Positions 1 through 42,135 of a stretch of 42,135 bases of DNA are shown here, piece by piece. The notes beneath the pieces were generated by a model. The model was not told the origin of the DNA and searched no databases. It saw nothing but the letters and a program-made list of their open reading frames with translations. Each line of letters opens with the position of its first letter. Positions within the stretch are counted from its first letter, which is position 1. A program made the translations under genes and the position numbers. This DNA is from a virus, in IMG/VR virus record IMGVR_UViG_3300037010_001285, positions 1-42,135 of that record. One strand, 5' to 3'.

Positions 1-152
1 TGACCTTCAGGGACGTTAGGCAGATGCTGTGGAGTTGGTCCACCGATAACCGGGACTGGCCCAACGTGACTCGCCATACCGTGCTGGGCCGTTGGCGCCA
101 GCTGAAGCTGCAGATGTACGCCCAATACCTGGACGAGTCCATCCCCTTCTAA
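1..152 (+). CDS. Partial duplicate of right-end hypothetical gene (3' part)
   Basis: The reading frame starting at base 3 encodes the last 49 residues of the 66-aa protein at 41904-42104 and ends at the TAA at 150-152. The start codon lies beyond the left edge because the window opens inside the gene. It is not a second gene: it is the terminal-repeat copy of the last rightward gene. Product unknown, with Trp- and Arg-rich content (WSWSTDNRDWPN). Confidence 0.8.
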   Translation, partial: TFRDVRQMLWSWSTDNRDWPNVTRHTVLGRWRQLKLQMYAQYLDESIPF

Positions 153-175
153 GCCGCAACGAAAATGAAGGGGGG
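1..175. repeat. Left copy of terminal repeat
   Basis: Bases 1-175 repeat at 41953-42132. There is one substitution (C at 128, T in the right copy; TAC versus TAT, both Tyr) and the G-run at the end is 6 long here and 11 on the right. The repeat cuts through a coding gene, so position 1 is an arbitrary or packaging-derived opening of a circular or terminally redundant genome. Six G match the six C at 210-215 in a hairpin, which suggests 6 is the native length. Confidence 0.9.
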
Positions 176-217
176 TGAGCAGGCTGGTTTCCGGCCGTCC
201 TACAGTGATCCCCCCTT
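168..217. terminator. Candidate bidirectional terminator hairpin between convergent arms
   Basis: AAGGGGGG (168-175) can pair with CCCCCCTT (210-217). Inside it GGCTGG (182-187) pairs with CCGGCC (191-196) around a TTT loop. The structure sits exactly between the end of the rightward early arm (stop at 152) and the end of the leftward late arm (stop at 245-247), where a two-way terminator is expected. U-tracts are short, so termination strength is inferred. Confidence 0.5.
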
Positions 218-244
218 GCTTTCCGTCATCGTCTAGGCAGCCTC

Positions 245-901
245 CTAAAACCTGAACCCCACCTTCAGTCGTCCAGACCATCCGGCGGCTAAGGTGGGGC
301 AGGTGTCTCGGGTGATCTCAGCGCCGATGCGGAAGAACGCCAGGTCGCGGTCCACGAAGACGCCCTTGCTGGTCTGGCCCCAGTCCCCCAGCCCGTACAC
401 AGCACCGATCGCCCACTTCAGTTCGCGCGGCTGGCTGGGAACTTCCACTGGGATGTCGATACCCCCCACCACATCACCGTCAGGACTGGAGGCCACCACG
501 CGCTGGCTCTGGTCCTGCATTCGAATTAGCGTCAGGTCCACCGTCACTGGCGGACAAGGGATCAACGTAGCGGGGTGGCCCGGGGTCGGCCCGGCGGCCG
601 GCGGGGCGCTCCCATTGATTGGGGCCGGGGCCACGGCGGACTGACCATGGGGCTGCACCACTACCTGGTCGATCCGGGTCACATGCCCCCCTGTTGGGAC
701 CTGCTGCGCCGGCTTGGCCGCTGCGTCGGGGCGGGTCTGCAGGATCAAGCTCCCGTCCTGCTGCGTCTGTGCCGGCGCCGCCACGACCATCTGCGGAATG
801 GGTTTCGAACGAAACAGCTTCCAACCCAGCCCCATCCCGGCCACGAAGATCAGGGCCGCGGCCGTGAGCAGAGCTGCGATTTTTGTGGTCAACGTGTTCA
901 T
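245..901 (-). CDS. Membrane-anchored periplasmic protein of the lysis cassette
   Basis: A 218-aa protein with an N-terminal hydrophobic segment (about residues 7-27, ALLTAAALIFVAGMGLGW), then Arg/Lys, a long Pro/Ala-rich region (about 30-110) and a C-terminal part that looks beta-rich and ends KVGFRF. The start overlaps the stop of the upstream holin-like gene by 4 bp (ATGA), so it is translationally coupled and last in the late operon. That position is where inner-membrane spanins usually lie. It is not a coiled-coil Rz type and no lipobox partner is visible in overlapping frames. Spanin role is inference from position only. Confidence 0.75.
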   Translation of the reverse strand: MNTLTTKIAALLTAAALIFVAGMGLGWKLFRSKPIPQMVVAAPAQTQQDGSLILQTRPDAAAKPAQQVPTGGHVTRIDQVVVQPHGQSAVAPAPINGSAPPAAGPTPGHPATLIPCPPVTVDLTLIRMQDQSQRVVASSPDGDVVGGIDIPVEVPSQPRELKWAIGAVYGLGDWGQTSKGVFVDRDLAFFRIGAEITRDTCPTLAAGWSGRLKVGFRF

Positions 902-1179
902 CGATTGGCCTCCTTGTCCGGTGCTCCCGGTTGCGGGGTTGCGGCTGGCGCATTGGATCCCTTTTTGAAAAGGCCGCCGGTGATCGCGCCCAGGTAGGCG
1001 GTGAACGCGGCGACGAAGCTCATGTCCCTAGGTCCGGTGGACTCCCATCGCCACAGGACCACGGCGCAGACCAGCACGCCGAAGCCGTAGGCGGCCAGGT
1101 TCATCTCCAGTTCAGGGTTGGCAGAAGATAGCAGGCCGGTGATCTTGGGGAAGTTGAAGCGCTTCAGCCGCTGGAGCAT
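898..1179 (-). CDS. Holin-like two-transmembrane protein
   Basis: A 93-aa protein with two hydrophobic stretches (about residues 28-44, AAYGFGVLVCAVVLWRW, and 54-70, SFVAAFTAYLGAITGGLF) and a polar charged C-tail. Size and topology fit a class II holin, which would form the membrane lesion that triggers lysis. It has a strong ribosome-binding site (GGAGGA, minus strand, about 6 nt before the ATG) and lies between the DUF2778 enzyme and the membrane-anchored last gene. A second membrane protein at 1656-1862 could instead be the holin, with this one the antiholin. Confidence 0.7.
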   Translation of the reverse strand: MLQRLKRFNFPKITGLLSSANPELEMNLAAYGFGVLVCAVVLWRWESTGPRDMSFVAAFTAYLGAITGGLFKKGSNAPAATPQPGAPDKEANR

Positions 1180-1267
1180 GGACGTCCTCCGGGGATGGAA
1201 TGTCGTAGGGATCCTCGTCGTAGGGGTCCCCGTCGTAGGGGTCCCCGTCGTAAGGATCCAGGGTCAT
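1112..1267 (-). CDS. Possible 51-aa overlapping ORF with DPYDG repeats
   Basis: The ORF starts at an ATG that overlaps the stop of the DUF2778 gene (ATGA) and begins MTLDPYDGDPYDG, with four DPYD units. It then runs 68 bp into the holin-like gene in another frame. The ATGA overlap would allow coupled translation, but the repeat may simply fill the gap and carry the holin ribosome-binding site. No signal peptide or membrane segment is visible, and I do not recognise the product. Confidence 0.35.
   Translation of the reverse strand: MTLDPYDGDPYDGDPYDEDPYDIPSPEDVHAPAAEALQLPQDHRPAIFCQP
1202..1261. repeat. Four-unit 15-bp tandem repeat
   Basis: GTCGTA recurs exactly every 15 bp at 1202, 1217, 1232 and 1247, within units close to GTCGTAGGGGTCCCC. 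The unit length is a multiple of three, so copy number can change without breaking the overlapping ORF (DPYDG units on the minus strand). It lies between the DUF2778 enzyme gene and the holin-like gene. Confidence 0.85.
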
Positions 1268-1659
1268 CCGGTGACGGTGATCTGGCTGGGGGCGAGCGCT
1301 TCCACCGCCAGGCGTTGCAGGTGGCTGATGACGATGCACCCTTCGGAGCTGTTCAGGGGGTCGTCGAGGCTGGGCCCGTGGATAAAGAAGCCCTTGCGCC
1401 CAAAGGTTTGGCCCGAGGTCTGGGTCAGCGGCGCGCTGTGGGCTCCGAGTGGCGGGTGGCTGCCCCAGGCGCCTACCGAGTAGGTCCCTTTGGGCAGGGG
1501 TCCAATGTTGTGAAGGTATTCGGCGGCCGGGTTGAGGTAGCCGTGGGCGTGGTTGGGGTTCACCCCAGGCCGGCTGTCATTGCCAGCGAATCCTGTGGCC
1601 ACTAAGGTTCCGTCGTCCTCCGTGACCTTGCCCGTGGACTGGCTGAAGTTCAAGTTCAT
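1264..1659 (-). CDS. DUF2778 (Tlde1-like) L,D-transpeptidase-fold peptidoglycan enzyme, candidate endolysin
   Basis: A 131-aa protein with the hallmarks of DUF2778: NPAAEYLHNIGPLPKGTYSVG (about residues 43-63, split here by naming only its core GPLPKGTY), FGRKGFFIHG with His94, and NSSEGCIVI with Cys108. The His...Ser-x-Gly-Cys arrangement is the YkuD-type catalytic signature. Characterised members (Tlde1) cut or exchange peptide stems of murein. It lies between two small membrane proteins in the lysis cassette, and no lysozyme, amidase or chitinase-like endolysin is visible elsewhere, so it is probably the endolysin. It has no signal peptide, so holin-dependent export is expected. It overlaps its upstream neighbour by 4 bp (ATGA). 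Confidence 0.8.
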   Translation of the reverse strand: MNLNFSQSTGKVTEDDGTLVATGFAGNDSRPGVNPNHAHGYLNPAAEYLHNIGPLPKGTYSVGAWGSHPPLGAHSAPLTQTSGQTFGRKGFFIHGPSLDDPLNSSEGCIVISHLQRLAVEALAPSQITVTG

Positions 1660-1862
1660 TTAGCATCCCCTCTCTTGTGGGCGCTCGTCTCTAGCCAGGT
1701 AAGCCGGTTTTCGGTCTGTAGCTGGTAGACGCTTAGATCCTTCCGTACGCCTTCCAGAGCGGACAGCATCTGGCCACCTCCCAGCCCCAACAGAACGCAG
1801 ATCAGCCCCAGCAACGCCGGGACAAGCCACTCGTTGACGCTCTTTTGGATTACGGGCGGCAT
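1656..1862 (-). CDS. Small single-span membrane protein, possible holin
   Basis: A 68-aa protein with one long hydrophobic segment (about residues 13-36, WLVPALLGLICVLLGLGGGQ) followed by a charged helical tail with Lys, Glu and Arg. It is the first gene after the tailspike and is coupled by ATGA overlap to the DUF2778 enzyme. That is the usual holin place ahead of an endolysin. It could be a class III-like holin or an antiholin partner of the two-span protein at 898-1179; the sequence alone does not decide. Confidence 0.65.
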   Translation of the reverse strand: MPPVIQKSVNEWLVPALLGLICVLLGLGGGQMLSALEGVRKDLSVYQLQTENRLTWLETSAHKRGDAK

Positions 1863-1870
1863 GGTGGCTC

Positions 1871-4288
1871 CTAGTTGTAAGCGATGATGTTCCAGTTAGT
1901 TCCGTCGTATTGGAGCCGCGCCCACTTGCCGATGGTGCCGGCTAAGATAGCCGTACCAGCCGCTCCGTTCATGGGGACCACGTTGGACGAAGCACTGACC
2001 ACGGTCTGAGCTACACGGGTGCTGACCATCAGCTCCCGGCCGGTCCATACAGCGCCGGCTGGAAGGGTAAGCGTCATCGTTCCGGCGTAGCCACACTGGA
2101 TCCAGTAGTCCAGCCCCACCGACGCGAGGTTTGCGTCCACCGTGTAGGTGGCCGTGCTGACGTAACTGTTGCTGGATGAGAACCGGGTCTGCCGGGTAAC
2201 GGTGGTGCAGTCCCCGACGAAGGTTTGGACCGCCAGCAGCGCCGCGGCCGTGGTGCTCTCCACCTTGGAGGTGCCCATGTAGTAGGGGTTGATGATCGTC
2301 GCCTTGGCAGTCGAGTCGAAGGAGAACGAGAGGGCCGGCCAGACAGTGCCGCCGATGACCGGGTTAACCAGGACGGGCCTGCTGTAAATCTTGAACCCGA
2401 CGCCGCAGGTGCGCGGGTCACAGCTGACAAGGCTCGGGTTGATAAATACGGTGTCAGCGCTTTGAGTGGTGACGAAGGCCGTTTGGTAGGCCGCCGAACT
2501 CATCTGCTGGTTGGTGTAGGCGGTGGGGGTGCCCGATAGGCTGTAGGTGGCCCCGGACTTATTCGCCACACCGCTAGTCAAGGCGGTGATGGTTACCGCT
2601 AGGGTGGCCCCGGCTTCGAACAGGGTGTGGATGCCGCCGGTGAGGATCCGCCCCGTCACGTCGCTGGTGAGCGTCAGAACCGCGCCGGAAGTAGTGCCGG
2701 TGAAAGTCCCGAAGGACCACAGCCCTTCGGTAGCTAGGTTGTGAATGGTGGTGTTGGGACTGGCGAAGGTGCAAGCGCCGTCCACCACCAGTTTCAGGAA
2801 GGTGCCGTTGAGCGTGGCGTCCGTCAGCGCCACACCCGATGCACAATTCACCGCTTCGAATTCGTAGATGTTGTAGCAGCCCACCGTCACGAAAGCCGTG
2901 CTGGTGCTGCCTTGGGACCACGCCCGGAAGCGGTTGCTGGCCACGTTGTTGGCGGCGCCATCAACCAGTTCCAGGGCTCGGTAAGTGTTTGTGGCCAGGA
3001 AGTCCAAGAGGCAATCCTGCACCACGAAGACATCTTGCGCCTGGGCCTTGACGGCCGCGCAGGTTGCGCCCGTCGCACCGATCACCTGGAAGTCCACCAT
3101 CTTGGTGCTGATCTGCTGGCCCGTGCTGCAGGCCACGTTCTCGGTGGAGACCGTGCCCATGACTTGGCTCATCTGGTAGACCGTGCCGATACCGCCGGTC
3201 CCGCTCAGGACTCGCTGGATCATGGCGTTGCCGAGCGGCCCTGGGGACCAGATGATCAGACCGGGGAACAGGGCGGTGGTCGGTACCGAGTCCAAGATCA
3301 TGGTTGACCCGGAGAAATGCGCCGTGAATGTGCTGGTGACGTAAGCGTTTAAGTTGATGGCCGGCAGCGTGGTGCTGCCCTGCTTGATCAGCGTGGCGCC
3401 CTTGCCTGAACCCTCAATATGCACGCCACTCAACGGGACGAAATTTGTCAGCGTGAGGGAGCAGGCGCCGAGGATCACCTTTCCTGCGGGACTGCCGTAA
3501 AAAAGAGCGTTCGGCGCCACCGCGGCCTGGGCCTGCTGGAGCGCCGCAGTCACGTCCGGATAGGTGGTCCGGTCTAAAACCTGGGTCCGCTGGGTGGGGC
3601 TCAGGTAGTCGAACAGATGGACGGTGCGCCCCAGCACTTCGCCCACGTTGGTGGCCACCGCGCCCAGGCCAGGCGCCAGGGCCGCCACCAGGGCATCACC
3701 ATAGCCGGCGGCAACGGAAGCCAGGTTGTCTGATACCTGTGCCCCGGATCCAGCGTACACCGTGGTGGGCGTGACATTCACGAAGTTCTGGCCGGTGGAG
3801 TCGAAACCCACCAGGGTGTTGGCCAAAGGGGTAAGCGTCGAGCCGACCCCGGTGCTGCTGGCCGGGAGAAGCAGCGCCCGGCTCAAGGCTTCTGTCAGCT
3901 GCTGGTTCTGCATGGTAAGCAGATCCAGCGCATTCTCGTGGCTGGCCGCCGGGAATGGACTGTTCGGGACGTAGTGGGTGAGCTGAGTCAGGGGGATGTT
4001 CCGCAGGATTGACAGCTTCTGTGTCGAAGCCAGCGCCGCCGGCAAGTGTGGGGCGGTGCCCAGGATTTGGTCCACCGATCCCTGGCCAGACAGCCCGGTG
4101 CCTGTGTCGAGGCCACCCGTGACGTTGTAGTCCGAGCCCAGGACCAAGTCGGTGGATACGCCGCTGACGAGGTCGGTCAGGATGACCCGCACGTCAGTCG
4201 GGAAGAAGAAGTAGAACGTCACAGGGAACGAGGTGGTGACCCCGTTCCCCGCATAGTCGTTCCTCAGGGTCGAATTCTGAACGGTCAT
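1871..4288 (-). CDS. Tailspike / tail fibre with beta-helix body
   Basis: An 805-aa protein. The N-terminal ~150 residues (NDYAGNGVTTSFPVTFYFF...) match the virion-attachment region seen in many podovirus tail fibres. The middle (about 265-640) is a long run of short beta-strand-like Ser/Thr/Gly-rich segments with LSGVHIEGSGKGATLI near its start, typical of right-handed beta-helix (pectate-lyase-like) spikes. The C-terminus ends in a compact beta domain (KWARLQYDGTNWNIIAYN). It recognises, and may degrade, the host surface glycan. It lies directly upstream of the lysis genes. Enzymatic activity cannot be read from the sequence. Confidence 0.85.
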   Translation of the reverse strand: MTVQNSTLRNDYAGNGVTTSFPVTFYFFFPTDVRVILTDLVSGVSTDLVLGSDYNVTGGLDTGTGLSGQGSVDQILGTAPHLPAALASTQKLSILRNIPLTQLTHYVPNSPFPAASHENALDLLTMQNQQLTEALSRALLLPASSTGVGSTLTPLANTLVGFDSTGQNFVNVTPTTVYAGSGAQVSDNLASVAAGYGDALVAALAPGLGAVATNVGEVLGRTVHLFDYLSPTQRTQVLDRTTYPDVTAALQQAQAAVAPNALFYGSPAGKVILGACSLTLTNFVPLSGVHIEGSGKGATLIKQGSTTLPAINLNAYVTSTFTAHFSGSTMILDSVPTTALFPGLIIWSPGPLGNAMIQRVLSGTGGIGTVYQMSQVMGTVSTENVACSTGQQISTKMVDFQVIGATGATCAAVKAQAQDVFVVQDCLLDFLATNTYRALELVDGAANNVASNRFRAWSQGSTSTAFVTVGCYNIYEFEAVNCASGVALTDATLNGTFLKLVVDGACTFASPNTTIHNLATEGLWSFGTFTGTTSGAVLTLTSDVTGRILTGGIHTLFEAGATLAVTITALTSGVANKSGATYSLSGTPTAYTNQQMSSAAYQTAFVTTQSADTVFINPSLVSCDPRTCGVGFKIYSRPVLVNPVIGGTVWPALSFSFDSTAKATIINPYYMGTSKVESTTAAALLAVQTFVGDCTTVTRQTRFSSSNSYVSTATYTVDANLASVGLDYWIQCGYAGTMTLTLPAGAVWTGRELMVSTRVAQTVVSASSNVVPMNGAAGTAILAGTIGKWARLQYDGTNWNIIAYN

Positions 4289-4367
4289 GATGTTTCTCCA
4301 GTCCGATCAGGCTTGTCCCCTGCGGGGGGCCCCGTTGATTCGATTATGACGACCTGGTGCGTATTTC

Positions 4368-7010
4368 TCAACGCTCCTGGTAAGCCTTGCTCAAGTCCGG
4401 GGCTGACTGCGGCGACGTAGTCCCAGGCTCCCACCAGTAGCTGGCCCCATGGGATTCCATCCGCCGGCGCTGCTTATCAGACGAGCCCGGCGCCAGCTGG
4501 TCCTGCAGTTGGTCGTAAACCAGCCGGTTGAAGGCCGCCTTGGCGTACCAGATGTTGGCGAAGGGGACCGCATTCTGCCGGACGATGCGCAGGGCCGCCA
4601 GGGGATAATTGTGTTTCGAGTCACCTTCAGCCATGGCATCCTCGCGGGCCTGGCTAAGTTCCTTGAGGACGTTGAAGCCGGCGCTAATGCCAGGGCCGGC
4701 GAGGATCTCGGCACCACTGCCAGCCTTGGTCTTGCCGTTGGCAAACAGGTCCCCGTACAGCCCCAGGCCACCCCCCGAAGCCAGCGCCTCCATCCAGAAC
4801 TTCTTACCCTCGTCGGTGGCGATGTTCATTTCCCTGGGGTTCTGCCCGTTTATCAGCGCCTTCAGTTCCACCGCCAGCGCCCCGGTGAGGGTGCTATAAC
4901 CAACGAACCGGGCCGCGTAGGACGTTTTGGAGCCCCACCCCTGCAGATCCTTCATGGCGTCGAAGTGGGCGCGAAAGATGCCCAAAGGGACGCTCTTGAA
5001 CTGGATGATGAAGCGCTTCAGTTCCCCCATTACCGTACCCGCATCCTTGGCGCTTTCCACCCCCATAGCCATGCGGTCCTCCATTGAGGACATGGACGCA
5101 CCGCGGGCTCCGAACTGCATTTGCTGGGAAGTGACCTCCATCAACTTCTCCATGGCCTCGTCCTTCATACGGGCTCGCTCTTCGGACAGGACGGAGTCGT
5201 GCTTGGACTGAAAGGCATCCCGGATCTCCTGCACCCGGGCGGCATCAGGCTTGTCACCCAGGCGTTCGAGCTGGGCATTCCGCTTGGCGATCTCCTTCTG
5301 GAAAATCTCGCTGCGGGCCGCCACCCGCTGCTCCACCAGGGGATCCAGCTTGGCATTTGGGATATCCCGGATGGATTGCGGAGTCAGCAAGGTTTCGTTG
5401 CCCCGGCCCTTGTCTACTTCGGCCAGTTTCCAGGTAGACCAATGGTCCTCGGTGATGCCCCCCTTCTGCAGGAACCGGGCCTCGCCGTCGGCGGACGCCA
5501 GAGTGTCATGCTTCCGAGTGAATTCCCCCAGCATGTCCATGACGGTCCGGCCCATACCGGTGCGCAGACCACGATCAAAGGCATTCAGCCCCATGAGCTT
5601 ATGGGTGGTCTCGTTCAGCCAAGTGCCCCACCCGTTTTTGAATTCATCCCCCGCCATCCGGTTGCTGGCGTGCTGGAAGCCCTCCATCCACACTCCCATC
5701 CGGTGCAGGAAAGCTTGCTTCTCGGGCCCCGCGGCCCAGCCGTCGATGGTGTTGCGGAATATACGCATGGCTGGGAGCCCGCTGTGCTCGGCTGCCATCT
5801 TCATGGCAGCTAGGTCCGGCAGCGCGCCCACCAGGGAACCGAGCTGCGTGGACCCGATCAGGCCGCGGGCCTGGACTGCGGCGTTGGCTACGGCCTCGTT
5901 GCCTGGCCGCTCGGGGCGGGCCATAGCGTCGAACAGCCGCTGCACCTTATTGGTAAGCGAGCGGACGCCCTCCCCGCCCCCGGCGTTCAGGTCGTTTTCG
6001 AAAGCTCTGGCCAGGGCCTGGGTCACGTTCTGGTCTGCGTTCCGGCCGAAGGTCTCGGCCATAGCGATATCCTTGGCCATGCCCCGGACGTGGGACGAAA
6101 CCAGCTCGTAGATATTGGCGGAACGACCGTACTTGGACATGGCCTGGGACCAGGAATCAGCGTCCTTGTAGAACAGCTGCCGCGGCGCGTTCTTGTTCCG
6201 GCCCACCATGGTGCTGCCGCCCAGGCCGCCACCTTCAGCCCGCTTGTTGGCGCCGTCGGTAGCGATCGACCGGTAAGACTCCCCCAGCATCCGGCGCAGC
6301 TGGTCGTCGTTCATGTGGCTGCCATCAGCGTTCAGGTAATTATTCCGGTCCACCCACTGCAGGTGGTCCTCCACCCATACGGCCTTGCCGGCGCCGGCTA
6401 CCTTAGACGGCTCTTGGGGTTGGGGCGTGCGGTAGTCCTCCCGGGCGTTGAGGGGAATTCCCGCGCGCTGGAGCCGGGCTGCCAGGTTGTCCAGCATCCC
6501 GTGCAGGCTATCCGCCGCAGTCTTGGCCTCAGGGCTGGATGACTCCCCGAACAAGGCCCTGGCGATGCCCCGCTGCTGGGCCGGGTCTAGAAACAGCCCC
6601 AGGAACTTGCCCCTGGCCGCTTCGTGGATACCCTCCAGGGTGGAGAAAGCGCTGGCTGAGATAGCTTCCGTCTTCGGTTCCAGGGCGTTTATCATGTGGC
6701 GCAGGGCCTGCACCTGCCCATTCTTGCCAGGCTTGACGCTGTCCAGCTCGGCGCGCAGCGCCGCCTTGCGCCCGGCCTCCACCACCGTGGCCTCATGGGC
6801 GCGGACCACGTCCGCCAGCATCTTCTCCTTGGCGAGCTTGGCGGCTTCGGTCATGCGTTCATGCAGGGACATGCCCAGGAACTTAGACCGGTCTGCGGCG
6901 GCTAGGTCGCGTAGGGAGCCATGCACCCGCTCCTCGATCCCGTCCAGCTCGGCCTGGGTCAGCTGGCGGCCGGCCGCTGAATTGATCGCCTGTGCGCATT
7001 CGGGTTTCAT
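4368..7010 (-). CDS. Large internal virion / DNA-ejection protein
   Basis: An 880-aa protein, mostly helical and charged, with long amphipathic stretches (for example residues about 540-620, rich in Glu, Lys, Arg and Gln) and a more hydrophobic Gly/Ala region near 690-780. No catalytic motif is recognised. Size, position between the transglycosylase-bearing protein and the tailspike, and composition match the largest ejection proteins of T7/BcepC6B-like podoviruses, which leave the head and form a conduit across the envelope. It is coupled by ATGA overlap to the 490-aa protein upstream. Function is inferred from context. Confidence 0.75.
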   Translation of the reverse strand: MKPECAQAINSAAGRQLTQAELDGIEERVHGSLRDLAAADRSKFLGMSLHERMTEAAKLAKEKMLADVVRAHEATVVEAGRKAALRAELDSVKPGKNGQVQALRHMINALEPKTEAISASAFSTLEGIHEAARGKFLGLFLDPAQQRGIARALFGESSSPEAKTAADSLHGMLDNLAARLQRAGIPLNAREDYRTPQPQEPSKVAGAGKAVWVEDHLQWVDRNNYLNADGSHMNDDQLRRMLGESYRSIATDGANKRAEGGGLGGSTMVGRNKNAPRQLFYKDADSWSQAMSKYGRSANIYELVSSHVRGMAKDIAMAETFGRNADQNVTQALARAFENDLNAGGGEGVRSLTNKVQRLFDAMARPERPGNEAVANAAVQARGLIGSTQLGSLVGALPDLAAMKMAAEHSGLPAMRIFRNTIDGWAAGPEKQAFLHRMGVWMEGFQHASNRMAGDEFKNGWGTWLNETTHKLMGLNAFDRGLRTGMGRTVMDMLGEFTRKHDTLASADGEARFLQKGGITEDHWSTWKLAEVDKGRGNETLLTPQSIRDIPNAKLDPLVEQRVAARSEIFQKEIAKRNAQLERLGDKPDAARVQEIRDAFQSKHDSVLSEERARMKDEAMEKLMEVTSQQMQFGARGASMSSMEDRMAMGVESAKDAGTVMGELKRFIIQFKSVPLGIFRAHFDAMKDLQGWGSKTSYAARFVGYSTLTGALAVELKALINGQNPREMNIATDEGKKFWMEALASGGGLGLYGDLFANGKTKAGSGAEILAGPGISAGFNVLKELSQAREDAMAEGDSKHNYPLAALRIVRQNAVPFANIWYAKAAFNRLVYDQLQDQLAPGSSDKQRRRMESHGASYWWEPGTTSPQSAPDLSKAYQER

Positions 7011-8479
7011 AAGAGAGTCCTAAGGAAGCAGGCAGTGGCCACGTCGATCAGACTGGAGTCCTTGCTGGCCTTGGCCATCTGCTCGGCCATGGCCTGCTGC
7101 ATGTCCGCCGCCTTGACGGTAGTTCCATCGGGAAGTTGGACATCCAGGTCCGGGGCCCGAGCCGCCAGCTGGCGAGCCTGTTCCTGCACCATGGGGTCCA
7201 GTTTAGCCGCGCCTTCGGCGGTGGGCGGAACGGCCGGCCTAGCCAGCCCCTCCTCGGGAACCGCGAAAGGCTGCACCGGAAGGTCCATCCGAACCGGATA
7301 CGCCGTTTCAGCCAAGTCCCCAAGCAGTTTCTGGTTGGCCGCGATCCAGTCTTCGTGGGCTTGCACCCGTTCCGGGTCCAGTAGCGAGCCTTCGACGATC
7401 CGCCGGGCCTCGGCCGGATCCACCTGGACGTCCCGACCGCGCAGCGTATCCGCCAGTGCCCGATCCTGCAGCTCCAGGTCCAGGTTAGCGGTATGGGGGT
7501 CGGTGGGAAGGCCGCCGGTGCCGCGCGCCAGCATCTCCTGCCGGCGCACGTCGAACGCAGCTTGGATGGTGGCCTGGTCAGGCCGCTCCAAAGCACCTAA
7601 GCGTCTGCCGATCACTTCCTCAGCCAGGCCAAAACCTCCGAAAGCGAGCCCGAGCACTGCGTCCGATGCAATGGCCTGCCCGTCCAGCGTCTTGTACTGC
7701 GCAGCCATGTCATGGTAGCCAGCCGACTCCAGCAAGTTGCTGGTGAGGTAGCGATTGGCCATGCCGAAGCCAGTGTTGACCGCAGCAGCTGTGCCCAGCC
7801 GGGCCGCCACGTTGGCGCTCATGACCGCCGCGGCCCGGCCAGCGCCGAACAGGACGTTGGCTAGGGCCGAATTACCCGCCACTTCCGCCTGCATCCCCAG
7901 CCCGGCCAGGTTCAGCGCCACCTTGCCAGACACCGCCATGGGTAGGAACGCGCCGGCGAAGGCCGCGCCGCCGGTGAGCCCCGCCTTTTCCAGCGCGGTG
8001 GTCTGTTCCACGCCGGCCGCTCGGCTATCCGCGAAGTCGTTGTATCCCTCGGTCCCACCCAGCAGGCCGGCGCCCGCCACCGGGCCACCCAGCAGGCTCC
8101 CCGCGCCCATGATGGTCAGCCCCCGGGCCGTCGCGCCGGCCACCTGGGCCGCCGGGCCGGTCGTCCTGGGATCCACCTTGGCCCATTCCTGCAGCGCCTT
8201 TATGGGTTCGGTCAGCGCGGTGGGATGTTCCCCGGGTGCCGTCGGCATTTCCGTTGGGGGGTTGACCCAGTCGCCACCGTAAAGGGCGGTGCCATTGTTG
8301 CTGCTGGCTATGGCATCCCAGGTGCGCGTTACCGCGGCCAGGCCGCCGACGATGCTATGACCCAAGGCCGTGGTAAGCCCGCTGAAGGCGCCGTCCGGAC
8401 GAATTTGCGTAGCCGGGTCGTCCATGCCCATAGTGTTGAGCCGGTAGTCGTCGTAGGGCATGTTCGAAACGAAACCCAT
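7007..8479 (-). CDS. Ala/Gly-rich internal virion protein
   Basis: A 490-aa protein with a central region (about 100-290) very rich in Ala, Gly and small hydrophobic residues, including GLTGGAAFAGAFLPMAVSG, and a more polar C-terminal third. The pattern resembles podovirus ejection proteins that insert in or line the infection channel. It sits between the transglycosylase ejection protein and the 880-aa ejection protein and shares an ATGA overlap with the latter. No enzyme motif is seen. It is one of four consecutive proteins that probably build the internal core. Confidence 0.7.
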   Translation of the reverse strand: MGFVSNMPYDDYRLNTMGMDDPATQIRPDGAFSGLTTALGHSIVGGLAAVTRTWDAIASSNNGTALYGGDWVNPPTEMPTAPGEHPTALTEPIKALQEWAKVDPRTTGPAAQVAGATARGLTIMGAGSLLGGPVAGAGLLGGTEGYNDFADSRAAGVEQTTALEKAGLTGGAAFAGAFLPMAVSGKVALNLAGLGMQAEVAGNSALANVLFGAGRAAAVMSANVAARLGTAAAVNTGFGMANRYLTSNLLESAGYHDMAAQYKTLDGQAIASDAVLGLAFGGFGLAEEVIGRRLGALERPDQATIQAAFDVRRQEMLARGTGGLPTDPHTANLDLELQDRALADTLRGRDVQVDPAEARRIVEGSLLDPERVQAHEDWIAANQKLLGDLAETAYPVRMDLPVQPFAVPEEGLARPAVPPTAEGAAKLDPMVQEQARQLAARAPDLDVQLPDGTTVKAADMQQAMAEQMAKASKDSSLIDVATACFLRTLL

Positions 8480-8489
8480 GCGCGCTCCC

Positions 8490-11237
8490 TTACTTGACGA
8501 TGGCGGCGCCGGCCGTCACCGAGTCACCAGGGATGGACGACGGGATCAGGTTGCGGATGTCGGCGAACACCGGCCGGCCATCCCGGCCCTGCAGCGGCTT
8601 GCCGCCAGTCAAGATCAAGTAGCGGCCTTCGCCCACGTTGGAGTAGTGAAAAGCATCCGGAGCGTCCAAGGCGCCCCCCTTCAGCCCACTGCGGTCCAGC
8701 GCGGTGGACACGGCCAGAGGGAACGACTGGTGGAATGCCTTCTCCTCCATGCCCCAAGGCAGGAATAGCTGGTCCCCGCTGCTCACCCTGGCCACGCCCC
8801 CGGTTACCGCCTTGATGGCGTTGCGAACAGAGGAAGTGTCGATCCGTCGAGGATCGCTGCCTCGGTGGTAGATGTCAGCCGCCAGGTAATTCTTGACCGC
8901 CTGGTAGGTGTTGGCCGCCATTTCACTGCTACGCTGGGCGTCGGGACTGGAGAATGCCCCAGCGCCCACGGTATCCCAAAAAGCCGCGCGGAAGGTATTC
9001 TCGTCCAGCGCCATGGGCCGACCGGTGTGGCTCGGATCGTCGATGTCCTTGCCCTGGAGAATGTGCGCGCCCTCCAGGATGTATTGCCCCACCTTGTCCC
9101 CGTCCTGTGGGCCGGTGGCCGTCTGAACGCTACCCGGACGCATGGACGCGCCGGCGGCATAGGCCAGCATGGTGTTCTTGGGCGCGATCTGTGTCAGCGC
9201 GTCGTTGAACCATGCATCGTTGTTCTTGGTACCCACCCGCAGCGCCTTGATGTACCCCATCTGGTCCTGGGGATTCAGCCGGCTAACTAGCGTGCCAAGT
9301 TGGCCGGCTTCCTCGTTGGAGAGAAGGTGGGCGTCGGCCTGATAATCGGTCCGGCCCGCGTTGGCCACCGGAATCCGAGCTGAAATGGAGTCCTGGAAGC
9401 CCTGAACGCTGGAGAAGTCCACTGGCTTAGCGCCAGCCACCTGGTTTTCCACCGCCCACTGCGCGAAGTCCTTGTTCCGCATGACCTGCAGACGCTGGAA
9501 CGCTTCGACTGCCTGGCCGAACACCGGCTGCTTAGCGGAGAACTCAGCGCCACCCTGGGGTTCCAGAGACTTCAGCAACCCCGCTGCCTGGGCCGCCGGC
9601 ATTCGGGCCATTTGTCCGATGAACCCCCCAACCTGCTTTGTGTAGCTGAGCTGATCAAACTTCCGGCCCCCCAAGTCCGGCCCGAACAGCCGGACCAGGT
9701 TGTCCTTGCCGAAACGGGTGTCATCCTGACCCGGGTAGCCTTTCCCCGCCAGCACCGAGCCCTGGTAGTCCTTCAGCTCCCGCTCCATGGTGCCCCGCTC
9801 GGACGCCAGGGAGCCGCCGATTGCCGCCTCAGCCGACCGGACCGCGGCGACCTTCTCCTGCCAGGACAGCTTGCCCCAGCCAGAAATGGCCGGCGTGGCG
9901 CCGGCAATGTCCTGCTCCGTCAGCGCCTCCACCTGAGGGACTGGCGCCGGCGCGTCCTGGGCGGCCATGGCCGAAGTTGCGATTGGAACCTGGGACGGCT
10001 GCGCGCCCATCTTCGACATGACCGCCGGGACGTAGGCCCGGGTTTCCGCCGGCGCGAACTTCAGCCAGTCGTTCGGCGTTCCGGCGGCGGCCGCCTTCGC
10101 CATGATCTTGCGCAACCCGGTGGGACCCACATTGTAAGCAGCCACCGCCTTGGCGATGTCGCCGTCGAACTCCTTCAGATTGAAGTCGAACATGGCCCGA
10201 CCCAGGGTCGTGTTGTATGCCTTGTCCGTCTTGAATCGGTTCTCGTCCCAAGTCATGCCCGCAAGTTCGGCTGCATAGGGGCCGTATTTGGGCAGGATCT
10301 GTGCCGCGCCGGTGGCGCCACTGGCGGGGTTGGTGATGGGCGCCCCCGTCTTAGGGTCCATCTGCAGGCCCCGGGATTCATGGTCGATGATCAGGTTGAA
10401 TGCCTTGTCCGCGTCCGGCGCCGGCGGGCCGCCCGGGGTGGATGGCAGCGTTTGCACCGGCGGCGCGGCGGCCGGGGCCGCTTTACCATCTGGGCCACCG
10501 GGAACCGCGCCCCGGGTTGCGCCATTCAGCGTGGTCCGGCCGCCCTGGGCGTGCACAATAGCCAGAAACCCGGACGGATTCGTGGCCGATAGCACTCCCA
10601 CCTGGGTTACCGCCAGAGAATGTCCCATATTCTCGGTCCACTTTATCTTGGCGACGGGATCCACGGTCTGCAGACCGCCGATGCTATCCTGGCGGCTCTG
10701 TGTGATGCGATCGTAATTCTCGTTGCTGGGATCAGCGGCGATGGCGTCCTGATCTGACTTGATGCCATCGTTCACCATCTTCGCGGTGTATTCACCCGCG
10801 ACGCGGGACTGCTCGGCCATGGCCTGGTTGAGCAGGGCCCGGCTGTTCATCGCCATGTGGCTGGCCAGCACCTTCCGCGCCGAAGGCGATGGCGCCGCCT
10901 CCATCAGCTGCTGGGTTTGCGCGTCCACCTGCTCGGTAAAGTCCTGGGTGAGCCGGCCCGCCTTCTCAGTGAAGTCGGGGGAATTAGGATCCAGGGAATT
11001 CACCTGCTGGTCCAGCGTCTGCTTCAGCCCGGTGTAAGCCTTGGACGCAGCGTCGTAGGCCCAGATGCGACCTTGGTCCTGCTCCACCCGGAACATTTCC
11101 CCGGCTGCAGCGCTGACGCCCTGGGCCAAGTTCTGCTCAGCGCCCCCGAGCTGCGCGCCGAAGTCATTGGGGCTGGCCTGGGACCGAATGCCCCCCTGCG
11201 GCGCCGCATTGTCCTGAACGGTGGGGATCATTACCAT
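8490..11237 (-). CDS. Ejection protein with lytic transglycosylase (SLT) domain
   Basis: A 915-aa protein. An N-terminal helical region (about 25-225) and a Pro/Ala-rich linker (about 240-275) precede an SLT domain at about 276-400. The domain has IIDHESRG with probable catalytic Glu287, ASGATGAAQILP (305-316) and AVAAYNVGP (364-372), the three canonical SLT motifs. The remaining ~500 residues are helical and unrecognised. It should open murein locally during DNA injection, like T7 gp16 and other virion-associated transglycosylases, although in T7 the SLT domain is at the extreme N-terminus. ATG at 11237, with a second in-frame ATG two codons later. Confidence 0.85.
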   Translation of the reverse strand: MVMIPTVQDNAAPQGGIRSQASPNDFGAQLGGAEQNLAQGVSAAAGEMFRVEQDQGRIWAYDAASKAYTGLKQTLDQQVNSLDPNSPDFTEKAGRLTQDFTEQVDAQTQQLMEAAPSPSARKVLASHMAMNSRALLNQAMAEQSRVAGEYTAKMVNDGIKSDQDAIAADPSNENYDRITQSRQDSIGGLQTVDPVAKIKWTENMGHSLAVTQVGVLSATNPSGFLAIVHAQGGRTTLNGATRGAVPGGPDGKAAPAAAPPVQTLPSTPGGPPAPDADKAFNLIIDHESRGLQMDPKTGAPITNPASGATGAAQILPKYGPYAAELAGMTWDENRFKTDKAYNTTLGRAMFDFNLKEFDGDIAKAVAAYNVGPTGLRKIMAKAAAAGTPNDWLKFAPAETRAYVPAVMSKMGAQPSQVPIATSAMAAQDAPAPVPQVEALTEQDIAGATPAISGWGKLSWQEKVAAVRSAEAAIGGSLASERGTMERELKDYQGSVLAGKGYPGQDDTRFGKDNLVRLFGPDLGGRKFDQLSYTKQVGGFIGQMARMPAAQAAGLLKSLEPQGGAEFSAKQPVFGQAVEAFQRLQVMRNKDFAQWAVENQVAGAKPVDFSSVQGFQDSISARIPVANAGRTDYQADAHLLSNEEAGQLGTLVSRLNPQDQMGYIKALRVGTKNNDAWFNDALTQIAPKNTMLAYAAGASMRPGSVQTATGPQDGDKVGQYILEGAHILQGKDIDDPSHTGRPMALDENTFRAAFWDTVGAGAFSSPDAQRSSEMAANTYQAVKNYLAADIYHRGSDPRRIDTSSVRNAIKAVTGGVARVSSGDQLFLPWGMEEKAFHQSFPLAVSTALDRSGLKGGALDAPDAFHYSNVGEGRYLILTGGKPLQGRDGRPVFADIRNLIPSSIPGDSVTAGAAIVK

Positions 11238-11240
11238 GGG

Positions 11241-11720
11241 TCACCCAAGAGAAGGAATTGCACTGCCGCCGGAACCATAGCGGTAAGCCTGGGCCGCGGA
11301 GCCGGTCAAGGACCCCAGGGCACTGAGATAGCCGGCCGTGCTGGAGTAGCTGGCGTTGGATCGGTCCAGCGCGGCCTGGTTCTGATAGCCGAGCCCCTGC
11401 AGCGTGTAGTTGTATTTCGTGGTGAGATTGTTCAGCGTAGCCGTTCGGGCATTGTTCGACAGCACGTCGGCCGGGCTGCCCTCCGACATCTGGACTCCGG
11501 AAGCTCCGTAGCCGGCCACAGCCGCGCCCATCTGCTTCTCGGCCTGCCGGGTCTCCAGCTGGGACGCGGCTTCCCCCTGGGACGCAGAGATAGCCCGGTT
11601 CTGCTCAGCAACCTGGGCGTTGTAGTTCGATGCGTTGGCGCTGGCCTGAGCGGACTTTACCGACCCCGAGGCCGACATCAGGGCGGACACGCCCAGGAGG
11701 ATAAGAGGTGCGGCGGCCAT
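11241..11720 (-). CDS. T7 gp14-like internal virion protein
   Basis: A 159-aa protein (start chosen at the ATG at 11720, which forms TAATG with the upstream stop). It begins with a hydrophobic MAAAPLILLGVSALMSASGS and continues as an Ala/Ser/Gln/Asn-rich helix with repeated small-polar pattern (SAQASANASNYNAQVAEQN). This is the profile of gp14-type core proteins that insert in the outer membrane on ejection. Its place directly after the gp13/GNAT-like gene and before the large ejection proteins matches T7 gene order 13-14-15-16. Confidence 0.75.
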   Translation of the reverse strand: MAAAPLILLGVSALMSASGSVKSAQASANASNYNAQVAEQNRAISASQGEAASQLETRQAEKQMGAAVAGYGASGVQMSEGSPADVLSNNARTATLNNLTTKYNYTLQGLGYQNQAALDRSNASYSSTAGYLSALGSLTGSAAQAYRYGSGGSAIPSLG

Positions 11721-12142
11721 TATCGAACCCTCGCATAAAGGGCACTGTCCGTGCCATCCGGCAGGTAGGTGCGCATCCGCTCGGCCTCGCACTCAAAGCC
11801 AAGCATCCGCAGCCACCGGTGGCCCTGCTCGAAGCCACAGGGGGTATCCGCTTCCACCCGGCGCCAGGGGACCGAATCCAGGACCCGGCGCGCGGCCTTG
11901 TGGATGGCAACGAAGTGGGCCCCCGCGCGCTGATCGATCAGGGAGCAGGCCATGGCCCGCCCCGACCAAATTTCGGCCACCCAGCCCACCGCGATGGCCC
12001 GGCCATCCACCATGCCGGTGAAGGCGTAGGGGCCCTCGATGGCCTTGGCGTAGTCCGCCGAAATGAAAGGGGCGATGCCCTGCTGCGCTAGCTGGAGCTG
12101 CAGGTCCATAAGGTGCTCAGCCTTGAAGGGGACTACGTTCAT
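11720..12142 (-). CDS. T7 gp13-like / GNAT-fold virion assembly protein
   Basis: A 140-aa protein with GNAT-like features: a central beta region (FTGMVDGRAIAVGWVAEIW) and a C-terminal EQGHRWLRMLGFECEAERMR, the segment where GNAT proteins describe the GF(x)E turn. In podoviruses this fold is used by the gp13-type internal protein between tail nozzle and gp14. It overlaps the upstream nozzle gene by ATGA and the downstream gene by TAATG. Acetyltransferase activity is not implied; the canonical acetyl-CoA loop is not clear. Confidence 0.7.
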   Translation of the reverse strand: MNVVPFKAEHLMDLQLQLAQQGIAPFISADYAKAIEGPYAFTGMVDGRAIAVGWVAEIWSGRAMACSLIDQRAGAHFVAIHKAARRVLDSVPWRRVEADTPCGFEQGHRWLRMLGFECEAERMRTYLPDGTDSALYARVR

Positions 12143-14691
12143 CGCCCATCCTCCGTTTCGAGCTGGGCCACCAGCAGCGTGATGTTGCTGGGCAGCGGGT
12201 CGCTGGTGGAGAAGTAGACGGTGGCCGCGGTCTCCTGGGTGCCCTCATAGCTCCATCGCTTGTCCCCGCTGAACAAGCCCACCGGCTGGTTCATCAGGTC
12301 GGCGCTGGAACGGAACGCTTGGGAAACGACTTCCCCGTCCCCGAGGCTGGAGCCCATGTTCAGGCCGATGCTCTGGAAGAACCGGATGATGGTGCGGAAT
12401 ACCCGCTTCAGCTTGCCCTGGGCGGGGCCGTCCTGGCCGCCGGCTTCGATGCTGAGGGTTCGCGCCAAACTGGTGTAGGGCAGCCCAACCTGGACGGTCG
12501 TCGCCTGCCACTGCAGGGCCACGTCGCCATTGGAAGCCACCACCACCTCGGGGTGAACGGCGCCATCGGTTAGCACGCCCACAGTCTGGCCCGCCAGCCA
12601 GGGGATGTTGACGGTCGTCACCGGCGAGCCGAACGTTTGCCCGGCGCTGCAGTCCAGGAAATTGCAGCCGGCCAGGTCGTCCCCGTCTTCCCACAACTTC
12701 GAGGACACTTCGACCGAGCAGACGGTCTGCCCGTTGACGCTCCGCTGCACAACCGCCCACACCTCGTCGCGGGTGATGGTGGGATCCGGGATCGAGGCCA
12801 CGCTGATGATCTTGGGCGGAACGGTCTGCGCCAGGTCGGAGAACCCGCCCAAAATGTGCCTGTGCCAGCCGCAGATTTCCTGGTCCTTGTCATAGGTCAT
12901 GCCCGTCAGGTTGCCGTCCTGTCGAGCGATCCACACCACCTGCTGGGGCGCGAGCTGCAGCGCCATCTGCTTCAGCCCGCTCTTGGTCAGGTGCTCGGCT
13001 ATCAGCGAAATATCCAGCGCCTTGAAGGTTTGGACCATGAAGTCATAGGTCATCTCCCGTAACTTGCGTCCGGTCCGCTGAACGAACAGATTGGCCCGCC
13101 CCACCCGCAGCGGCGCTACAGCGGCGGAACCGTAATTTGAAAGCCGGAAAGCGTTCAAGTTAGTTGGGGTAATAGCCTGCTGGGTAGATGAGGGCGAAAT
13201 CACCCACTCGTCGCCCGCGGTGCCGATAATGAGTCCCCACTGATCCGAGGACAGCCAACTGATGGCATTCACCAGTCCCGAGTTGAGCGTGAGCCCCAGG
13301 GCGCTGCTGTCCACCACCGTACCATCCTGGTTGGTCGGCGCGAAATTCAGGTAATCACCCGTGTTGGAGCAGTCCACTCGGCTGGGGCTGTTGGCTGCTC
13401 CAGCAAAGCACAGCCGGTCCTGGTGGAAGGTGACACAAGACGGGTAGCCGTCGGTGGCGTTCCACAGGCCCAGGCGCCAGAAGGTGGTGCTCGATGCCAC
13501 CACTCCCGTCGGCGGCGACAGCGTCACCGTCGGCGCGCTGGTGTAGCCAGTGCCGGTGACGCTCATGGTGATGCTGCTAACCACTCCGTTGGTCAGCAGT
13601 GCGTAGGCGACAGCGCCGCTCCCACCGCCCCCGGAGAAGGTGACGGTGGGCGGTGTGACTCCGTACCCGGAGCCCCCGTTGACGATCGATACGGTAAAAA
13701 CGGACCCGCCGGAAATATTGGCCGTGGCAGTGGCCGTAACCGGGAGCTGGTTGTTGTACGTGGCCAGGATCCCCCACTGGACGTGAGTCGAATCCGTCAC
13801 CGCCAGGATGTTCCCCCATAGCCAGACGCCCCCGCACTTGATGCGGAGTTTCCGGCCCACGTCACTCGCCCGGAATCCGGCGTCTGAGTTAATTCCCGCC
13901 ACCGCGCTAGCCGTGACCGTGACCGTCCATCCGCCTACCAGGGGGGTGACGGTGGAAAATGACTCGGCGGAAATGGTGCCAGGCGAAGTGGAAAGCCGGT
14001 AGGTGCTCCCAATAGCACCCAAGGTCCCACTCAGCAGAGCGTCAATGGTGGTGCCTTCGACGACCCCGTTGGCCTTCACCTGATGCCCGACGGACATCGC
14101 GCCGGCGGTAGGCGCCACCGTTACGGTCATGACGTTGGTGGCGAAGCTGGCAGACCCGCCGGTCGCGGCGGTTTGACTTGGGGTAAGCGTGGTTGAGCTG
14201 GTGTTCACCGACAGATAGGGGCCATCCAGGAAGGAGCAGTCGGTCAGGTTCCAGGTCGTGGCCGCCGCGCGCTGGAGCTTCCGCGGGGGCTTGCTGGGGT
14301 GGGTAATAAACAGTGTATCCGCCGACTGGGTGAAGTTCAGCAGCCACACATCGGTGGCATTGTAAGTGGTGGCGATCTCATAGGCGACCCCGCCGCTCAG
14401 CAGCTGGCCGTCGTTGACGTAGACCCGGATGTAGCTGTCACCGAACTCCAGGATATATGCCTGGGTGATGCTGAACTGGAAAGCCTGCAGCCGGGGCGGA
14501 GCCGCACTGTTCTTGACCGGCGAGACATACCGGAAACCGGGCCGGCGGGTCAAGCCACCTTGCTGGGTCGGCAGGTAGTTCTGGCAGGTGCCGAGGCCGT
14601 TGCCGTACTTCCCGATGTCGAACCGGCCATAGGCCAGCGGACTCCATTCCCCGGAGTTGAAATTCGATTGGGTCCAGGTTGCGCGGCCCAC
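12139..14691 (-). CDS. Tail tubular protein B (T7 gp12-like nozzle)
   Basis: An 850-aa protein beginning WTQSNFNSGEWSPLAYGRFD and continuing LPTQQGGLTRRPGFRYV and FQFSITQAYILEFGD, which are signatures of the podovirus nozzle family. It has an insertion of Gly/Ser/Thr-rich beta sequence (about 160-400, with SVVNGGSGYG-like turns), probably extra surface domains. The nozzle closes the tail tube and carries fibres. It follows the gp11-like adaptor gene, as in T7. Confidence 0.88.
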   Translation of the reverse strand: MGRATWTQSNFNSGEWSPLAYGRFDIGKYGNGLGTCQNYLPTQQGGLTRRPGFRYVSPVKNSAAPPRLQAFQFSITQAYILEFGDSYIRVYVNDGQLLSGGVAYEIATTYNATDVWLLNFTQSADTLFITHPSKPPRKLQRAAATTWNLTDCSFLDGPYLSVNTSSTTLTPSQTAATGGSASFATNVMTVTVAPTAGAMSVGHQVKANGVVEGTTIDALLSGTLGAIGSTYRLSTSPGTISAESFSTVTPLVGGWTVTVTASAVAGINSDAGFRASDVGRKLRIKCGGVWLWGNILAVTDSTHVQWGILATYNNQLPVTATATANISGGSVFTVSIVNGGSGYGVTPPTVTFSGGGGSGAVAYALLTNGVVSSITMSVTGTGYTSAPTVTLSPPTGVVASSTTFWRLGLWNATDGYPSCVTFHQDRLCFAGAANSPSRVDCSNTGDYLNFAPTNQDGTVVDSSALGLTLNSGLVNAISWLSSDQWGLIIGTAGDEWVISPSSTQQAITPTNLNAFRLSNYGSAAVAPLRVGRANLFVQRTGRKLREMTYDFMVQTFKALDISLIAEHLTKSGLKQMALQLAPQQVVWIARQDGNLTGMTYDKDQEICGWHRHILGGFSDLAQTVPPKIISVASIPDPTITRDEVWAVVQRSVNGQTVCSVEVSSKLWEDGDDLAGCNFLDCSAGQTFGSPVTTVNIPWLAGQTVGVLTDGAVHPEVVVASNGDVALQWQATTVQVGLPYTSLARTLSIEAGGQDGPAQGKLKRVFRTIIRFFQSIGLNMGSSLGDGEVVSQAFRSSADLMNQPVGLFSGDKRWSYEGTQETAATVYFSTSDPLPSNITLLVAQLETEDGR

Positions 14692-14692
14692 C

Positions 14693-15256
14693 TCAATACC
14701 TCACCAGCCACAGGTCGTCATCCGGGGCGTCCTCGGCCATCTGCTCGAAGGCATTCACCCGCGCGGCTTCCTGCACAGTCTGGTCATATTCCCTGGAAAG
14801 AACCTGCTTCTTGCTGGTGGAGTTGGTGATCGCTTCGCACAGGTCGATGGCCATGCTGATGCTGACCAGGTCGTAGAACGTAGGATCCCACTGGGTCACG
14901 TCGGTGACGTCTGAGACATACCGCAAATTCAGAACCGAGCTTGTGGATGACAGAATCTTGCGCCCCTCCACCACCCAATCCAAATTCGAATCGTTCGGCA
15001 GTAGAACCCGGATGCAATCGATGGGGAGCGAAAACTGGTAGGTGACGCCGAAGGCGGGGGCGTCGGTATCCGGGGCGAGAACCGAACGCTTGACGGAGAA
15101 GTTCCACTGATGCTTGCGCAGCTCAGACCTCCGGTTGCTGTCGTAAGCGATGGCGCACTGCCGGGCTTCCCGGGTATTGTCGGTGATGGCGTTGATGGAG
15201 GCCGCCCCCAGACGCTGGAGGCAGGAGTTGCAACAATCCGTTTGAGACTGGGCCAT
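14693..15256 (-). CDS. Tail tubular protein A (T7 gp11-like adaptor)
   Basis: A 187-aa protein with the family pattern CCNSCLQRLGAASINAITD near the N-terminus, REARQCAIAYDSNRRSELRKHQWNF (name its core as RSELRKHQWNF, about 42-52), a central beta region and a C-terminal helix. It bridges portal and nozzle. It starts one base after the stop of the repeat protein gene (TGAAATG) and lies directly before the nozzle gene. Confidence 0.85.
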   Translation of the reverse strand: MAQSQTDCCNSCLQRLGAASINAITDNTREARQCAIAYDSNRRSELRKHQWNFSVKRSVLAPDTDAPAFGVTYQFSLPIDCIRVLLPNDSNLDWVVEGRKILSSTSSVLNLRYVSDVTDVTQWDPTFYDLVSISMAIDLCEAITNSTSKKQVLSREYDQTVQEAARVNAFEQMAEDAPDDDLWLVRY

Positions 15257-15257
15257 T

Positions 15258-16538
15258 TCAACTCCTCAGCAGTAGCGTGCCCATGTTGCACATCATGCCC
15301 ACCGTTGTGATATTAGCATCAACCGGGCTGCCCCCGTCGGTCCAAAGCAGGACGATGTCGGAGCCTTCGGTGAACACCAGAACGGAACCGACAGCAACCA
15401 CCACGGTCCCAGCCACAATGTCGGAGCCTTCGGTGAACGCCAGAATGGCACCGGCAGCAACCACCACGGTCCCAGCCACAATGTCGGCGCCCTCAGTGAA
15501 GGCAAGGGCGCTGCCCGCCGGCGCGGTCGCGGCCAGGGCCAGAACATCGGCGCCCTCGGTGAAGGCCAAGACGACACCTGCCGGCGCAGTCGCGGCCAGG
15601 GCCAGAACATCGGCGCCCTCAGAAAACACCAAGTTGGAGCCCCGGGCAGCCAAAGGCGACACAGTGACCTGCAGGCTGAACGCATCCAGACCCTCAGTGA
15701 ACACCAGGACATTTCCCGCCGGCGCGGTCGCGGCCAGGGCCAGGACGTCGGCGCCCTCGGTGAGCGCCAGCGTCGTGTTGAGCGCTACCGAGGCGGCCAG
15801 GGCCAGGACGTCGGCGCCCTCGGTGAAGGCTAGCGCAGCATTCAGACCGACTGCCGCAGCCAATGATGGGACGTCAGGCGCCTCAGTGAAAGCCAGAGTG
15901 GCATTCGACGTTGTGGCCGCTGGCTTAAATGCAGCTGTAACAATGGTTTCGGTAGTGCTAGTGGACCCAGTTGTCCCGTTCGATCCGTAAGCCCCAGCCG
16001 CACCCGCAACCAGGTCCATACTGGCAGCGTATTGGCTGGTGTAGTTGCTATTTCGGATAGTGAATCCGGAAGTGCTGGTAATCGTCCCCCCGGAATCATG
16101 GTTATTCCAGAAGGAAAAAAGGTAATCCCCACCCTGGGTAGTAGTGATCGACGGACCAGTATGGGAGGTTACCCGGGTTGATTCCGACACCCCTCCAGCA
16201 ACGTCCAGCACACTCGCCAGGGTAGCCAAACACCCCGTCGCAACATGCACATACGTAGCCGGACTGTTGCTGGTACTGTCGGTAACGGTAATCGTCAGGG
16301 TGGCGTTGGATTTCGCAACCGCATAGTAGATGTATCCAGACCACGCTGCGTTATTGCTTGAATCGACGTAGGTTGCCCTGTTATAAGTATTTCCGTCAGA
16401 ATCGGCAACGGTTATCCCGGTATTTACAGCGGCTACAGACCCGTACCCAACGACGATTAAGTCGCCCACCGATACTGCTACCGACGAAACAACCTTACTC
16501 GTATTCGATGAGTAAGAATTCTTATAAGCGGCGGCCAT
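15258..16538 (-). CDS. Virion-associated protein with nine ~21-residue tandem repeats
   Basis: A 426-aa protein. Residues 1-205 form a Ser/Thr/Gly-rich beta domain with the look of an Ig/lectin-type sandwich (GDLIVVGYGSVAAVNTGITV). Residues about 210-405 are nine repeats of about 21 aa centred on FTEGADVLALAATAPAG. Such FTEG/ADxLxA repeats are met in phage and prophage decoration or tail proteins, but I cannot assign a function. It lies between the head genes and the tail adaptor. The first part has unusually AT-rich codons (16000-16500) compared with the repeats and the neighbours, suggesting a chimeric origin. Confidence 0.75.
   Translation of the reverse strand: MAAAYKNSYSSNTSKVVSSVAVSVGDLIVVGYGSVAAVNTGITVADSDGNTYNRATYVDSSNNAAWSGYIYYAVAKSNATLTITVTDSTSNSPATYVHVATGCLATLASVLDVAGGVSESTRVTSHTGPSITTTQGGDYLFSFWNNHDSGGTITSTSGFTIRNSNYTSQYAASMDLVAGAAGAYGSNGTTGSTSTTETIVTAAFKPAATTSNATLAFTEAPDVPSLAAAVGLNAALAFTEGADVLALAASVALNTTLALTEGADVLALAATAPAGNVLVFTEGLDAFSLQVTVSPLAARGSNLVFSEGADVLALAATAPAGVVLAFTEGADVLALAATAPAGSALAFTEGADIVAGTVVVAAGAILAFTEGSDIVAGTVVVAVGSVLVFTEGSDIVLLWTDGGSPVDANITTVGMMCNMGTLLLRS
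15324..15911. repeat. Coding tandem repeats (nine ~63-bp units)
   Basis: The minus-strand protein carries nine copies of an FTEG(A/S)D-centred unit of about 21 residues. At DNA level some are almost identical, for example the stretches around 15356-15420 and 15419-15483 and the pair around 15520-15610, so they are recent duplications. Two units diverge (FTEAPDVPSL at the start and FTEGLDAFSLQV in the middle). Confidence 0.85.
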
Positions 16539-16547
16539 CAGGCCACC

Positions 16548-16925
16548 CTACGCGTGGGTGATCGTGCTGGTGGCGTTGAAGTTGACGGTCTGGCTCACGG
16601 CGATGCTGGCGTTGTCGATGATGACGTTGGTCCCGCTGGTGCCAACGGTCAGACCGTCGATCCAGACGGTTCCGGCCGAGTCGCACAGGGTAGCGGCTGC
16701 CGCGGTGCCGGCGCCGGTCGCGGTCGCGCTCTTGGGCAGGCCCGCGAAGGTGAGCACGCCGCCGCTGACGGTGGCGCTTGGCTTGGCCAGCGTGATGGAC
16801 GCCAGGAGGGTGCTCATGCCGGACGTGCCGATCTTCAAGATGGCGTTGCCGGACTGGGCGTCCAGCCGGGTGATGATCGCCGTCATCCGGTCAGCCTTGA
16901 GGGTGCTGTTGTAGGTTATGGCCAT
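16548..16925 (-). CDS. Conserved phage head-region protein
   Basis: A 125-aa beta-rich protein starting MAITYNSTLKADRMTAII and ending VSQTVNFNATSTITHA. It belongs to a widespread phage family with the pattern ILKIGTSGMSTLLASITL and LTVGTSGTNVIID, usually found next to capsid and tail genes. The function is not established; a decoration or minor structural role is likely from context. It has a C-terminal Thr/Ser-rich strand typical of the family. Confidence 0.7.
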   Translation of the reverse strand: MAITYNSTLKADRMTAIITRLDAQSGNAILKIGTSGMSTLLASITLAKPSATVSGGVLTFAGLPKSATATGAGTAAAATLCDSAGTVWIDGLTVGTSGTNVIIDNASIAVSQTVNFNATSTITHA

Positions 16926-17423
16926 CTAGCCCTCCACCGCGGCGCGAACCGCGTTGAGTTTGGCGACGGCCGCTTCCTTGGCCTGGGTGGCAGCGTCCTG
17001 GTCCGCCTGGATCGCGGCCTGAGCCTGCTGCAGCTGCGCTTCGGCAACCTCCAGGGCCCGGGTCCGGTCCGCGGCCTGGGTTTCGAACTCGGCGGTGCGG
17101 GAGGCCAGGTTGACGTAGGCCGCCTGCAGGTTCGACTCGGACTCGGCCAGGGTCTGCGCCTTGGCCTCGGTGGCCGTGCGCGTCTCCTCAAAGGCAGCCT
17201 CCCGGGCAGCCAGGTCGGCCTCCCGGGTGGCCAGGGACTCGGCCTGCGTATTCGCCTGCGCTGTGGCTTCCGCCGCGGCCTGCTCGGTGGCGATGTTCGC
17301 CGCCACTGCGGCCTGCAGATCGGAGATCAGCTGACTGACCAGATCGATGTTCCGAACGAACGCGATCAAGTCCACCAGCTGGTTGATGACGGCAGGCGGG
17401 GGCGCGATTACGGCTGGCAGCAT
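16926..17423 (-). CDS. Coiled-coil structural protein
   Basis: A 165-aa protein with a short apolar N-terminus (MLPAVIAPPPAVINQLVDLIA) followed from about residue 40 to 160 by a continuous Ala/Glu/Gln-rich heptad-like coiled coil. It has no Cys and no enzymatic motif. It ends one base before the start of the 125-aa protein. A long single coil in the head module suggests a head fibre, spacer or length-determining role; this is inference. Confidence 0.65.
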   Translation of the reverse strand: MLPAVIAPPPAVINQLVDLIAFVRNIDLVSQLISDLQAAVAANIATEQAAAEATAQANTQAESLATREADLAAREAAFEETRTATEAKAQTLAESESNLQAAYVNLASRTAEFETQAADRTRALEVAEAQLQQAQAAIQADQDAATQAKEAAVAKLNAVRAAVEG

Positions 17424-17433
17424 GACCCGCCTC

Positions 17434-17742
17434 CTAAGTGTTCTGGATCACGGCCACCTTGTAGGAGGCGCCGATGGGAACGGAGAAATACTCGGCGGTG
17501 TTGGCCGCCATGCGCATATTGACCGCCGTCGCTGTCGGATTGGTCCCGAACTCGATGCTGCAGACGGCGTCGGTGCTGACCCGCACGAACTTGGTCAGCG
17601 CGTTGAAGGCGCTGGACTGGACAGAGCTGGCGCCAATGGCCACGGTCTGCTCGGCCGCCGGCGGCTGGTCAGCGACGACCATCTTCCAGCCCCTGGCGTC
17701 CTGGCCTTGGGATGCGAATTCGGTGATGTATAGGACCGCCAT
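17434..17742 (-). CDS. Small beta-rich head-region protein
   Basis: A 102-aa protein (MAVLYITEFASQGQDARGWKM...YKVAVIQNT) with alternating hydrophobic strands and no recognised motif. Phages of this type often have such a ~100-aa protein beside the decoration genes, and its FASQGQDARG N-terminus is a pattern I associate with phage structural proteins. It starts 3 bp after the stop of the 64-aa gene. Role unknown. Confidence 0.6.
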   Translation of the reverse strand: MAVLYITEFASQGQDARGWKMVVADQPPAAEQTVAIGASSVQSSAFNALTKFVRVSTDAVCSIEFGTNPTATAVNMRMAANTAEYFSVPIGASYKVAVIQNT

Positions 17743-17745
17743 GGC

Positions 17746-17940
17746 TTACACCAGCGGCCAGGTGCCGGCGGCGATGGCATACTCCAACTTCTCAAGGAGA
17801 AGCAGCGCTGTCGCCTTATCCGTGACTTGCGCGCCATCGATGTTGACCTCGATGGCCTTGGTCTGTGTGCTGGTTGCGATGGTGACGCCGCTGTCCACCA
17901 CACCCTGGACGTTGTTGCAACCGACGAAGTATTTGGTCAT
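17746..17940 (-). CDS. Small hypothetical head-region protein
   Basis: A 64-aa protein (MTKYFVGCNNVQGVVDSG...AIAAGTWPLV). It is preceded on the minus strand by AGGAGA, a good ribosome-binding site about 8 nt from the ATG. It follows a stable hairpin at 17958-17979 and precedes the 102-aa gene by 3 bp. No recognised domain; probably a minor virion component by context. Confidence 0.6.
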   Translation of the reverse strand: MTKYFVGCNNVQGVVDSGVTIATSTQTKAIEVNIDGAQVTDKATALLLLEKLEYAIAAGTWPLV

Positions 17941-17957
17941 CTGGCTTCTCCTGAAAG

Positions 17958-17979
17958 CCCGGCTCCACAGGGAGCCGGG
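17958..17979 (-). terminator. Strong hairpin after the decoration gene (attenuator/terminator)
   Basis: CCCGGCTCC (17958-17966) and GGAGCCGGG (17971-17979) form a perfect 9-bp stem with an ACAG loop. On the minus strand it is followed by CTTT. It separates the highly expressed capsid and decoration genes from the downstream late genes, where partial termination is common. The U-tract is short, so read-through is likely. Confidence 0.55.
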
Positions 17980-18005
17980 GCCGGACGATGAACCGCCTGG
18001 GGGGA

Positions 18006-18443
18006 CTAGACCGCGTTGGCGAAGATGTCGATGACCAGCTTCCCGGTGGTGGGAAGCGCAGCCGCGGCGATGGTGAGGATGATGTCCTCCTCGGCGGTGT
18101 AAGGGTCCATCGCCACGTTGGCGTTGAGCCCGAACAGAGTCGGGGTGTCCCCGGAGGTGAAGGTGGCCGCGGCCCGGTACTTACCGGTGTTGCCGGCGAT
18201 GCCGATGGCCAGGGTAGCGGAAGCGCCCATGGTGGCCGAGGCATTGATCAGGCCGAAGGCGAACATGGACCCCGCCGGCAGCCGGCAAAGGTGCACGGTG
18301 TCGCCGCTGGCGATGGCCGGGTTGGTCATGGGGATGGTGGCGCGGTAGCGTCGAAGCTGGCCGCCAGCGCCCGCGCTGACGTTGGCCTTGACCGACGGGT
18401 TGCTGTCGATGCCGGTCAGTTCGTTGGAATACCAGATGCTCAT
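18006..18443 (-). CDS. Head decoration/cement-like protein
   Basis: A 145-aa protein (MSIWYSNELTGIDSNPSVKAN...LVIDIFANAV). It has the family pattern of LRRYRATIPMTNPAIASGDTV, LPAGSMFAFGLINASATMG and KYRAAATFTSGDTPTLFG, known from proteins encoded directly after major capsid genes of podoviruses. Probably a capsid-stabilising surface protein. Flanked on both sides by strong hairpins (18477-18507 and 17958-17979), consistent with a stable, abundant message. Confidence 0.7.
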   Translation of the reverse strand: MSIWYSNELTGIDSNPSVKANVSAGAGGQLRRYRATIPMTNPAIASGDTVHLCRLPAGSMFAFGLINASATMGASATLAIGIAGNTGKYRAAATFTSGDTPTLFGLNANVAMDPYTAEEDIILTIAAAALPTTGKLVIDIFANAV

Positions 18444-18476
18444 GGGGGTCTCCGAAGGAAGGGGGGCAGAAGGAGC

Positions 18477-18507
18477 GGGAACCCGGACCTGGCGCCCGGG
18501 TTCCCGT
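18477..18507 (-). terminator. Perfect 11-bp hairpin after the major capsid gene
   Basis: CGGGAACCCGG (18477-18487) pairs with CCGGGTTCCCG (18497-18507) around a 9-nt loop, starting 8 bp after the capsid stop codon. There is no clear U-tract on the minus strand, so it may stabilise the capsid mRNA rather than terminate it. Confidence 0.5.
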
Positions 18508-18514
18508 CAATCAA

Positions 18515-19444
18515 CTAGGTGCAGGGGATGATGACGTTGCGCTTCTCTTCCAGCCGAGTGCCACCGAAGGTGCCGGTGACGTAGACCTGCCAGGACCGGC
18601 GCTTGTCGGCCCGCAGATCGACGGCCGCCACGATGTCGTTCCACATGCCCAGCGCCATGCCGGACTTGGCCCAGCAGGGAACCAGGTAGTTCGCGCTGGT
18701 CACTTCGGTCCCGGCGACCAGGGTGCCGGCGTAACTGGCGCCACCCGGGATCCGCTCGCTGTGGATGAAGTTGAACCCCATGAAGCGAGTGATCTTGCCG
18801 TCCAGGAGAACCGGCTTGTCCTGGAACTCCATCGACGTCGCCTGGATCTCGTTCAGCATGTTGTCATGCTGCAGAGCAGTAATGGCGATGTAGAACTGCT
18901 CGCTGTCGTCCACCTCGGCCGCCATCAGCAACCGCTTGGCATACCGAAGCTTGGCGACGTTCAGGCCGGTGGCCGCGGTGCTGCCGGTGCCGATGGGAAC
19001 CACCTGGGAGGCCGAGCCGTAAGCGGCCAAGTGCCCGACGTTGGTGGTGCCGGTCTCGCCGGTGTAGTTGTTGTTGAAGAAGCCGTCGATGATCGCGTCA
19101 TCCTGCGCCCGGCCCATCGCCATCATGCCGGCGGTGGTGTAGGGGCCGGCCGGATCGATCAGGAGCCGCAGGCGGTCCTGCTGGTCGATCAGGGTGGCCC
19201 AGTCGTAGTCGAGCGGGTAGACCCAACGCCGATCCTGCGGGACGTCGCTGACCGGGGTATCGGAGTTGCGCGCCAGGTTCTTGACCGGGGTCACGCTGCC
19301 GAACTGCTCCACGAAGGTCGCGGCCTTGCCGGTGAACGCCTGCTCGGTGACGGCGCTCCGAAGGCGCGAACCCTGCTGCTGAAGCAGGAACGCGATATTG
19401 GTGCTGTACTGCTGCACGAATGCGGTGGTAATTTGGACGCTCAC
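18515..19444 (-). CDS. Major capsid protein
   Basis: A 309-aa protein of the Phage_capsid_2-like family: MSVQITTAFVQQYSTNIAFLLQQQGSRLR (key words VQQYSTNI and LLQQQGS), then DVPQDRRWVYPLDYDWATLID (QDRRWVYP), and a C-terminal LRADKRRSWQVYVTGTFGGTRLEEKRNVIIP. The start is GTG at 19444 with a strong GGAGGAG ribosome-binding site. It builds the icosahedral shell. It follows scaffold and a 70-aa gene, with an untypically long 99-bp leader, and is followed by a perfect hairpin. Confidence 0.88.
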   Translation of the reverse strand: MSVQITTAFVQQYSTNIAFLLQQQGSRLRSAVTEQAFTGKAATFVEQFGSVTPVKNLARNSDTPVSDVPQDRRWVYPLDYDWATLIDQQDRLRLLIDPAGPYTTAGMMAMGRAQDDAIIDGFFNNNYTGETGTTNVGHLAAYGSASQVVPIGTGSTAATGLNVAKLRYAKRLLMAAEVDDSEQFYIAITALQHDNMLNEIQATSMEFQDKPVLLDGKITRFMGFNFIHSERIPGGASYAGTLVAGTEVTSANYLVPCWAKSGMALGMWNDIVAAVDLRADKRRSWQVYVTGTFGGTRLEEKRNVIIPCT

Positions 19445-19543
19445 GGCGCTCCTCCACGGATGAAAAACAGAAAGTTGTGACCAATGTCACTTCCTTCGGC
19501 TTGTCCTCCGAAGAGGGGCCCACACGTCAAATCAGCGCGGGGA
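19445..19543 (-). promoter_or_regulatory. Leader region of the capsid gene
   Basis: This 99-bp gap is long for the compact late operon. It contains CTTCGG (19494-19499) pairing with CCGAAG (19508-19513) and a GTGAC-N4-GTCAC palindrome (19477-19490), ending in the capsid ribosome-binding site. It may hold a promoter or an mRNA-stabilising structure. I could not identify a convincing -35/-10 pair. Confidence 0.35.
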
Positions 19544-19756
19544 TTACTCGAAGATGGGAGGAACCTTGTCCGCTTTGGTCTTGCCCGGGGTCTTAGGTGA
19601 GGGCTTCACGCCCTTGTCCTCCTCCCCGTTGATGGTGAAATTGTAGAACCACGTTGCGATTTCAGCAATTTTATTTCGGTTGGCGCCGTGGCCTTCCCTC
19701 TGAGCCTGGGGAATCGCCAGTTCCACACACCTCAGGCGCATCTCCTCGGCGGTCAT
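19544..19756 (-). CDS. Small hypothetical protein between scaffold and capsid
   Basis: A 70-aa hydrophilic protein (MTAEEMRLRCVELA...KADKVPPIFE) with a short helical N-terminus and a Lys/Pro-rich tail. It overlaps the scaffold stop by 4 bp (ATGA). The MRLRCVELAI...ANRNKIAEIATWFYNF pattern is found in small phage proteins near capsid genes, where its role is not established. Confidence 0.6.
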   Translation of the reverse strand: MTAEEMRLRCVELAIPQAQREGHGANRNKIAEIATWFYNFTINGEEDKGVKPSPKTPGKTKADKVPPIFE

Positions 19757-20700
19757 GCGCCCTCCGTCGGGTAGGCGAATTCATGCAGCTGCTTCATCTC
19801 GGCTACCGCGGCGGCATCGTGGGCGATGTAACGGGCCCCAAAGGCTTTGTCCCGCGTCAGTTCCTGAATCCGGTCCTTGGCCTGGGCGGGGCTGAGCGCG
19901 TGACCGAACGGCTGGGAGCCGTTGCCCCCCACGAAATCGGCTTCACCCAGCGACGTCTTGGACCCGATCTTCTGAAGCAGGGACATGACGCCCTTGTGTC
20001 CCAGGGCCAGGTCCAGCTTGTCTAGGGCAACCGCGTCCAGGCCCAGGGATCGAGCCGCAGTCTGCGCTTGCACCACGTTCTGCTGGAAGGCGACGCCCCA
20101 CTCCGTCTTGAGCGCGGCCGCGTCCGCGTCGAAGTTGGCCTGCGTCTGCTGCTTCATGGACGCCTGGGTCGAATTGGCCTGCTCGTTCCACCAGGCGCCG
20201 AGCGCTTCACCCTGCTTCTGGGTTATCCCAAGCTCATGCATCTTGGCTGCGGCCGCGGTGGAGAACTCCTTGGGCGCCCCCTCGGGGACCGCCAGCTTGT
20301 AGCCGGCCGGGTCCGCTGGGCGGCCCAGGCGATTGTAGAAGGCGGCCATTTCTTCAGGCTTAGCGTCGGGGCCCGGCACCACCACCCGCTGCTCAATGGG
20401 CGCGCTGATGAACTTCTCAGCGCCGCGGTAGGCATTGAGGATATCGGTTGGTTCCTTCCAGCCCTTGTTCTGCAGGTACCCAACCGTGGCTTCATCAGCC
20501 GATGGCAGCCAGGAGAATGCCGGAGCTGCGGCCGCTGCCGCTGGTGCCGCACCAGGAGCTGCGGCGCCGGCACCCGGCGCGATGACCGATGCCTGGGCAC
20601 CGCCGGCTGGGGGCGCAGCGGAGACAGCAACCGGCGCGGCGCCGGCAAGAACAGCAGCAGAGCCTTGTCCGGCGGCGCCGGGGGCTGCAGGATCACTCAT
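19753..20700 (-). CDS. Capsid assembly scaffold protein
   Basis: A 315-aa protein. The first ~75 residues are Ala/Pro/Gly-rich and low in complexity; the rest is helical and charged (FDADAAALKTEWGVAFQQNVVQAQT), as in podovirus scaffolds. The start was set at the ATG at 20700 rather than the GTG at 20709, because GAGGAG lies 8 nt before the ATG and would be adjacent to the GTG. It lies between portal and capsid genes and should guide shell assembly and then leave the procapsid. Confidence 0.8.
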   Translation of the reverse strand: MSDPAAPGAAGQGSAAVLAGAAPVAVSAAPPAGGAQASVIAPGAGAAAPGAAPAAAAAAPAFSWLPSADEATVGYLQNKGWKEPTDILNAYRGAEKFISAPIEQRVVVPGPDAKPEEMAAFYNRLGRPADPAGYKLAVPEGAPKEFSTAAAAKMHELGITQKQGEALGAWWNEQANSTQASMKQQTQANFDADAAALKTEWGVAFQQNVVQAQTAARSLGLDAVALDKLDLALGHKGVMSLLQKIGSKTSLGEADFVGGNGSQPFGHALSPAQAKDRIQELTRDKAFGARYIAHDAAAVAEMKQLHEFAYPTEGA

Positions 20701-20989
20701 CGTCGTCACTCCTCTTGGAGATTGGGGATACCGGCGCCGGGGCGTGCAGCGCCCACAGCTGCTCGTCGGACAGGTTTAGCTGGGACTGGATCCGCAGCCA
20801 CACCTCCCGCCGGCCGTCGAGCGTGGCCGCCACCCGGGGATCCGGGTGGAAGGTGGATTCATTTGCCCGGCAGAACCGCTCAAGATCGCGCAGAACCTGC
20901 TGTGCGTAGATGCTCCGGTCGTCGAACGTCTTGCAGTAGGCGTTTCGGCGCCGGCTGATGAAGTCGCGGGCCTGCTCCAGCAGTTTCAT
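20693..20989 (-). CDS. Small hypothetical protein between portal and scaffold
   Basis: A 98-aa helical protein rich in Arg, Asp and Leu (MKLLEQARDFISRRRNAYCKTF) ending in an acidic SDDDE. It overlaps the portal stop by 4 bp and the scaffold start by 8 bp. Small genes at this place are common in this phage type, but no function is known to me. Confidence 0.6.
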   Translation of the reverse strand: MKLLEQARDFISRRRNAYCKTFDDRSIYAQQVLRDLERFCRANESTFHPDPRVAATLDGRREVWLRIQSQLNLSDEQLWALHAPAPVSPISKRSDDDE

Positions 20990-22659
20990 CCGGGCTGCCC
21001 CTGACTAGTTGAGGTGCCTTGCGGCGAAGCGGCCTTGGCCATGGCGGCCATCCCCGGAAGCGCCTGGGTGACCTGGGCCGCGGCCTTGTCCTGTTGCCGG
21101 GTCTGCCGCAGCTGGGCCACCGCCTCCTCGGACCGCAGATACTTGAACGGTGCGCCGTTGATGTCGGCCAGGTCCGGAAGGATGACGTCCCAGTCGAACA
21201 CGTCCATGGGGCTCGGGTCCTGGGTCAGGCTGACGATCTCGCCGGCCCACTGGGCGGTGCGCATGATGCCGGACGCTTCCTCGGCGCGCATGGCCCGGTT
21301 CAACGGGGCGTCATACTCCACCTTGTATTCGGCCCTGGCGTCGATCAGCAGCTGCGGTGGGGGTGGGATCAGCCCCTGCGTCACCAGCAGATCGAATTCG
21401 CGCTCGATCATAGGCCCTAGACTCTCGGACTGGAACCGGCCCATGGTTGGGCTAAGTAGCGCTCCCTTCTCCCGGGCCCGCTCCAGCACCTCAGTCGCGG
21501 TCATCTGTGGAGTCTCGATCAGGATCTGGAACAACGTCACCAGGAAGGCGTCGTTGATCGCCAGGCGCTCGTCGTCCATCATCTCCTTGCCGACGGCGAC
21601 GTTACCGGTGGGAAGGGTGTGGACCAGCGGCCGGCCATCGGCGTTGACGGCGCCACTGTTCAGCGCCCCCGGCTTCAGGCTGAAGCCATCCAGGATCCCA
21701 TCGTCATGCACCAGCAGGATCGGGTCCACCGTGCGGTGGCCCTGCTTCAACAGAATCTTCTTTTCCTCGTTCAGGACATTGATGCTGGGGAGTACATTCA
21801 TCGCCGGGGACCGGCCATACAGTTCGCCCGGGGCGGTGATGTAGCGGCCCACGGCATAGGGGAAAGAGCGGTATCCCCCCACCTCCAGCAGGTGCCGCTT
21901 GTCCCTGAGGATGTAGTGACTGGAGAAGCGCATCCCCTTGGCATCCAACCGGCCCGGCACATAGTCGGCATTGGGTTTGACGCAGTGGATGATGAACATC
22001 TCCTCCTCAGGCTTGTCCTTGAGCCTGGACTTCAGGTCCTCTGGCATCGCGGTCTCGCCCCACTTCTGTGCGATCTGGCGCAGCGTCATCTTGAACCGGC
22101 GGTAGACCTTGTCCACCTGGCCCTGATGGTTCTCGGCGAAGAACAGTTCCCCGAGGTGAACCTGCCGGTAACGCAGCCCCCTGGTCTCCGGCCGGGTGGG
22201 ATCCCGGAAGGCATCCACGAACAGGCAGCTGGTGCCGAAGGCGAACAAGCTGACGTAGCCATCGTGCTGCTGCGCCTGGAACCCACTGTGTGGGCTGTAT
22301 CGGTAGTGGAACAGCGCGTCGTTGCCCAGGTCGAACCAGGTCATGACCGAACGGTTCCGCTTGAGAACGGGATCGGTGGGCCGCAGCCGGTGCCATTTTC
22401 CGTTGGCCGGCGTCAGCATCGACTCCATGGCGGCCGAGCCCTTCCACAGAGCGGAGTTGGCCGTGACGTCGAACTGCTCCTGCGCCCGCTTCTGACCGGG
22501 GACGATGTTCCCCTGGCTGTAGAAACTGGTCGAGTAGTAGGGCAGCACCTTCCGGCTCACCTGCTCCCAGTGCTGCTCCCATATCCCCCGGCGCGCAGCC
22601 GTCCAGTCGAACTCCCTCAGGATCTCACAGACGACGGCTTCATTGGGATCGACGGCCAT
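20986..22659 (-). CDS. Portal (head-to-tail connecting) protein
   Basis: A 557-aa protein of the Head-tail_con family: WEQHWEQVSRKVLPYYS near the N-terminus, MESMLTPANGKWHRLRP, and a C-terminal Gln-rich helix. The start was set at the ATG at 22659, directly after the upstream stop (TGACATG); the longer ORF would overlap that gene. Twelve copies form the ring at the portal vertex through which DNA is packaged and ejected. It lies between a small gene after terL and the scaffold. Confidence 0.88.
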   Translation of the reverse strand: MAVDPNEAVVCEILREFDWTAARRGIWEQHWEQVSRKVLPYYSTSFYSQGNIVPGQKRAQEQFDVTANSALWKGSAAMESMLTPANGKWHRLRPTDPVLKRNRSVMTWFDLGNDALFHYRYSPHSGFQAQQHDGYVSLFAFGTSCLFVDAFRDPTRPETRGLRYRQVHLGELFFAENHQGQVDKVYRRFKMTLRQIAQKWGETAMPEDLKSRLKDKPEEEMFIIHCVKPNADYVPGRLDAKGMRFSSHYILRDKRHLLEVGGYRSFPYAVGRYITAPGELYGRSPAMNVLPSINVLNEEKKILLKQGHRTVDPILLVHDDGILDGFSLKPGALNSGAVNADGRPLVHTLPTGNVAVGKEMMDDERLAINDAFLVTLFQILIETPQMTATEVLERAREKGALLSPTMGRFQSESLGPMIEREFDLLVTQGLIPPPPQLLIDARAEYKVEYDAPLNRAMRAEEASGIMRTAQWAGEIVSLTQDPSPMDVFDWDVILPDLADINGAPFKYLRSEEAVAQLRQTRQQDKAAAQVTQALPGMAAMAKAASPQGTSTSQGQPG

Positions 22660-22660
22660 G

Positions 22661-22966
22661 TCACTGCCCCAGCAGCGTCTTGGAGGTGGACCCGAGGTTG
22701 CTAAGCCCACCACCAGCCGTCAGCAGGGTCGCGCTGCGGCCCCGGGCCGATGCCTGCGCCTGCTGTTGCGCCGCAACGTCGAGGGCGCCCTGGCTGTTGT
22801 CCACCGTCGGCGCCGGCGGCGGGGTGACGGGAGCCGCGGGGCTGGCCGGGGAGCTGAACATGCCCATGGGGTCCAGCACCGACTTGAGTGGGTTGGCCGT
22901 GCCAAGCGGATTATAGACAGCCTTTGCCGACATGTTGCTGAACATTCCGCCCACGACGACCCCCAC
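22661..22966 (-). CDS. Small Ala/Pro-rich protein between terL and portal
   Basis: A 101-aa protein with a Gly-rich N-terminus (MGVVVGGMFSNMSAKAVYNP), a Pro/Ala stretch in the middle and a Ser/Gly-rich end. The GTG start at 22966 has a weak ribosome-binding site; an in-frame ATG at 22945 is an alternative. It ends one base before the portal start. I do not recognise it. Similar short proteins precede portal in related podoviruses. Confidence 0.55.
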   Translation of the reverse strand: MGVVVGGMFSNMSAKAVYNPLGTANPLKSVLDPMGMFSSPASPAAPVTPPPAPTVDNSQGALDVAAQQQAQASARGRSATLLTAGGGLSNLGSTSKTLLGQ

Positions 22967-23014
22967 ATCTTTGGCACTTCGTCAACGGTGTGAGCTTATC
23001 ACAACAACAAACCA

Positions 23015-24574
23015 TCAAGAAAACATTTGGTAATCGACATCGGCTGCTACCCGGCCCCGGCCTTCCGCCGACCGGCCGGACTTGACGTCGGTCCGCGCCA
23101 CCGTCTGTGCGAAGGTCATGGCCAACGCATCCCCGCAGTCCGGACTAGCAAGCCCACGCTTGTCCCGCATGTGTTCCTTATTTTCCAACACGATCTTGTT
23201 GGTGACCGGGTGGTATTCGAACTCGGGTCCAGTCAGGTCCGACTTCAGAATAGGGTCGTCAGGGATGGCCCCGGTCCCTAACCACTCCTTCATCAACCCC
23301 CACATCTCGGCCCGCTTGTTCATGTATTTATTGTCATCGTTTGGACTTCCACCAGCCTGCACCTCAATAACCCGGAACCGCCAGGACTTCAGGATGTCCA
23401 CCACGCCCCCGCCCACCCCGTTGCCGTCCACGAAGATGGCGTCCACTTTCCACTTCGTAGCCGCTTCCGCCACCTGGTTTGCCGTTGTGACAAGGTCGCG
23501 GTTCTTCAGTTTGATCCATTGCAGGCTCCTGGCATCCCTTCCTTTACGGAACGCCAACACCGTCGAGTCCCGGTCCCCGCGCGCCACGTCCACCCCCAGC
23601 AGCAGCGGCGAGCCTGGATCCGGGTAGACCATCCGGTTCACCGCATCCGCCACCAGGTTGTGGGGAATGAACTGCTTTACCGCCTGGTTCGGGAACAGCC
23701 CGTAGACCTCCACCCGGGCCTCATCACTGTCCTCCCCATGCTCCTTGATGATCGCCTGGTGGGCGTCGTGGGCGATCCCCTCCACCTCCAGCGCATTAAT
23801 CTGCCGGGTGCGCCACTGGTCGCGGTTCTTATGAAAACACTCAAAGAACGCCCCGTCATTGCGCCGCGGGTTGGAATACGCCAGCCAGTAGCGGTCCACA
23901 ATCTCCTCAGTGAACACGCCCTGCGCCACCGTCCAGATGGGCCTGGGGATTCCGCTGGCCTCATCGAACAGGTAGCACTCGCCATAGGCGTTGTGGGCGC
24001 CGGCGAAGGCGTCTGGATTCTCCTCCGACCACAGCTGAGCCGCGATATACCAATACTTCGGGTCAATCTTCAGATCCCGCTGCACCAGCTCGGCCAGCCA
24101 CTTGGCCGGAATGATCGAGGTGGCGTTGATGTCGAACCAATGGGAATTGATCCCCATGCCCACCCACTTGGATATCTCAGGGAACGTCTTCGTCTTGAGC
24201 TGCGGCTCGCCGTTGGCCGTCACCCACACCGAGCCCCCGATCCGGGTGCTGGCCAACCAGTGTGCGATCCAGGAGAACTCGGCTGACTTACCAATGCCGC
24301 GGCCAGATGCATCCGCTTTCCGAAACATATCTGGCAGCACGTTGTCCAGCTGCTTGTGCAACCGGGCGGCCCGGATGTAGTCCGCGATCTCCTTCAGGTC
24401 CTCATCCTGCCAATTGCGGGGTCCTAGCCGGCCCACCAAGGGGGTGTTGGCCTTGCCCCAGGGATAGACAAACCTGACGAAGGCACGGGGGTCGTCCGCG
24501 ATCTCTGGCGACCACAACTCGGTCATGAGACTTTGCTCGGACCTGGCGTCGTAGATGGGCTGGGAAGCGGGCAT
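23015..24574 (-). CDS. terL: Terminase large subunit
   Basis: A 519-aa ATPase/nuclease. ATPase: Walker A GRGIGKS (91-97, Lys96), with Walker B YLFDEAS (201-207, Asp204-Glu205). RNase H-like nuclease: GVDVARGDRD (Asp329), FVDGNGVGGG (Asp383) and DCGDAL (Asp479, Asp482). It pumps DNA into the procapsid and cuts the concatemer. Good ribosome-binding site (TGGAG) before the ATG. It is separated from terS by an unusual 331-bp gap and has a repressor-like half-site 13-29 nt before its start. Confidence 0.92.
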   Translation of the reverse strand: MPASQPIYDARSEQSLMTELWSPEIADDPRAFVRFVYPWGKANTPLVGRLGPRNWQDEDLKEIADYIRAARLHKQLDNVLPDMFRKADASGRGIGKSAEFSWIAHWLASTRIGGSVWVTANGEPQLKTKTFPEISKWVGMGINSHWFDINATSIIPAKWLAELVQRDLKIDPKYWYIAAQLWSEENPDAFAGAHNAYGECYLFDEASGIPRPIWTVAQGVFTEEIVDRYWLAYSNPRRNDGAFFECFHKNRDQWRTRQINALEVEGIAHDAHQAIIKEHGEDSDEARVEVYGLFPNQAVKQFIPHNLVADAVNRMVYPDPGSPLLLGVDVARGDRDSTVLAFRKGRDARSLQWIKLKNRDLVTTANQVAEAATKWKVDAIFVDGNGVGGGVVDILKSWRFRVIEVQAGGSPNDDNKYMNKRAEMWGLMKEWLGTGAIPDDPILKSDLTGPEFEYHPVTNKIVLENKEHMRDKRGLASPDCGDALAMTFAQTVARTDVKSGRSAEGRGRVAADVDYQMFS

Positions 24575-24586
24575 CGATAAACTCCA

Positions 24587-24603
24587 TTTGGGATTGTCGC
24601 AAC
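24587..24603. promoter_or_regulatory. Degenerate repressor-type operator before terL
   Basis: On the minus strand this reads GTTGCG-ACAAT-CCCAAA. The first half matches the operator consensus exactly and the second 4 of 6 positions. It lies just outside the terL ribosome-binding site and next to an A/T block that could hold a -10 element. Binding is inference. Confidence 0.4.
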
Positions 24604-24678
24604 AAAATTAAAATATTTTTAAAAATTAAAAGTGCGGCTGCTCCAACGCCCGGGGGAAACTCGCGCGGCTTCGGTCGG

Positions 24679-24702
24679 CCCCACCCCCGGCCCCCACCCC
24701 CC
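24679..24702 (-). repeat. Potential G-quadruplex block
   Basis: The plus strand reads C4-A-C5-GG-C5-A-C6, so the minus strand (the late mRNA sense) carries four G-runs of 4-6 separated by 1, 2 and 1 bases. This is an extreme quadruplex motif, in the terS-terL gap. Confidence 0.8.
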
Positions 24703-24905
24703 GGTCTGGCGCGTGGGACCCCTATCCCTCTTGCGCTCGTTGAGAATGCACCTATGCTGTAAGTGCAATCAATAGCGCGCATTGAGACAGCAGCTTGCGA
24801 TAACGCGTATTATGTAACCTTGATTCATAACGTAGATGTGCGCTATCACTACATTCATAAGCATATTGCGATTGAGAATCACATTATCGGCGCTAATTTT
24901 ATGAG

Positions 24906-25373
24906 TCAGCTATAGATATCAGGTGTGGGATCAGTCGCCTGGTCGGCTAGGGTAGGCAGAACCTGGGCCTCGATGATGGGTTGCATAGCGGCACATGCGA
25001 CTCTAGCACGCGCCTCGCTCAGTGCATCCGTGATACTGATGGACTGCTGAATGGACAACTCAACACGGTCGCCATACACCCGGGAATTCTGTTTGGACGA
25101 GCGCCATTTGCGGGTATCCACCATATTCTTAGCCCGCATAGGATCGATAAGTGGATCGTCTGCAATCTTTACGATCTCATCAGCAACCAAGTCGGTCCGA
25201 TCTTCCTGTGCCTGCGCATATAGGCCCTGCAGCTCTCGCACTCTTGCTTTCGTTTTGTAAAACATTGTGGCGGATAAACCGACGATCTGTAAAGCGTCCT
25301 GGATCAATTCACCACTTGCAACCCGCTCGATTACCGCTTTCACCTTACTAATCGTCAGCTCATCGGTTCCCAT
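24906..25373 (-). CDS. terS: Terminase small subunit
   Basis: A 155-aa protein with an N-terminal helix-turn-helix (about 8-45, KVKAVIERVASGELIQDALQIVGLS; core ELIQDALQIVGLS) and the Sf6/P22-type small terminase pattern DTRKWRSSKQNSRVYGDRVELS near residues 88-108. It recognises the packaging site and recruits TerL. Start ATG at 25373 with GAGGTG. First gene of the late block, divergent from the early rightward genes. It is separated from terL by 331 bp, more than usual. Confidence 0.85.
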   Translation of the reverse strand: MGTDELTISKVKAVIERVASGELIQDALQIVGLSATMFYKTKARVRELQGLYAQAQEDRTDLVADEIVKIADDPLIDPMRAKNMVDTRKWRSSKQNSRVYGDRVELSIQQSISITDALSEARARVACAAMQPIIEAQVLPTLADQATDPTPDIYS

Positions 25374-25413
25374 TGGTGCACCTCATCATGTCAATGTTGG
25401 CCTGAAATCAGCA

Positions 25414-25429
25414 TGTGACGAAAATCACA
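25414..25429. promoter_or_regulatory. CRP/Vfr/Clp-like binding site
   Basis: TGTGACGAAAATCACA matches the CRP-family consensus TGTGA-N6-TCACA at all ten defined positions. Its centre lies about 58-62 bp before a start point predicted from TATACC (25468-25473), a class I-type distance. Occupancy by a host regulator is inference. Confidence 0.55.
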
Positions 25430-25438
25430 CAAATTAAT

Positions 25439-25455
25439 GTTGCATCCTACGCAAC
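25439..25455. promoter_or_regulatory. Repressor-type operator O1
   Basis: GTTGCATCCTACGCAAC; with flanking AT on each side the arms are ATGTTGC and GCAACAT, perfectly complementary over 7 bp with a 7-bp spacer. It shares the GTTGC-N7-GCAAC layout with the two copies between repressor and Cro. Confidence 0.65.
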
Positions 25456-25499
25456 ATCGCCCTAACCTATACCTACACCAAGACCCCACGGAGACCCAC

Positions 25500-25649
25500 A
25501 TGGCCACTCGTTTCATTCTCTTCTGTGCCCTCGGCGCCAGCATCGCGCTATCCATTAGTTGCCAACCGCGCAAGTCAGAGTTACAGCAGCTGGCCGAGAC
25601 CGAACCGGCCGCAACCCAGGCCGACCAGGCCGAACTAGAGCAGAGGTGA
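25500..25649 (+). CDS. Small putative lipoprotein, first early gene
   Basis: A 49-aa protein: Met-Ala-Thr-Arg, a hydrophobic stretch (FILFCALGASIALSIS), then Cys21 and a polar tail. SISC resembles a lipobox, though Ser at -3 is atypical. Ribosome-binding site CGGAGA. As first gene behind the operator and CRP-like site it would be made at once on infection or in derepressed cells. Small phage lipoproteins (Cor, Llp) can block receptors, but there is no sequence evidence for that here. Confidence 0.6.
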   Translation: MATRFILFCALGASIALSISCQPRKSELQQLAETEPAATQADQAELEQR

Positions 25650-25653
25650 TCCC

Positions 25654-25929
25654 ATGCTGACCTATGAACAAATCCAAGCTATCGCCGCCATCCTTGGCTG
25701 GACATGCGACGAAGTTATCTCAGCAATCGGGGAATTGAACGCGGGCTTCATGCTCATCGACGTCGAATACATCGACGACACGGAGATCCTGGCTGATTTG
25801 GAAACTGACGAATGCGGTTTCTACTCCCGGCTGTCCGCTCCCGGTTACCTGGATTGCACCAACTGGTTCGGACCATTCCAGACCGAGGTCGAAGCCGTCG
25901 CGGATATTCTCTCCAATTACGCAAACTGA
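25654..25929 (+). CDS. Acidic hypothetical early protein
   Basis: A 91-aa acidic protein (MLTYEQIQAIAAILGWTCDEVISAIGELNAG; core LGWTCDEVISAI). It has many Asp/Glu and a net negative charge, as in several phage proteins that mimic DNA or bind host factors. Ribosome-binding site AGAGGTGA. Starts 4 bp after the lipoprotein-like gene. No recognised family. Confidence 0.65.
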   Translation: MLTYEQIQAIAAILGWTCDEVISAIGELNAGFMLIDVEYIDDTEILADLETDECGFYSRLSAPGYLDCTNWFGPFQTEVEAVADILSNYAN

Positions 25930-25941
25930 AAGTAAAATGAC

Positions 25942-26343
25942 ATGACCAGCGAATTCAAATGCAGCATCTGTGGACTGATCAAGGCTGAACAGTCCGAAGG
26001 TGGGACTGGCTATGCAGTCTTAGCGGACGAATCCAAAGTCTGTTACGAATGCTGCGCCATTCTTGACCGGGACAGCATGATCAAAACCGGACGTGCAACC
26101 TTATATCTGACCATCGCGGATTATGGGAAACGGGGCTGGTTAGGCGAGCGATACATTTCAGCCACCATCAGCAATTGGCCGGGCACTCTCAAATTCCACT
26201 CCAATCTCGTCAAGTACGGGCGCCATAACATGGCTGACCGTCGCTATGACGTTTGGTTTTATGGTCCCGACGGTAAAACTTGGCATGGCGTTCGATACGG
26301 AGACAACACCCAAATCTGCCACTGCAAACGAACCAAAGACTGA
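25942..26343 (+). CDS. Zinc-binding early protein
   Basis: A 133-aa protein. An N-terminal zinc-finger-like region has CSIC (residues 7-10) and CYECC (about 34-38), and a C-terminal pair of Cys (CHC, about 127-129) may add a ligand. The middle holds a beta-rich domain with KFHSNLVKYGRHNMADRRYDVWFYGPDG, resembling small phage proteins of unknown role. Third gene in the first early operon, 12 bp after its neighbour. Function unknown. Confidence 0.65.
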   Translation: MTSEFKCSICGLIKAEQSEGGTGYAVLADESKVCYECCAILDRDSMIKTGRATLYLTIADYGKRGWLGERYISATISNWPGTLKFHSNLVKYGRHNMADRRYDVWFYGPDGKTWHGVRYGDNTQICHCKRTKD

Positions 26344-26345
26344 CA

Positions 26346-26361
26346 AAAGGAGTCAACTATG
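26346..26361 (+). repeat. Repeated ribosome-binding linker (copy 1)
   Basis: AAAGGAGTCAACTATG, spanning ribosome-binding site to start codon. It is identical to 26639-26654 before a different gene, which suggests shared translation signals or past duplication. Confidence 0.85.
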
Positions 26362-26586
26362 ACCACTTACAACGGCCACAAAAACTGGGACTACTGGAAT
26401 GTGTCCCTTTGGATTAACAACGACAAAGTCATTTACAACCTGGCACTCCAAGCCATGAAGTGCCACAAGACAGCGACCGAGGCGGCTGAGTGGTTCCTCA
26501 ACGCTGTCGGGGAAACCAATACCCCCGACGGAGCCCGCTACACCATGCCTAATGTTCGGGAAGCGATCAAAGACATTCTTAGCTAA
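26359..26586 (+). CDS. Conserved phage protein (NGHKNWDYWNVSLWINND family)
   Basis: A 75-aa protein with the highly conserved N-terminus TYNGHKNWDYWNVSLWINND, a signature of a widespread phage/plasmid family of unknown function (DUF7249-like). The rest is helical (KTATEAAEWFLNAVG). Good ribosome-binding site (AAAGGAG). Usually expressed early. No enzymatic motif. Confidence 0.75.
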   Translation: MTTYNGHKNWDYWNVSLWINNDKVIYNLALQAMKCHKTATEAAEWFLNAVGETNTPDGARYTMPNVREAIKDILS

Positions 26587-26604
26587 CCCCGCGCACCCCC
26601 ATTC

Positions 26605-26622
26605 GGCCCGAGAGGGCCTTTT
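26605..26622 (+). terminator. Intrinsic terminator
   Basis: GGCCC-GAGA-GGGCC followed by TTTT. An outer stem is also possible, CACCCC upstream with GGGGTG downstream (about 26594-26628). It lies in the 65-bp gap between two early genes and may attenuate the first early operon. Confidence 0.65.
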
Positions 26623-26638
26623 GGGGTGTAACTCAACC

Positions 26639-26654
26639 AAAGGAGTCAACTATG
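26639..26654 (+). repeat. Repeated ribosome-binding linker (copy 2)
   Basis: Second exact copy of AAAGGAGTCAACTATG (see 26346-26361), placing the same translation start signal in front of the 124-aa gene. Confidence 0.85.
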
Positions 26655-27026
26655 CGCAAAATCACGCGCGACATCGCCCGTGCCATCCGCGCCGGCAAAT
26701 CCCTCACAGCAGGGAACACCGCCTACAGCCACGAACACGGAACCGTCACACTCCATGGGAATGTGATTTTCTACCGTGAGGGTGATGTGTTCAGAATCAG
26801 CATGGCCGTCTGCAAACGCTGGCCAACCCCCACCACCTGTGACCGTGTTAACAAACTAATCTGTGAACTGGGAACCGCGCGCCCAACCATCGGCCATAAG
26901 AATTTTAGCTTAGTCGTCTACGAAACTTTCGGCGGAAAACCTATCTCGGCGGATTTATTAACCTCGGATCCCGTCGCGTTTTCTGCCCCCGACCCCCATC
27001 AATCCCGGAACCTAGAATTATCGTAG
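26652..27026 (+). CDS. Conserved early phage protein of unknown function
   Basis: A 124-aa basic protein: DIARAIRAGKSLTAGNTAY, LHGNVIFYREGDVFRISMAVCKRWPTPTTCDRVNKL (core WPTPTTCDRVNKL). It belongs to a phage/prophage family with the pattern LHGxxIxxR...TPTTRxRxN, of unknown role. Its end overlaps an iteron-like repeat (27004-27029). The residues after about 105 look low in complexity. Confidence 0.65.
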   Translation: MRKITRDIARAIRAGKSLTAGNTAYSHEHGTVTLHGNVIFYREGDVFRISMAVCKRWPTPTTCDRVNKLICELGTARPTIGHKNFSLVVYETFGGKPISADLLTSDPVAFSAPDPHQSRNLELS

Positions 27027-27290
27027 AATCAAAATCCCTATACAACATATACCTTACTCTACTATTCTATTTATTCTATAGAAAGATAGAGTTAGTAATA
27101 GGATTTAGCCTAGCGACTCTCCCCGCTCTGTGGAGACTAGCCCCCCAAAAATCTTTCCCAGCCGCGCCCGTTTTCCCCGGGGGATTTTCCCTGCAAATCG
27201 CGGAAATGATGGAACACGTTGAAAAATAAGGGAAACGTCCAAATTTTGATCCTGGAACCTCCTAGAACACGTAGAATTGCGTCAGGTAAT
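27004..27290. other. AT-rich repeat region, candidate replication origin or control region
   Basis: A stretch with no convincing gene. A GGAACCT...AGAA...GTAGAAT word occurs at 27004-27029 and 27251-27277, and a related GGAACACGTTGAA at 27211-27223. Between them lie a very A/T-rich block (27027-27110) with imperfect inverted repeats (CTCTACTATTCTAT against ATAGAAAGATAGAG) and a hairpin around TCTCC...GGAGA (27117-27141). Iterons plus an A/T-rich unwinding element resemble an origin; this is inference. Confidence 0.4.
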
Positions 27291-27295
27291 CCCAA

Positions 27296-27382
27296 ATGAA
27301 CCGACATCGACTCATCTGCATCCTCATTTACCTGTCCATCGCTCTCGGGATCGCCCAGGGCATTCCGGACCTTTTCCGCTAG
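27296..27382 (+). CDS. 28-aa putative membrane microprotein
   Basis: The ORF encodes MNRHRLICILIYLSIALGIA followed by QGIPDLFR. It is a positively charged N-end and one hydrophobic helix, ending in a short polar tail. Its ribosome-binding site is weak (CAGGT). The stop codon overlaps the AGGAG that serves the next small ORF, suggesting a pair. Function unknown. Confidence 0.45.
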   Translation: MNRHRLICILIYLSIALGIAQGIPDLFR

Positions 27383-27392
27383 GAGTTACGCC

Positions 27393-27551
27393 GTGCCCCA
27401 ATCCCCAGTTCAGATAGGCCGGATCCAATTCCGCCAGGCTGGCCCGATCTACCGCGCCTATCGTCTAGCTGGTGTGCTCCACTACTGGAACCCCTTGGTG
27501 GAGCGCATGATCCCGGTCCACGATCCCTGCGCCACGATGACGTGGATGTAA
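27393..27551 (+). CDS. 52-aa hypothetical protein
   Basis: A GTG-started ORF with AGGAG 7 nt upstream: (V)PQSPVQIGRIQFRQAGPIYRA... ending ATMTWM. It is basic and aromatic-rich, with codon use like the surrounding genes. It ends 30 bp before the convergent repressor gene. Not recognised. Confidence 0.45.
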   Translation: MPQSPVQIGRIQFRQAGPIYRAYRLAGVLHYWNPLVERMIPVHDPCATMTWM

Positions 27552-27581
27552 CCCATCGCAAAGCTTTTACGCTAAGTCTGC

Positions 27582-28187
27582 TTATTGACGGACCCAAAGA
27601 ACGGGTGTGGCTGACACCAGGCGCCCCGGTTCCTTGATCGAGCCATCGAAGGACACCAGCGACCATTCCCCCGCCTTGTAGCCCCGGCCAAGCCATCGCA
27701 AACGGCACCCAGCTTCCCCCCGCATCCGCACCACGCAGAGTCGGCCCACTGCTTCGGCCAGAACGCCAGGCCGGTCGTCCGCCTCATCCACCAGGAAATA
27801 GCACCCATCCGACAGTCCGCCCTGCCCGTGATAGGCATTAGCCTTGCTAGGAATGGACTGGGGCACGTCCTCGATCTTCCCCGGCCCAAGCAATCCCTCA
27901 GGCCCATGCCCCAAACCTTGGCCGTCAAACCAGCCGGCGACGGCCACGCCATCGCAAACGGAATGCAGCACCTCGATACCAGCGCGCTGCATCACCTCCT
28001 CAACCGGGACCAGGAAATGCCGGGCCAGCTCGGCCGCTTCCTGCGCCCGGATACCCTGCTTCCCATTGAACATACGCGAAACGGCTGAGTAGTTGAGCCC
28101 AAGCAGCTCACCTAGTCGGCGCGTGGTCAGGTGGTTGTCCTTCGCCTTGCGGTGGAACCACTCACTGTCAATTGCGGTAGCGTTCAT
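27582..28187 (-). CDS. CI-type repressor (XRE HTH with S24-like C-domain)
   Basis: A 201-aa protein. The N-terminal HTH (about 18-62) reads TTRRLGELLGLNYSAVSRMFNGKQGIRAQEAAELARH (core LGLNYSAVSRMFNGK). The C-terminal half (about 110-200) resembles the beta domain of LexA/CI-type regulators (GCYFLVDEADDRP, RLCVVRMRGEA, ending ATPVLWVRQ). I see no clear Ser/Lys catalytic pair or Ala-Gly cleavage site, so RecA-stimulated self-cleavage is doubtful. Start set at the ATG at 28187 (GGGGGGTGATT before it), not the GTG at 28193. It faces the Cro-like gene across two operators. Confidence 0.8.
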   Translation of the reverse strand: MNATAIDSEWFHRKAKDNHLTTRRLGELLGLNYSAVSRMFNGKQGIRAQEAAELARHFLVPVEEVMQRAGIEVLHSVCDGVAVAGWFDGQGLGHGPEGLLGPGKIEDVPQSIPSKANAYHGQGGLSDGCYFLVDEADDRPGVLAEAVGRLCVVRMRGEAGCRLRWLGRGYKAGEWSLVSFDGSIKEPGRLVSATPVLWVRQ

Positions 28188-28266
28188 AATCACCCCCCAG
28201 GGTATGGTTTAGAATTGTATTTAACCGGCGTCTGTTGGTCTGCCGGCAGTGATAAAGGTAGGTATT

Positions 28267-28283
28267 GTTGCGGAGCGCGCAAC
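28267..28283. promoter_or_regulatory. Repressor-type operator O2
   Basis: GTTGCGGAGCGCGCAAC. Arms GTTGCG and CGCAAC are perfectly complementary with a 5-bp spacer. Between repressor and Cro. Confidence 0.7.
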
Positions 28284-28333
28284 TTAAGTTTAGCCCGTTT
28301 AGATAAAATTTTAAGTTTTTGGCTTGCAATCTT

Positions 28334-28350
28334 GTTGCGAAGGACGCAAC
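28334..28350. promoter_or_regulatory. Repressor-type operator O3
   Basis: GTTGCGAAGGACGCAAC; with flanking T and A the arms are 7 bp. It lies 9 bp before the Cro start codon and includes GAAGGA, the only ribosome-binding-like sequence for that gene. Confidence 0.7.
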
Positions 28351-28358
28351 ATTGCCCC

Positions 28359-28697
28359 ATGAGAGAACCAACGCCACCCCGAACGCATTCCGGACCTGCC
28401 CGCAACATTAGCGAAGCCGTACGCCCAACCTACAACCAGGCAGCCAAGATCATCGCTAAGTTTGGCGGTGAGGCAGCTATGGCCAAGTCCGCAGGCATAA
28501 ACCGAAGCACCCTGTATCGGTGGCAGTACCACCGTCCCCTTGGGACGGACGGCATCGTCCCTAATATCGCGGTGGAACGCGTGACCCGGGCCGCCCGCAT
28601 TTGTGGGATCGTGCTCACTCCTCAAGATTGGATCCCCGAGCGTATCAATTACGAGCCCGTTTGCCCGGATCCCCGAACCGGAGACATCTATGAGTAG
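28359..28697 (+). CDS. Cro-type transcriptional regulator
   Basis: A 112-aa protein with an HTH at about 27-75: AAKIIAKFGGEAAMAKSAGINRSTLYRWQYHRPLGTDG (core AGINRSTLYRWQ). This is the pattern of phage Cro/YdaS-like regulators that act opposite a CI repressor. The C-terminal GIVLTPQDWIPERIN is a common tail in this family. Start at 28359; the frame is open far upstream through the repressor gene but is not coding there. Its stop overlaps the resolvase start by 8 bp. Confidence 0.75.
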   Translation: MREPTPPRTHSGPARNISEAVRPTYNQAAKIIAKFGGEAAMAKSAGINRSTLYRWQYHRPLGTDGIVPNIAVERVTRAARICGIVLTPQDWIPERINYEPVCPDPRTGDIYE

Positions 28698-29178
28698 CAC
28701 AACCCTCCTTGGCATTGACCCGGGATTAGGTGGCGCCCTAGCCATTTACGACCCAGTCCATCCATCCGCAGCTGAGGTGTACGACATCCCGGTCCTAGAT
28801 GGGCAGATCGACATCCCCATGTTGGTGCAGACCATCGCAACGCTTTGCCACACTTACCCAGGTTTCACCGCCGTGATCGAGAACGTCCACAGTCTGCCGC
28901 GCCAGGCCGGCGCCTTCAATTTTGGCCTAGGCGCCGGGATCCTGCGGGGCGTGTTGGTGAGTCACAGCATCGACTTCAGCCTAGTGGCGCCCAGTGTGTG
29001 GAAGCCGCGGATGGGCCTGCAGCGATGGGCTGATGAGACCCCGGAAGCGAATAAGTCCCGGGCCCGGATGCTGGCCAGTCAGCTGTTCCCCCACCTCGAT
29101 CCCCGGCTCAAACGCGTCAAGGATGATGGCCGGGCCGAAGCCCTGCTGATGGCGCTGTACTGGTCCTCCCGTAGATGA
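28690..29178 (+). CDS. RuvC-like Holliday junction resolvase
   Basis: A 162-aa RNase H-fold nuclease: GIDPGLGGALA (Asp10), VIENVHS (Glu64), and DDGRAEALLMALY (Asp145/146, Glu150). These acidic residues match RuvC-type resolvases of phages and poxviruses. It would resolve branched replication and recombination intermediates before packaging. Translationally coupled to the Cro-like gene (8-bp overlap), so under the same switch. Confidence 0.8.
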   Translation: MSSTTLLGIDPGLGGALAIYDPVHPSAAEVYDIPVLDGQIDIPMLVQTIATLCHTYPGFTAVIENVHSLPRQAGAFNFGLGAGILRGVLVSHSIDFSLVAPSVWKPRMGLQRWADETPEANKSRARMLASQLFPHLDPRLKRVKDDGRAEALLMALYWSSRR

Positions 29179-29197
29179 ATTCCCATCCTTTCCCCAC

Positions 29198-29395
29198 ATG
29201 GCATCTCGTCATGCATCGCATCGTTCACCCGCGAGTCAAACTCTGTCCAAACTGGTCGGGGGTTGTGCCAACCGCAAGCGGGGACACGCCGGTCAAGGCC
29301 GGCGGCAGGCGATGGGGATGGACTTTGGCTCTGCGCTGCGCCCTGAAGTGCGTTTCAACCACCACGCCGAGCATCCCGCCCTGGCCACAGTCTGA
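29198..29395 (+). CDS. Possible 65-aa hypothetical protein
   Basis: The ORF MASRHASHRSPASQ...ALATV has no clear ribosome-binding site, but the codon choice in its second half (from about residue 40, GMDFGSALRPEVRFNHHAEHP) is typical of the neighbouring genes. It occupies most of the 258-bp gap between the resolvase and the next gene. It could be a remnant. Confidence 0.4.
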   Translation: MASRHASHRSPASQTLSKLVGGCANRKRGHAGQGRRQAMGMDFGSALRPEVRFNHHAEHPALATV

Positions 29396-29436
29396 TCTTG
29401 TCCGGGATCTCCACCACCTGTCCAGAAAGGTGAACC

Positions 29437-29655
29437 ATGACGAAATACCTCACCGTGGTCCTACGTGTGGCTGACAACGCCGAGAACAAACTGGTGTTGG
29501 ACCAGATGGACAGGGTCAATGGAGCCACCCTTGTCGCTGCCTCCTGGTCCCATGTGCTGGATGAGCGGAACGGCTACCGGGAGGCGCTGGAGCGGATTTC
29601 CAACCTGCGCGATTCGGAGGAATCCAGAATCGCCCTGATCGCCCTTCGTCTGTGA
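29437..29655 (+). CDS. Small hypothetical protein
   Basis: A 72-aa protein ([21 protein letters not shown]...IALRL) with a beta-strand start and a helical, Arg/Glu-rich C-terminus. Ribosome-binding site AAAGG. It is the first gene after a TGTCCA-type linker (29419-29424) and opens the short-gene cassette. Unknown function. Confidence 0.6.
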
Positions 29656-29696
29656 CTATCCACTCGCCGGAACCTCAGCACTCATCTGGATCCAAA

Positions 29697-30338
29697 ATGA
29701 AACGCTACACCCCTGATGATCTTAAGGCCACGCTGGATGCCCACAAGATGTGGATCCTGGACCAGAAAGGCGGGAGCCGGGCCGACCTGCGCCGGGCCGA
29801 CCTGCGCCGGGCCGACCTGCGCCGGGCCGACCTGCGCGGGGCCGACCTGCGCCGGGCCGACCTGAGCTGGGCCGACCTGCGCCGGGCCGACCTGAGCTGG
29901 GCCGACCTGCTCGGGGCCGACCTGCTCGGGGCCGACCTGCGCGGGGCCGACCTGCGCGGGGCCGACCTGCGCGGGGCCGACCTGCTCGGGGCCGACCTGC
30001 GCGGGGCCGACCTGCGCGGGGCCGACCTGCGCGGGGCCGACCTGGGCGGGGCCGACCTGAAAATTCATTCCCTGGAGGTGTTCGCTGATCTCTATTCCTA
30101 CGTATGCTACGCGTTTGTGACGGAGGACGGCGTCCCCTGGGTCCGCATGGGCTGCCTCTGGCACACCCTCGCGGAGTGGGACCAGATCGGGATTCGGGCC
30201 AGCAATGTCAACGAGTTTCCCGACGATGGCTCCGAGAAATGCGAGCGGAGAGTCCGGGCGTTTGAATTCGCCCGCGCTGCCGCTCTGGCCCAGGTGGAGA
30301 AATTCCGCGCTGAGAACCCCACCCAGGCCACGACCTGA
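29697..30338 (+). CDS. Pentapeptide-repeat protein
   Basis: A 213-aa protein. Residues 1-27 form an N-cap with [20 protein letters not shown] (helical). Residues about 29-121 are 19 consecutive A-D-L-x-x pentapeptides, about five turns of a right-handed quadrilateral beta-helix. The C-terminal ~90 residues are a separate conserved phage domain ([20 protein letters not shown] and [19 protein letters not shown]). Some pentapeptide proteins mimic DNA and protect or inhibit gyrase (Qnr, MfpA), but this repeat is positively charged (R-rich), unlike these mimics. Start set at the ATG at 29697. Role unknown. Confidence 0.8.
29781..30059. repeat. 19-unit perfect-phase 15-bp tandem repeat
   Basis: GCCGACCTG recurs every 15 bp from 29781 to 30051 without a single indel, with only a few changes in the last two codons (R-R, R-G, S-W, L-G). 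The low divergence implies recent expansion or gene-conversion-like homogenisation. Confidence 0.95.
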
Positions 30339-30360
30339 GCATGTCCAGGATCGCCCTGGA
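30318..30360 (+). repeat. Duplicated gene-junction sequence, copy 1
   Basis: A ~43-bp stretch covering the last codons of the pentapeptide gene, its TGA and a following TCCAGG-ATCGC-CCTGGA inverted repeat. It matches 31502-31544 except at two positions. Confidence 0.85.
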
Positions 30361-30379
30361 CCCCAAGAAAGGGACTCCC

Positions 30380-30643
30380 GTGAAATTCCGTAAGAAGCCC
30401 GTCACCATCGAAGCCCTCCAATTCACGGATCACCACGCGGGAGAGTCCATCCTTGCCTGGGTCAACGGGAACGGCGGCAACGCCTTTGCCCTTGGGACCA
30501 CGGATGCCCCCCGGATGGCGGTCAGGACGTTGGAGGGAACACACCAAGCCTCTGTTGGCGACTGGATCATCCAGGGCGTCGCCGGGGAGTTTTACCCCTG
30601 CAAGCCGGAAATCTTCGCTGCCACCTACGAACCCGCCGAATAG
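30380..30643 (+). CDS. Conserved small phage protein (FRKKPVTIEALQF family)
   Basis: An 87-aa protein, GTG start at 30380 with AAAGGGA. VKFRKKPVTIEALQF at the N-terminus, GDWIIQGVAGEFYPCKPEIFAATYEP at the C-terminus. This is a very widespread phage family (PGDYG-like) of unknown function. The upstream in-frame ATG at 30341 lies in the duplicated linker and is unlikely. Confidence 0.8.
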   Translation: MKFRKKPVTIEALQFTDHHAGESILAWVNGNGGNAFALGTTDAPRMAVRTLEGTHQASVGDWIIQGVAGEFYPCKPEIFAATYEPAE

Positions 30644-30668
30644 GCTCTTGTCCAAGATAAGGAACCCC

Positions 30669-30920
30669 ATGTCTGAACCCGAGAAACCCTGGCAGCTCGA
30701 AATCCTCGCCCTCGCCAACCAGCAGACCCGAGAGCGCATGGAAGCGCCACCGGAACCCCCGGATGTCTACGCCTGCGGCTGGCGGGAGGACGATGACGGC
30801 AACTGGCAAACGTCCTGCGGGGAGTGCTACGTCTTCATCGAGGGATCCCCCGCCGAGAACGATTACCGGTTCTGCCCCGGCTGCGGCAAGCCCATCACCA
30901 TCATCCAGCCGAAAGGCTGA
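30669..30920 (+). CDS. Small zinc-ribbon-like protein
   Basis: An 83-aa protein with two CxxC-type knuckles: CGECYVF (about 50-56) and FCPGCGKPI (about 70-78). The spacing resembles a small zinc ribbon. Acidic at the N-terminus. Ribosome-binding site AAGGAAC. Similar zinc-ribbon proteins occur in phage early cassettes. Function unknown. Confidence 0.65.
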   Translation: MSEPEKPWQLEILALANQQTRERMEAPPEPPDVYACGWREDDDGNWQTSCGECYVFIEGSPAENDYRFCPGCGKPITIIQPKG

Positions 30921-31006
30921 TGTCCAGATGCGGGAGGCATCCCCAGCCCCATCAATCCGTGAATGTCCACTCGCCGGAACCACCGGCACCCATCGAAAGG
31001 ACTCAC

Positions 31007-31522
31007 ATGAAACTCACTAATTCGATCCGCGATGCCTTCATCAAGGCCGCCATGTCCGATGTCCCCAAGGTGGACTACCAGGCGCAGGCGACGGAATTGG
31101 CCAAGGACTGGATTTCCTCGCAGATGGCGGCCATCTTCCCGGGCGTCGATCTGACGAAGGCCGAGCCGTGGCTGGAACGAAAATCTCTCTACATGCCTGG
31201 GAACCTGAAGTGTCCCTATACCTTCGCCCCGGACTACTACCACCTGAAGACCGACTCGAAGCTGTGGGCCAAGCTGGTGGAGATGGAGAAGAAACTGCAG
31301 GACCAGGACAGGAAGCGCGAGGCGCTGGAGGAACAGCTTCGCGGGTGCGCCTACAGCGTGACCACCGTGAAGGCCCTGGCCGATCTTCTCCCCGAGTTCG
31401 CGCACTACCTCCCGAGCGAGGCCACCCCCGCCAAGATGCTGCCCGCTACTACCGGAGTGGTCAGCGCGTTCCACGCCGCCGGCTGGCCCAAGAAATCGCA
31501 GCCCGCCCAGGCCACGGCCTGA
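31007..31522 (+). CDS. Nmad5-like phage protein
   Basis: A 171-aa protein starting MKLTNSIRDAFIKAAMSDVPK and VDYQAQATELAKDWI, the pattern of the family called nucleotide modification associated domain 5 (Nmad5), with a coiled segment (about 85-108, KLVEMEKKLQDQDRKREALEE; core KKLQDQDRKREA) and a hydrophobic helix near 117-130. Nmad5 was named from genome context with DNA-modifying enzymes; its activity is unknown. Ribosome-binding site GAAAGGA. The glycosyltransferase 0.7 kb downstream makes a link with DNA modification worth testing. Confidence 0.6.
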   Translation: MKLTNSIRDAFIKAAMSDVPKVDYQAQATELAKDWISSQMAAIFPGVDLTKAEPWLERKSLYMPGNLKCPYTFAPDYYHLKTDSKLWAKLVEMEKKLQDQDRKREALEEQLRGCAYSVTTVKALADLLPEFAHYLPSEATPAKMLPATTGVVSAFHAAGWPKKSQPAQATA

Positions 31523-31544
31523 GCATGTCCAGGATCGCCCTGGA
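31502..31544 (+). repeat. Duplicated gene-junction sequence, copy 2
   Basis: Last codons of the Nmad5-like gene, its TGA and the TCCAGG-ATCGC-CCTGGA inverted repeat, matching 30318-30360 with two mismatches, although the two genes are unrelated. Confidence 0.85.
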
Positions 31545-31556
31545 GGAAGGAACAAC

Positions 31557-31742
31557 ATGACCCGCATTTTTTCAGGGCAGCGCATCCCCAGCGAGGTTCC
31601 CAACGATCCCGGCGAGATCTACGAATGCAGAGAGTGCCGGATCTTCATCCAGGACATCGAATGCCGGGGGTGGTGCCCCCTGAACATGGAAACCACCCGC
31701 TGCCACACCGCCGCCTGCCTCTCGTTCAAACCCAAGCAGTAG
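31557..31742 (+). CDS. Small Cys-rich protein
   Basis: A 61-aa protein with CRECRIF, CRGWCPL and CHTAAC, six Cys plus His in a pattern suggesting one or two zinc sites. Ribosome-binding site GGAAGGAA. Follows the duplicated linker. Not assigned. Confidence 0.6.
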   Translation: MTRIFSGQRIPSEVPNDPGEIYECRECRIFIQDIECRGWCPLNMETTRCHTAACLSFKPKQ

Positions 31743-31768
31743 CTGTCCATCCTCCACTCGGAGCCAGC

Positions 31769-31981
31769 ATGAATCCCACAACCAGAATCGCCATCGTGAA
31801 CCGGCTCAAAAAGTTGGAGGAGTGGAAGCGGATCGCGGAATGCGCCCTGGAATCCGCCGATGAAACCATGGACCGGGAGAACATCGGCTGCGATTGCGGG
31901 ACGGATGAACCCGGAACCTGCGCCGTCTGCCTCGTCCAGAACGCTATCAAAACCATGCCGAAAAGCACCTGCGGTATCTAG
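31769..31981 (+). CDS. Small hypothetical protein with CxC/CxxC motif
   Basis: A 70-aa protein: a helical N-half (VNRLKKLEEWKRIAECALESA) and a C-terminal CDCGTDEPGTCAVCLVQ with four Cys, a possible zinc knuckle. Preceded by CGGAG and a TGTCCA linker (31744-31749). Not assigned. Confidence 0.6.
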   Translation: MNPTTRIAIVNRLKKLEEWKRIAECALESADETMDRENIGCDCGTDEPGTCAVCLVQNAIKTMPKSTCGI

Positions 31982-32028
31982 CCGCGCCATCTGTCCATCC
32001 CCCAACCCAACCTAACGGAGACGTCAGT

Positions 32029-32238
32029 ATGGCCCTATTCACGCTCACTCTAGAAGACAACGTCGATGGCACTGTGGAGGTTAAGAGTGACCAGGATCTG
32101 CCGTTCAGCAACCCCGAACGTGCGACCCATGCTCAGCTGCTTTCGATGTACATCATCAAGATGGTAACCCAGCAAACCAGCCAGCCCCGGCAGCCGTCCA
32201 GGCTTATCCTCCCCCAGCACCTGAAAAGTGGAAACTAA
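32029..32238 (+). CDS. Small hypothetical protein
   Basis: A 69-aa protein (MALFTLTLEDNVDGTVEV...LPQHLKSGN) with a beta-rich N-terminus. Ribosome-binding site CGGAGA. It is coupled to the glycosyltransferase by TAATG overlap. Related short phage proteins share the LEDxxDGxVxV start, but the function is unknown. Confidence 0.6.
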   Translation: MALFTLTLEDNVDGTVEVKSDQDLPFSNPERATHAQLLSMYIIKMVTQQTSQPRQPSRLILPQHLKSGN

Positions 32239-33320
32239 TGAGCATTGCCACGGTCATCTGCACCAGCGACACCCGGGCAGCCTTGATCGGCGATGCCATG
32301 CGCTCAGTCCTGCCAGTAACGGAGCAATTCATCCTCGCGCACTGGGCGCAGGGCGGTGACGGCACTTTGGACGTAGCGCGTCAAGTAGGCGGGGACAGAG
32401 TCCAGGTTTTTGAGTCCCCGGCGATTCCGGACGGCAACGGGTTCATGGCCCGCTGGCGCAACCTGGCGCTTGGCTATGCTAGCTGGTCGTCCGCGTCCTG
32501 GGCCCTGTTGCTGGATACTGACATGCGGGTTCGGTTGAACGGCTTCGATCTGCTGGCCTACATGCAGGCGCAGCCGGCCAGCGTCAACGTCGTAAGCCTG
32601 CAGGACACCGATGGGGAGAACGCCCGCCCGCTGCTGTTTCGGCTTCCTGTGTCGGTCCGTTTCGACCAGGAGATACACGAAACCCTGACGGGGGACCAGC
32701 CGGGCCCGGTGGCCCCTCAGGTCCGGTTCTGGGAGGTGAAACGGTCGCCCGAACTGGAGCGCAAGCGCCTGCTGTCGCTGATTCCTGGCCTGGAAGCGCA
32801 GATCGCTGCTGAGCCGGACGAGTCGCGCTGGCACTACCACCTGGCCGACACTCTGTTCCAGCTCGGTTTTTACCAGAAAGCCGCAGACCACTTTTATGAT
32901 TACACCGACCTCCAACTTGAGCCGGTCCAGGAAGCGTGGGGACGGTTCAAGCAAGCCTGCTGCCGGGCCCGGTTGCTTGATTACAAGCGTGCTTGGGGCA
33001 TGATCCGGGCCGGCCTGGCGCTGGCCCCGGAAATGGCCGAGCTGTATTGGCTTGGCGCTGTGCTCAGCTACGCTCAGAAAAATCTCCCCGAGTCCATTTT
33101 GTGGGCTGACCTGGCGATTCACTGGGGTATGACCGACTGCGGATGCAAGCCCACCCGGTCGGGCCCGCGAGTCATCGCGGCGTTGTACGAGGCACCTTGG
33201 GAGCTCATGGTCCGTATTTTCCGTGACCAGGACGACCAAAGCCAGGAAGCCTGGGCCCGGGGTTGGGCGTCCAAGGCCCGCGAGGCCCGGATCCGGTATT
33301 GCGAAGAAGGTGCCGAGTGA
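32238..33320 (+). CDS. GT2-family glycosyltransferase with TPR-like C-terminus
   Basis: A 360-aa protein. The GT-A domain (about 1-160) has the start of a Rossmann-like fold (MSIATVICTSD), DTD at 93-95 (metal and nucleotide-sugar binding) and HETL at 147-150, the place of the catalytic-site HE in this subgroup. Residues about 175-310 are helical repeats resembling TPRs. No membrane anchor, so a cytosolic transferase. It lies between the small-gene cassette and the helicase, with 4-bp overlap (GTGA) to the latter. Possible acceptors are modified DNA bases, a host protein or a sugar precursor. Confidence 0.75.
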   Translation: MSIATVICTSDTRAALIGDAMRSVLPVTEQFILAHWAQGGDGTLDVARQVGGDRVQVFESPAIPDGNGFMARWRNLALGYASWSSASWALLLDTDMRVRLNGFDLLAYMQAQPASVNVVSLQDTDGENARPLLFRLPVSVRFDQEIHETLTGDQPGPVAPQVRFWEVKRSPELERKRLLSLIPGLEAQIAAEPDESRWHYHLADTLFQLGFYQKAADHFYDYTDLQLEPVQEAWGRFKQACCRARLLDYKRAWGMIRAGLALAPEMAELYWLGAVLSYAQKNLPESILWADLAIHWGMTDCGCKPTRSGPRVIAALYEAPWELMVRIFRDQDDQSQEAWARGWASKAREARIRYCEEGAE

Positions 33321-34807
33321 CCGATCTAGAGACCCTTCGACCCTTCCAGGCAGTGGGGGCCCGGTACCTGGCGGACCATCCACAGGCGCTGCTGGCCGAC
33401 GATATGGGCCTAGGCAAAAGTGCGCAAGCTATCCGGGCCTGTGACCTGGTGGGCGTCCGGGACATCCTGGTGCTGTGTCCGGGCGCGGTCCGGGTGAACT
33501 GGGAAAGAGAATTCGAGCGGTTCAGCCCGATGGACCGGCCATGCACAGTGCTGCTCAGCAGTGACGATGAACTGCCAGCCGGTGGGGTAGTGGTTTGCAG
33601 CTACGATCTGCTGAGCCCGCCAAGTAGCGCCAAGGCGGTGAAGAAAGCCAAGAAGGCTCCGGATGATTCTGCAGCTCAGCAGCGCGCGAAGCAGGCTAAG
33701 CGGCTACAGGCGAAGCGGAAAGCTTTTCTTCGGGCCATCAAGTACCATCGCTGGGATGTGCTGATCCTTGATGAAGCCCACTACCTCAAGGACCCGGGCG
33801 CCGGCCGAACCACAGCTGTGTTCGGGCGCAATGTAACGGACCTAGGAATCGCCGGCGGCGCCAAGAGGATCTGGCGCCTGACGGGAACGCCGGCACCCAA
33901 CGATGCCAGCGAACTGTGGATTCACCTCCGCAGCGCCGGGATCACCAGTTTGTCTCACTGGGACTTTATTTTTCATTTCTGCGTAGGGTTTGAAGGTGAC
34001 TTTAAATTTAAGATCGTTGGCCACAAAAACACTGAGGAGTTGAAAGGGCTGCTCGCACAGTTCATGCTCCGTCGTAAAAAGGAGGACGTTATGCAGGATC
34101 TGCCCCCCATCCGCTACGAGACCGTGACCGTCGAGCGGTCCGCGGTGGAGTTGGACCCCACATTCTACGAGCAGATTCAGGCGCACGGGGGTGAGCAGAA
34201 CCTGATTACCAGCCTGAAAGTGGCGGATCAGACGCTGCGTCAGGCTCTGGAGGTTGTGAGCGCTAACATGAACCACGGCTCCCCGAACGGGGACCGGTTG
34301 AAGCTGCTGGAGTCCATGGGCCCGGGGCTGATGACGCTGCGCCGCTACATCGGCATGGCTAAACTACCGGCCATCCTGGACATCATCGAGGACGAGCTGT
34401 CGTCCGGCCAGCTGGAGAAAGTGGTTTTGTTCGGGGTTCACCAATGTGTCATCGAAGGCGCCAGGAAGGCCCTGGCCAAGTACGGCGCCGTAACCCTTTA
34501 TGGGCTGACACCTCCGCAGAAGCGTCAGCGCAATATTGACAAGTTCATGAAGGACAAGCACTGCCGGGTTTTTATCGGCAACATCCAGGCGGCCGGTGTC
34601 GGCATCACATTAACCTCGGCCCATGAAGTGGTTTTCCTTGAGCAAGAGTGGGTTCCGAGCAGCAACGCCCAGGCGGCCATGCGTTGCCATCGCATCGGCC
34701 AGACTGAGCCCGTCCGCGTCCGGATTTTCAGCCTGCACAAGAGTGTGGATGAACAGGTGCAGGCGACGCTGCTGCGCAAAACCAAAGAACTTTTGAAAAT
34801 TTTTTAA
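33317..34807 (+). CDS. SNF2/DEAH-type helicase
   Basis: A 496-aa superfamily 2 helicase: GTG start at 33317 overlapping the glycosyltransferase stop. Walker A DDMGLGKSAQA (Lys34), Walker B DEAH (152-155), LTGTPAPN (motif III), and in the second domain FIGNIQAAGVGITLTSAH (motif V) and QAAMRCHRIGQ (motif VI, Arg finger). It is a compact SNF2 core without an added DNA-binding domain, as in phage replication modules. Likely remodels forks or displaces proteins during replication or recombination. Confidence 0.85.
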   Translation: MTDLETLRPFQAVGARYLADHPQALLADDMGLGKSAQAIRACDLVGVRDILVLCPGAVRVNWEREFERFSPMDRPCTVLLSSDDELPAGGVVVCSYDLLSPPSSAKAVKKAKKAPDDSAAQQRAKQAKRLQAKRKAFLRAIKYHRWDVLILDEAHYLKDPGAGRTTAVFGRNVTDLGIAGGAKRIWRLTGTPAPNDASELWIHLRSAGITSLSHWDFIFHFCVGFEGDFKFKIVGHKNTEELKGLLAQFMLRRKKEDVMQDLPPIRYETVTVERSAVELDPTFYEQIQAHGGEQNLITSLKVADQTLRQALEVVSANMNHGSPNGDRLKLLESMGPGLMTLRRYIGMAKLPAILDIIEDELSSGQLEKVVLFGVHQCVIEGARKALAKYGAVTLYGLTPPQKRQRNIDKFMKDKHCRVFIGNIQAAGVGITLTSAHEVVFLEQEWVPSSNAQAAMRCHRIGQTEPVRVRIFSLHKSVDEQVQATLLRKTKELLKIF

Positions 34808-34814
34808 AATTCTT

Positions 34815-34831
34815 GTTGTGAACGTCGCAAC
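34815..34831. promoter_or_regulatory. Repressor-type operator O4
   Basis: GTTGTGAACGTCGCAAC, one mismatch from the GTTGCG-N5-CGCAAC consensus. It lies in the 61-bp gap between the helicase and the next gene, one of the few gaps in the replication module, suggesting a regulated internal promoter. Confidence 0.6.
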
Positions 34832-34868
34832 GAGAACTCACGATGTCAACACACAAGGAGGAACATCA

Positions 34869-35507
34869 GTGACCACCATCGCATTCCAGTTAGGTCAGCT
34901 TTCCCCACTCGAAGCCCGGGCGCTCAGCGCCATGCTCGCCGTCGTGGCTGGCGAACCGGCTGCTCCAATCGCTCCGGTGAAGTGCCCAGCTGTGCCGGCG
35001 GCTCCGCTCAGCACGGACTTCAAGGTCGAGCCTATTCCCGGGACCAGCGACTTCAACGTGATTTCGATCACCGAGTCGAACGAGACCACCGTGGCGCCGG
35101 AAGTCGCCGTCGTGCAGAAACCCACCCAGGAGGCGCCGAAGGCCGAGGCCGCCACTCTGGCACCCGGCGAGCCCAAGGACTCCAGCAAGCCCTGCCGCAC
35201 GCGCAGGACGAAGGCGGAAATGGAAGCAGCTCGCGCCGCCGAAAAAGTGCAGGAAGCGCCGGTTGCAACCGGCCCGGTCGCACCCTCCGCCAAGTCCGAT
35301 ACCGCTTCGGCTGAGCCCAAAGCGCCGACCCTGAACGAGCTGCGCGAGGCACTGCAGAGTTACGTGGCCCGACACAACATGGACCAGGGGCTGGGGCTGC
35401 TGAAAGAGTTCGGTCCGGACGACGATCCCTGCACCCGGATCACCCACCTGCAGGATCTGCCCGTTGCGGACCAAATGGACTTCATAAAGCTGGCGACCAA
35501 TGCCTGA
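34869..35507 (+). CDS. Ala/Pro-rich protein with basic patch
   Basis: A 212-aa protein. GTG start at 34869 with AAGGAGGA 6 nt upstream; the longer frame from 34818 lies in the operator and is rejected. The middle is Ala/Pro/Glu-rich and disordered-looking, with CRTRRTKAEMEAARAAEK (about 114-131) as a basic DNA-contact-like helix. The last ~50 residues form a small helical domain (TLNELREALQSYVARHNM). It starts the recombination block. Probably an accessory DNA-binding or SSB-linked factor; inference only. Confidence 0.65.
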   Translation: MTTIAFQLGQLSPLEARALSAMLAVVAGEPAAPIAPVKCPAVPAAPLSTDFKVEPIPGTSDFNVISITESNETTVAPEVAVVQKPTQEAPKAEAATLAPGEPKDSSKPCRTRRTKAEMEAARAAEKVQEAPVATGPVAPSAKSDTASAEPKAPTLNELREALQSYVARHNMDQGLGLLKEFGPDDDPCTRITHLQDLPVADQMDFIKLATNA

Positions 35508-36663
35508 GTTACATGCGCCCAATTCCCCCAGCGCCGCGGCGCGTTGGTTTACTTGCCCTGGTAGTCAGTTCCTGGCGCAAGGGATGCCCGAGCGGTCCAG
35601 CGGTTACGCCGACGAAGGCACTCAGGCGCACGCTCTGGCCGAAGCAACGCTCATGGGCTCGGGCGTCATCAGCGCCGCTCCATCACCGGAAATGCTGTCC
35701 AACGTCAGGGTCTATACCGAATACGTCCGCTCCCTGGCCTCGGCCCCCGGCGCCATCCTGTATGTCGAGACCAAGGTCCGGGTCACGGGGACTTGCCACG
35801 GAACGGCTGATGCCGTTGTCTGGGATCCGAACACAGCGACTTTGCACGTCATCGACTTGAAGTACGGCGCCGGCGTGCTGGTGGAGGTGGGAGACAACCT
35901 GCAGCTGAAGATTTACGCTTTAGCCGCGATGCTGACCCTCCACTACCCGGCCAAGCGTGTCGTCAGCACCATCGTTCAGCCGCGGGCCAGCCACCCGGCC
36001 GGTCCTGTGCGCAGCGCCGCCTTCGACTCGGTGGATTTGGTTGACTTCCATGCAGACCTGATCGATGCCGAGTCCAGGGTAAAACAGGCGCATTTGGAAG
36101 CCGAGGCAGGCGCCTGGCTCACCGATCGCTGGCGCACAGACTTCCTGCACCTGAGTGAGAAAGGCTGCCGGTTCTGCCTGGCTGCGCCGAAGTGTCCGGC
36201 TCAGAAGTCCAAGGCTCGGCAAATGGTCAAGCAGGTGTTCTCCGCTGCCCTTTCCTACGACCCGGTGGCTCTGTCCCACACCCTGGACATGCTTCCAATC
36301 CTGGAAGGCTGGATCAAGAACTGCCGGGAATTCGCCTACACCGAAGCCGAGGCCGGCCGGGTCCCACCCCGCTACAAGCTGGTGGAGAAGCGCGCCACCC
36401 GGAAGTGGCGGGAGAACCTGGATCGCCAGGCCCTGGCCATGCTCTGCGGCACCCACGTCGCGGACATCCAAAAGCCGGCCGAGTTGTTGCCCGTGGTCGA
36501 ACTGGAGAAGCGTGCCCCGGGCAAGAATGCTGAGGAACGCGCCAAGGCCCTGGAATCCTACACCGTCAAGGAGTCGTCGGGCCACACCCTGGTTTCTGAA
36601 GACGACAAGCGTCAACCTGTCCGCCTCGATGCCGTGGCGGCTTTCACCCCTAAGGAGCCCTAA
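35500..36663 (+). CDS. DUF2800 / Cas4-like PD-(D/E)XK nuclease with likely Fe-S site
   Basis: A 387-aa nuclease. Asp104 (GTADAVV) and IDLKYGAG with Asp119-x-Lys121 form the PD-(D/E)XK core, followed by DNLQLKIYALA, the motif after it in RecB/Cas4-type nucleases. Cys19 near the N-terminus and Cys223, Cys226 and Cys232 after the core match the one-plus-three Cys layout that holds a 4Fe-4S cluster in Cas4 and AddB. Its role would be end resection for phage recombination. 8-bp overlap with the upstream gene; the DUF2815 gene follows by 1 bp. Confidence 0.8.
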   Translation: MPELHAPNSPSAAARWFTCPGSQFLAQGMPERSSGYADEGTQAHALAEATLMGSGVISAAPSPEMLSNVRVYTEYVRSLASAPGAILYVETKVRVTGTCHGTADAVVWDPNTATLHVIDLKYGAGVLVEVGDNLQLKIYALAAMLTLHYPAKRVVSTIVQPRASHPAGPVRSAAFDSVDLVDFHADLIDAESRVKQAHLEAEAGAWLTDRWRTDFLHLSEKGCRFCLAAPKCPAQKSKARQMVKQVFSAALSYDPVALSHTLDMLPILEGWIKNCREFAYTEAEAGRVPPRYKLVEKRATRKWRENLDRQALAMLCGTHVADIQKPAELLPVVELEKRAPGKNAEERAKALESYTVKESSGHTLVSEDDKRQPVRLDAVAAFTPKEP

Positions 36664-36664
36664 A

Positions 36665-37222
36665 GTGGCTGATCTGCTTACCCCCGAATTCATCGGCACG
36701 TTCGTTGCAATCCTGCGACCGGCTACCAACAAGAAGGACGACGGCACCGACGAGCGGAAGTACACCATCCGCGCCGCCTTTCCCCCGACCACTGACCTGT
36801 CCGCGCTCAAGGCCGCGGCCCAGGAAGCAGCTATCGCCAAATGGGGCGCCAACACCATCCCCAAGGGCCTGAAGTCCCCCTTCCGCACCTACGCCGACGT
36901 GGACCATGATTTCGAAGGCATCGGCGACGACTGGATCCTGATGACCTTCAGCGCCCAGGAACGGTTCAAGCCGGGCGTGGTGGACGCCAAGGTGCAGGAC
37001 ATCATCAACGAGGACGAGGTCTACAGCGGCTGCTGGTTCCGCGCCCAAGTCCGCGCCGGCGCCTATGAGGGCAAGTCCAAGGGGGTGACCTTCTACCTCC
37101 AGAACGTGCAGAAGCTGCGCGACGGCGAGCCCCTGGGCCAGGCCAAGACCCCCGCCAGCAAGGCGTTCGAGCCTGTGGCAGGAGCCGGCGCCGCCAAGAC
37201 AGCAAGTGGGATGTTCGACTAG
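36665..37222 (+). CDS. DUF2815 single-stranded DNA-binding protein
   Basis: A 185-aa protein, GTG start at 36665 directly after the nuclease stop. It has the DUF2815 pattern IRAAFPPTTDLSALKAAAQEAA (core FPPTTDLSALK), KSPFRTYADVDHDF and EDEVYSGCWFRAQVRAGAYEG. DUF2815 proteins adopt an OB-like fold related to T7 gp2.5 and bind ssDNA. The C-terminal tail ends with Phe-Asp, a short acidic/aromatic tip. It works with the adjacent nuclease, helicase and polymerase. A terminator follows. Confidence 0.8.
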   Translation: MADLLTPEFIGTFVAILRPATNKKDDGTDERKYTIRAAFPPTTDLSALKAAAQEAAIAKWGANTIPKGLKSPFRTYADVDHDFEGIGDDWILMTFSAQERFKPGVVDAKVQDIINEDEVYSGCWFRAQVRAGAYEGKSKGVTFYLQNVQKLRDGEPLGQAKTPASKAFEPVAGAGAAKTASGMFD

Positions 37223-37244
37223 CCATCACTGCTTTTACGTCAAG

Positions 37245-37265
37245 GGCCCACTCAGGTGGGCCTTT
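37245..37265 (+). terminator. Intrinsic terminator after the SSB gene
   Basis: GGCCCAC-TCAG-GTGGGCC, a 7-bp perfect stem, followed by TTT and with AA on the 5' side. It lies 20 bp after the SSB stop, so the polymerase region would be reached by read-through or from its own promoter. Confidence 0.7.
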
Positions 37266-37311
37266 GGTGGTGAAGGCGGAATCCCCCGCTTCAGTGGATA
37301 AGGATCGGCTC

Positions 37312-37425
37312 ATGAGTAGGTACACCGATGTCCTCAACGAACGAATCCTGAAGGTTTTTGGCCACGTTCCGGTGGAACGAGCGGTTGGAATTCACGGCTA
37401 TCCGGCTTTTTGGGTTGAATCCTAA
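37312..37425 (+). CDS. 37-aa leader ORF before the DNA polymerase
   Basis: ATG at 37312 with AAGGA about 8 nt upstream; the ORF encodes MSRYTDVLNERILKVFGHVP followed by 17 more residues ending FWVES. Its last ~45 bases contain the 5' arms of two competing hairpins that involve the polymerase start region. It may be a regulatory leader, a true small protein, or both. Not recognised. Confidence 0.5.
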   Translation: MSRYTDVLNERILKVFGHVPVERAVGIHGYPAFWVES

Positions 37426-37478
37426 AATGTGACCTTTTGTTCAAAAGCCGGATTCCAACCTAATTTGCCGGATAGCCG
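37383..37478 (+). promoter_or_regulatory. Two competing hairpins before the DNA polymerase start
   Basis: Structure A: GGTTGGA (37383-37389) and ATCCGGCTTTT (37400-37410) pair with AAAAGCCGGAT (37443-37453) and TCCAACC (37454-37460), 18 bp in all with a 10-nt bulge. Structure B: CGGCTATCCGGC (37395-37406) pairs perfectly with GCCGGATAGCCG (37467-37478), the 12 bases directly before the polymerase ATG. Both use 37400-37406, so they exclude each other; B would hide the polymerase ribosome-binding site and A would leave it free. Confidence 0.6.
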
Positions 37479-39518
37479 ATGACTCTCCTACACGTTGACT
37501 TCGAAACCTATTCCGCTTGCGATCTGAAAGCCCGTGGCCTTGATGTCTACGCCCGCGACCTGACGACGGGTGTCTGGTGCATGGCCTACGCCTTCGACGA
37601 CGAGCCGGTGGAAATCTGGATCGCCGGCCAGGTGTGCCCGCCACGGGTAGTCAAACACGTCCTGGCCGGGGGCCTGGTCTACGCACACAACGCTAATTTT
37701 GAAATTCTGCTGTGGAACTGCGTCCTGGCTAAGCGCCGCGGCTGGCCCACCCTGCATGTGGAGCAGGTCCGGTGCACCATGGTCATGGCATATGCCATGG
37801 CGTTGCCTGGCGCGCTGGAGAAGGCGGCGCCGGCCCTGGGGATCCCTGAGCGCAAGGATAGTGCTGGAAAGCGGGTCATGATGCTGCTCTGCCGGCCCCA
37901 GGCTAACGGGGAATTCCTGACCCCAGCCACCGCGCCGGACAAGTTTAAGCTGCTCTATGACTACTGCAAACAGGACGTCGAAGTCGAGCGCGCCCTGCAT
38001 CACCGCATGATGGAGCTGAGCCCGTCCGAGCAGCGCTTGTGGGAGTTGGATCACCGGGTCAACCAGAACGGGATCCTGGTGGATCTGCCCGCTATTGGCA
38101 AGGCGTTGACCCTGGTGGCCAAGGAGAAGGAACGGCTGGACGGCGAAATGTTGCGCGTCACCGGCGGCGTAGTAGGGGCCTGCACCGAGGTGGCGCTGCT
38201 GTCGAAGTGGATTCGGTCTCAGGGTGTGAAGGTGACGGGCCTGGCTAAGGCCGACGTGCTAGACACTCTCTCACTGGACGAGCTGCCACCGGTGGTGAAA
38301 CAGGCTCTGCTGCTGCGGCAGGAAGCCGCCAAGTCCAGCACTGCAAAGCTCGTTGCCATGAAGGACCGGGTTTGTCCAGATGGGCGCGTCCGTGGGATCC
38401 ACCAGTTCCACGGCGCCAATACCGGGCGCTGGGCCGGCCGAGGTGTGCAGACACAGAATCTGCCCCGCACGCGGCCGGGGGTGGGGCCTCAGGACGTCGA
38501 GAAGATTCTTGCCAACTTGGGCAACCGCGCCTACATCGATGCCTTCTACGGGCCTGTCCTGGACGCGTTGGCGGACAGCGTGAGGGGCATGATCGTCGCC
38601 CCAGCGGGAAAAGAACTGCTGGCGGTGGACTTCAGCGCAGTGGAAGCCCGGGTTCTGGCCTGGCTCGCCGGCGAGGAGTCGGTGCTGGAAATCTTTCGAA
38701 CCCACGGAAAAATTTACGAACACGCCGCAGCTGGCATCTACCACGTCCCCATGGAGCAGGTGGACAAGCACCAGCGCCAGATTGGCAAGGTGGCCGTACT
38801 GGCACTGGGATACGGGGGCGGGATCGGGGCCTTCCAGTCCATGGCCAAGAACTACAACATCAAGGTCCCAGACGCTGAAGCCGACGAGATCAAGCGACTC
38901 TGGCGCACGGCTCACCCAGCCATCACCCAATATTGGTATCAGCTGGACCGGACCGTAAAATCCGCGATTGCCCAGGGTGGTAAGTGGTCCGTTGGCGCTC
39001 GCGGGCGTCAGGTGACGCTGAAGAAGAACGGCTCGTTCTTGTGGGCGCAATTGCCTTCCGGCCGGGTGCTTTGCTACCCCTACGCCGAGATCAACACTGG
39101 CTACGACATGGAACTGCCCCAGCCGGGCCTGCCGCCAAAGCGCAAGAAAGCCCATCCGTCCGAGCGGGAAGTTTACGAGGCCAAGCATTACGTGGTCACC
39201 GAAATCCGCGAGGACTGCATTTGGTACATGTCCGTTAATGGAACCACCAACAAGTGGGAATGGGCGGATCTGTATGGAGGCAGCTTGGCAGAAAACTTCA
39301 CCCAAGCGGTGGCCCGGGATCTCCTTGCGGAAGGGATGTTGCGACTGGACCAACGGGGTGCGAAAATCGTGGCCCATGTGCACGACGAAGCTGTCCTTGA
39401 AGTCGAGCCCGGAACTGACGTGAAACAAGTCGAAGCCTTATTCGCCGAAGTCCCGGTATGGGCTGCTGGCCTCCCCTTGGCCGCCGAAGGCTGGCGCGGC
39501 CCTCGCTACAGGAAGTGA
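37479..39518 (+). CDS. Family A DNA polymerase with 3'-5' exonuclease
   Basis: A 679-aa enzyme. The exonuclease domain begins at once with VDFET (Asp7, Glu9; Exo I). The polymerase has motif A VDFSAVEARVLAWLAG (Asp384), motif B Arg433-x3-Lys437-x7-Tyr445 within RQIGKVAVLALGYGGG, and motif C HDE (635-637) with Asp636. It resembles phage T7-like replicases, but without an obvious thioredoxin-binding insertion. The C-terminal region has an Arg/Lys insertion (KRKKAHPSEREVYEA). Weak ribosome-binding site (GGAT), located in a hairpin arm. Confidence 0.9.
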   Translation: MTLLHVDFETYSACDLKARGLDVYARDLTTGVWCMAYAFDDEPVEIWIAGQVCPPRVVKHVLAGGLVYAHNANFEILLWNCVLAKRRGWPTLHVEQVRCTMVMAYAMALPGALEKAAPALGIPERKDSAGKRVMMLLCRPQANGEFLTPATAPDKFKLLYDYCKQDVEVERALHHRMMELSPSEQRLWELDHRVNQNGILVDLPAIGKALTLVAKEKERLDGEMLRVTGGVVGACTEVALLSKWIRSQGVKVTGLAKADVLDTLSLDELPPVVKQALLLRQEAAKSSTAKLVAMKDRVCPDGRVRGIHQFHGANTGRWAGRGVQTQNLPRTRPGVGPQDVEKILANLGNRAYIDAFYGPVLDALADSVRGMIVAPAGKELLAVDFSAVEARVLAWLAGEESVLEIFRTHGKIYEHAAAGIYHVPMEQVDKHQRQIGKVAVLALGYGGGIGAFQSMAKNYNIKVPDAEADEIKRLWRTAHPAITQYWYQLDRTVKSAIAQGGKWSVGARGRQVTLKKNGSFLWAQLPSGRVLCYPYAEINTGYDMELPQPGLPPKRKKAHPSEREVYEAKHYVVTEIREDCIWYMSVNGTTNKWEWADLYGGSLAENFTQAVARDLLAEGMLRLDQRGAKIVAHVHDEAVLEVEPGTDVKQVEALFAEVPVWAAGLPLAAEGWRGPRYRK

Positions 39519-39521
39519 CCC

Positions 39522-41729
39522 GTGACCCTCCTCGAATCAGCCCTTGACCTGGCCGCCCGCGGCTTCTGGATTTTCCCCATCAAGCCTTGGGATCCAGAGC
39601 ACGCCGGCCAGGCAGACAATGGTAAGAAGCCGGCTCACGTCGGCTGGCAAGCGGAAGCTACCCGGGACCCGGCCAAGTTAACCAAATGGTTCAGCCGGAA
39701 ACCCTACAACATTGGCATCTTCACCAGCAAGTTCGGGGACGGAGAAGCCCTCTGTGTCGTGGATATCGACGTCAAGAAAGGGAAACGTGGCGACCACACC
39801 CTCCTCCAGCTCGAATTCCAAGGCATGGAATTCCCGCCCACCCTTGGGCAGGCCACTCCGACCGGGGGCTCCCATCTCGTATATCGATGCGCTGCGCCGC
39901 TGCGCCAGGGCGCGGACGTGCTCGGAACCGGCCTCGATATCCGCAGTAAGGGAGGCTACATCGTCGGGCCGGGCTCAATCATCGAAGACAAAACCTACAA
40001 CCAGGCCCAAGGACCGGCACTGCCGGCGGTTTGCCCTACTTGGCTGGTTGACCGACTTGGCGTTGACCGCGGCCGTGCTCGCGTGGATCGCGTGCCTGTT
40101 GTGGGTGTTGATCCTGATCGTGCGGTACAGCGTGCTCAGGCGTATCTAACCAAGGCCGCTGGTGCTGTGCTGGGCTCCCGGGGTAGCACCGCATACAAGG
40201 TGGCGGCCCAGCTATCGGAGTATGGCTGCACGTCAGCCCAGGCATACGACCTGATGTCCGAGCACTGGAACGCGAAGTGCGATCCGCCGATGCCCCTTGA
40301 AGACCTGTCCGAATCCATCGACCACGCCTTCCGTTACTGCCGGGCACAGCCCGGGAGCGCCGCAGCCGAAGCCGTGTTCGATGAGGTAGACGCGCCTGAA
40401 GCCGACGCGCCGGCGGCGAAGGGCCATCCGTTTGCCGAGATCAGCCGGGAGTATGCGTTCATCAAGGCCGGCGCTTTCGTGATGCAAGAGACCACCGACG
40501 AGGAAGGGAACTTCACCACCGAGCGCTTGGCGGTAGCTGACTTCCACGCTTGGTTCGCCAATAAGCCGTGGGCCAGGGCGCAAGAGAAGCCAAAGCCCAT
40601 CAGCGTCCACTGGATGGAATGGGCCAATCGCCGGCAATATGACGGCGTGGTGTTCATGCCTGAGAAGGACATGGGCCCGCGCTGGTACAACCTCTGGAGG
40701 GGCTTCACGGTCGCGCCGGCGCCGGGCCCGGCCCACCATCCGGCTCTGGACCTGTTCCTGGAGCACGCGCTGAAAAACGTCTGCGGCAATTCCCCGGAGT
40801 TGTTCCGCTGGCTCATGGGCTGGTTCGCGCACATGGTCCAGCGACCGTGGGAGAAGCCCCTGGTGGCGACCGTTTTCAAGGGAGCGAAAGGAGTGGGCAA
40901 AAATGCGCTCATCGAACGTGTCGGGTATTTACTTGGCCCCCATTTCCTGGTGGCGGATGACGAACGCTACCTGCTGGGGAATTTCAATTCTCACCTTGAG
41001 TCGAACTTATGTTTTGTTCTGGATGAAGCGGCCTGGGCCGGTGACAAGCGAGCTGAGGGAAAACTGAAGGGCCTGATCACTGGGTCCAAGCACTTAATCG
41101 AGCACAAGGGCAAGGAGGCCCGGACCCGCAAGAACCTGAGCCGCATCGTCATTCTCGGTAACGAGGAGTGGTTGGTCCCGGCCAGCCAGGACGAGCGTAG
41201 GTTTGCAGTGTTCCACGTCGGCGATGGCCGGCTGCAGGACAGAGCGTTCTTCATCGCCATGCGTGAGGGTATGGAGCAGGGTGGCTACGCCCACCTGCTG
41301 CGCTATCTGTTTGACTACGACTTGACCGGCATCGAAGTCAACGACGCGCCCAACACCCAGGCCCTGGTGGAGCAGAAGCACGCCAGCCTGGAACCACTGG
41401 AAGCCTGGTGGCTTGACTGTCTTTTTAGTGGAGAGATCGCCGGCGGTGACTTCGGTGGCGTATGGCCCCCAAGCATCCCCTCCAACCGGCTGCGGGAATC
41501 CTTCAAGCGCTGGGCCAGCAGCAAGAACGTCAGCAAGTCCAGGCTGCCCACCGACAAGGCATTCGGCACGCGGCTCAAGAAGGTGGCGCCCCATTTTACG
41601 AAGGACAAGGCTTCCGCCGCGGCAGTGAAGGCCGGCGAGACCACTTACAAGTACCCCAACCCTGGCCTGGAGGTGCTACGCGCCGACTGGGAAAATTACA
41701 TCGGAGGAGAAGTCGAATGGACGGACTGA
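39522..41729 (+). CDS. Primase-polymerase/helicase (Prim-Pol plus SF3/DUF5906)
   Basis: A 735-aa bifunctional protein. The N-terminal Prim-Pol domain (about 1-180) has the DxD pair Asp81-x-Asp83 in VVDIDVKKG and PTGGSHLVYRC with the catalytic-region His. A middle helical primase-C-like part follows (about 210-280), then a DUF5906/VirE-like helicase with Walker A GAKGVGKN (Lys460) and FVLDEAAWAG (Walker B). It opens the template and makes primers for the family A polymerase that precedes it by 3 bp. GTG start with AGGAAG. Confidence 0.85.
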   Translation: MTLLESALDLAARGFWIFPIKPWDPEHAGQADNGKKPAHVGWQAEATRDPAKLTKWFSRKPYNIGIFTSKFGDGEALCVVDIDVKKGKRGDHTLLQLEFQGMEFPPTLGQATPTGGSHLVYRCAAPLRQGADVLGTGLDIRSKGGYIVGPGSIIEDKTYNQAQGPALPAVCPTWLVDRLGVDRGRARVDRVPVVGVDPDRAVQRAQAYLTKAAGAVLGSRGSTAYKVAAQLSEYGCTSAQAYDLMSEHWNAKCDPPMPLEDLSESIDHAFRYCRAQPGSAAAEAVFDEVDAPEADAPAAKGHPFAEISREYAFIKAGAFVMQETTDEEGNFTTERLAVADFHAWFANKPWARAQEKPKPISVHWMEWANRRQYDGVVFMPEKDMGPRWYNLWRGFTVAPAPGPAHHPALDLFLEHALKNVCGNSPELFRWLMGWFAHMVQRPWEKPLVATVFKGAKGVGKNALIERVGYLLGPHFLVADDERYLLGNFNSHLESNLCFVLDEAAWAGDKRAEGKLKGLITGSKHLIEHKGKEARTRKNLSRIVILGNEEWLVPASQDERRFAVFHVGDGRLQDRAFFIAMREGMEQGGYAHLLRYLFDYDLTGIEVNDAPNTQALVEQKHASLEPLEAWWLDCLFSGEIAGGDFGGVWPPSIPSNRLRESFKRWASSKNVSKSRLPTDKAFGTRLKKVAPHFTKDKASAAAVKAGETTYKYPNPGLEVLRADWENYIGGEVEWTD

Positions 41730-41920
41730 CCAGCCACCTCACCACTAAGCAGCTGGCCACCCGCTGGGGAATGAGCGCGCAAACTCTACATAACTGGCGC
41801 CACTTCGGCAAGGGTCCGAAGTTCCTGAAGCTCGGCCGGAAAGTGGTCTACGCCATCGCTGAAGTCGAAGCCTTCGAAGCCTCCACCCAACACACCGCTA
41901 ACCATGTGCTCGCCCGATGA
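41717..41920 (+). CDS. AlpA/MerR-like small HTH protein
   Basis: A 67-aa protein: LTTKQLATRWGMSAQTLHNWRHFGKGPKFLKLGRKVVYAIAEVEAFEAS (core LATRWGMSAQTLHNWR) matches HTH_17/AlpA-type proteins, which act as excisionases or regulators. It overlaps the primase-helicase by 13 bp and uses GGAGGAG. No integrase partner is visible, so a transcription-regulating role, or control of replication, is more likely than excision. Confidence 0.75.
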   Translation: MDGLTSHLTTKQLATRWGMSAQTLHNWRHFGKGPKFLKLGRKVVYAIAEVEAFEASTQHTANHVLAR

Positions 41921-42104
41921 TCTGCTTTCGTACGCGGACTTCCGGACGGGGCTGACCTTCAGGGACGTTAGGCAGATGCTGTGGAGTTGGTCCACCGATA
42001 ACCGGGACTGGCCCAACGTGACTCGCCATACCGTGCTGGGCCGTTGGCGCCAGCTGAAGCTGCAGATGTACGCCCAATATCTGGACGAGTCCATCCCCTT
42101 CTAA
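41904..42104 (+). CDS. Small hypothetical protein at the right end
   Basis: A 66-aa protein, MCSPDDLLSYADFRTGLTF..., ending QYLDESIPF. The Trp/Arg-rich centre (LWSWSTDNRDWPNVTRHTVLGRWRQLK; core SWSTDNRDWPN) is a pattern found in phage proteins of unknown function. It overlaps the HTH gene by 17 bp and its 3' part is duplicated at 1-152. Not assigned. Confidence 0.65.
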   Translation: MCSPDDLLSYADFRTGLTFRDVRQMLWSWSTDNRDWPNVTRHTVLGRWRQLKLQMYAQYLDESIPF

Positions 42105-42132
42105 GCCGCAACGAAAATGAAGGGGGGGGGGG
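41953..42132. repeat. Right copy of terminal repeat
   Basis: Matches 1-175 apart from T in place of C (position 128 of the left copy, synonymous) and 11 G instead of 6 at the end. See the left copy. Confidence 0.9.
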
Positions 42133-42135
42133 TGA

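Follow-up and report, generated by a model that had tools for sequence, protein, structure and literature searches.

The locus raised the question of which protein reads a 17-bp palindrome, GTTGCG-N5-CGCAAC, found near a divergent pair of CI-type and Cro-type genes, and how much of the phage is controlled through it. The window, i.e., the whole stretch of DNA analyzed, covers 42,135 nucleotides of the IMG/VR record IMGVR_UViG_3300037010_001285. A sequence-only reading had listed three such palindromes with identical spacing, and their coordinates proved exact: the pattern was matched perfectly, with the exact spacing, at 28267-28283 and 28334-28350, and with one mismatch at 25439-25455 (GTTGCATCCTACGCAAC). 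Five sites with at most one mismatch were found in the window, against 0.21 expected (the mean of 100 dinucleotide-preserving shuffles, the largest of which gave 2 and none 5). Four of them (25439, 28267, 28334 and 34815) were noncoding, and by a hand-made gene list noncoding DNA makes up 2,998 of the 42,135 bases; the fifth, at 3063, was inside a tail-fibre-like gene. Many equal-scoring coding sites, which would have spoken against operators, were not seen at this stringency. With up to three mismatches there was no excess in the window (36 sites against 29.8 expected, a count reached by 13 of 100 shuffles), so looser matches were given no weight as a class. The genes and the first three sites are as follows, with bits referring to the family motif described below.

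27582..28187, minus strand: CI-type repressor P0001, lambda-like HTH and lambda/186/LexA-like C-terminal domain
28359..28697, plus strand: Cro-like protein P0002, weak P22_Cro / YdaS matches
24906..25373, minus strand: terminase small subunit (terS), Sf6-like
28267..28283, no strand: predicted switch operator 1, upstream of the repressor gene; perfect dyad GTTGCGGAGCGCGCAAC; 11.9 bits
28334..28350, no strand: predicted switch operator 2, GTTGCGAAGGACGCAAC, perfect dyad; 14.5 bits
25439..25455, no strand: candidate operator, terS / early-gene divergent region; 10.5 bits

Both switch sites lie between P0001 and P0002, and operator 2 stands 67 bp from operator 1, directly ahead of the Cro-like start codon. 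The site at 25439-25455, between terS and the early genes, overlaps a weak plus-strand promoter, TTGCAT-17-TAACCT (promoter score 6.0), in agreement with the -35-like TTGCAT noticed earlier. Lambda operators are 17 bp long, and in a lambdoid switch each control region has three operators close together. As in the lambda and 186 CI immunity regions, the CI and Cro genes diverge, the predicted operators in the gap are 17-bp dyads, and the repressor has a CI fold; the locus differs in having two switch operators at the distance given above instead of three closely spaced ones, in its extra genome-wide sites and in its operator letters. The AF2 model of P0001 (pLDDT 92.6) matched a lambda-186 hybrid repressor best, followed by lambda CI and 186 CI, with 1lmb, 3bdn and 7jvt among its Foldseek matches. 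The N-terminal part is a lambda-like HTH (profile A4 matches lambda CI in the PDB, E 5e-7) with YSAVSRMF as recognition helix, and the C-terminal residues 79-201 aligned with 186 CI (Z 9.3, 98 aligned, rmsd 2.9) and, at Z about 9, with the lambda and LexA domains. When the Ser/Lys self-cleavage dyad of RecA induction was looked for, no Ser or Lys of the C-terminal domain was invariant or almost invariant across 34 relatives. Judged from sequence, the palindromes are very probably DNA docking sites of the phage lysogeny repressor, and one protein could silence the whole viral genome because such sites are scattered over many promoters. It is highly probable, in our view, that they are 17-bp dyad operators of a CI-type repressor silencing many promoters, phage-wide and across related phages.

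A de novo motif, TGTTGcGAaatTCgCAACA, was obtained by palindromic EM from the upstream regions of 34 non-redundant related repressor genes; the model was palindromic by design, and the window was excluded from the training set. At 12 bits or more, this motif had 198 matches in 17 phage records, 134 of them noncoding, with noncoding DNA representing 11.6% of the bases. Once the training regions were removed, 173 matches in 17 records remained (112 noncoding), whereas 60 permuted motifs, counted in the same way, gave means of 15.4 and 4.0 noncoding, with maxima of 40 and 14. A site was present within 250 bp upstream of 32 of 33 repressor loci (3.8 expected), an enrichment that is circular, as these regions had served to train the matrix. 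The spacer was rigid, with 44 matches (at most one mismatch) at 5 bp and 0-4 at each of the eleven other spacers in 0-11, and 59 alternative arrangements of the arm letters gave at most 5 matches. An excess that is compositional or coding-driven, and not regulatory, would fit the lack of enrichment at three mismatches, the coding location of site 3063, and site 19653, which could be kept by coding conservation. However, the spacer, permuted-arm, permuted-matrix, and dinucleotide-shuffle controls all failed to reproduce the excess, and 38 of 53 one-mismatch sites sat in the 11.6% noncoding DNA; this explanation is hardly credible, and the controls already contradict it.

The sites were also visible when each genome was searched on its own. 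In this unsupervised search, the site came out as the top palindrome for 12 of 17 IMG/VR records, and 5 of 6 named phages yielded lineage-specific 17-bp palindromes; in the window, the site ranked second, after an A/T-run motif. BcepIL02, Parlo, SopranoGao, and Pavtok each have a 17-bp palindrome of their own, dispersed in about 9-17 copies. The operator had been taken as new to described phages, and the literature searched does not contain it, but BcepIL02 and Parlo carry sister sites. The initial list of three palindromes omitted 34815 and the family-motif sites 4356, 24587, 19653, and 15304, which are given here with a weak site at terL.

34815..34831, no strand: candidate operator, GTTGTGAACGTCGCAAC; 3' of the helicase gene, ahead of the next gene
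4356..4372, minus strand: candidate late-promoter operator, on minus-strand TTGAGA-17-CATAAT reading into the tail-fibre-like gene 1871-4288
24587..24603, no strand: operator-like site, two mismatches, 12.8 bits; between the terL start and terS, adjoining an AT-rich run
22989..23005, no strand: weak operator-like site, 10.1 bits; directly past the terL stop
19653..19669, minus strand: candidate site inside the small gene 19544-19756; minus-strand promoter-like TTGCTG-17-TACAAT
15304..15320, no strand: candidate site with a high score, 19.8 bits; inside a gene

Several of these have counterparts in the relative G001: a perfect one for 34815 (GTTGCGATCGTCGCAAC) at 2614, in a gap with similar distances; a site resembling 4356 at 14861, with TTGAGC-17-TATAAT; a 20.8-bit site directly past its terL (30402); and a perfect site (26693) within the homologue of gene 19544-19756. 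The palindromes had been proposed to link the switch with the early promoter. Sites do occur at both, but the proposal was too narrow because copies are spread genome-wide, late genes included.

The sites tend to overlap promoters that point at the next gene. Of the noncoding sites, 188 were oriented to the next gene; in 34 of these, a -35 fell on the operator's own TTGCGA, against 8.2 in flank shuffles and 13 antisense; in 24 of the 188, it lay at -19/-18, placing the operator center on the -10 (2.8 in shuffles, 9 antisense). In the window, the promoter matches are mostly weak relative to the E. coli consensus, those at 4356 and 19653 being the exceptions. In mycobacteriophage L5, stoperators are asymmetric sites where a monomeric repressor terminates elongation. 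A repressor bound between tandem genes could likewise block elongating RNA polymerase here, and 117 of 196 noncoding sites do occupy tandem-gene gaps, some in late operons. Nevertheless, asymmetric, transcription-oriented sites were not found; the window has perfect 6+6 dyads, the sites overlap promoters, and, because they are symmetric, they cannot be oriented to transcription. Moreover, the overlap with next-gene promoters was far above flank shuffles and the antisense direction, and the sites favored divergent gaps, which make up 58 of 519 gaps but contain 71 of the 196 sites. Sites of the L5 type are documented, and their distribution in large numbers over the phage genome is a likeness to our case (PMC9283540). 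We consider the stoperator explanation unlikely and place it second to the CI-type operator reading.

Whether sites and repressor gene occur together was analyzed in terL relatives. Close relatives came from terL and from alignments; none came from scans that used the repressor or the Cro-like protein as a single query. Among the matches listed for window DNA 27000-30000 against phages, all were pentapeptide-repeat DNA. In the set formed by the window and these relatives, all 6 records with a CI had a site with at most one mismatch, and none of the 11 with no recognizable repressor did. One of these 11, G003, has no CI by profile, yet contains 4 weaker noncoding matches of at least 12 bits. 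G028 has a CI with the standard helix and 4 noncoding matches, but no clear de novo motif. An IMG/VR scan that started from the operator returned 24 stretches, and one with a reversed control pattern returned 6; full-length CI was found in 5 of 7 records with at least three sites and in 0 of 17 with one or two. Together with the de novo motif, the rigid spacer, and the promoter overlap, this co-occurrence backs the CI-type operator assignment first proposed.

In lambdoid switches, Cro and CI usually share operators, and the Cro-like protein is likewise conserved in the relatives. The CI linkage is also compatible with Cro as the main binder. That the chief binder is the Cro-like (or another phage or host) protein, with the CI gene merely linked to the sites, is nonetheless quite unlikely: G015 encodes a Cro 48% identical to that of the window, yet has no recognizable CI, one-mismatch site, or noncoding match of 12 bits (under a slightly different background, one coding match of 12.1 bits appeared), and the site-rich records retrieved with the operator alone encode CI. 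We infer that the sites are bound by CI, that this binding is repressive, and that Cro is a competitor for them.

Comparing the sites with the repressor HTH in relatives had been suggested, and this was done on 25 genomes. Helix-operator covariation over all 25 was not significant (Mantel r 0.18, p 0.10); without G028, which has a noise-level motif, r was 0.39 (p 0.024), and without G028 and JC1, 0.49 (p 0.0002). It was not relied on because significance appeared only after dropping G028 (and JC1). By eye, S-A-[VIL]-S helices mostly pair with G.TG... operators, EYTALYRM (G002) with GTTGTCA, and the helices of SQLS phages with other letters; SopranoGao and G028 contradict any simple helix-operator rule.

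On the CI-type reading, each GTTGCG half-site would receive one recognition helix of a repressor dimer. The CI/Cro control region would be served by two operators and the early promoter by one, with further ones, at 4356, 34815, and probably 24587, serving internal and late promoters; in the lysogen, one protein would therefore shut many promoters directly, beyond the two of the switch. The same design, with operator letters differing by lineage, would extend across a broad phage group, here IMG/VR contigs, Burkholderia Lessievirus, Serratia Parlo, Klebsiella SopranoGao, Erwinia Pavtok, and a Nitrosovibrio prophage. It is possible, though doubtful, that the repressor is a 186-CI-like oligomer bridging the dispersed dyads and folding the phage genome into one silenced nucleoprotein body; if so, immunity would belong to the whole site set rather than to any one switch.

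Dispersed repressor sites are documented in few phages, namely P1, L5, and SPbeta. The operators of P1 C1 overlap promoters and are asymmetric. Many genome-wide operators on promoters were found here too, but no asymmetric operator, the window having perfect 6+6 dyads and a repressor that is lambda/186-like in fold. The likeness to P1 is that a single repressor has numerous operators, marked across the P1 genome map (PMC8201110). In SPbeta, the repeated intergenic element SPBRE lies in promoter regions and is bound by MrpR, the master repressor of lysogeny, an arrangement that our sites resemble (PMC10516654); MrpR, however, is a tyrosine-recombinase-fold protein with a 15-bp motif from a Bacillus prophage, and here an HTH CI is found with 17-bp dyads. 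On our best reading, a lambda/186-CI-type repressor would silence many promoters via dispersed dyad operators in the manner of P1 C1 or SPbeta MrpR. The Bcep22-like Lessievirus phages share dispersed 17-bp palindromes and a homologous repressor, whose identity to the G007 protein is about 30%, but the BcepIL02 operator is GGTtcGAtaaTCgaACC, the genomes are about 62 kb, and the gene content is different. This dispersed lambda/186-type dyad-operator system was not found in the literature searched, and the lambda/186-type repressor family appears to use such sites across a wide range of phages. Its lineage-specific letters might be read as a recognition code; the system predicts shared immunity among phages and locates regulated promoters in otherwise unannotated genomes. 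No integrase was detected in the window by PF00589 or PF00239; PF00589 was present in 13 of 16 CI-bearing records. Of the named phages, JC1 is reported to form stable lysogens (PMC9144972).

The palindromes at 28267-28283 and 28334-28350 of the window were perfect matches to GTTGCG-N5-CGCAAC, and that at 25439-25455 carried one mismatch; the sequence-only reading, which had proposed these three sites, had placed them correctly. The CI-type and Cro-like genes are the following:

27582-28187, minus strand: P0001, CI-type repressor gene, HTH with weak transcriptional-repressor matches
28359-28697, plus strand: P0002, Cro-like gene, with weak P22-Cro and YdaS matches

At up to one mismatch, the 42,135-base window contained five sites; 100 dinucleotide-preserving shuffles contained 0.21 on average, and no shuffle contained five. 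Four of these sites were noncoding, and the remaining one, at 3063, was in coding DNA. With three mismatches allowed, the window showed no excess of sites (36 against 29.8 expected), indicating that only strong sites count. The window palindromes are real, and there is a high probability that they are regulatory, as putative operators.

An independent motif was derived from relatives. With a five-repressor alignment as the query, we collected the best 80 of 88 IMG/VR loci and one prophage (Nitrosovibrio sp. Nv4); the 64 best-ranked of these 81 repressor loci were taken, and 34 were left after removal of near-duplicates. In these 34 loci (327 kb), the pattern at up to one mismatch occurred 44 times with a spacer of 5 and 0-4 times with each other spacer from 0 to 11, and 59 other orders of the same six arm letters gave at most 5 matches each. 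Palindromic EM on the 34 upstream regions, with the window excluded, returned TGTTGcGAaatTCgCAACA as the best 19-mer. Upon scanning the window with the 17-bp form of this family motif, the sites starting at 34815, 4356, 28334, 24587, 28267 and 25439 were among the nine best matches, the other three (15304, 19653 and 39338) being in coding sequence. For the window alone the family motif gave six hits of at least 12 bits, four of them noncoding, and none of 60 permuted matrices reached four noncoding hits.

The sites were dispersed over the genomes. The window and 16 relatives (17 records, 622,326 bases, 11.6% noncoding according to a simple codon-usage gene caller) contained 198 motif matches of at least 12 bits, 134 of them noncoding, against means of 15.8 and 4.3 for 60 matrices with permuted half-site columns (maxima 42 and 15). 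After masking of the training regions, 173 matches remained, 112 of them noncoding; the permuted matrices then averaged 15.4 and 4.0, with maxima of 40 and 14. In an unsupervised per-genome search of noncoding DNA, the operator palindrome was the top motif in 12 of the 17 IMG/VR records; the top motif of the remaining five was an A/T run (G000, G001, G002 and G012, with a related palindrome within the top four motifs) or a repeat (G015). The same search, covering the first 60 kb of six named phages, returned an own 17-bp palindrome from five of them.

Own 17-bp palindromes of named phages
BcepIL02 (Burkholderia Lessievirus): GGTtcGAtaaTCgaACC
Parlo (Serratia): GTTTgcAtaaTgcAAAC
SopranoGao (Klebsiella): GTTGCtAtnaTaGCAAC
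Pavtok (Erwinia): GTTgtcataatgacAAC
Itty13: gTTTnnaaattnnAAAc

In the sixth, JC1 (L207-L209), GGTtcnataatngaACC was the second motif only, ranking below another dispersed palindrome, tAccGTAcngTACggTa, with about 25 sites. Three related records (G033, G037 and G049; L264-L272) carried, besides the CI operator, a second dispersed palindrome, TGGTGngaatcnCACCA, at about 23-26 sites per genome.

The window sites are part of a predicted genome-wide repressor network common to a wide phage group. In the literature searched, Bcep22, BcepIL02 and operator were nowhere mentioned together; the founding Bcep22/BcepIL02 report may possibly contain an earlier notice. Broader searches gave nothing on point among the matches listed. 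Dispersed repressor sites are already known for SPbeta MrpR (PMC10516654), P1 (PMC8201110) and the L5-type stoperators (PMC9283540). In the JC1 paper (PMC9144972), a repressor is named and stable lysogens are reported; the words operator, promoter, inverted repeat and palindrome were not found in it.

Such sites could act at promoters or as elongation blocks. We gave each of 188 noncoding sites an orientation according to the closest gene downstream and scored them with promoter weights. A -35 hexamer fell on the operator's own TTGCGA at 34 of the 188 sites, against 8.2 in flank-shuffled sequences and 13 in antisense. At 24 sites, against 2.8 and 9, a -35 was positioned such that the -10 coincides with the operator centre. 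Divergent gaps were over-represented: 71 of 196 sites lay in them, whereas they accounted for 58 of the 519 gaps and for 22% of the gap bases. The clearest overlap in the window was at 4356 (TTGAGA-17-CATAAT, minus strand, into a tail-fibre-like gene), and G001, a relative, had TTGAGC-17-TATAAT at a similar place. Because of this promoter overlap and the preference for divergent gaps, the dispersed sites look more like promoter operators than like elongation blocks. AT-rich runs at 24600-24640, 34785-34815 and 28295-28320 adjoin three window operators in a genome of 62% GC, and are perhaps UP elements.

The last 183 bases of the window (41953-42135) repeat its start (1-183); the two copies differ at a single position in the first 175 bases, and there is a G-run at the tip. 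This suggests that the window, an IMG/VR virus record, is probably a complete circular-map genome; its database entry records no end repeat. The two regulatory genes are surrounded by those for terS, terL, Holliday junction resolvase, helicase, exonuclease, DNA polymerase A and primase. A terL search for relatives gave 39 loci, and the order resolvase, Cro, CI, early genes, terS, terL was kept in several longer contigs (from resolvase to terL in L014 and L016, partly in L019, L029, L039 and L045). Searches with PF00589 and PF00239 detected no tyrosine or serine integrase in 1-42135, whereas PF00589 was present in 13 of 16 related CI-bearing records; this may be a CI/Cro phage that lost its integrase or never had one.

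As to the cognate protein, the window and 16 terL relatives were each searched whole. All six CI-bearing records had a site at up to one mismatch (the CI of G012 being matched in two pieces), against none of the 11 without CI. One of the relatives, G015, kept a Cro 48% identical to that of the window and had no CI, no site at up to one mismatch and no noncoding operator hit. Counting against the link with CI, G003 (L273-L274) had four noncoding hits of 12 bits although no CI was found by profile, pointing to a diverged repressor or a relic. In the opposite direction, the whole of IMG/VR was scanned for exact matches to TGTTGCGANNNTCGCAACA, which yielded 24 stretches; with a reversed control pattern the yield was 6. 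At least three operator sites were present in seven of the 24 records. A full-length CI (E below 1e-46) is encoded by five of the seven, two of which (G001 and G023) were already in the relative set, and one further record of the seven had an HTH-only match. The 17 records with one or two sites showed no full-length CI and two weak HTH matches, and one of the six control records had a weak match. The comparison of repressor HTH with sites in related phages, proposed in the sequence-only reading, gave a suggestive covariation of recognition helix and operator, which was not significant unless genomes were dropped.

The AF2 model of the repressor, with the 34 relatives as input, had a pLDDT of 92.6, and its best fold matches were the lambda-186 hybrid repressor, lambda CI and 186 CI; the predicted C-terminal domain aligned with 186 CI over 98 residues (Z 9.3, 2.9 Å). 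No Ser or Lys in this domain was conserved across the family, which is compatible with a repressor not induced by self-cleavage. In one related contig, a pentapeptide-repeat-like gene (L045:4409-4927) adjoins Cro at the place of CI in relatives, and no CI was found in its 29-kb record. In another (L039:451-966), the HTH of the CI gene is apparently shortened, the profile match being in two pieces, yet this 7-kb contig retained five noncoding operator hits.
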